Shown piece by piece: positions 1-33,373 of a DNA stretch of 33,373 bases. The stretch's first letter is position 1. Each line of letters starts with the position of its first letter. Made by a program: the position numbers and the translations under genes. The notes under the pieces are model-generated. The model had not been told where the DNA came from. It searched no databases and worked only from the letters and a program-made list of their open reading frames with translations. The stretch is from contig CAMORO010000023.1 in assembly GCA_946623875.1 (NCBI GenBank), positions 1-33,373 of the forward strand. The letters are read 5' to 3'. This stretch comes from an uncultured Lachnospiraceae bacterium. Lineage in GTDB: Bacteria > Bacillota > Clostridia > Lachnospirales > Lachnospiraceae.

Positions 1-72
1 TTCATTTTCTTTTACTTCTTCATTTTCTTTTACTTCTTCATTTTCTTTTACTTCTTCATTTTCTTTTACTTC
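1..72. repeat. Perfect 18-bp tandem repeat, four copies, coding EVKENE
   Basis: Four identical 18-bp units occupy 1-18, 19-36, 37-54 and 55-72. The array touches the window edge and so may be longer. It lies in frame in the minus-strand gene, so a change in copy number adds or removes six residues without a frameshift. Confidence 0.95.
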
Positions 73-627
73 TGCATCAGCTTCCTCTACTGCTTCTTCT
101 TTGGCGTTTTTGTCTGTGTCCTTGTCGGTATCTTCAGCCTCCCCGGCATCTTTTACATAGAAATCCTCTACCTTTGTGTTCTTGTCCACAACAATGATAT
201 CAACATTCGAGAAGCCCTTCTGAGCCATCTTCTGCATCAGTCCCTGCATATCATTGCCGTCTCCGAGCTTAGAAAGCACAGATGCGATATCTCCGGTAAC
301 ATCAACATTAGTGTTACCTTCATCATCGAACTCGATCTCAACCACTACGACCTCGGAACCAAGGTCCTCATAGTAGTCCTTGAGCTGATTCACCTTGGTC
401 ATCACAGATTTATTTTCACTTGCCGCCTTTGCGAACAGCACGACCATCCTGTCTTTATAATCGTCACTGCTTAAGTTCCCGTCCTTGTCATTAACGACAA
501 CCTTACTGTTGTTATCCTCTTTTGTCTTGGCATATGTATCGTTCCGGTTACCCGCAGCAACAAAAATGATCAATGCCATCAGAATCACAGCACCTCTTAA
601 CCCCCAATTTGTCTTGTTGTTTTTCAT
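1..627 (-). CDS. Exported or membrane-anchored protein of unknown function, 3' end beyond the window
   Basis: The reading frame opens at an ATG at 627 behind a purine-rich ribosome site (GAGGGAGAAGAC) and stays open for 209 codons to the window edge, so the C-terminus is missing. Residues about 10-26 are hydrophobic after a short basic N-terminus, which fits a signal peptide or membrane anchor. The middle (about 55-155) is a mixed alpha/beta segment rich in Asp, Val and Lys with no motif I recognise. From about residue 160 the chain becomes strongly acidic and ends in at least four perfect copies of the hexapeptide EVKENE. Such a tail is probably disordered and could be a spacer. The gene follows the sensor kinase by about 210 bp and probably has its own promoter, but none could be chosen in the A+T-rich upstream stretch. 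I do not recognise the family. Confidence 0.75.
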   Translation of the reverse strand, partial: MKNNKTNWGLRGAVILMALIIFVAAGNRNDTYAKTKEDNNSKVVVNDKDGNLSSDDYKDRMVVLFAKAASENKSVMTKVNQLKDYYEDLGSEVVVVEIEFDDEGNTNVDVTGDIASVLSKLGDGNDMQGLMQKMAQKGFSNVDIIVVDKNTKVEDFYVKDAGEAEDTDKDTDKNAKEEAVEEADAEVKENEEVKENEEVKENEEVKENE

Positions 628-806
628 GTCTTCTCCCTCACTATAATGATTGTCTTGTTAACATAAAAAAAATGCAAAATCGCAAATAATTTCATATTCT
701 GTTTTATTCTATCAAATAAATACAGATATTTCCAGTGTTTTTAAGGAATCTTTTTAAATTAAGATGTAATAAAAGGGACTGTTAAAAATATGCCGGTAGA
801 CATAAC

Positions 807-825
807 GCCAATATTTTGTATTGGC
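807..825 (-). terminator. Short hairpin after the hybrid kinase gene (weak terminator candidate)
   Basis: A perfect 7-bp inverted repeat (GCCAATA/TATTGGC, 5-nt loop) starts 14 bp past the kinase stop codon. There is no T-tract after it on the minus strand, so intrinsic termination is uncertain. It is the only obvious structure between the kinase and the next gene. Confidence 0.3.
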
Positions 826-838
826 AGATCAGCGTTCG

Positions 839-3800
839 TCAATATATTGTAGAAATGATCCCGTCATAATCAAAAGTATCGCAGCAGCTTTGTATCCTTC
901 CGATAACCTCAGCATCTGTGTCAGAAAGTCTGTAACCCTTAAGTTCTCCCAGGGCATCCTCTATTGCATCAATATCCATGTTTTCGGCGGCTTGTCGCAC
1001 AGCCCTGTACACTTCCTTCATTATATATTCATCCGCCACAGGAACCTTATCATTATCAGAACCGTCGTTTACCGGTTCACCGTACTGTTCCTTCGCGCAG
1101 ACATGCTTCAGCACATCCAGATAATGTCTGTATCCGGAAATAAAACCGTCATGGTTAGACTTAATATATAAGGTATCCCCCGCTTTACCTGCATTCTCAA
1201 GCTCCTGCGCTTTAGATGCGAACTCCTCCGCACCGATAATACGGGCCGAACTCTTTAGTGCATGCACTCTTATCGTGTAATCCTTATAATCCTTCTTATT
1301 ATACAGATCATCTATCTCATCAGCCTTCGCTTCTATCGTATCGTAAAAAATACCAAGTGCGGATCTGTAACCGTCAATCGAGCCGCAATTACGGATTCCA
1401 ACCAGGGCATCGATACCGTTCAGATTCCTGTAGCGCTCAGGCACTTCATCCTCTGCATCAGGCTCTTTCTTCTTATATATAAGCTTTTCATCCGGAATAT
1501 ACTCTGCCAGAAGCCTCTCCAACGCTTTTCCGTTCAAAGGCTTGCTCATATAATCATCAAAGCCTTCATTCATATAGTACTCTCTTGCACCGGATACCGC
1601 ATTCGCAGTAAGGATTATACACGGCTTTACACTGTTTGCATTATCCTCCAACTGTTTGATCCTGTGAAAAAGCTCTATACCGTCCATTTCCGGCATCATA
1701 TGATCAATCAGAAGTACATCATATTCGGATCCTTCGATCTTCTTCAGCGCTTCTTCCCCACTATGAGCGGTATCAACCTGTATCTGCGTCTTCTTAAGAA
1801 GTCCCGCTCCGACCTTAAGATTCATCTCAGCATCATCTACCATCAAAATCCGTGCATGCGGAGCAACATATGACTCTGCATATGACTCGTGGCCATCCTC
1901 TCTCTGCTTATTTATATCTCCGATAACTTCCTTCGCCAATACCTCCTGCTCAAGTTCGAAGTTGAACAACGAACCCTCCCCGTATACGCTTTTCACATTA
2001 AGCTTGCTGTCCATCAGGGCAAGGAGGCTCTGAACAATGTTCATACCCAGTCCGGTTCCTTCCACAGTACGGTTCCTGCGCACGTCTATACGTTCAAAGG
2101 CGGTAAACAGTCGTTCAATGTCCTTTTCCCGTATTCCGATTCCGGTATCTTCAACGCTTACTTCAATCGTTACGCTCCCTTCATTAAACGCAATAAGCCT
2201 GATACTCAGCTTTACATACCCCTGTAAAGTGTATTTAACGGCATTGGTAAGTATATTGGATATACACTGCTTGATCCTTACGGGATCTCCGAACAGATAT
2301 CTGGGTATCGAACCGTCTACCTCCGTATACAGCTTTATACCCTTGCTTTCAGCTCTCGGCCTGGTTATGTCCACAATATCCCTAATAAGAGCTCCGAAAT
2401 CATATCTCTCGGGTTCGATCTCCATCCTTCCTGCCTCAATCTTGGAAAAATCAAGAATATTGTTAACCAGCGATAAAAGCATATTTCCCGAACGCTGTAT
2501 GTTCACGGCATATTCACGGATATTGTCCTCTTCACTTTCCCTGAGGATAAGCTCATCCATTCCAAGAACGGCATTGATGGGCGTACGAATTTCATGCGAC
2601 ATATTTGCAAGGAAGTTACTCTTCGCTTCGGTTGCATGCTGTGCTATCTGTTTCTCAAGCTCAAGTTCATGCACCATTGTCTTCTCGTAATATATGCAGT
2701 TCTCCCTGTGATTAAAGCCGTTATAAATCGCATAGGCCATCTGCCTGCAGCTGTCGTATCCGCAGCAGGTACAGTTTATGTTTCTCGAATCACCGGTCCT
2801 TTTATTCATGCTCAGGAATATTTCATCCAGCTCTTCCTCGGACGGCGTAACATAACCGCAGCTTTCCGAACGGTCGGTATATCCCCTCAGATAATCCTCA
2901 AGCCTGAGATTCTCAAACTGCTTATTGTAAGCCTCAAGCCTCTCCTTTGGAGTATCGCTTCTGGACCACGCATTTCCCTTCTGTTCCTTCTTTACTTCCT
3001 CCCTGATGCGAAGCAGATTGTACAGTGCTTCATCGGTATCCGCCCTCTCCGGATCCACAGCCGTACCGCATATACATCCGTTCTTACAGTTAAGTGCATC
3101 TATAAACAGAAACGGGGTATTCCCGTTCCCGATCACTTTTTCATTACGATGGAGCCACTCGTACAGATGCTTCTCACCCTCTACCTGCCGTATAAACACC
3201 TGATCTCCGAGGAACCATCTTACATTTTCGGCCAGGCCGCCCGGCGTTGGATAATACGAGCCGAGTCCGTATTCGATCTCGCTCTTTTCGGGGTTACCGG
3301 CAAGGTTGTTTGCACGCACATATTTCATCAGATGATCGAAGGTGACATTGTACTGCACCAGACCGGCATTGTGTTCATCATCTATTTCCATCTTCTTGGC
3401 AATGCACGGGCTGATAAAAGCAAATCTGTCCGTAATCCCCAGCTCCTTACGCGCATAAACAGCCGCACACATAAGAGGACTCTGAACAGGAAAAAGCTTG
3501 GGAATAAGCCCCGGAAGATAACGCTCCACGTAGGCAACCAGCGCAGGGCACGGCTGGGAAATCCCACCTGCAAAGCCGTACTTTTCCATGTAATTGATAT
3601 AACCCCATGTGGTAATATCCGCTCCGAACGAAACGCTTATGATACGATTTACACCAAGCTCCCTAAGACCGCCGAGTACCTTCTCATACTCGTCCGGATA
3701 ATTAGCCTTAAAAGCCGGCGCAAGCAAAACAGAGATCTTCTCACCGCTGCGAAGATCTTCAAAGAATCTGTCAGTGTCATCAAGAAATTCCCTCGCATTG

Positions 3801-3973
3801 TGTTCACATACATCAATGCAGCTTCCGCACGCAACACATTTGCTGCCGTCAACCACAATATGCGCCTTATCGCGCTCCTCCCGCGATACACACGCCCCTA
3901 TGGCACTGCACACCTTAATGCACTTATTGCAACCTATACAATTATCATTGGTATAGACAATAGATTCCTTCAT
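839..3973 (-). CDS. Hybrid sensor histidine kinase with ferredoxin and [FeFe]-hydrogenase-like sensory domains, receiver and Hpt
   Basis: A 1044-residue soluble phosphorelay protein. Domains in order: two 4Fe-4S ferredoxin motifs (Cys12/15/18/22 and 46/49/52/56); a region like the [FeFe]-hydrogenase large subunit (about 75-305); a further Cys-rich Fe-S motif (401-426); HisKA with His460 in SHEIRTP; HATPase (N-box about 573-577, DTGIGI at 609, GTGLG at 639); a receiver (Asp713/714, phosphoacceptor Asp757, Lys811); and an Hpt domain with His904 in VHALKSS. In the hydrogenase region the cluster-ligand cysteines look preserved (Cys142, 190, 296, 300), but the first Cys of the usual TSCCP motif is Pro141. 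No PAS domain or membrane segment is seen, so it probably senses redox or H2 state in the cytoplasm. It follows the double-receiver gene by 30 bp, suggesting an operon. Kinase identity is sure; the sensed signal is inferred. Confidence 0.93.
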   Translation of the reverse strand: MKESIVYTNDNCIGCNKCIKVCSAIGACVSREERDKAHIVVDGSKCVACGSCIDVCEHNAREFLDDTDRFFEDLRSGEKISVLLAPAFKANYPDEYEKVLGGLRELGVNRIISVSFGADITTWGYINYMEKYGFAGGISQPCPALVAYVERYLPGLIPKLFPVQSPLMCAAVYARKELGITDRFAFISPCIAKKMEIDDEHNAGLVQYNVTFDHLMKYVRANNLAGNPEKSEIEYGLGSYYPTPGGLAENVRWFLGDQVFIRQVEGEKHLYEWLHRNEKVIGNGNTPFLFIDALNCKNGCICGTAVDPERADTDEALYNLLRIREEVKKEQKGNAWSRSDTPKERLEAYNKQFENLRLEDYLRGYTDRSESCGYVTPSEEELDEIFLSMNKRTGDSRNINCTCCGYDSCRQMAYAIYNGFNHRENCIYYEKTMVHELELEKQIAQHATEAKSNFLANMSHEIRTPINAVLGMDELILRESEEDNIREYAVNIQRSGNMLLSLVNNILDFSKIEAGRMEIEPERYDFGALIRDIVDITRPRAESKGIKLYTEVDGSIPRYLFGDPVRIKQCISNILTNAVKYTLQGYVKLSIRLIAFNEGSVTIEVSVEDTGIGIREKDIERLFTAFERIDVRRNRTVEGTGLGMNIVQSLLALMDSKLNVKSVYGEGSLFNFELEQEVLAKEVIGDINKQREDGHESYAESYVAPHARILMVDDAEMNLKVGAGLLKKTQIQVDTAHSGEEALKKIEGSEYDVLLIDHMMPEMDGIELFHRIKQLEDNANSVKPCIILTANAVSGAREYYMNEGFDDYMSKPLNGKALERLLAEYIPDEKLIYKKKEPDAEDEVPERYRNLNGIDALVGIRNCGSIDGYRSALGIFYDTIEAKADEIDDLYNKKDYKDYTIRVHALKSSARIIGAEEFASKAQELENAGKAGDTLYIKSNHDGFISGYRHYLDVLKHVCAKEQYGEPVNDGSDNDKVPVADEYIMKEVYRAVRQAAENMDIDAIEDALGELKGYRLSDTDAEVIGRIQSCCDTFDYDGIISTIY

Positions 3974-4003
3974 AATGTGAATTCACCATCAAAGCCGCCC
4001 TTA

Positions 4004-4765
4004 CTATCTGCCGGAAAAAAAAACCTTCAACCAGCGCAAAAGATCGGGCCTTGATGTAGACTTGAGTATATATCCGTCAGGTTTAAGAGCTATAACCTGC
4101 TTAACGCTTTCGGCATCTCCTATACCGGTCAGAAATACAACGGGAATACCGGCAGTATCCGGTTCACTTCTCAGCATCCTCAGAACCTGCGGTCCGGTAG
4201 TTACCGGCATTTCGTAATCAAGGAGCACCAGATCGACCGTCTTCTTCATAAGGAAAGTCAGGGCCTGCATACCCGAAGTCACGATAAACACCTGGTAATC
4301 ATCCTTGAGCCACTCCCTTACTATCCGTACATACGAAGGATCGTCATCAACAACCAGTATACTCCTGGCACTCATCCTGCTCGCTCGTGCCTTCAAAAGC
4401 TTATTAACTCCGTATACGAAGGCTTCCATATCCAGCGGTCTTATGAACCACTCGGTAACTCTTAATCCGGGAATGTCTCTGTGCAGGTCATTCCGTTCGG
4501 TATTCTCACAGATAACAAGAAGATCCTTCTCGGCCTCCTTGACAACATCATTTATATATACCAGCGATTCTATCATTGAATCAAGATCGCCGGCAATATA
4601 TACGACGTAAACAGCCGATGATTCCTCAAACCGGCTGAGCTGGTTCACAAGTGGTGCCGAATATGAAACGTCAACTCCGGCATCGCTCAGCTTTCTTTCT
4701 ATTCCTTTAACGATAATACCCTCGCTCATCGCAACCAGTACTACCTTATTTTGTCCAGCTTCCAT
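4004..4765 (-). CDS. Stand-alone double-receiver response regulator without output domain
   Basis: A 253-residue protein. The C-terminal half (about 135-250) is a canonical receiver: Asp140-142 acidic pocket, phosphoacceptor Asp183 in LLDYEMP, Thr213 and Lys235. The N-terminal half (about 6-125) has the alternating strand/helix pattern of a receiver but lacks a clear phosphoacceptor, so it looks like a degenerate receiver. There is no DNA-binding or enzymatic output domain. The ATG at 4765 has a strong ribosome site (GGAGGTAAATAG). The gene is first in an operon with the hybrid kinase 30 bp downstream, so it is probably a phosphate partner, or the stem of a relay exchanging phosphate with that kinase's Hpt domain. 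The final target cannot be read from this window. Confidence 0.88.
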   Translation of the reverse strand: MEAGQNKVVLVAMSEGIIVKGIERKLSDAGVDVSYSAPLVNQLSRFEESSAVYVVYIAGDLDSMIESLVYINDVVKEAEKDLLVICENTERNDLHRDIPGLRVTEWFIRPLDMEAFVYGVNKLLKARASRMSARSILVVDDDPSYVRIVREWLKDDYQVFIVTSGMQALTFLMKKTVDLVLLDYEMPVTTGPQVLRMLRSEPDTAGIPVVFLTGIGDAESVKQVIALKPDGYILKSTSRPDLLRWLKVFFSGR

Positions 4766-4850
4766 CTATTTACCTCCGGAAATATCAGATCTTACGATGA
4801 GAATTCATCATTAAGGATACCACGAAGTGGTGGAGTCCTTATGATACTGC

Positions 4851-4984
4851 CTGTTCTGAACAATTACATTTTATTAAAATATCATAAATATGTAAAGACA
4901 ATATTGGAAGTTAATCCTTATCATTAAATGCACATCGATGTACACGATTGTATTTCAATGTACATTTATAACCGTTCAGAACAG
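4851..4984. repeat. Perfect 11-bp inverted repeat bracketing the receiver-operon promoter
   Basis: CTGTTCTGAAC at 4851-4861 is the exact reverse complement of GTTCAGAACAG at 4974-4984, with 112 bp between the arms. The proposed promoter lies inside. Two 10-bp palindromes, ACATCGATGT (4932-4941) and AATGTACATT (4957-4966), also lie between the arms. Confidence 0.8.
4868..4896 (-). promoter_or_regulatory. Sigma-A-type promoter for the receiver/kinase operon
   Basis: On the minus strand TTTACA is followed after 17 bp by TAAAAT, in an A+T-rich stretch about 100 bp upstream of the receiver gene. It gives a start near 4861 and a leader of roughly 95 nt that contains an imperfect hairpin at about 4813-4840. 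Confidence 0.55.
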
Positions 4985-5016
4985 GTCGGAAGGCCCCGGT
5001 CCGATCGCATTCATTG

Positions 5017-6540
5017 CTATTCGTATTTACGTTTTGACCCGAAAAGACTGTTAAGATCAAAGCAGCGCACATTTGTCCACGAGCGGTTGATCCTCTCATT
5101 GCTCTCGTCATCGAAGCAGGCCATTACCACAGCCCGGTCAAGTACTGACATCGGAGGATACTGTGCAAACAACTGTCTGTCGAGCTGATTCTCTGTAGTT
5201 ATAACGGAATATTTCTTATTCGCCTCATCCGTATCTGCTTCAAAGAAATACCCGATCTCACTATATTCAACAAGCTCAGCATCTTCTTCATGAGTCTCTT
5301 CTTCCTGAGGATCATCCTCCGAAGCATCAGCAGCGGTCTCCTCATCTTCTGCCTCTTCTTCATCCTCAGCCGCATAACACCAGTTAAGGTAGTCAAATAC
5401 AGTATCCGAGTCACCCCCCGATATAACTGAGGTATACCCGATATAATACATATTTCTGACAACATTCTCCGGCTTACTTAAGTAATTCACAAAGGCTTCG
5501 GCCACATGCTGCTTCCGTGTATCCTGTTCTATCCCGCTCTTTAACATCACCCAGCCGTCAAACCACAGGTTGGTGCATTCCTGTGGTACTGCATAACACA
5601 GCTCAACTCCGTCTTCCTCAGCCTGATCCAGAGTATATACCGCATCTCCGGACCATTGTTCATTGGCAACAACCTTACCGGTTACCATGTCGGCCTTACC
5701 GCTGTCCGTCTCAAATGAATAGACATTATCCTTGGCGTTGGCCAATATATCCTCAATACTGTTAACGGTATCGACATCCGTACTGTTTATGATCTGTGAA
5801 AGCCTTTCATGATAATCGGGTGAATTAATGAATTCATCAGAAGTTATCTCATCATAAAAATGCACTCCCGCAGCCGCGAAGAACGCATCCCTCACACTGT
5901 CCTTAATGGTGATCCTCCGGTAATAATCCCTGTTAAGCAGGATATTCCAGTGTGAGGCTTCCTCCTTTGTTACCTCATCCGGATTATATACGAACCCGAG
6001 TGTACCCCACATATATCCTGCCGCATACTTCGATAACGGCTCTCCCTCTATTGAAAGATCGTCAAATACAGACCGGATATATGGCGAAACCCCGTTCTCG
6101 TAGTAATTGTTTTCATCATAAGCATTTCGAAAATCAGACGAATACGGTACAAGCATGCCCTCGCGCATCAGCTTCATGATCATGTATTCCGACGGGCAGA
6201 CCACATCATAAACATCTCCTATGGTAAGCTGATTGTACAGATCCTCATTGGTACCGAAGGTAGAGTACTCAACCTTAACCTGCACGCCGTAGGTTTCCAG
6301 GTACCAATCCTCAAAATCATTTATAAGGTTATTTCTGCCGATTATTTCAGTTCCGTCATCAAGCTCAATAAGTTCATCCTCGCCCCAGTCGCCCTCGTCG
6401 ATATACTCCTCCCAATTACTCACCCTGAGTGTTATCACATCGGATTTATTCCCGGAGCATCCGCCAAGACAGGTTATCATGACTGCACAGGCAATAATAC
6501 AGGTGACGGCAATGCGGCCAGGCAGCTTTCCTCCTCTCAT
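5017..6540 (-). CDS. potD: Spermidine/putrescine-type solute-binding lipoprotein with acidic insert
   Basis: A 507-residue extracellular substrate-binding protein of the polyamine ABC transporter. It has a lipoprotein signal with lipobox LGGC (lipidated Cys28). The PotD-like opening (SNWEEYID, about 41-48) and a DVVCPSEYMI segment (about 112-121) match the family. PotD proteins are normally near 350 residues. The extra length includes an acidic, low-complexity stretch at about 391-426, rich in Glu and Asp, inserted before the C-terminal part of the fold. The start ATG overlaps the potC stop by four bases (ATGA), and it is the last gene of potABCD. Polyamine specificity is inferred from the operon and overall similarity, not from checked binding residues. 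Confidence 0.9.
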   Translation of the reverse strand: MRGGKLPGRIAVTCIIACAVMITCLGGCSGNKSDVITLRVSNWEEYIDEGDWGEDELIELDDGTEIIGRNNLINDFEDWYLETYGVQVKVEYSTFGTNEDLYNQLTIGDVYDVVCPSEYMIMKLMREGMLVPYSSDFRNAYDENNYYENGVSPYIRSVFDDLSIEGEPLSKYAAGYMWGTLGFVYNPDEVTKEEASHWNILLNRDYYRRITIKDSVRDAFFAAAGVHFYDEITSDEFINSPDYHERLSQIINSTDVDTVNSIEDILANAKDNVYSFETDSGKADMVTGKVVANEQWSGDAVYTLDQAEEDGVELCYAVPQECTNLWFDGWVMLKSGIEQDTRKQHVAEAFVNYLSKPENVVRNMYYIGYTSVISGGDSDTVFDYLNWCYAAEDEEEAEDEETAADASEDDPQEEETHEEDAELVEYSEIGYFFEADTDEANKKYSVITTENQLDRQLFAQYPPMSVLDRAVVMACFDDESNERINRSWTNVRCFDLNSLFGSKRKYE

Positions 6541-7337
6541 ACCTCATCACCCCCATCCTCTTCTTCGTTTGCCCTCAGATTTGATACCATTACGACACCG
6601 ACAACTATAACAAACATAACTGCGGACAATGCCCACAGGGCTGTCTTGATCGAGGTATGCGCTCCTCGTGTGGCATTTACGACATATGTGCTGATAGTAT
6701 CGAAAGTAGCCGGTTTGGTATATGTTGCTATGAAATAATCGTCAAGTGAAAGAGTTATCGCGGTCAGGAAGCCCGATACTATTCCGGGTTTTATCTGAGG
6801 AAGCACGACCTTTCTTAATGCAAGAGCCGGATCGCATCCCAGATCCAGTGCTGCCTCATACAGTGAATTGTCCATCATCTTAAGCCTTGGCATTACCGAG
6901 AGATAAACAAAGGGTGTACAAAGAGCTGTCTGAGCTACCACCAGCGGTATATATGTATCCTTATCCAAATGCAGGAGCACGATCATGAAGATACAGATGG
7001 AAAAACCCGTCACAACATCTGCGTTGACCACGGGAATCTGGTTCAGCACCTCAATGGTTCCGCGAAATCCCTTTCTGCTGTAGAACGAGCCTATGGCTCC
7101 TATCGTGCCAAGCACAACCGAAATGCATGCAACAACGACAGCCAGTGACACAGTTCCGAACATCATCTCAAGAAGTTCAGGCTCGGTAAACAGAGTCACG
7201 TAATTCTGTAAAGAAAAACCCCTTACAGCACCTATCATTGTGGACTCGGTAAAACTGTAGAATGTCAGTATCAGTATAGGCAAATAAAGGAAGGCAAGCA
7301 CCAGCCATATCACAATATGCTGTCCATATTTTTTCAT
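6537..7337 (-). CDS. potC: Polyamine ABC transporter permease PotC
   Basis: An inner-membrane permease of about 266 residues with six predicted hydrophobic segments. The ABC-permease coupling loop (EAA motif) is visible as YEAALDLG followed by the conserved Gly-rich turn, about residues 160-187. I start it at the ATG at 7337, which sits 7 nt behind a strong GGAGGAGG site. A TTG six bases earlier would leave almost no spacing. With this start potC begins 2 bp after the potB stop, and it overlaps potD by four bases. It pairs with PotB to form the translocation channel energised by PotA. Confidence 0.95.
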   Translation of the reverse strand: MKKYGQHIVIWLVLAFLYLPILILTFYSFTESTMIGAVRGFSLQNYVTLFTEPELLEMMFGTVSLAVVVACISVVLGTIGAIGSFYSRKGFRGTIEVLNQIPVVNADVVTGFSICIFMIVLLHLDKDTYIPLVVAQTALCTPFVYLSVMPRLKMMDNSLYEAALDLGCDPALALRKVVLPQIKPGIVSGFLTAITLSLDDYFIATYTKPATFDTISTYVVNATRGAHTSIKTALWALSAVMFVIVVGVVMVSNLRANEEEDGGDEV

Positions 7338-7339
7338 AG

Positions 7340-8119
7340 TCAAGCCTCCTCCTTTGTCATTATCTTATCGGTGATTATCGTGAACAGACCGATGAACATC
7401 AGCAGTATAGCCGATATTATGGAACCATTGTTCCAATCGTAGGCATTGAAATAACTTCCTATAAGGCTTCCCATTATATATGTGCTGTTGTAGACCATAT
7501 CCAAAACAACGTAATTGGTCATCGCAGGCAGAAATACCATGGTTATACCGCTTACAATTCCGGGAATTGACAACGGAAGCACTATCTTAAGCATCACCTG
7601 CGGAAAGGTCGCCCCAAGGTCATGTCCGGCCTCGATCATCGATTTATCAAGCTTGGTAAGTGCATTAAACAGCGGCATGATCATAAAAGGCAGGAAATCA
7701 TACACCATGCATATGACCGTATTCACAAAAGGATAATAGGCAAGATTACCCTCGATAAGTGTGAGTATTTCCTTAAGCGCCGTGATCCTGAGCGTAAAAT
7801 TGATCCACATCGGAAGCACAAATACCATCAGGAACGAATGCCTGCGTGCATACCGGCCTTTGGCAAGAATATAGGCCACGGGATATGCAAGTATCAGACA
7901 GATAACCGTTACAAATACCGCGATCACCAGCGAATACACAAGCGTACCCATTGTTCTGCCGTTTGTAAAAAACAACACAAAATTAGTGAAAGAAATATTA
8001 CCCTCTTCATCGGTAAAACCATAGTACAGTACCACCAGAAGAGGCATCACCACAAAAAGGATCAGATATATGAAGTAGGGAAACGCCAACTGTTTCCTGT
8101 CAAACCATGATCTTTTCAC
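7340..8119 (-). CDS. potB: Polyamine ABC transporter permease PotB
   Basis: A 259-residue permease with a hydrophobic N-terminal helix (about 13-34) and five further membrane segments. The EAA coupling loop reads IEAGHDLGATFPQV (about 162-175). It starts with GTG at 8119, behind GAGGAAGC, and the start overlaps the potA stop by four bases (GTGA), a sign of translational coupling. It is the partner of PotC in the heterodimeric channel. Confidence 0.95.
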   Translation of the reverse strand: MKRSWFDRKQLAFPYFIYLILFVVMPLLVVLYYGFTDEEGNISFTNFVLFFTNGRTMGTLVYSLVIAVFVTVICLILAYPVAYILAKGRYARRHSFLMVFVLPMWINFTLRITALKEILTLIEGNLAYYPFVNTVICMVYDFLPFMIMPLFNALTKLDKSMIEAGHDLGATFPQVMLKIVLPLSIPGIVSGITMVFLPAMTNYVVLDMVYNSTYIMGSLIGSYFNAYDWNNGSIISAILLMFIGLFTIITDKIMTKEEA

Positions 8120-9579
8120 GCTTCCTCTTCCTCCTTGATCCTGAACTTCATCTTCGCCTTAGGAATAAGAACACTGACCTTATCACCCTGATTCCACAGA
8201 TCCTCGTCATCAACCACGTAATCAATCTCACTGTCCGTCCTTATCGTATAACTGTAATGGTCACCGATGTAATAGAACGACACGATCTTACCGACAACAT
8301 CACCGGCTTTGTCATCATCGGACATTTCGGCATATTCCGGACTGAAGAAAGCAACAACCTTCTTCCCCTGATAATCAATTGCCGTTCCGTTTTCATCAAC
8401 CAGTTTGCCCTTTGATACCCTGGAATCCGGAAACAGCTTATGAGCATCAACAAAAAACGCAAAATCCCTGAACACAAGATACAGTCCTCTTCCGTCCGAA
8501 AAACCGTCAATGACGCCTTCGTAATTATTTATGGTCATATCGTAAGGAATGATATGTATATCGTCCGGGAGTATATGAAGCCCCACAGTGGTTCCGGGCT
8601 TGTAATGCGAAAGACAGTGTACCTCCATCTCATACTGCCCGCACTGTACAAAGGTTATGTAGAAGGTGCCCTTGAAATCAGCGCTTGTCACCTCTCCCGT
8701 GAGCTGTCCCTCACCCGGTTTTACAACGGAAACATCCTCAGGCCTTATCACAGCCTCGATCTTCTTACCGTTTTCGTAATCATCCACGCACTCAAACTGC
8801 GCACCCGCAAAGGATGCCTTCATCTTCCCTGTCATAACACCGTTAAATATGTTACTCTCGCCTATGAAGTCGGCAACAAATACATTGGCAGGCTCGTTGT
8901 ATATCTCCTCGGGAGTTCCCACCTGCTGTACCTTGCCGTCGGCGATAACGACTATCTTGTCGGACATTGTAAGAGCTTCTTCCTGATCATGCGTAACAAA
9001 AATAAAGGTTATTCCGAGACGCTTATGCATGTTCTTAAGCTCCAACTGCATCTCCTTACGCATCTTGTAATCGAGCGCACTTAAAGACTCATCAAGAAGC
9101 AACACCCTCGGTTCGTTTACAACAGCACGTGCTATCGCTATACGCTGCTGCTGCCCGCCGGACAGAGTCGTAATGCTCCTCTTTTCAAAACCTTCAAGAT
9201 CAACCAACTCAAGCACGTCTGAAACCTTCTTATCTATTTCCCCTTTCGGGATCTGTTTAAGCTTCAGTCCGAATGCTATATTGTCATACACATTAAGATG
9301 CGGAAACAGCGCATACTTCTGAAACACGGTATTTACCGGCCTCTCATTTGGCGCAAGCATGGAAATATCACTGTCATCAAGCAGTATCTCACCCGCAGTA
9401 GGCTTGTCAAAACCTCCTATCATCCTGAGTATTGTCGTCTTGCCGCAGCCCGACGGACCGAGCAGTGTAACGAACTCACCCTCATTGATATCAAGGCTCA
9501 GATCCTCTATGACATTGGTTTTCCCGTCATATGACTTACTTACATTATTAAGCCTTATTATAGTTTTAGCTTCAGCCAT
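8116..9579 (-). CDS. potA: Polyamine ABC transporter ATPase PotA with extended C-terminus
   Basis: A cytoplasmic ATPase driving polyamine uptake. Visible motifs: Walker A GPSGCGKT (41-48), Q-loop Gln87, signature LSGGQQQR (139-146), Walker B VLLLDES (159-165) and H-loop His197 in THDQEEA. After the ATPase domain comes a TOBE-like regulatory region (about 275-345, with VIRPEDV). At 487 residues it is about 110 longer than usual PotA (about 350-380). The additional part (about 350-480) ends in a second TOBE-like stretch (YIGDHYSYTIRT, then VSVLIPKAK). First gene of potABCD, with a good ribosome site (GAGGAAAACAAG). The leader contains a terminator-like hairpin, so regulated read-through is possible. 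Confidence 0.95.
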   Translation of the reverse strand: MAEAKTIIRLNNVSKSYDGKTNVIEDLSLDINEGEFVTLLGPSGCGKTTILRMIGGFDKPTAGEILLDDSDISMLAPNERPVNTVFQKYALFPHLNVYDNIAFGLKLKQIPKGEIDKKVSDVLELVDLEGFEKRSITTLSGGQQQRIAIARAVVNEPRVLLLDESLSALDYKMRKEMQLELKNMHKRLGITFIFVTHDQEEALTMSDKIVVIADGKVQQVGTPEEIYNEPANVFVADFIGESNIFNGVMTGKMKASFAGAQFECVDDYENGKKIEAVIRPEDVSVVKPGEGQLTGEVTSADFKGTFYITFVQCGQYEMEVHCLSHYKPGTTVGLHILPDDIHIIPYDMTINNYEGVIDGFSDGRGLYLVFRDFAFFVDAHKLFPDSRVSKGKLVDENGTAIDYQGKKVVAFFSPEYAEMSDDDKAGDVVGKIVSFYYIGDHYSYTIRTDSEIDYVVDDEDLWNQGDKVSVLIPKAKMKFRIKEEEEA

Positions 9580-9606
9580 CTTGTTTTCCTCTTCCGTTTT
9601 CCATAT

Positions 9607-9647
9607 TAAAAAATCCGTGCCGGATCATGTTTTAATCCATCACGGAT
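9607..9647 (-). terminator. Terminator-like hairpin in the potA leader (possible attenuator)
   Basis: On the minus strand ATCCGTG (9647-9641) pairs with CACGGAT (9619-9613), with an inner GGAT/ATCC pairing, followed directly by six T residues. It ends only about 28 bp before the potA ATG, too close for a full promoter downstream. It is therefore either a terminator of upstream transcription with some read-through, or an attenuator controlling potABCD. Confidence 0.7.
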
Positions 9648-9651
9648 CTTA

Positions 9652-9759
9652 CAGAATCTCATTATTGCACAGTAGATTAAATATATCATACTTTATGTGA
9701 TTCTGCTATATATATTTATGTTCCGATCATGTGATCGGCATTGTCTGCCGGCACAATGC
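9652..9759 (-). promoter_or_regulatory. Structured intergenic leader upstream of potA
   Basis: Three dyads precede the terminator-like hairpin: GCATTGT/ACAATGC (9738-9744 with 9753-9759) right after the upstream stop codon; CCGATC/GATCGG (9723-9728 with 9733-9738); and CAGAATC/GATTCTG (9652-9658 with 9699-9705). A possible -10 box TATGAT lies at 9685-9690, but no convincing -35 box is seen. The region could be transcribed leader RNA read from the sbcDC side, or could hold the pot promoter. Confidence 0.4.
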
Positions 9760-10632
9760 TCAATAGGACAGTCTGAGTATATCATATATCCCGTCCCACA
9801 TGATCCACCGGCCGTTCAGACGGACTACCGTAAAGTCCTTATACTCAACCGACGACACCGGACCGTCCTGCATGCTTCCCGTTACCGACTGTACGCATCT
9901 TAACCTGTATCCCTTTGTGATCCTCGGGTGTCCGAGAACATCCGTAAGCTCTGTAACAGCCCCCGTCAGGTCACTGTTACCGGACCTTGCAAGAGAGGAA
10001 TTGCCTATATCATTTATTATTCCCGACAGCTCCGCCCTGCAGCTGTTAAGTTCCGCCGGGCTAAGAGGCGATGTACTTTCTATTGCAACCCGGATCCGGA
10101 AATCCTCTCCGTACTTAAGACAATTGTCCTGATACCTCATCTCAGACTGCATTACGGACTCATTGAGACCTTTTACGTAATCATCCGATCGTCTGAGCAG
10201 CATACGCAACTGCTTAAGTTCCCCTGACGCCACACCGTTTCCGTAAGCCGTACTTCTGTCTTCTCCGTCATAGCTGCGTTTATTGCAGTATTCCTCATAT
10301 ATCCGTACGGGAGTCCGGTAATTGTTGTTTACCGCCTGTATTGCCATGACTGCAACTATAACAAGAACGATCAGAGAAGCAGCCAGACTTATCAGCAGCC
10401 TGTTCTTTTTCGACAGTCTCTTCTTCCTGACTATCCTCAGTCTGGTTACCCCGGTTATTTCCGTTTCTTCACCGGCTTCGTTGTGATCCGGTTCATCATC
10501 GGTATCCGCGAAAGGATCTTCCCGGTTGAGCTCATCAAGCAGCCTCTGTGCCGCTTCATCGTCAACGGGCTTATTTCCCTTACGCTTTTCATCCAGGATG
10601 ATGACCCGTTTGAATTCCTTATCATCCGCCAT
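9760..10632 (-). CDS. Single-pass membrane protein of unknown function, co-oriented with sbcDC
   Basis: A 290-residue protein that I do not recognise. Residues 1-75 are charged and mostly acidic (many Asp and Glu). A basic patch (RIVRKKRLSKKNR, about 66-78) precedes one strong membrane helix (about 79-99), giving an N-inside topology. The remaining 190 residues are outside and include three cysteines. The final part (SSVEYKDFTVVRLNGRW) resembles the strand-rich end of small NTF2-like extracellular domains, but this is only an impression. The ATG at 10632 lies 16 bp after the sbcC stop, so it is probably co-transcribed with sbcDC. The context does not reveal its job. Confidence 0.8.
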   Translation of the reverse strand: MADDKEFKRVIILDEKRKGNKPVDDEAAQRLLDELNREDPFADTDDEPDHNEAGEETEITGVTRLRIVRKKRLSKKNRLLISLAASLIVLVIVAVMAIQAVNNNYRTPVRIYEEYCNKRSYDGEDRSTAYGNGVASGELKQLRMLLRRSDDYVKGLNESVMQSEMRYQDNCLKYGEDFRIRVAIESTSPLSPAELNSCRAELSGIINDIGNSSLARSGNSDLTGAVTELTDVLGHPRITKGYRLRCVQSVTGSMQDGPVSSVEYKDFTVVRLNGRWIMWDGIYDILRLSY

Positions 10633-10648
10633 TTATCTTTATTCCCGC

Positions 10649-13600
10649 TCAGGAGCCGGTCTCTATGGTGTACCAGCTTCCCTTTCTTGACTTGCTGACC
10701 TTTATCTGCTGTCCGATAGCTTCCTTAAGCTCATCCCTGTGGCTTATGATACCCACCAGCTTATTGATCCCCGACAGCTCCACAAGTATCTCCATTGCAT
10801 TGTTTATGGATTTCTTATCCAGCGTACCGAAGCCCTCATCTATAAACAGTGCATCCATCTGTATTCCGCCAAGGCTTGACGAAACCGTATCTGACAGACC
10901 GAGCGCAAGACTCAGCGAAGCCTTGAAGCTCTCACCACCCGACAGATCCCCGACAGGTCTTGTGTGACCGGTATAATTGTCTATAACCTCCAGATCCAGA
11001 TATGTATTGCTCCTTCTGTCGACCGCCTCCTCACGACGCCTGAGTTCATACTGATGATCGCTCATCGGAAGAAGCCGTCTGTTGGCTGCTGCGATTATCC
11101 TGTCGAAGCCTTCGGCCTGAACATACTGCTCAAGCGTGATCTTCCCGCCTCTTGTCTGGCCGCTCACCAGCTTGTACAGTCTGTCACAGATAGTATAATC
11201 CTTGGCCGCTCTTTCGAAGCCCTGCTTCAGCTCCGTTATATGTACCTGTTTGTCACGGTTTATCTTAAGACGGTATTCCATCTCATTCATATCTTTGCGT
11301 TTGGCTTCCACCGACCGTCCCATTGCATCAACCATTATCCTGAGACGTTTTATATCAACATCCTCCTTGCCCTCAGCATCTTTTCTGGCCTGTTCAAGAA
11401 GCTTCAGATTGGCAGCATCATCCTGCATGAACTTGTCAACCCTCTCCTGTTTCCTGTCTATTTCCTCAACATCCTCTATATGGTCAAGTACCTCCCTGAT
11501 CGTTGAAAAACCTTTGTCCTTAAGAACTTCATTCAGCTTTTTCCTCAGCTTCTCATCCTCGGAGCTCATTTCCCTTAACTGATCCGTCAGGGTCTTTATC
11601 TCAGTCGATACTGTCGTGGCAGTAACTTCGGCTGCCTCCTTCTTCTCCCTTGCCTTTTCGATACTGTCAAGGATCTCCGCTGCCTCCACATCAAGCCTAA
11701 GCATCTTATCCCTTGCATTTTCCCAATCAGGATATTTAAGATCCTCAAGCGTCTTAAGAGTTGCCCTTCTTGCAGTGATCTCCATATCCTTGAGCTTACG
11801 TTTCTCGTCAACCTCCTTCATCTCATCGGTCAGGGCCGTAAGCTCGGTCTCAGTTGACTTCTTAAGGTTCTCCCTCGTTTCTTCAAGCTCAACGCAGGCC
11901 TCTTCTATTTCCTTTATCAGCTTCTCATTCCTGTCATATTCATCCACAAGAATATCCTTGGCCTTAACAGTCCGTTCGATAAGCACGTCTATATCATCGG
12001 TTTCATCTTCGTATCCAAACATCGGATCCTTAATACAGTCCTTCATGTCCGACTTAAGATGCTCTTCCATCTGTTCAAGCGCCGACTTTACCGATTCTGC
12101 GGCAGTCAGGGCTTCATTCTTTATTTTCTCTTTTTCTTCCTCATCCTTCCTGAGTTCATCAAGTTTTTCTTCCGTGATCATATCATCCGGAAGAGTAGCG
12201 GGGTCGGGATGATGCGTGGAACCGCAGACCGGGCACTTCTCTCCCTCGACAAGAAGTTTGGCAAGGATCCCGGCCCTTGAGTTCTCAAGCATTTTTTCCG
12301 CATTTTTCCTTGCTTCGGATGAAACATCGAAATCTTTGCGGGCTTCCTCATATACATCCTGCCTGTCCTTAAGCTCTTCAACCTTATCCTCTCTGGCGCA
12401 GATATCCTTTTCCACCAACGTACGTATCGAATCATACAGTATGAGCAGCTTCTCTCCCTCGGCCTTTGTCTTTACAAGTTCTTCGGGTTTATCCTTCAGA
12501 TCATCGGCCTTCTGTGTCAGTTCTTTTATCTTCTCCTTAAGCTCCTTCTCCTTCATTTCAAGCTCGGTATACTGCTCTGCATACTTCAGGGCTTCTTCTT
12601 CTATTCCGGCAAGCTCTTCATTAAGCTGGTCGCGGAGCTCATACCTGTCCTTGTTATCCCTTATCTTATCCGCCTTCTTCTTAAGCTTTTCGGCATCGGG
12701 CAGTTTCTTCTCTTCTTCCAATAACTTTTCGGCCGTTTCACGTGCCTCATCATTTAACTTAATGAAACTCTTCTTCTTTGCTTCTATATCGCGCTCGGTA
12801 CGCTCAACATCCTCGGACTTATGCTTCCACGTAAGATAATGCGGATACACTTCCGAAACCGCTATCCTCTGTTTCTTTAACCTGGATTTCAGATCACGCA
12901 TTTCAAATTTCGCGGCGTCAAGCTCCTTCCTTTCTTCTTCAAGCATCTTAAGCTTCTCAATAGCCTGATTGTTCATTTCCGCGATCGCAAGCATCTTATT
13001 GTTGGAATCAAACTCGTCCTCAGCCTTCTTTAATTCCTTCGCATCCTTCATTTGCTTAAGTTCATCCCATCTGATGAGCTTCACCACGATATCGTTTATT
13101 TCATTCAGATTGTACACACTTCCCGTTTCGGATGCATTATCCTGCAGCGTCTTAAGCTCCTCCTTAAGCTCATAGTCACCCGTGGGGATCACATCGGCAA
13201 AATACTGTACGATGCTGTTCTCATTCTTCTCCTTTAATGCCCTTGCATTCTTCATTTTTTCGGACAGGATACTCTCGATGTTCTTGAATTCATCCGTACG
13301 GAAAATGGTCCTTAATATCTCGGTTCTTTTCTCTGTATTTGAATTAAGAAGACTCAGGAACTCATTCTGTGCTATCATGGCTATCTGCATGAACTGCCTC
13401 GCATCAACATGAAGCAGCTCATTAATGGCCGCATTAACCCTGGTCTTACCCTCCTCAGTCCTGCCGTCGGGATAATACAATACCACCTTCTCCGGTTCCT
13501 CCGTGAGCTTACCGTTCCTGTTTATCCTCTCATATGAAGGCTTCCTGAGAACATGATACGGCTTACCGGCATGAGTGAAATAGAAATCGACAAAGCTGTC

Positions 13601-13828
13601 CGCCTTATCGTCCGCATACTCGCTCCTTAAGTTCTTTATGCCTCTGTACCTGCCGCTCACCGTCCCGTAAAGCGCATAACAGATGGCATCAAAGATCATG
13701 GTCTTTCCCGCACCCGTATCACCGGATATCAGGAACAGACCCTTTTCCTCAAATTGTTCGAAATCTATATCAGGCATTCTTCCCGCATAAGGACCGAAGG
13801 CACTGATGATAAGCTTAACCGGCTTCAT
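10649..13828 (-). CDS. sbcC: SbcC, ATPase subunit of the SbcCD DNA nuclease
   Basis: A 1059-residue SMC-like protein that, with SbcD, opens and trims hairpins and blocked DNA ends. It has an N-terminal ATPase half with Walker A GDTGAGKT (36-43), long heptad-rich coiled coils (about 180-525 and 550-900), a zinc hook CPVC (Cys532, Cys535) at the apex, and a C-terminal ATPase half with signature LSGGES (962-967), Walker B ALFIDEG (Asp997, Glu998) and His1030 in the following HRDE. The length is normal for the family. The ATG at 13828 lies inside the end of sbcD (14-bp overlap), which indicates coupling. Confidence 0.97.
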   Translation of the reverse strand: MKPVKLIISAFGPYAGRMPDIDFEQFEEKGLFLISGDTGAGKTMIFDAICYALYGTVSGRYRGIKNLRSEYADDKADSFVDFYFTHAGKPYHVLRKPSYERINRNGKLTEEPEKVVLYYPDGRTEEGKTRVNAAINELLHVDARQFMQIAMIAQNEFLSLLNSNTEKRTEILRTIFRTDEFKNIESILSEKMKNARALKEKNENSIVQYFADVIPTGDYELKEELKTLQDNASETGSVYNLNEINDIVVKLIRWDELKQMKDAKELKKAEDEFDSNNKMLAIAEMNNQAIEKLKMLEEERKELDAAKFEMRDLKSRLKKQRIAVSEVYPHYLTWKHKSEDVERTERDIEAKKKSFIKLNDEARETAEKLLEEEKKLPDAEKLKKKADKIRDNKDRYELRDQLNEELAGIEEEALKYAEQYTELEMKEKELKEKIKELTQKADDLKDKPEELVKTKAEGEKLLILYDSIRTLVEKDICAREDKVEELKDRQDVYEEARKDFDVSSEARKNAEKMLENSRAGILAKLLVEGEKCPVCGSTHHPDPATLPDDMITEEKLDELRKDEEEKEKIKNEALTAAESVKSALEQMEEHLKSDMKDCIKDPMFGYEDETDDIDVLIERTVKAKDILVDEYDRNEKLIKEIEEACVELEETRENLKKSTETELTALTDEMKEVDEKRKLKDMEITARRATLKTLEDLKYPDWENARDKMLRLDVEAAEILDSIEKAREKKEAAEVTATTVSTEIKTLTDQLREMSSEDEKLRKKLNEVLKDKGFSTIREVLDHIEDVEEIDRKQERVDKFMQDDAANLKLLEQARKDAEGKEDVDIKRLRIMVDAMGRSVEAKRKDMNEMEYRLKINRDKQVHITELKQGFERAAKDYTICDRLYKLVSGQTRGGKITLEQYVQAEGFDRIIAAANRRLLPMSDHQYELRRREEAVDRRSNTYLDLEVIDNYTGHTRPVGDLSGGESFKASLSLALGLSDTVSSSLGGIQMDALFIDEGFGTLDKKSINNAMEILVELSGINKLVGIISHRDELKEAIGQQIKVSKSRKGSWYTIETGS

Positions 13829-15086
13829 TCAACACACCCGCTTCCTTTGCCACCTCTTTGATCACTCTCAACTCTCCGCTGGATATATTACATCCGTACA
13901 TCATCCCGTAAAACTCGGAAACCAGCTCGTCAAAGGACTTGTTTTTAATACTTACATCAAAATCACTCTGTTCAATGCTCCTTGTATGCGAATTGTCATA
14001 GTCGAGCTTAAGGGTATAAGGATAGAACTGCCTGAAGATGTTCATCGCATCATTCTGCACCTCTTCGTCAGTGAGAGTTACATAGATATAGTCCTTGGGC
14101 GACATAATGCTCTCTCTCTTAAGAAGCTGGAGCATGGGCCCCTTAATATGCCTCAGATCCCTCAGCGGTTCAAGCGGTATGAGATCGATATGGGTATCGC
14201 CCTTCTCTCCCATGGTCACAAGCGGAACCGACTTCACATTGTTCACTTCGCTTATGGAATACTTGAGAGGAGATCCGGCATACCTTATCTCATTCCGGTT
14301 CACCCTCTGGGGTGAATGTATATGTCCCAGCGCAACATAATCAAAATCATCAAACAGATCACAGCCTATCTTCTCGACCGTGCCGACCATATGTGTTGCC
14401 ACACTCTCGGAACCGGCCAGCGCAGGATCTGACGTATGCCCCACCACGAACTGATGTGCAACGAGTATATTCCGCCTTGTCTTGTCTATATTCGCATGTT
14501 CCAGTATGACACGCACGGCATCCTCATATGTCGTGATATCATCATCGGGATAGAAGGTCTTAACCTGCGACGCCTTCACATACGGCAGCAGATATATGTC
14601 AACATCCCCGTAGCAGTCTGTAACAGTCTGCTTGTACAGCCTGCCTTCATACCTTGAACTGATAAATACCTTACTGCTCTTAAACAGGGCACTTCCGTAA
14701 CCGATCCTCTCCTCCGAATCATGATTGCCGCCGATTATGAATGTCTTAACCTTAAGCTCAACAAGCTTGTTAAGGAAATCATCCATGAGCCTTACCGCCG
14801 CTTCCGAAGGCACGGCACGGTCGTAGACATCACCGGCAACAACCACCGCATCCACCTCCCGATCCTCAATTATCTTGATGATACGCGACAGGATATACCT
14901 CTGATCATCAATAAGATCCATATCGCAAAGGTATCTTCCCAGATGAAGATCGGCCAGATGCAGAAAGGAAAAAGTCTTACTTACAAGATAGACATCCTTA
15001 CATTTGGTACACTTTATCTTCTTACCTGTCCCCTTAACCTTGAACTTGCGGTTACACTTGGGACAAACATACATTGAATAATCCAT
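13815..15086 (-). CDS. sbcD: SbcD nuclease subunit with an N-terminal zinc-ribbon-like extension
   Basis: The Mre11-type metallo-phosphoesterase subunit of SbcCD. I start it at the ATG at 15086, behind AGAGG with 7-nt spacing; an ATG seven codons upstream has only a weak site. In the numbering from that upstream ATG, the catalytic motifs are HLADLHLG (Asp53, His55), GDVYD (Asp93), GGNHD (Asn128, His129), His218 in VAHQ, and GHIH (262-264). SbcD proteins usually begin just before the first motif. This one carries about 40 extra residues holding two Cys pairs, CPKC and CTKC, 14 residues apart, typical of a zinc ribbon. It overlaps sbcC by 14 bp. Confidence 0.96.
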   Translation of the reverse strand: MDYSMYVCPKCNRKFKVKGTGKKIKCTKCKDVYLVSKTFSFLHLADLHLGRYLCDMDLIDDQRYILSRIIKIIEDREVDAVVVAGDVYDRAVPSEAAVRLMDDFLNKLVELKVKTFIIGGNHDSEERIGYGSALFKSSKVFISSRYEGRLYKQTVTDCYGDVDIYLLPYVKASQVKTFYPDDDITTYEDAVRVILEHANIDKTRRNILVAHQFVVGHTSDPALAGSESVATHMVGTVEKIGCDLFDDFDYVALGHIHSPQRVNRNEIRYAGSPLKYSISEVNNVKSVPLVTMGEKGDTHIDLIPLEPLRDLRHIKGPMLQLLKRESIMSPKDYIYVTLTDEEVQNDAMNIFRQFYPYTLKLDYDNSHTRSIEQSDFDVSIKNKSFDELVSEFYGMMYGCNISSGELRVIKEVAKEAGVLNEAG

Positions 15087-15158
15087 GGCGTTCCTCTGAT
15101 CATACAAATGAAAACCTGTCTCATCGCAGGATCTTTATGTATTTCTTACATATCTAAC

Positions 15159-15187
15159 AGTATATACGAATTTGTCCATTCTGACAA
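15159..15187 (-). promoter_or_regulatory. Sigma-A-type promoter for sbcDC
   Basis: On the minus strand TTGTCA is separated by 17 bp from TATACT, about 70 bp upstream of the sbcD start, in the divergent region shared with glgA. The -35 end overlaps a perfect 7-bp dyad (ATTTGTC at 15170-15176, GACAAAT at 15183-15189). Confidence 0.6.
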
Positions 15188-15258
15188 ATATAGTATGGTA
15201 ATTTTAGCGTATTTTTGTTACAATTATTGACAGTGGTATAAAGTATTGGAGGAATCAT

Positions 15259-16701
15259 ATGAAGAAAATATTATTTGTAGCATCCGAGTGTGTTCCGTTT
15301 ATTAAAACAGGCGGTCTGGCGGACGTTGTGGGCTCACTTCCCCAGTGTCTTGACAAGAGATATTTCGACTGTCGTGTTGTTATCCCCAAATATATGTGTA
15401 TATCACAGGAATACAGGGATAAGATGGAATATGTCGGTCACTTCTACATGGATATGGATAACAAGACCCTGTATGTGGGCATCATGAAGCTCGAATATCA
15501 GGGCATAACCTACTATTTCGTTGACAATGAGCACTATTTCTCAGGCCCCAAGCCTTATGGAGATATCTTATGGGATATTGAGAAGTTCTGCTTTTTCTGC
15601 AAGGCTGCACTGTCAATCCTTCCGGTTGTCGGTTTCCAGCCCGACGTGGTTCACTGCCACGACTGGCAGACGGGTCTCATCCCGGTTTTCCTTAAAGAGA
15701 GGTTCCATGAGGGTGAATTCTTCCGCAATATGAAGTCCATCATGACGATCCACAACCTTAAGTTCCAGGGCAAGTGGGATGTCAAGACCATCAAGGCATA
15801 TTCAGGGCTTCCGGATTACTATTTCACTCCGGACAAGCTCGAATCATACAAGGATGCCAACATGCTTAAGGGCGGTATCGTATTTGCCGATGCCATTACT
15901 ACCGTAAGTGTTACATATGCCGAGGAGATCAAAACACCTTTCTACGGCGAGGGTCTCGACGGCCTGCTGAAGGCAAGGAGCGACAGTCTCCGCGGTATCG
16001 TTAACGGCATTGATTACACCGACTACAATCCAACTACGGACAAGTTCATATCATTCCCTTATGATGCGCGTGATTTCCGCAAGGAGAAGCTCAAGAACAA
16101 ACGGGCTCTGCAGGAGGAATTGGGACTTGATAAGGACGACAAGAAATTCATGCTCGGTATCGTAAGCCGTCTTACCGATCAGAAGGGCTTCGACCTCATC
16201 GCCTACATAATGGATGAACTGTGTCAGATGGATCTTCAGGTTGTCATCCTCGGTACAGGCGAGGAACGCTACGAGAACATGTTCAGACATTTCGACTGGA
16301 AATACGGCAACAAGGTTTCAGCCAACATCTATTACTCCGAGGGTCTCTCTCACAAGATCTACGCCGGTGCGGATGCTTTCCTGATGCCGTCACTGTTCGA
16401 ACCCTGTGGTCTGTCACAGATCATGGCCCTGCGTTACGGCACTATCCCGATCGTTCGTGAGACAGGCGGCCTTAAGGATACGGTTGAACCCTACAACCAG
16501 TACGAGAGCACGGGAACAGGCTTCTCATTCGTCAACTACAATGCGCATGAGATGCTGGGTACCATCCGCTACGCATACGATGTGTACACCAATCACCGCC
16601 GCGAATGGAACAAGATGATCGACCGCGCAATGGCCAAGGACTTCTCCTGGAGCGTAAGTGCACTTCGTTATCAGGAAATGTACGACTGGCTGATCGGCTG
16701 A
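15259..16701 (+). CDS. glgA: Glycogen synthase (ADP-glucose, GT5 family)
   Basis: A 480-residue starch/glycogen synthase that adds glucose from ADP-glucose to alpha-1,4-glucan. The family hallmark KTGGLAD is at 16-22, HDWQTGL at 134-140, the donor-site Arg304/Lys309 in SRLTDQKG, and the C-terminal catalytic motif EPCGLSQ at 381-387. Length and motif spacing are normal. The ATG at 15259 follows a strong ribosome site (TTGGAGGAATCAT). It is the only plus-strand gene recognised here, a single-gene unit divergent from sbcD and closed by its own terminator. No other glg genes are nearby. Confidence 0.97.
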   Translation: MKKILFVASECVPFIKTGGLADVVGSLPQCLDKRYFDCRVVIPKYMCISQEYRDKMEYVGHFYMDMDNKTLYVGIMKLEYQGITYYFVDNEHYFSGPKPYGDILWDIEKFCFFCKAALSILPVVGFQPDVVHCHDWQTGLIPVFLKERFHEGEFFRNMKSIMTIHNLKFQGKWDVKTIKAYSGLPDYYFTPDKLESYKDANMLKGGIVFADAITTVSVTYAEEIKTPFYGEGLDGLLKARSDSLRGIVNGIDYTDYNPTTDKFISFPYDARDFRKEKLKNKRALQEELGLDKDDKKFMLGIVSRLTDQKGFDLIAYIMDELCQMDLQVVILGTGEERYENMFRHFDWKYGNKVSANIYYSEGLSHKIYAGADAFLMPSLFEPCGLSQIMALRYGTIPIVRETGGLKDTVEPYNQYESTGTGFSFVNYNAHEMLGTIRYAYDVYTNHRREWNKMIDRAMAKDFSWSVSALRYQEMYDWLIG

Positions 16702-16749
16702 CAAGTCAGGGCTGTGTATTGTACAGATACAAATATCAGACATAAATAT

Positions 16750-16784
16750 GCCCCGGGGAGCGCATACACTCACCGGGGCTTTTC
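16750..16784 (+). terminator. Intrinsic terminator of glgA
   Basis: A 7-bp G+C stem, GCCCCGG (16750-16756) with CCGGGGC (16773-16779), runs into TTTT. It lies 48 bp after the glgA stop, between two convergent genes. Confidence 0.85.
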
Positions 16785-16829
16785 TGTACTTTCAATTTGT
16801 TGACACTCACACATTTACAATTATCCATC

Positions 16830-18218
16830 TCACAGATCTGCCTTTACAATTTCCATAAGGGCTCTGCTCGCACTGTTACCGTTCATTTCACGAACAATAC
16901 GGTTAGCCTGATTGGAAATCACCTGTTCGAAATAATTACGTACGGAACGGGCATTTCCGAAATTCTCTCCCTCATAATATCTGAGCTGTGATATACGCTC
17001 CGCAATATATTGATACAAAGCGGGATCCACTTCATAATCCTGACCCCTGCAATACTTTAAGAATATCTGTGTAAGCTCTTCATCCGAATAGTCATTGAAA
17101 TAAACATATTTATTGAACCTGGATTTCAGTCCCGGATTGGAATTGATGAAGCGTTCCATAAGCTCGGGATAACCCGCAACTATGACAACCAGCCGTTCCC
17201 GGTTATCCTCCATAAGCTTGAGCAGAGTGTCTATGGCTTCCTGTCCGTAATCACCCTCGCGTTCACTCACGAGCGTATAAGCCTCATCTATGAACAGAAC
17301 ACCGTCCAGGGCCGACTCCACCACTTCACGTACCTTCTGTGCGGTCTGCCCCATGTAGCCTGCTACCATTCCCGCCCTATCGGTTTCAATAAGATGTCCT
17401 TTATTCAGAATACCGAGCGACCGGTATGCCTGCGCCATTTCACGGGCGATGGTGGTCTTCCCCGTCCCGGGATTACCCGAAAAAACCATATGGCGCGATA
17501 TCTCGGCGGACTTTAGCCCTCTGCTCTGCCTTGCCTTCTGCACCATCATGAGGTTGACCATATCATGAACTTCCTTCTTGACACCGTGCAGTCCGATAAG
17601 GGAATCAACCTCGGCAAGTATCTCGTTGACATCCTTTTTCTCTGCACTGTCCGCATATGGATCAGGTGCTTCACCGTCCATTTCTATGCGAACGCGCCTC
17701 TGTCTGTTGCCATCGCCGTTTATAAGCTCATCATTCTCTTCTATCCTGCCGATGTACTCAAGACACATATTGTAGAAATGTTCAAGCAGCATAACCGAAT
17801 ATCTGAGTCTTGCACCGTCACAGTTGATGATAAGCTTGCCTATGAGGAGAAAGGTATCCAGTACCTCCCTTGTACTTACAAGATAGCATTTGCCCCCCAT
17901 ATTCGCATCCTTTTCACCCTTCGCGATCATCTGAATGCTCTGCGGGACGTTGCGTATTATCGAATCCTCACCGATAACATCCGAACCATAGCTGTCCTTA
18001 AGCATCTCTTCATCAACAAGTATCCTGAAGATAACATTTATTGTCATGATCTCCGCATCGGAAAACTTCCCGTCACTACAGCCCAGAAAATATGCCATGT
18101 TCAGCGCGTCGGACCTCAATATGTTATACAGTTGATCCTCATCATTATTATTTATTTCGCTGCCGTACATCGTACAGATATTACGGCATTTTTCAAGCGC
18201 CTCAATAACCGGCTCCAT
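16830..18218 (-). CDS. CbxX/CfxQ-type AAA+ ATPase with TerB-like N-terminal domain
   Basis: About 462 residues from the ATG at 18218, which follows AGGGGAGA; a TTG six codons upstream lies across that site and is less likely. In numbering from the TTG, the C-terminal half is a CbxX/CfxQ (SpoVK-like) AAA+ domain: Walker A GNPGTGKT (254-261), pore-loop GYMGQT (about 293-298), Walker B with Asp317/Glu318 in LFIDEAYTL, and Arg430 near the sensor-2 position. The N-terminal part (about 8-165) is helical and contains [10 protein letters not shown], resembling the acidic loop of TerB-like domains; this is suggestive, not certain. A charged linker (about 170-205) joins the two. It ends the operon that encodes the VWA lipoprotein, so a remodelling role for that complex is plausible. 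Confidence 0.9.
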
Positions 18219-18275
18219 ATTTCTCCCCTGACTCAATTATATTTACGGCTACAGACGGTAACTATTTTGCAGTTA

Positions 18276-19934
18276 CTATAGATTTACATTAAACAGGTTT
18301 CTGAGTACATTGCTTACGTCCGAGCTGTCCGCCTTGATCTGGGCAGCTTCATTGATATTTGAAAGATCCTCAAGCTCGGATATATCACTGTAATTGTACG
18401 CTATCGTATACACGGGTATACCGAGTCCGCCGACAACATCATCCACGCGGTCGTATTTGTATCCGTTGTTCTGCTCACCGTCTGTCAGCAGAAAAAGCAT
18501 AAGCTTGGCATCCGGAATGTTCTTTTCCGCTTCCTTAAGCATATTCATTCCGACAAGAAGCGCATCATACGTAGCTGTGGAACCGCCTGCATTGAGGCTC
18601 TTGACTTCTCCGGCGAAATATGCCCTCTGAGTAGCGTCAAACTGTGCCACAGGAAGATTGACGGTAACATCATCCGAGTAGCTGACAAGACCTATATAAT
18701 GCTCCTGCCCGATATACGGCGAAGCGGCTATCAAGGATTCCTTCAGCGAATTGAGCGGTTCGCCGTTCATCGAACCGGAAATATCGGCAACAAATACGGC
18801 AGCTATCGGACGTCCGCCGTTCTTATTCTGCTTCCATACCTTCTGGGCAGCCAGATAGTCCCTTCCGTCCATTCCGGTATCCTGCGCTTCGTATTCATTG
18901 TGAAGGTTGAAGCCCTTTCTGGAAGCAAGTGTCTGCGACTGTTCGGACAGGCAGTACTTAACGAACTCATCAACGGCTTCCCTCTCTTCCTGCCCGGTCC
19001 AATCAAATACATATACCGGGTGATCATGCCTTATTCCTACGGGAGTATAGATGTAGTTCTTAAGCTCCGGAGTGTTTATATATGCCTGCTCCTCCATGAC
19101 CATTGCATTGATAACTCCCTTAGCCGCCTGATTCCTGAGCACGGCCGTTGTATAGGCAACAGGCGGTGATTTCTTCTGATACTCAAGCAGGGCCTGTGTA
19201 GCGGCATCCGACAGAGGATCGTTCTCATCAAAGGATGCAAGCATGGCACACAGAACGTTAAGACCCGTTGAGCTGGTATATGGATTGGTGTAGGCAAATA
19301 CCAGATCTCCCTCATTTGCGGCCGTCAGAACATTCTTGACCGTAACTTCCTTATACTTGGTGATAAAGTCATCATAGACGCTTTTCTTGATAAGTATTCC
19401 GGCAGTATTTCCGGCTATCCTGTCTGCGACCCTCGTCGTTTCATAACCGGAAGCATCTAGCATCTTCCCCCATGCCTCGTTACTCGGGATAAACGCGTCC
19501 GGAGCATACCTGTCGTTCAGGATATAGGTCACCACCTCTCCGGAGGTGATCTTTCTTACAGATACCGATACCGACTTGTTATTGACCTTGTGATTCTCGC
19601 TGTTGAACTTCCTTGCAACCTCATTCAGCCAGTCATCGGGCGCATCGGCCGACAGCTCGGTAGCCGCCGCTATCTCCACATCAATACTTCCGTTGCCCTG
19701 AACCGTTATGGGGAAGGTATCGATGTCCGCCAAAGCATCCGCTTCCGATATTTCGTCCGAATAAATGTCGAGTACGGGATCCTTCTTTGTGGTAACGTCA
19801 ACCTTTGTCAAAAGGCTGGCCATCTCCTTCGCGGCATCCTCTTCCGACAGTGTTTTCTTACGACCTTCACTTCTTACTCCGCATCCTGCAAGAAGCAGTG
19901 TTATACACAATGTTATCGCAATGATCCTTTTCAT
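18276..19934 (-). CDS. Lipoprotein with solute-binding-like and von Willebrand A domains
   Basis: A 552-residue surface lipoprotein: signal peptide with lipobox LLAGC (Cys18), then a segment resembling bacterial solute-binding proteins (about 80-345, with PDAFIPSNEAW and DLVFAYTNPYTSSTGLN), then a VWA domain (about 375-552). The metal site of the VWA domain looks complete: DISGS (Asp384, Ser386, Ser388), Thr in GGSTATYD (453-455) and Asp485 in LLTDGEQ. Such VWA domains bind protein ligands through a divalent cation. Its start overlaps the stop of the two-TM gene by four bases. The AAA+ gene follows after 57 bp. Transport is not implied, as no ABC permease is nearby. Confidence 0.92.
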   Translation of the reverse strand: MKRIIAITLCITLLLAGCGVRSEGRKKTLSEEDAAKEMASLLTKVDVTTKKDPVLDIYSDEISEADALADIDTFPITVQGNGSIDVEIAAATELSADAPDDWLNEVARKFNSENHKVNNKSVSVSVRKITSGEVVTYILNDRYAPDAFIPSNEAWGKMLDASGYETTRVADRIAGNTAGILIKKSVYDDFITKYKEVTVKNVLTAANEGDLVFAYTNPYTSSTGLNVLCAMLASFDENDPLSDAATQALLEYQKKSPPVAYTTAVLRNQAAKGVINAMVMEEQAYINTPELKNYIYTPVGIRHDHPVYVFDWTGQEEREAVDEFVKYCLSEQSQTLASRKGFNLHNEYEAQDTGMDGRDYLAAQKVWKQNKNGGRPIAAVFVADISGSMNGEPLNSLKESLIAASPYIGQEHYIGLVSYSDDVTVNLPVAQFDATQRAYFAGEVKSLNAGGSTATYDALLVGMNMLKEAEKNIPDAKLMLFLLTDGEQNNGYKYDRVDDVVGGLGIPVYTIAYNYSDISELEDLSNINEAAQIKADSSDVSNVLRNLFNVNL

Positions 19935-20674
19935 AATCTTACAGCTCCTTCCTCCTGACTTATCTGATGGGTTATGGCATCCCTGTACATACTTATCTCC
20001 TCTTCACAATTCTGCTCTCCCTGTCTGTTAAGCAGATCAACCAGTGAATTCATAAAGTTCTTGGTAAGCTCAAGCAGCTTCTGGTTGTTGCCGGCGCATG
20101 CAACACCCTCTTCAAGCAGCGCAGTCCTGTCAGCACTGTTCCTCTCGTCAAGAATAGTCATACGGTTCAACAGCTTACGCACATTACGGCACATATGCTG
20201 CTCCACATGATCCAGAAGCTCCTCTGTATCCCTGAGGGCATCCGCACCGTTATCATCAAGCAGTGTCTTAAGCTTCTGCTGAAGCTCATCCATAACCCTC
20301 ATCGTGGTGAGCACCAGACCCAGCATCTTCCTTATATCTTCATCGCCCGTTTTATGTAGATTGCTCTCAACATTATCCTGAAGCTGCTTCGGTGACAAAC
20401 GCCCGTCTACATTAAGGACAGGCGTATGATGTTCGGATTTGGTTGGCTTCGGTTTCGCCTTTAAGCTTTTGATACAGTTAATGATAAGAGCCGCACCCGA
20501 TGCTGCGAGCGCCGCGCCAAAGACGCCAAGCAGTGCCCTGTATCCGAATAACCTGAAATAGATCACGATATCATTCCTGAATGCAAACACCATAAGCTCC
20601 AGAAGCGCCGAGGCGGCCACACACGGTATAAGAATCCTGTTCTTCACTGTAATTTCCTTCCGGTCATTAGTCAT
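19931..20674 (-). CDS. Two-TM membrane protein with long cytoplasmic helical region
   Basis: A 247-residue protein. Two hydrophobic helices (about 13-32 and 42-66) are followed by a Lys/Pro-rich linker and about 165 mostly helical residues with heptad character (DELQQKLKTLLDD and later). The layout vaguely recalls XpaC-like proteins, but I saw no defining motif and make no family call. The ATG at 20674 follows GGTGGAT. It lies 40 bp after the coiled-coil gene and overlaps the VWA lipoprotein by four bases, so the three are surely one transcription unit. It could anchor or link the cytoplasmic AAA+ protein and the surface lipoprotein; that is inference. Confidence 0.85.
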   Translation of the reverse strand: MTNDRKEITVKNRILIPCVAASALLELMVFAFRNDIVIYFRLFGYRALLGVFGAALAASGAALIINCIKSLKAKPKPTKSEHHTPVLNVDGRLSPKQLQDNVESNLHKTGDEDIRKMLGLVLTTMRVMDELQQKLKTLLDDNGADALRDTEELLDHVEQHMCRNVRKLLNRMTILDERNSADRTALLEEGVACAGNNQKLLELTKNFMNSLVDLLNRQGEQNCEEEISMYRDAITHQISQEEGAVRL

Positions 20675-20714
20675 AAGGGATCCACCGCCTTATGACTGTT
20701 CTCAACTTTCATAA

Positions 20715-21086
20715 TCACATAATCTGCTTTACACTACCAAGCTTACTGTAAGATTCCGACAGCGAATCCTTTATATTCCTTAATTCATTACGATCCCGTT
20801 CAAGCACGGATATCTGTTGTTCCAATACGGCCACTGTTATGTCCGCATCCTTCATAAGCCTGTCATCCGCCTTCACATCTTCTATTAGGGAACGGATACG
20901 CTCCGTCTGTTTGGTTATCCTATCCTCAAGATAACCAATACGCGGTATATACAGCGGAAACTGTGAGTGCTGTTCCTTTTTAACGCTCTCCCGGATATCG
21001 CTTATCAGCCTTGACACAGCTTCCGCTATCGACAGTACCTGTGTCGGGCATTTATTTATTTCCTCAATCTTTGGATCAACAAACAC
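20715..21086 (-). CDS. Small coiled-coil protein of unknown function
   Basis: A 123-residue soluble protein, GTG start at 21086 behind an excellent ribosome site (AGGAGGATATC). Two predicted helical stretches (about 17-38 and 50-115) contain regular hydrophobic heptads, as in VAVLEQQISVLERDRNELRN. There is no signal peptide, membrane segment or catalytic motif. First gene of the four-gene module. A terminator after nrdR separates it from the upstream unit, so it should have its own promoter between 21087 and 21189. The best -10 candidate there is GATAAT, but no good -35 was found. Confidence 0.8.
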   Translation of the reverse strand: MFVDPKIEEINKCPTQVLSIAEAVSRLISDIRESVKKEQHSQFPLYIPRIGYLEDRITKQTERIRSLIEDVKADDRLMKDADITVAVLEQQISVLERDRNELRNIKDSLSESYSKLGSVKQIM

Positions 21087-21189
21087 GATATCCTCCTAAT
21101 ACATTATCATGCATCCATAACATAATCAAGCAATTGACGAGTTAACGGACTTAATCGACTTAATGTCGGCGATTAACTGTTCAATAATG

Positions 21190-21230
21190 AAAAATGCCGA
21201 TATCAGGGTTACTCTCCCGTCATACCGGCA
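21190..21230 (-). terminator. Intrinsic terminator of nrdR
   Basis: On the minus strand TGCCG and CGGCA (21226-21230 with 21195-21199) close a stem with further inner pairs (TAT/ATA and GGG/CCC), followed by TTTTT. It lies about 55 bp after the nrdR stop. Confidence 0.75.
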
Positions 21231-21285
21231 CTTTCCTAATCTGCCACAAACAAGCCGTCAAATGCGTCAAATCACACCAAGATAC

Positions 21286-21735
21286 TCAGTTAAGTACCTT
21301 CTTAAGCTCATCCATGAAGGTATTTATATCCTTAAACTCACGATATACCGATGCAAACCTTACGTATGCAACAGCATCAAGATCCTTAAGCTTGTTCATT
21401 ACAAGCTCGCCTATAACATCACTGGGGATCTCCTTATCCTCGTAGTTAAACACCTCTGTCTCCACCTCATCCACCAGTTGTGTTATCGACGATGCGGGTA
21501 CAGGACGCTTATGGCAGGCCCTGAGTACTCCGGCCTCGATCTTCGACCTGTCGTAGGTCTCCCTGTTGTTATCCTTCTTGATAACAATAAGCGGGATGGT
21601 CTCGATCTTCTCGTAAGTGGTGAAACGCTTATCGCATTCATCACATACTCTCCTGCGCCTTATCGAATTGTTGTCTTCGGCAGGACGGCTGTCAATAACT
21701 CTGGTGTTTTCATAACCGCAAAACGGACATTTCAT
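21286..21735 (-). CDS. nrdR: Ribonucleotide reductase transcriptional repressor NrdR
   Basis: A 149-residue zinc-finger and ATP-cone repressor that senses dATP/ATP and controls ribonucleotide reductase genes. The zinc site is complete: Cys3, Cys6, Cys31 and Cys34. A basic stretch (IRRRR, 25-29) lies between the Cys pairs, and the ATP-cone covers about 47-137. The length is typical. The ATG at 21735 follows AGGGGAAAG. A perfect 8-bp inverted repeat lies 33-58 bp upstream and may be an operator. Close linkage of nrdR to division genes is seen in other Clostridia. Confidence 0.97.
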   Translation of the reverse strand: MKCPFCGYENTRVIDSRPAEDNNSIRRRRVCDECDKRFTTYEKIETIPLIVIKKDNNRETYDRSKIEAGVLRACHKRPVPASSITQLVDEVETEVFNYEDKEIPSDVIGELVMNKLKDLDAVAYVRFASVYREFKDINTFMDELKKVLN

Positions 21736-21767
21736 ATTTCTTTCCCCTCTTCTTATTATTTTGCATA

Positions 21768-21793
21768 TATGGTGTTTCCCTTAAGACACCATA
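21768..21793. promoter_or_regulatory. 8-bp inverted repeat upstream of nrdR
   Basis: TATGGTGT (21768-21775) and ACACCATA (21786-21793) form a perfect dyad with a 10-bp spacer, between the 98-aa gene and nrdR. The half sites resemble halves of NrdR boxes (ACAC..ATATAT), but the arrangement differs from the usual two-box array. It may be an operator or an RNA hairpin; there is no T-tract. Confidence 0.45.
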
Positions 21794-21817
21794 CTAAATA
21801 TACCGTATTGAAAATAA

Positions 21818-22114
21818 TTATGTCAACCCCTTATGAGAAGAATATTTAAAAGTCTCATGCATATCATTAAGATACGCGATAACATCATTGTAACCGTCCA
21901 CGGTAAACGGAAAACGCTGTACTGTCTTCTGCTCATCCGGGGTTATTTCATAGCAGAACGGTTCCGGCCATGTATCAACCCTGAACTTATCCGTATCATC
22001 CTCATCGGCCGCAGCCTCCTTAATGATCCTGTACCGCATCCCTTCACAGCTTCCGGTAAAGGGCTTCCCCTTCCTGTAATGGTCGAATGAAAGTATCGTA
22101 TTGTGATCTATCAT
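21818..22114 (-). CDS. Small conserved-looking protein of unknown function
   Basis: A 98-residue soluble protein. The ATG at 22114 follows a purine-rich site (GGGACGGGATTATTA). The segment HYRKGKPFTGSCEGMRYRI near the N-terminus and TWPEPFCYEITPDE in the middle have the ungapped, aromatic-rich look of a conserved family. I believe similar small proteins occur widely in Clostridia, but I cannot name the family or give a function. It lies between the ftsZ terminator and nrdR, in the same direction, and may be co-transcribed with nrdR. Confidence 0.75.
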   Translation of the reverse strand: MIDHNTILSFDHYRKGKPFTGSCEGMRYRIIKEAAADEDDTDKFRVDTWPEPFCYEITPDEQKTVQRFPFTVDGYNDVIAYLNDMHETFKYSSHKGLT

Positions 22115-22209
22115 TAATAATCCCGTCCCTTCTCAACTGCGTATTATGTCATCTATCCAACATGGATCACCGTATGCAGGCATCCGTTCGCCCGTCTGTA
22201 TCAGACCGT

Positions 22210-22250
22210 AAAATACACTAAGACCGGACAGCCTGCCATCCGGTCTTAGT
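22210..22250 (-). terminator. Intrinsic terminator of ftsZ and end of the dcw cluster
   Basis: A perfect 12-bp stem, ACTAAGACCGGA (22217-22228) with TCCGGTCTTAGT (22239-22250), has a 10-nt loop and, on the minus strand, is followed by GTATTTTA. It begins 29 bp after the ftsZ stop. Confidence 0.85.
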
Positions 22251-22279
22251 AAACACTTATCTTTATTTAACATAATTAC

Positions 22280-23758
22280 CTATTTCTTCAGGAAATCAGG
22301 TATCTTGATCTGTCTTGATTCAACCCTGCTGGTCAGTGGAGATACACCTCTCAGTCCTCCGCCGAAAGTTGTCGGCTCGGGAGTGGGACCTGTGTTCTGA
22401 TTAACGCCCGGCATCGGCTGAACCTGCATTGTTCCGGTATTCTGATTTACTCCGGGATTCATTCCCATCTGCTGTGTATTCTGGAAATTGTAAGGTGCCG
22501 TTGCACCTAACCCCTGCTGGGCTCCAAACTGATTACCCGGCATTCCCATCGTGTTCTGTGTAACACCCATTCCTGTATTCATAGGTGCTGTCATTCCACC
22601 AACCTGCTGATTGATAACTCCCGTATTCATCGGAGAAGTCATACCGGGAGTAACCGGTGTCTGCATGGGCTGTGTATTCTGCAATCCCAAACCTGTATTT
22701 GCGGATACGAACTGTCTCTGCTGATAAGCCTTGGAACCCGTGAAGTTCCTCATACCGCCGCCTGTCAAGCTCTGACCTGCCGTCCTCGCATCCTGCTTGG
22801 GTATCCTGTTTTCATCTATTCCTGTAGCGATAACGGTAACGGCACATGAATCCGGATCCCTGTCATCGTATGTAGCACCGAATATTACGTTTACATCTTC
22901 ACCGGTAAGATCACTTACAAAGGATACTGCGTCATTGGCATCAAGCAGTGTGATATCACCGGATACATTAACGATAACGTGGCTTGCACCCTGTATGGTT
23001 GTCTCAAGGAGAGGACTGTTAACTGCCTGCTTAACCGCTTCGATGGCCTTGTCATCACCCTTGGCAGCACCGATACCGATATGAGCGATTCCCTTGTTCT
23101 CCATTACGGTCTTAACATCCGCAAAGTCAAGGTTAATGAGTGAAGGAACATTTATAAGGTCTGTTATGCCGCGTACCGACTGCTGAAGGACTTCATCGGC
23201 AAGCTTAAGAGCCTCGGGCATCGTCGTCCTTCTGTCAACAAGCTCAAGCAGCTTGTCATTGGGTATAACTATCAGTGTATCTACGTTCTGTTTAAGCTTC
23301 TCAATACCCCCGAGAGCATTCTGCATACGTGTTCTTGCTTCAAACCTGAAAGGCTTCGTTACAACTCCGACCGTAAGAGCACCCTGCTCCTTGGCCAGTC
23401 TTGCGATCACGGGAGCTGCACCTGTTCCGGTACCACCGCCCATTCCGCATGTTACAAACACCATATGTGCACCGCGGATCGCATTTGCTATATCTTCTGC
23501 ACTCTCTTCGGCTGCCTTCTCGCCTATTTCGGGCTGTGCACCGCATCCGAGTCCCTGTGTAAGCTTGTCACCTATCTGAAGAAGCCTCGGTGACTTACAC
23601 AGTTGAAGTGCCTGTTTATCGGTATTAACGCCGAGGAATTCGACACCTACGATCTGTTCCTCAACCATTCTGTTAACTGCATTATTTCCTGCTCCGCCTA
23701 CTCCTACTACCAGTATCTTGGCCGCGGATTCCATTATATCAGTTTTAATTTCCAGCAA
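22280..23758 (-). CDS. ftsZ: Cell-division GTPase FtsZ with long Gln/Asn/Met-rich linker
   Basis: The tubulin-like GTPase that forms the division ring. The globular part (about 10-318) has the signature GGGTGTG (107-113) and the synergy-loop NLDFADV (209-215). The end carries the conserved partner-binding peptide [11 protein letters not shown]. Between them is an unusually long linker (about 320-478), rich in Gln, Asn, Met, Gly, Pro and Thr, with repeats of PGVNQNTG and PMNTG. Total length is 492 residues, against roughly 350-420 usual. I use the TTG at 23758, because GGGAGGGG lies 8 nt upstream; the ATG eight codons later has no ribosome site. A promoter and terminator flank it, so it can be expressed alone. 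Confidence 0.97.
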
Positions 23759-23803
23759 GATGATGCCCCTCCCTTTTTATAGATTGCTCCACACTCATAT
23801 ACA

Positions 23804-23832
23804 ATAATATAATTATTTTATTAAATTATCAA
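23804..23832 (-). promoter_or_regulatory. Strong sigma-A-type promoter for ftsZ
   Basis: On the minus strand TTGATA, 17 bp, TATTAT; five or six matches to consensus in each box and ideal spacing. It predicts a start near 23797 and a leader of about 40 nt before the TTG start codon. Confidence 0.8.
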
Positions 23833-23865
23833 TAGTTTTTTTCGCTTATATAGGAGTTTTTCGCT

Positions 23866-24621
23866 CTAATCCTTGGAAAAAGTGAACTTATCTCCTTCTC
23901 CGGCGTAATTCTCCATATGAAGTACTCCGGGGTAGTCCGGTAACTCGGGAAGTATAAACCTTAACCTGTTTATCTTCTCATCGATATTATCGCTGTTGCC
24001 AAGGAATACACGCACCTGCCCGAAATACAGGGTGATGTTGTAATTGTTATCAAAATATATCCTGTCAATATCTATCTTATATTTGGTCAGAAGCTGTGTG
24101 ATATCAAGGATAAGCCTGAAGATATCCTCTTTCTCCACGGGAAGCTTCTCATGAAGAGTGATATAGTTAAAGTCAAGCCCCGTCACAAACGGAATACCTT
24201 CCATCTGCCTCGTCGAGCTCTCAACAACAATCCCGTCCTTGTCAAAATACAGATAATGTCCGAGATATTCAACATAACCGGCCACTGCCTTCTCATACAC
24301 ACGTATCTTGACCTCCGTGGGAGACAGAAGCTCAACATCCATCTTCTCGACAAAAGGAACCTCATCCACACCGGCGAACCTGCATTTCAGATACAGATAT
24401 ATCGAATTGTGACCGTATTTACCGTTAAGAACGTAGTCCTCGATCTCATCGGCACTGTAATGTTCGTTTCCGGTAATATCCACACTTGTTATGGTGAACT
24501 TTGTCTTTATAACGAGAATACCCACGCACACCAGTACAAGAGCACTCAGAAAAACAATAAGAAATACCGTCCCTTTCTTCACGTCGGAACCGCCGGAAAC
24601 AGCCGAATAATCAGTCGCCAT
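23866..24621 (-). CDS. divIB: Cell-division protein DivIB/FtsQ
   Basis: A 251-residue bitopic division protein, started at the ATG at 24621 behind GAGGAATTGTGT. A longer frame reaching 24681 would overlap ftsW and lacks a better site. One membrane helix (about 17-39) is followed by a POTRA domain (about 42-110, TITSVDITGNEHYSADEI) and a beta-rich extracellular domain. It works with the FtsL-like and DivIC-type proteins to activate septal peptidoglycan synthesis. It begins 10 bp after the ftsW stop. Short acidic N-terminus, no large cytoplasmic extension. Confidence 0.93.
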   Translation of the reverse strand: MATDYSAVSGGSDVKKGTVFLIVFLSALVLVCVGILVIKTKFTITSVDITGNEHYSADEIEDYVLNGKYGHNSIYLYLKCRFAGVDEVPFVEKMDVELLSPTEVKIRVYEKAVAGYVEYLGHYLYFDKDGIVVESSTRQMEGIPFVTGLDFNYITLHEKLPVEKEDIFRLILDITQLLTKYKIDIDRIYFDNNYNITLYFGQVRVFLGNSDNIDEKINRLRFILPELPDYPGVLHMENYAGEGDKFTFSKD

Positions 24622-24631
24622 ACACAATTCC

Positions 24632-25795
24632 TCAATTTCCCGAATTCCTAAGCCGGATTCCCCTTGCCACACTGAATACAAGCCCTATCTCGATCAGCAG
24701 GAACACTATCGCCGAACCTCCGTAGCTTATGAAAGGCAGCGTAATACCCGTATTGGGTATAAGATTAGTCACTACCGCAACATTCAGGATGACCTGAAGC
24801 GAAATATGCGCCATAACACCTACAACAAGCAATGCCCCGTACATATCCTCGGCATTGTTTGCAACGACCAGAAAACGCCATATAAGAAGAAGAAACATGA
24901 GCAGTACCGCTCCTGCACCGAAGAGCCCCAATTCTTCACAGATAATGGAAAATACCATATCATTCTGAGCTTCGGGAACGAAGCCGAGCTTCTGCATACT
25001 CTGCCCCAGCCCCTTGCCGAATATCTCACCGGAGCCGATCGCATATAATGCCTGAAGCGTCTGGAAACCCGTAGTTCCGGCGAATGCTTCGGGATTAAGC
25101 CATGCCTCTATACGTCCGAACCTGTACGACTGTTCCGAAGAAAGTACGCCCTTTTTAACAAGCAGTACAAATAACGCCGCAATGCCTATTCCTCCGGCCG
25201 CAAGCAGAAAATACTCCTTGTAATTCGGTGTCGCCACAAACACCATCATGAATATGATACCGAATATGATGATCGCGGTACTCAGATTCCTTGTTATTAT
25301 AAGTACAAGAAGCGAGATCGGAACACCCCAGAGAAGCGTACGCACAACGCCTTTAAGCGTCTCTATGTTTTTCCCCACCCTGCACACGTAAGCCGCAAAG
25401 AATATGATCATCCCGACCTTGGCAACCTCGGCAGGCTGTAGTGAAATACCGACGTTAAGCCATCTTCTGGCTCCGTTAACCTCGTATCCGAGAGGTGTGA
25501 GTACCAGTAAGATCAGGATAGCGGATACGATATAAGCGGGAACGGCCAGCTTCTGCCACAGATGGTAATCCACCATCATGACCACAAACATCATTATGAT
25601 ACCGAACGCGGTAGCCTGTGCCTGTTTCTTAAAGTAGTATGCCGAATCCCCGAAATCCAGCACAGCCTCATAAGAACTCACGCTGTACAGCATCACAAGA
25701 CCAAAGCTAAGGAGAAAGATTACGATAAACAGCATCGCGTAATCAAAAAACCTCTTATCCCTATTCTGTTTGCCCCTTCCCCTTGAATTACTCAT
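24632..25795 (-). CDS. ftsW: SEDS peptidoglycan polymerase FtsW/SpoVE
   Basis: A 387-residue polytopic membrane protein of the SEDS family that polymerises lipid II. Visible family motifs: GARRWL (108-113), QPAEVAK (120-126), the NDMVFSIICEELG loop, and the C-terminal GITLPFISYGGSA. About ten hydrophobic segments. Its position between mraY and divIB fits either FtsW or the sporulation paralogue SpoVE, and the sequence alone does not decide. It begins 41 bp downstream of mraY. The transpeptidase partner is probably the PBP encoded two genes upstream. Confidence 0.95.
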   Translation of the reverse strand: MSNSRGRGKQNRDKRFFDYAMLFIVIFLLSFGLVMLYSVSSYEAVLDFGDSAYYFKKQAQATAFGIIMMFVVMMVDYHLWQKLAVPAYIVSAILILLVLTPLGYEVNGARRWLNVGISLQPAEVAKVGMIIFFAAYVCRVGKNIETLKGVVRTLLWGVPISLLVLIITRNLSTAIIIFGIIFMMVFVATPNYKEYFLLAAGGIGIAALFVLLVKKGVLSSEQSYRFGRIEAWLNPEAFAGTTGFQTLQALYAIGSGEIFGKGLGQSMQKLGFVPEAQNDMVFSIICEELGLFGAGAVLLMFLLLIWRFLVVANNAEDMYGALLVVGVMAHISLQVILNVAVVTNLIPNTGITLPFISYGGSAIVFLLIEIGLVFSVARGIRLRNSGN

Positions 25796-25836
25796 ATACT
25801 GCCCTTATTGCTCTCGTTGCGGTTCATATCACATGT

Positions 25837-26793
25837 TTAATAAGCCATGTATCCGATTATACACAGAAGTATGGTAATTATCGTAAATACCGCAACAACT
25901 CTCGTCTCCGACCATCCGCACAATTCAAAATGATGATGTATGGGCGCCATCTTAAACACACGCTTTCCACCCGTCATCTTGAAATAACTCACCTGAATGA
26001 TCACCGAAAGTACCTCGGCAAAATATATAAAGGCCACTATCAGGATAAATATCGGCATCTTAAGCATATATGCCACAGCGACCACGAAGCCTCCCAGTGC
26101 AAGGGAACCCGTATCTCCCATAAACACCGAAGCCGGATGAACATTAAACAGAAGAAAGCCAAGCAGGGCTCCTACCAGAGCAAATGCCGCCACGGCCACT
26201 CCCTGACCCTCCATATATGCGATAACTCCGAAAAATGCAGCTATTACCGCTGTCACAGATGATGCAAGTCCGTCAAGTCCGTCTGTGAAATTGGATCCGT
26301 TAACCGTTCCCAGTGTGGCAAGGAACATAAGAGGTATGGCAAACCACGAAATGTCATATGTTTCACCGCCGGTAAAGGGAACGACAAGCTCCAGGCTGAC
26401 TCCCGCCACATTTATCATATAGAAAGCAAACACAGCGGTGACTATAAACTGAAGGATGAGCTTCTGATACGCCTTGAGTCCCATCGAACGCTTCAGAACA
26501 ACCTTGATGTAATCATCAATAAAACCTATGAGTCCGAAACCAACCGTCATAAGCAGTATCGGGATCACATCAGGATACTTCCTGACATAAAACAGGGATG
26601 TGACCAGCATTCCGCCTATTATCATCACGCCACCCATCGTAGGGGTACCGTTTTTCTTGAGATGACTCTCGGGACCGTCATCCCTGACAGTCTGGCCAAC
26701 CTTTAACTTCCTTAAATAAGGAATAACAAAAGGTCCCATTAAAGCCGTTAAAGCAAATGCTATGATAACTGCCCACAACACAGTAAAATCCAT
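25837..26793 (-). CDS. mraY: Phospho-MurNAc-pentapeptide translocase MraY
   Basis: A 318-residue integral membrane enzyme that transfers phospho-MurNAc-pentapeptide to undecaprenyl phosphate, giving lipid I. Catalytic and metal residues are present: Asp93/Asp94 in FIDDYIK, NFTDGLDG (168-175) with Asp171 and Asp174, Asp227 in MGDTGS, and the HHH cluster at 286-288. The length is normal. The ATG at 26793 follows GAGGATTGTGTA. It has its own upstream promoter and starts a sub-operon mraY-ftsW-divIB. Confidence 0.98.
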   Translation of the reverse strand: MDFTVLWAVIIAFALTALMGPFVIPYLRKLKVGQTVRDDGPESHLKKNGTPTMGGVMIIGGMLVTSLFYVRKYPDVIPILLMTVGFGLIGFIDDYIKVVLKRSMGLKAYQKLILQFIVTAVFAFYMINVAGVSLELVVPFTGGETYDISWFAIPLMFLATLGTVNGSNFTDGLDGLASSVTAVIAAFFGVIAYMEGQGVAVAAFALVGALLGFLLFNVHPASVFMGDTGSLALGGFVVAVAYMLKMPIFILIVAFIYFAEVLSVIIQVSYFKMTGGKRVFKMAPIHHHFELCGWSETRVVAVFTIITILLCIIGYMAY

Positions 26794-26857
26794 TACACAA
26801 TCCTCATTTCGTCTTTGTTGAACACCTCTTAGCCGCCAAGTGCCTTAAGACACACAA

Positions 26858-26890
26858 ATTATAGTATATATCATTTCTGATTATTTTCAA
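26858..26890 (-). promoter_or_regulatory. Internal promoter before mraY
   Basis: On the minus strand TTGAAA (26890-26885), 16 bp, TATACT (26868-26863); a perfect TATAAT overlaps immediately downstream (26863-26858). It lies between the PBP and mraY genes, in a 115-bp gap. Confidence 0.6.
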
Positions 26891-26908
26891 TCAAAACTTT
26901 CCCCTGTA

Positions 26909-29323
26909 CTATTCAAGGTCTGAAATCGTGCCATCTATGGGCTGTCCTGTTTCGGGATCAAGCAGCGCTCCGGATTCGGGATCCATCGGATAACCGGTCT
27001 CGGGATCGAGTTCCGGCTCCTTCTTCTCTTCTTCTATCTCCTGCTCCTCGAATACGATAACCGAATCCTCCTGTCCGTTCTGCCCCTCTTTGCCTTCTAT
27101 GCCGTTCTCCGATACGATCCCGTTCTCTGACACGATTCCGTTCTCGCTGACGGAATTGTTTATGGATTGAGCAAATCCCAACTGCTTCTCCTCAAGCTCG
27201 GCCTTCTCCTCCTCGCTAAGCTCCTCTGTCATAAATATATGCATATACGGAAGAACTTCCGTCAGTATATCTCTCGTCAGAAGTGTTGCGTATCTTGCCG
27301 ACGCCTGTTTAGGCACATTGGGCTCATCAATTACCGTGTATATAACTATCTGAGGATCATCCGCCGGCGCAAAGCCCATAAAGGACACAACATAATTGCC
27401 GCGCTTTCTGGGATACTTCTCTGCGGTACCGGTCTTGCCTCCGATACGGTAGCCCGCAGGTCTTGCGGATTTACCGGTACCCTCTGACACGACATTGTTG
27501 CACAGTTCTACTATCCTGGCTGATGTTTCCTCGGAAATGGTCTGTTTCAACACTCTCGGTTCGATCGTCTTGATAGTTGCACCCTCGTCATTTACTATCT
27601 TGGTAACAACATGAGGCTGGTAATAATATCCTCCGTTTATCAGCGAGCAGAAACCCGTTACCATCTGTATCATGGTTACGTTGAAGCCCTGTCCGAACGA
27701 ACTTATCGCAAGGTCGGTCGGCACCATCTTGTCAACATCAAACACGAGTGTGTTGGTAAGCGCTTCACCGGTAAGGTCCACATTGGTCTTAAGTCCGAAA
27801 TTGTACAGCCGGTTGTATTTCATAAATATACTCTTGCCCATCTTGGCTCCAATATCCATGAACGCCACGTTGCACGACTGTTCCAGAGCTCCCGAAAAAT
27901 CAAGGATCCCGTGTCCTAATCTGTTGTTACAGTGGATCTGGTGATCGCCAACTTCCTTAACACCCTGACAATTGAAGGATTCGTTTCCGGTAAGTATACC
28001 CTCTTCCAGTCCTGCGGCCATGGTAAACGGCTTATAAGTGGAACCGGGCTCATATGTCTGGCTTATACAGAAGTTCTTCCATAGTGAGTTGAGAGCCTCC
28101 ATTTTGGCTGCTTCGTACGCTTCTTCATATGTCAGCGGTCTGTCGGGTTCCTTTTGGGTTCCCTCTTCGTCTTCACCTTCTTCTTCGGGAAGCTCCTCAC
28201 CCGTTCCCGCCGGCGCGGTAACAGAGACAGTGTCTTCTCCGGCAGCTTCCTCTTCACTTACATCTATGTCTACCTCGGCAGCGGTTTCCGTGTCAGAGCC
28301 GCCGTCTTCACCTTCGCCGTCACCTTCGCCCGATCCGTCTTCACCGGAAACATTGACAACACCCTGTGTTGAGTACTCCTCATCGATCACAACATCAAGT
28401 CCCGTCGTATCTCTGGGATTGTTAAGATCATAGACCGGATAACTGGCCATTGCCAGTATTTCGCCGGTATCGGGGCGCATTATGATCACGCCCGTATTCT
28501 TGGAACCGTTACCCTCCCGGTACTCATTCTCATGTTCCTTATTGAACGCAAGTATATGTTTCTCAACAATACTCTGTATATTGACATCAAGGCTTGTGAT
28601 CAGAGTCTTTCCGTTATCTGCCGCCTTGATCGTCCTTTCAAGGTTTTCATCATCATTAAGATAACCGTATTCGCGCCCGTCCGTACCGTTAAGAGTGCTG
28701 TTATAGAACTCCTCCAGTCCGTATGCACCCTCATTGTCTCCCTGAACGAAGCCGATAAGATCGCAGGCCAGCGAGCCGTACGGATATGTACGCTGATATG
28801 TGTTCTCCAGCCACACACCTTTGATATCCGGATACTGGGAACGGTTATTCAGCTTATCCATCAGATCGCTAACCTTTTCATATGGCTGTTTCTTTGCGAT
28901 TATCCTGTATTGGGATGTGGGATTACCTGTTATGTATCGCCTCAGGTCATCCCTTGTGTAATTGAATTCGATCTCCGAATTGTACAGTGCATCAAGAGTC
29001 GGATCTATATACTGTCCTTCACTTCCGTTAAGGGTCTTGGAATCTATACAGATGTTGTACACCTTCTGGCTGACGGCTATCTTGGTCCCGTTACAGTCAA
29101 GGATCTCGCCTCTCTTGGCCGGGAGCGCCTTGCTGTCATATTCCTGCTGGGACAGTACCTGTTTCTTGTACTCTTCTCCGTTATCACGGTTGATAGCATA
29201 CAGCTTCACCGACAGTCCGCCGAATGCAACCACAATAAGCAGAAAAAGCACTGTCAGCTTCTTCTGCATCTTTCCGGTGAACCGTTTTGCCTTCCTGGAT
29301 TTTCTGTTACCGCGTCTGCCCAA
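26909..29323 (-). CDS. Division/sporulation-type penicillin-binding transpeptidase (SpoVD/FtsI class B)
   Basis: An 804-residue class B PBP: basic N-terminus, membrane anchor (about 24-45), dimerisation domain, then transpeptidase with SxxK at Ser428-Lys431 (EPGSTYK), SCN at 483-485 and KTG at 630-632. No PASTA domains are seen. Two oddities: an acidic Gly/Glu-rich insert (about 322-396) sits just before the active-site serine, and the C-terminal tail (about 724-804) has hexapeptide repeats VSENGI and DPETG-type repeats. The start is the TTG at 29323, the first start after an in-frame stop and behind GAGGGTG. It is the transpeptidase partner of the SEDS protein in this cluster. FtsI and SpoVD roles cannot be separated from sequence. 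Confidence 0.94.
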   Translation of the reverse strand: MGRRGNRKSRKAKRFTGKMQKKLTVLFLLIVVAFGGLSVKLYAINRDNGEEYKKQVLSQQEYDSKALPAKRGEILDCNGTKIAVSQKVYNICIDSKTLNGSEGQYIDPTLDALYNSEIEFNYTRDDLRRYITGNPTSQYRIIAKKQPYEKVSDLMDKLNNRSQYPDIKGVWLENTYQRTYPYGSLACDLIGFVQGDNEGAYGLEEFYNSTLNGTDGREYGYLNDDENLERTIKAADNGKTLITSLDVNIQSIVEKHILAFNKEHENEYREGNGSKNTGVIIMRPDTGEILAMASYPVYDLNNPRDTTGLDVVIDEEYSTQGVVNVSGEDGSGEGDGEGEDGGSDTETAAEVDIDVSEEEAAGEDTVSVTAPAGTGEELPEEEGEDEEGTQKEPDRPLTYEEAYEAAKMEALNSLWKNFCISQTYEPGSTYKPFTMAAGLEEGILTGNESFNCQGVKEVGDHQIHCNNRLGHGILDFSGALEQSCNVAFMDIGAKMGKSIFMKYNRLYNFGLKTNVDLTGEALTNTLVFDVDKMVPTDLAISSFGQGFNVTMIQMVTGFCSLINGGYYYQPHVVTKIVNDEGATIKTIEPRVLKQTISEETSARIVELCNNVVSEGTGKSARPAGYRIGGKTGTAEKYPRKRGNYVVSFMGFAPADDPQIVIYTVIDEPNVPKQASARYATLLTRDILTEVLPYMHIFMTEELSEEEKAELEEKQLGFAQSINNSVSENGIVSENGIVSENGIEGKEGQNGQEDSVIVFEEQEIEEEKKEPELDPETGYPMDPESGALLDPETGQPIDGTISDLE
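27098..27151. repeat. 18-bp imperfect tandem repeat coding VSENGI, three copies
   Basis: Three consecutive in-frame units in the PBP gene code for VSENGI (residues 725-742). The units differ at synonymous positions, so the array is older than the perfect one at the left edge. Confidence 0.85.
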
Positions 29324-29355
29324 GTAAAATCACACCCTCGTCAACCTAACCAATA

Positions 29356-29383
29356 ACAAAACTGCCCGTGGTATCCGGGCAGT
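29356..29383 (-). terminator. Terminator-like hairpin between the ftsL-like and PBP genes
   Basis: A perfect 8-bp stem, ACTGCCCG (29361-29368) with CGGGCAGT (29376-29383), has a 7-nt loop and is followed on the minus strand by TTTTGTTATT. It lies inside the dcw operon, about 33 bp before the PBP start, so it would cause partial termination or attenuation there. Confidence 0.6.
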
Positions 29384-29435
29384 AAATCAACATCTTGTAG
29401 TTCAAGTAAGACCACTACACATTATCTTACATTTT

Positions 29436-29924
29436 TCACTCTATGTCAATAAGTTGTCTGACGTAATCTGTATCCTCACATTCATAAGCTATTATCTGAT
29501 CCGAATTGGCATACTGCATTCCAAGCTCGTTCATGGCCCTGTACTTGACTTCCTCAAGATCAACGGCTCCTTTGATACGGTTCTCCATATCGTCATTTTC
29601 AGCCCGAAGCTCATTAAGCTGTGTCTCCAGTTTTGCCAGTTCCTTTATCTTGCTCGTAACATCAGACCGGAGCATAAGATACTGTATACAGATAACAACC
29701 GTGAAGGCCATTGCCAGTGTCAGAAACAATACATATGCGGGACTCATATGTTTGGCGCGGTCCCTGTTTCTCCTTGTCTGGTGGCTCAGATGAATTCCGG
29801 GCACCTGAGCCGTATCCAGTTCCCTTAATTCTCTCGCAGTGTTTCCATAAATATATTCGCTGCTTACATTGTTCCTCCTGCTTGCAGCTCTCATTTCTCT
29901 AATACGGTAATTACTTCCCGCCAT
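29436..29924 (-). CDS. ftsL: FtsL-like bitopic division protein
   Basis: A 162-residue single-pass membrane protein: basic cytoplasmic N-terminus (1-62), membrane helix (about 63-84), then an extracellular leucine-zipper-like coiled coil (about 88-120, IKELAKLETQLNELRAE). FtsL proteins share architecture rather than sequence. The position directly after rsmH and before the PBP gene supports the call. It begins right at the rsmH stop with no gap, behind AGAGGATAGG. It scaffolds DivIB and the septal synthase. The 60-residue cytoplasmic part is longer than usual. Confidence 0.88.
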   Translation of the reverse strand: MAGSNYRIREMRAASRRNNVSSEYIYGNTARELRELDTAQVPGIHLSHQTRRNRDRAKHMSPAYVLFLTLAMAFTVVICIQYLMLRSDVTSKIKELAKLETQLNELRAENDDMENRIKGAVDLEEVKYRAMNELGMQYANSDQIIAYECEDTDYVRQLIDIE

Positions 29925-30866
29925 TCATCCTATCCTCTTTTTTTCAAATACTCTTAATTTTGCGCTTTTTGAGCGCGGATTATCATTCATTTCCTCTTCG
30001 CTTGGAATTACAGGCTTCCTCGTCACCACTCTCCCCATGCTGACTTTTCCGCATACACATACCGGAAAATCAGGTGGACAGGTGCACGGATTTTCGTTAC
30101 GTTTAAAACCGTTCTTAACTATCCTGTCCTCGAGCGAATGAAATGTGATAATGCATAGCCTGCCGCCCGGATTGAGAAGCTCTATCATCGTGTCAAGTGT
30201 TTCTTCAAGCACGTCCAGTTCACGATTGAGTTCTATCCTTATTGCCTGAAAGGTCTGTTTGGCAGGGTGTCCCATGGTCTTTCTGAATTTCATGGGAATT
30301 GACTGTTTGACGATATTGGCAAGTTCGTTGGTCGATGTGATTTCCTTCTCTTCCCTGGCAGCCACAATATTCCCGGCTATTTTCTTCGCAAAGCGTTCCT
30401 CACCGTAGTCCCTTATCACACGGTAAAGCTCCTCCTGCGAATAACCGTTTACTATGTCCCCCGCTGTCATGTCAGAGCGCTGATCCATCCGCATATCAAG
30501 CGGTGAATCATATTTGTAAGAAAATCCCCTCGCGGGCGTATCCAACTGATATGAAGATACCCCCAGATCAAGTACGATCCCATCCACGCCTGTGACGTGG
30601 TTCCCCATGAGCTCTTCCCTGATGTTGCAATAGTTACTTCTGATCAGAGTAACATTGCGGTAATCCGCTAATTTCTCTCCCGCCGCGCGGATAGCGTCGG
30701 CATCCTGGTCTATTCCTATAAATCTCCCCTGTGGTGATAATCGCCGTACAACCTCGTAAGCATGTCCTCCGCCGCCCAACGTGCCATCCACGTAGGTCCC
30801 TCCCGGCTTAATACAAAGATTATCGATGGTTTCGTTAAGCAATACCGGCCTGTGTTCAAAATTCAA
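29925..30866 (-). CDS. rsmH: 16S rRNA (cytosine-1402-N4)-methyltransferase RsmH
   Basis: A 313-residue SAM-dependent methyltransferase (formerly MraW). The SAM-binding motif DGTLGGGGH begins at Asp27. IDQDADAI and the family-specific [11 protein letters not shown] and [14 protein letters not shown] segments follow. Length and motifs are typical. It lies 45 bp after mraZ, its usual partner. Confidence 0.98.
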
Positions 30867-30911
30867 GGTTCCCTCCTCCTTAAATTTACAGAATCCCTTG
30901 TCCCCGGATTC

Positions 30912-31340
30912 TCAGATACTCAAGCCAAGATCCGCCAAACGTTCAGCGATGTCGTCATAATCGTCCACTGCATTAACTTCATCCCATTTGTCCTTATCCC
31001 AGACTTCTATCTTCTCGTTAGCGCCTGCAAATATGACATCCTTGGTAAGTCCTGCGTGGTCTCTCAATGCCGGCGGGATAAGTATCCTTCCCTGCTTGTC
31101 CACCTCGACCGTGTTGGCCTGCGAAACAAGCTTACGTGTCAACACTCTCTTATCCCTGCTGTTGGGCAGGAGCTGCAGTTTCTCGAGAACGGCTTCCCAG
31201 GCCTCCTCGGTGTAGATGTTAAGACAACCATCATTTCCGTTAGTGATCACGAAAGCCTCCCCAAGCTGTTCGCGATATTTAGCCGGAACGATCAGACGCC
31301 CCTTTGCATCGATTGTGTGGTTGTACTGCCCCATGAACAT
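30912..31340 (-). CDS. mraZ: Transcriptional regulator MraZ
   Basis: A 142-residue protein with two AbrB-like half domains, each with the MraZ signature: DAKGRLIVPAKYR (about 11-23) and DKQGRILIPPALRD (about 82-95). MraZ forms rings and represses its own dcw operon by binding direct repeats near the promoter; such repeats are visible just upstream. First gene of the division cluster. The ATG at 31340 is used; a second ATG two codons on is possible. Confidence 0.98.
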   Translation of the reverse strand: MFMGQYNHTIDAKGRLIVPAKYREQLGEAFVITNGNDGCLNIYTEEAWEAVLEKLQLLPNSRDKRVLTRKLVSQANTVEVDKQGRILIPPALRDHAGLTKDVIFAGANEKIEVWDKDKWDEVNAVDDYDDIAERLADLGLSI

Positions 31341-31350
31341 AACAGGTTAC

Positions 31351-31390
31351 TCTCTACTTTCTACCACTTCCTACCACTTCTCACCACTTA
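31351..31390 (-). promoter_or_regulatory. MraZ operator: 10-bp direct repeats with GTGG core
   Basis: On the minus strand the units AAGTGGTGAG, AAGTGGTAGG and AAGTGGTAGA follow one another at exactly 10 bp, plus a degenerate fourth (AAGTAGAGAG). The array lies between the -10 box and the mraZ start. Spacing and core match the known mode of MraZ binding. Confidence 0.85.
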
Positions 31391-31397
31391 TGTGTAA

Positions 31398-31426
31398 ATA
31401 ATACCCTTTCAGATACAAAAAATCAA
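31398..31426 (-). promoter_or_regulatory. Promoter of the mraZ-led dcw operon
   Basis: On the minus strand TTGATT, 17 bp, TATTAT. It ends 8 bp upstream of the MraZ repeats, so bound MraZ would block initiation. Confidence 0.8.
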
Positions 31427-31441
31427 CCCCTAAAATCCCTT

Positions 31442-31463
31442 AAAAATGCCGAAAATGCGGCAT
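31442..31463 (-). terminator. Second terminator-like hairpin upstream of mraZ
   Basis: On the minus strand ATGCCG and CGGCAT (6-bp stem, 6-nt loop) are followed by TTTTTA. It probably backs up the stronger terminator after ychF. Confidence 0.5.
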
Positions 31464-31481
31464 GTGGTGGAAAGTGGGGGA
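31462..31481 (+). promoter_or_regulatory. Two further GTGG repeats in opposite orientation upstream of mraZ
   Basis: On the plus strand ATGTGGTGGA and AAGTGGGGGA are spaced by 10 bp and fit the MraZ repeat consensus of the array at 31351-31390, but inverted and about 35 bp upstream of the -35 box. Confidence 0.45.
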
Positions 31482-31515
31482 TATGTACAACACAACATCT
31501 TGTGGTCGGAAACGC

Positions 31516-31563
31516 AAAAAGGAGTGTCAAACCCACCACATCTTGGTTTGACACTCCTTTTTT
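31516..31563. terminator. Strong bidirectional terminator after ychF
   Basis: An 18-bp perfect inverted repeat (31516-31533 with 31545-31562) has an A-run on the left and a T-run on the right, and core GGAGTGTCAAACC. It serves ychF on the minus strand and could also stop plus-strand transcripts. Confidence 0.9.
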
Positions 31564-31600
31564 AATATTATTTATATTTTTTTATATATACATTTAAAAA

Positions 31601-32701
31601 TTACACATTGAATCTGAACAGTATCACATCACCGTCCTGTACTACGTAATCTTTGCCCTCCATACCTACAAGTCCCTTTTCTCTTGCTGCGGCAAGGCTT
31701 CCCTGCTCAAGCAGATCCTTGTAATTAACAACCTCGGCCTTGATGAAGCCCCTTTCGAAATCCGTATGGATCTTGCCTGCCGCCTGCGGAGCCTTTGTTC
31801 CTATCTTAATAGTCCATGCACGGCACTCATCTTCTCCGGCAGTCAGGAAGCTCATAAGACCAAGAAGCCTGTAACTTGCCGCAATCAGCTTCTCAAGACC
31901 CGACTCCTTCAGTCCTAGGTCTTCAAGGAACATTGCTTTCTCATCATCATCGAGTTCAGCTATCTCCTGCTCTATCTGTGCGCATATAACAAATACTTCG
32001 CTGCCCTCTTCCTTAGCCAGCTCTCTGACCTTTCCCACGTACTGATTGGCAGCTCCGTCATCAGCAAGATCCTCCTCGCTGACATTCGCCGCATATATAA
32101 CCGGCTTGGCTGTCAGAAGATTGTATTCCCTGAATGCCTTCTGAAGATCTTCGTCATCGGGAACCTCAAAGCTTATCGCCCTCTTCCCGTCTTCCAGATG
32201 CTGCTTAAGCTGAACGATCATCACCTCTTCTTTCGCCTGACTCTTATCCATCCTAGCTGCCTTGGCAACCTTGGCATATCTTCTCTCAAGCACTTCCAGA
32301 TCTGCAAATATCAATTCCAGATTTATCGTCTCAATATCCCTTAAAGGTGAGATACTTCCCTCAACATGAACCACATTGGAATCATCAAAGCATCGCACAA
32401 CATGTACTATCGCATCACACTCACGTATGTTTGCAAGGAACTGATTACCAAGACCTTCACCCTTGCTGGCTCCCTTAACAAGCCCCGCTATATCAACAAA
32501 TTCAATCGTTGCAGGTGTGATCTTCTTCGTATTGTATAGTTTACCGAGGAGCTTTATCCTCTCGTCAGGTACGGCAACGACACCCACATTGGGATCGATG
32601 GTACAGAACGGATAGTTGGCCGATTCCGCTCCTGCTTTTGTCAATGAATTAAATAATGTAGATTTACCGACATTCGGTAAACCGATTATGCCTAGTTTCA
32701 T
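31601..32701 (-). CDS. ychF: Redox-linked OBG-family ATPase YchF
   Basis: A 366-residue P-loop protein of the Obg superfamily with preference for ATP: G1 GLPNVGKST (7-15), the switch motif [17 protein letters not shown], the middle coiled-coil hairpin, and a C-terminal TGS domain ending [14 protein letters not shown]. It associates with ribosomes and stress responses in other bacteria. The length is standard. It lies alone between the integrase remnant and the dcw cluster, with its own strong terminator. No clear promoter was found in the 75 bp upstream. Confidence 0.98.
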
Positions 32702-32754
32702 AACTTCTCATTATCTCCTTTATTTTCAAGTATTTCCGGACTTTGGCTCGTAAC

Positions 32755-32776
32755 TTTACGCCATTTTTTACGCCAT
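32755..32776. repeat. Direct repeat TTTACGCCAT, two copies
   Basis: Perfect 10-bp units at 32755-32764 and 32767-32776, just past the integrase stop. On the minus strand, in the frame one base off the stop, they code NGVK twice, so they may be the former integrase C-terminal tail. A link to an attachment site is possible but unproven. Confidence 0.7.
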
Positions 32777-33351
32777 CTATATTTTGATGGAGTATTCCTC
32801 AAACTTCTGCATCTCTTTGGTTTTTTCCTCATCTGTTACATGTACATACAGGTTGACAAATTCCTTGAACTCCTCCTGCACATATCTTCCCCTGTCAGCC
32901 TGCTTCTTCATTTCAAGAAGCATCTCCCGGTTTGCCTTCGTAAGCGGAATCTCCCGAAATCCGTGCTTGGTCTTCGGCGGTCCCACGCGCCACTCCCCGG
33001 TCGAATATCTGTACTCACATCGATCATAAGCATCTTGCCTATGTGCTTTTTAATGTTCTGCCTGTATCTCTCCCGATAATTACGCGCAGTATTGTATCTT
33101 ACAGTCTTATCCTTGATATTGACGATCCAGAATTCAAACCATGCATCCACAGTCATTCCGACGGATACGCCCACGCTGCCGTTTTCATCGTTCAATTTGG
33201 CCTCTGCCAGCCATTTCCTCGCATCCTGAAGCATAGGGAAATACTTTTCTATGCGTTTCCCGCTGGATGTAACAAATCTTGCTGAGTATCTACCATCCTT
33301 TCTCCGGGATATTCCTGCTCCCAGCTCTTTGCCCTTTAAATTCTTGCCCAT
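32777..33351 (-). pseudogene. Tyrosine site-specific integrase remnant with two internal deletions
   Basis: The N-terminus (ATG at 33351, site AAGGAG) matches the AP2-like arm-binding domain of integrative-element integrases (GISRRKDGRYSARF, then the start of the core-binding domain to about MLMIDV). There the frame changes and the sequence jumps, near 33016, into the middle of the catalytic domain (EYRYSTGEWRVGPPKTKHGFREIPLTK). A second jump near 32852 leads straight to LYVHVTDEE, the segment holding the tyrosine nucleophile. The catalytic Arg, the His-x-x-Arg box and much of the fold are gone, so it cannot be active. A full integrase is near 400 residues; about 190 codons remain. It marks a past integrative element next to ychF. 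Confidence 0.85.
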
Positions 33352-33373
33352 TTCGCTGTACTCCTTTCTAAAA

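Follow-up and report, generated by a model that had tools for sequence, protein, structure and literature searches.

The closest described counterparts of the operon considered here are the XpaC-TelA/YaaN operons (PF10112 and PF05816), such as xpaC-yaaN of Bacillus subtilis and lmo1966-lmo1967 of Listeria monocytogenes, in which an XpaC-type helical membrane protein adjoins TelA. Both TelA and XpaC are widespread and have been linked to resistance to nisin, to other envelope-acting antimicrobials, and to tellurite. In B. subtilis, xpaC-yaaN is counted in the core SigW regulon (PMC3498285), while a telA mutant of L. monocytogenes is cited as having an increased susceptibility to nisin and tellurite in a 2026 paper, according to which it is not known how the Listeria TelA works (PMC12791056). 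A mutation in liaR of Enterococcus faecium is reported to raise xpaC about 7-fold (PMC10269926), and TelA is treated in a review as a component of the sub-membrane structures of Ter systems (PMC7824862).

The operon was analyzed in a 33,373-nucleotide stretch of DNA (hereafter, the window) from an uncultured Lachnospiraceae bacterium, whose assembly holds 2.8 Mb in 155 contigs. Four open reading frames (ORFs) follow one another on the minus strand, here named A (20715-21086), B (19931-20674), C (18276-19934), and D (16830-18236, or 16830-18218 from an ATG start at 18218). The gaps are 40 bp between A and B, -4 bp between B and C, and 57 bp between C and D, the last one if D begins at the ATG at 18218, which is preceded by a AGGGGAGAA-type ribosome site and coincides with the position where the ORF of the close relative in L082 begins. 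Upstream of the four genes is an mraZ-mraW-PBP-mraY-ftsW-ftsQ-ftsZ cluster followed by nrdR (the names nrdR and ftsZ were assigned from sequence). Between nrdR and A, a terminator-like hairpin on the minus strand (21189-21236), which folds with -25.3 kcal/mol, ends in a T-run (TTTTTC); it is absent from the output of a consensus terminator scan, probably owing to its long loop. On the other side, the ORF of glgA, convergent to D, ends at 16701. No Rfam match was obtained within positions 14000-24000 of the window. An earlier note on this DNA had described four tightly packed genes flanked by a terminator after nrdR and by a convergent gene, and all of this was confirmed.

The protein C is a 552-aa lipoprotein, with a lipoprotein-type signal and a LAGC lipobox, in which a class II solute-binding domain (about residues 82-374) is followed by a VWA domain (about 375-549). 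This agrees with the solute-binding-like/VWA lipoprotein that the earlier note had recognized, as C matches SBP_bac_11 (6.7e-15; 55.9 bits against a cut-off of 25) and VWA (3.5e-15) in Pfam. The predicted structure and its fold matches are likewise in agreement with a class II solute-binding protein. The residues of the MIDAS motif, which we take to be DxSxS plus a T and a D residue, are D384, S386, S388, T453, and D485 in C, and they are invariant in 49/49 aligned sequences; many other invariant columns of the alignment are found in the solute-binding half. According to fold matches of the model, the VWA domain is structurally similar to ITIH and CLCA domains.

The protein B (247 aa) exhibits hydrophobic segments near the N-terminus, at residues 14-32 and 47-65, and would consist of two transmembrane (TM) helices and a helical domain that is presumably cytosolic. 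Residues N142, E158, and N170 are invariant in 65/65 aligned sequences. No Pfam match was found for B, neither to XpaC (PF10112) nor to BPD_transp_1, and its identification as an XpaC protein was rejected (hhalign probability about 1%, no profile match). Its identification as a TelA homologue was also discarded: an early hhalign probability of 98.8% was an artefact of the TelA alignment, whose row L154 held an ORF extending into B, and the match was gone once rows L154 and L163 were dropped. In L154 (6010-8005), the TelA frame continues into the start of B while the remainder of B is in another frame, which may be a fusion, a frameshift, or an assembly error.

The protein A is a helical (coiled-coil), presumably cytosolic protein of 123 aa, translated from a GTG start codon located behind AGGAGG, and its AlphaFold2 model consists of three helices (pLDDT 90.5). 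Its family is very divergent, with 8-34% identity to the window copy apart from one relative with 90%. A has no Pfam match, and thus none to TelA (PF05816), and the hhalign probability of its alignment with TelA is 0.2-0.4% (against 25, and then 23, TelA proteins from the slot described below).

Full-length C is encoded in 4 of 37 genomes of the genus (a fifth match covers part of the VWA domain only), and A, B, and C are contiguous in all four. In two of them, the window genome (G000) and G203, the three genes are located after the ftsZ/nrdR region and before D; in the other two, G218 and G206, they are found at another site, with nothing D-like adjoining. A scan of a contig collection with the C profile yielded 520 relatives, of which the best 80 were kept (57-97% identity). 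Among these, B precedes C in 74/74 loci with enough upstream sequence, and it was seen in five of the remaining six, which lie near contig ends (<1.5 kb upstream). The median gap between B and C is -4 bp (78 loci). Among the 9084 ORFs of the 80 loci, profile matches inside the operon region and elsewhere number 39 and 0 for A, 80 and 1 for B, 27 and 1 for TelA, and 80 and 1 for C. No conserved gene was found downstream of C, the largest sequence cluster comprising 3 of 51 same-strand downstream genes. The distribution of C across the phylum is patchy (5/299 genomes, own one included; E 1e-40). B-C operons also appear in records labelled Candidatus Saccharibacteria (L147, with TelA; L141; L142), either by lateral transfer or by a binning error. 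Among cultured bacteria, the A-B-C operon is found in Butyrivibrio, B. hungatei being one example.

A-B-C is, in consequence of these counts, a conserved trio found in different genomic contexts, and D is outside it. The four genes had been proposed to form one module whose families should co-occur in related genomes; A, B, and C do stay neighbours, but D is rarely among them, and the single four-gene module is not borne out. The suggestion that the two-TM protein links both sides of the membrane has gained support, since one tight operon encodes an envelope-spanning set in which the lipoprotein is external, the helical protein is cytosolic, and the two-TM protein stands between them.

The gene that precedes B is of two main kinds. 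Profiles of A, B, and TelA were scored on the 3 kb upstream of C, with 74 of the 80 loci offering at least 1.5 kb; B is preceded by A in 39 loci, by TelA in 27, by neither according to the profiles in 8, and by both in none, although the matches to A in this slot are partly obtained by construction, because the A profile was iterated on these upstream regions. As A and TelA are never found together before B, A occupies the slot of TelA. In seven of the eight profile-negative slots, a helical-looking protein of 138-260 aa was recognized by eye before B, and L117 has an unlike protein. The median gap to B is -4 bp for A (35 loci) and 26 bp for TelA (25 loci). On a quick tree of C, built without bootstrap, the slot states require seven changes in all (TelA 2, A 5), which indicates that exchanges between A and TelA have been few. 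The operon of the window thus lacks TelA and holds A in its place, whereas in 27/74 loci TelA itself accompanies B and C. These TelA-B-C operons, found here in Ruminococcus and other Clostridia, share with A-B-C the families of B and C and the gene order, and differ from it in having TelA instead of A before B.

The association with TelA and XpaC extends to more distant relatives. In 13 loci of the family (L035-L047, 39-44% identity), a two-TM helical protein precedes C in 13/13 cases (12 by clustering, with one cut by a contig end, and L046 by eye), and this two-TM family aligns with B with a probability of 97%. TelA is encoded directly after C in 6 of these 13 loci, as judged by clustering, with PF05816 at these places. 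In a separate lineage, covered by nine regions that were not random but chosen for holding XpaC or a weak C match, the gene for an SBP-VWA (solute-binding and VWA) lipoprotein is directly followed by XpaC in seven, and TelA is close downstream in six of those seven. A protein of 351-381 aa is encoded after XpaC in L204, L205, L207, L210, L211, and L212; if such a locus also holds TelA, this gene lies in the interval between the two. The copy in L204 matches no NCBIfam family. On a Variovorax plasmid, the second gene after TelA is annotated as 'substrate-binding and VWA domain-containing protein', and its product has the domains of C by name and by match; however, only 63% of C is aligned, with 24.7% identity, and the remaining neighbours are unnamed. 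A universal link is not indicated, since in the three cyanobacterial plasmid loci examined (of four, all but H2), no match to TelA, XpaC, or B was found near the long C relatives.

TelA is also encoded away from these operons. The window genome holds a separate XpaC-TelA pair (G000:C1), and TelA is found elsewhere in 30 of 33 A-type genomes (the window genome plus those of 32 of the 39 A-type loci). All 18 TelA-type genomes examined (of 27) encode TelA, 15 of them with a single match. In a draw of 200 genomes of the family, TelA is present in 100, and the comparison with 30/33 gives a Fisher p of 6e-6, a value uncorrected for relatedness and sampling and too small, because the A-type genomes are related and come from a different sampling. 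Within the draw, TelA is present in 13/18 genomes carrying C versus 87/182 of the others (p 0.08), and is missing in 5/18 C carriers. Overall, the operon resembles the XpaC-TelA/YaaN operons in that its sister C operons carry TelA and distant SBP-VWA genes adjoin XpaC; unlike them, it encodes a B without an XpaC match, an A without a TelA match, and an external SBP-VWA lipoprotein.

The product of the fourth gene, D, had been described as a CbxX-type AAA+ ATPase with a TerB-like domain. The ATPase assignment is upheld by the matches to AAA (1.2e-19) and AAA_lid_6 (4.4e-14) in Pfam; by its sequence, D is an AAA+ ATPase of the SpoVK/CbbX clade with its own N-terminal domain, and it is not MoxR-like. 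It shares the AAA+ core and lid with SpoVK, CbbX, and EccA, but it scores under the NCBIfam equivalog cut-offs of all three (275.5 against 422.95 bits for SpoVK, 249.4 against 459.25 for CbbX, and 230.1 against 466.65 for EccA) and differs from them in the N-terminal domain. As for the TerB proposal, this domain is at best weakly TerB-like: within its family, PF05099 matches two proteins out of 14 (best E 0.011), neither of which is that of the window, and nothing below E 0.036 was found when the N-terminal profile was compared with solved structures. PF05099 itself matches in 2/60 family genomes. Within the domain, D49, G50, and E56 are nearly invariant.

D-type N-terminal domains occur in 11/37 genomes of the genus and 12/200 of the family. 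D adjoins C only in the window genome and in one 97%-identical relative (G203, contig L099), which corresponds to 1/80 contig loci and 0/17 family loci; 66 of the 80 loci have at least 1.5 kb after C, and the other 14 could not show D well. In 12 D regions retrieved from outside the window, neither B nor C was found. Since D is beside C in two near-identical genomes only, and D regions elsewhere lack B and C, D is not a conserved part of the module, and it is probably a local neighbour, accessory or incidental. It is probably a SpoVK-clade chaperone that acts separately and has become a neighbour only recently. SpoVK-clade proteins are presented as dedicated chaperones, some of them with envelope-related targets, and SpoVK is reported to activate MurG (PMC10659427); by analogy, D, if it contributes at all, may be a dedicated chaperone like SpoVK. 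Its location near cell-wall genes in the window is no more than suggestive. A paralogue of D in the window genome (L065 8934-10463, G000:C5), with 60% identity over the N-terminal domain, is preceded by EAL-phosphodiesterase-like and acetyltransferase-like genes and followed by a Clp-like gene of 859 aa, and the D relatives in L067 and L068 likewise adjoin EAL or GGDEF genes.

It is proposed, with middling confidence, that the three proteins A, B, and C together form a module across the envelope, and that this module is a variant of the TelA/XpaC-type systems for envelope stress (resistance to toxic anions or cationic antimicrobials). This connection is an addition to the earlier note, which did not mention it. 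It starts from the gene order, the conservation of the trio as a unit, the A/TelA slot exchange, and the domains, as observed above. The topology, contacts, ligand, and stress role would be as follows. On the outer face, C would hold a small ligand in its solute-binding cleft, and its metal-dependent VWA domain would engage a protein or surface partner. The state of C, reflecting an extracellular ligand or the state of the surface, would be transmitted by B across the membrane to A. In the place of TelA, A would act with the cytosolic helical domain of B beneath the membrane, doing with B what TelA does in the sister operons, and the TelA encoded elsewhere in the genome would probably take part alongside A. 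A role in envelope stress is suggested by the literature on TelA and XpaC, and the argument for a shared function is one of position, because A is not detectably homologous to TelA, nor B to XpaC. We know of no ligand, induction, or phenotype for any such operon, and among open-access papers none was found that describes this gene combination by title or terms.

A broader reading is put forward more tentatively: the SBP-VWA lipoprotein could be an overlooked extracellular sensor subunit of TelA-type envelope defence, given that it occurs with XpaC-TelA, with B-TelA, and with B-A. Many Lachnospiraceae, as a large group, would then have exchanged the cytosolic TelA of the operon for a small coiled-coil adaptor, unrelated to it, whose partner would be a TelA from another site in the genome. 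If so, this would be the first defined upstream ligand-sensing pathway for TelA. The conserved external binding lipoprotein of TelA/XpaC-type operons is a candidate for their ligand-sensing end, and the fact that a small coiled-coil protein can stand in the slot of TelA hints at the job required of the cytosolic end.

Other explanations were considered. The partnership suggested by the earlier note, in which D would use B to reach across the membrane and remodel C, the VWA lipoprotein, as in MoxR-VWA pairs, is very improbable. D does begin 57 bp beyond C on the same strand, the sequence between them shows no obvious terminator, this linkage is kept in the 97%-identical relative, and the chaperone activities of the SpoVK clade (PMC10659427) would suit such a machine; nevertheless, the conserved linkage typical of MoxR/chelatase systems is absent (1/80 and 0/17 loci), G218 and G206 hold A-B-C without a D-like neighbour, and the 12 D regions examined outside the window are without B or C. 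Moreover, D is SpoVK/CbbX-like rather than MoxR-like and has no TM segments in its sequence, whereas the VWA domain should be outside. An AAA+/VWA remodelling pair was consequently rejected as the general function, a correction that matters because experiments designed on that pairing would have targeted the wrong partner. It is also unlikely that C serves an ABC importer (of the molybdate, sulfate, or ferric type) as a binding protein extended by a VWA domain, with A and B as accessories: no gene for a permease or an ABC ATPase is adjacent in the window, where the ABC genes at 5017-9579 include one for a binding protein, and both the absence of a conserved gene downstream of C and of a BPD_transp_1 match in B speak against it.

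A module for surface adhesion or cell-cell interaction, in which the VWA domain would have its partner on a host or in a matrix, with the solute-binding domain as a structural leftover, would be in keeping with the retained MIDAS residues, with the likeness to ITIH and CLCA domains, and with the many host records that are rumen or gut MAGs according to their titles. We consider it improbable, as the slot exchange with the cytosolic TelA points to intracellular coupling, and the solute-binding half is also rich in invariant columns. The operon could also act against phages or mobile genetic elements, as has been suggested for Ter/TelA systems in conflicts with phages and plasmids; a review counts TelA and a vWA protein among components preventing entry (PMC7824862), and the patchy distribution of C would fit. 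This explanation is doubtful to a similar degree: in PADLOC, C has no match at E 1, the matches of A and B are weak (best 3.1e-4 and 0.036), and the match of D to the ATPase IetA (2.8e-11) is that of an AAA protein.

Some further features of the window were noted. A 98-aa ORF without a Pfam match is located between ftsZ and nrdR (21818-22114, minus strand), and is present in G203 too. At 839-3973 (minus strand), a 1044-aa protein combines 4Fe-4S, iron-only hydrogenase, histidine kinase, receiver, and Hpt domains, as in a sensor-hydrogenase-like hybrid kinase. Finally, SbcD (13815-15107) carries an N-terminal zinc-ribbon-like extension (YVCPKCNRKF..CTKC), and a similar ribbon opens a different protein of 608-624 aa encoded close to A-B-C in G218 and G206 (L083 3373-5199; L084 5782-7656).
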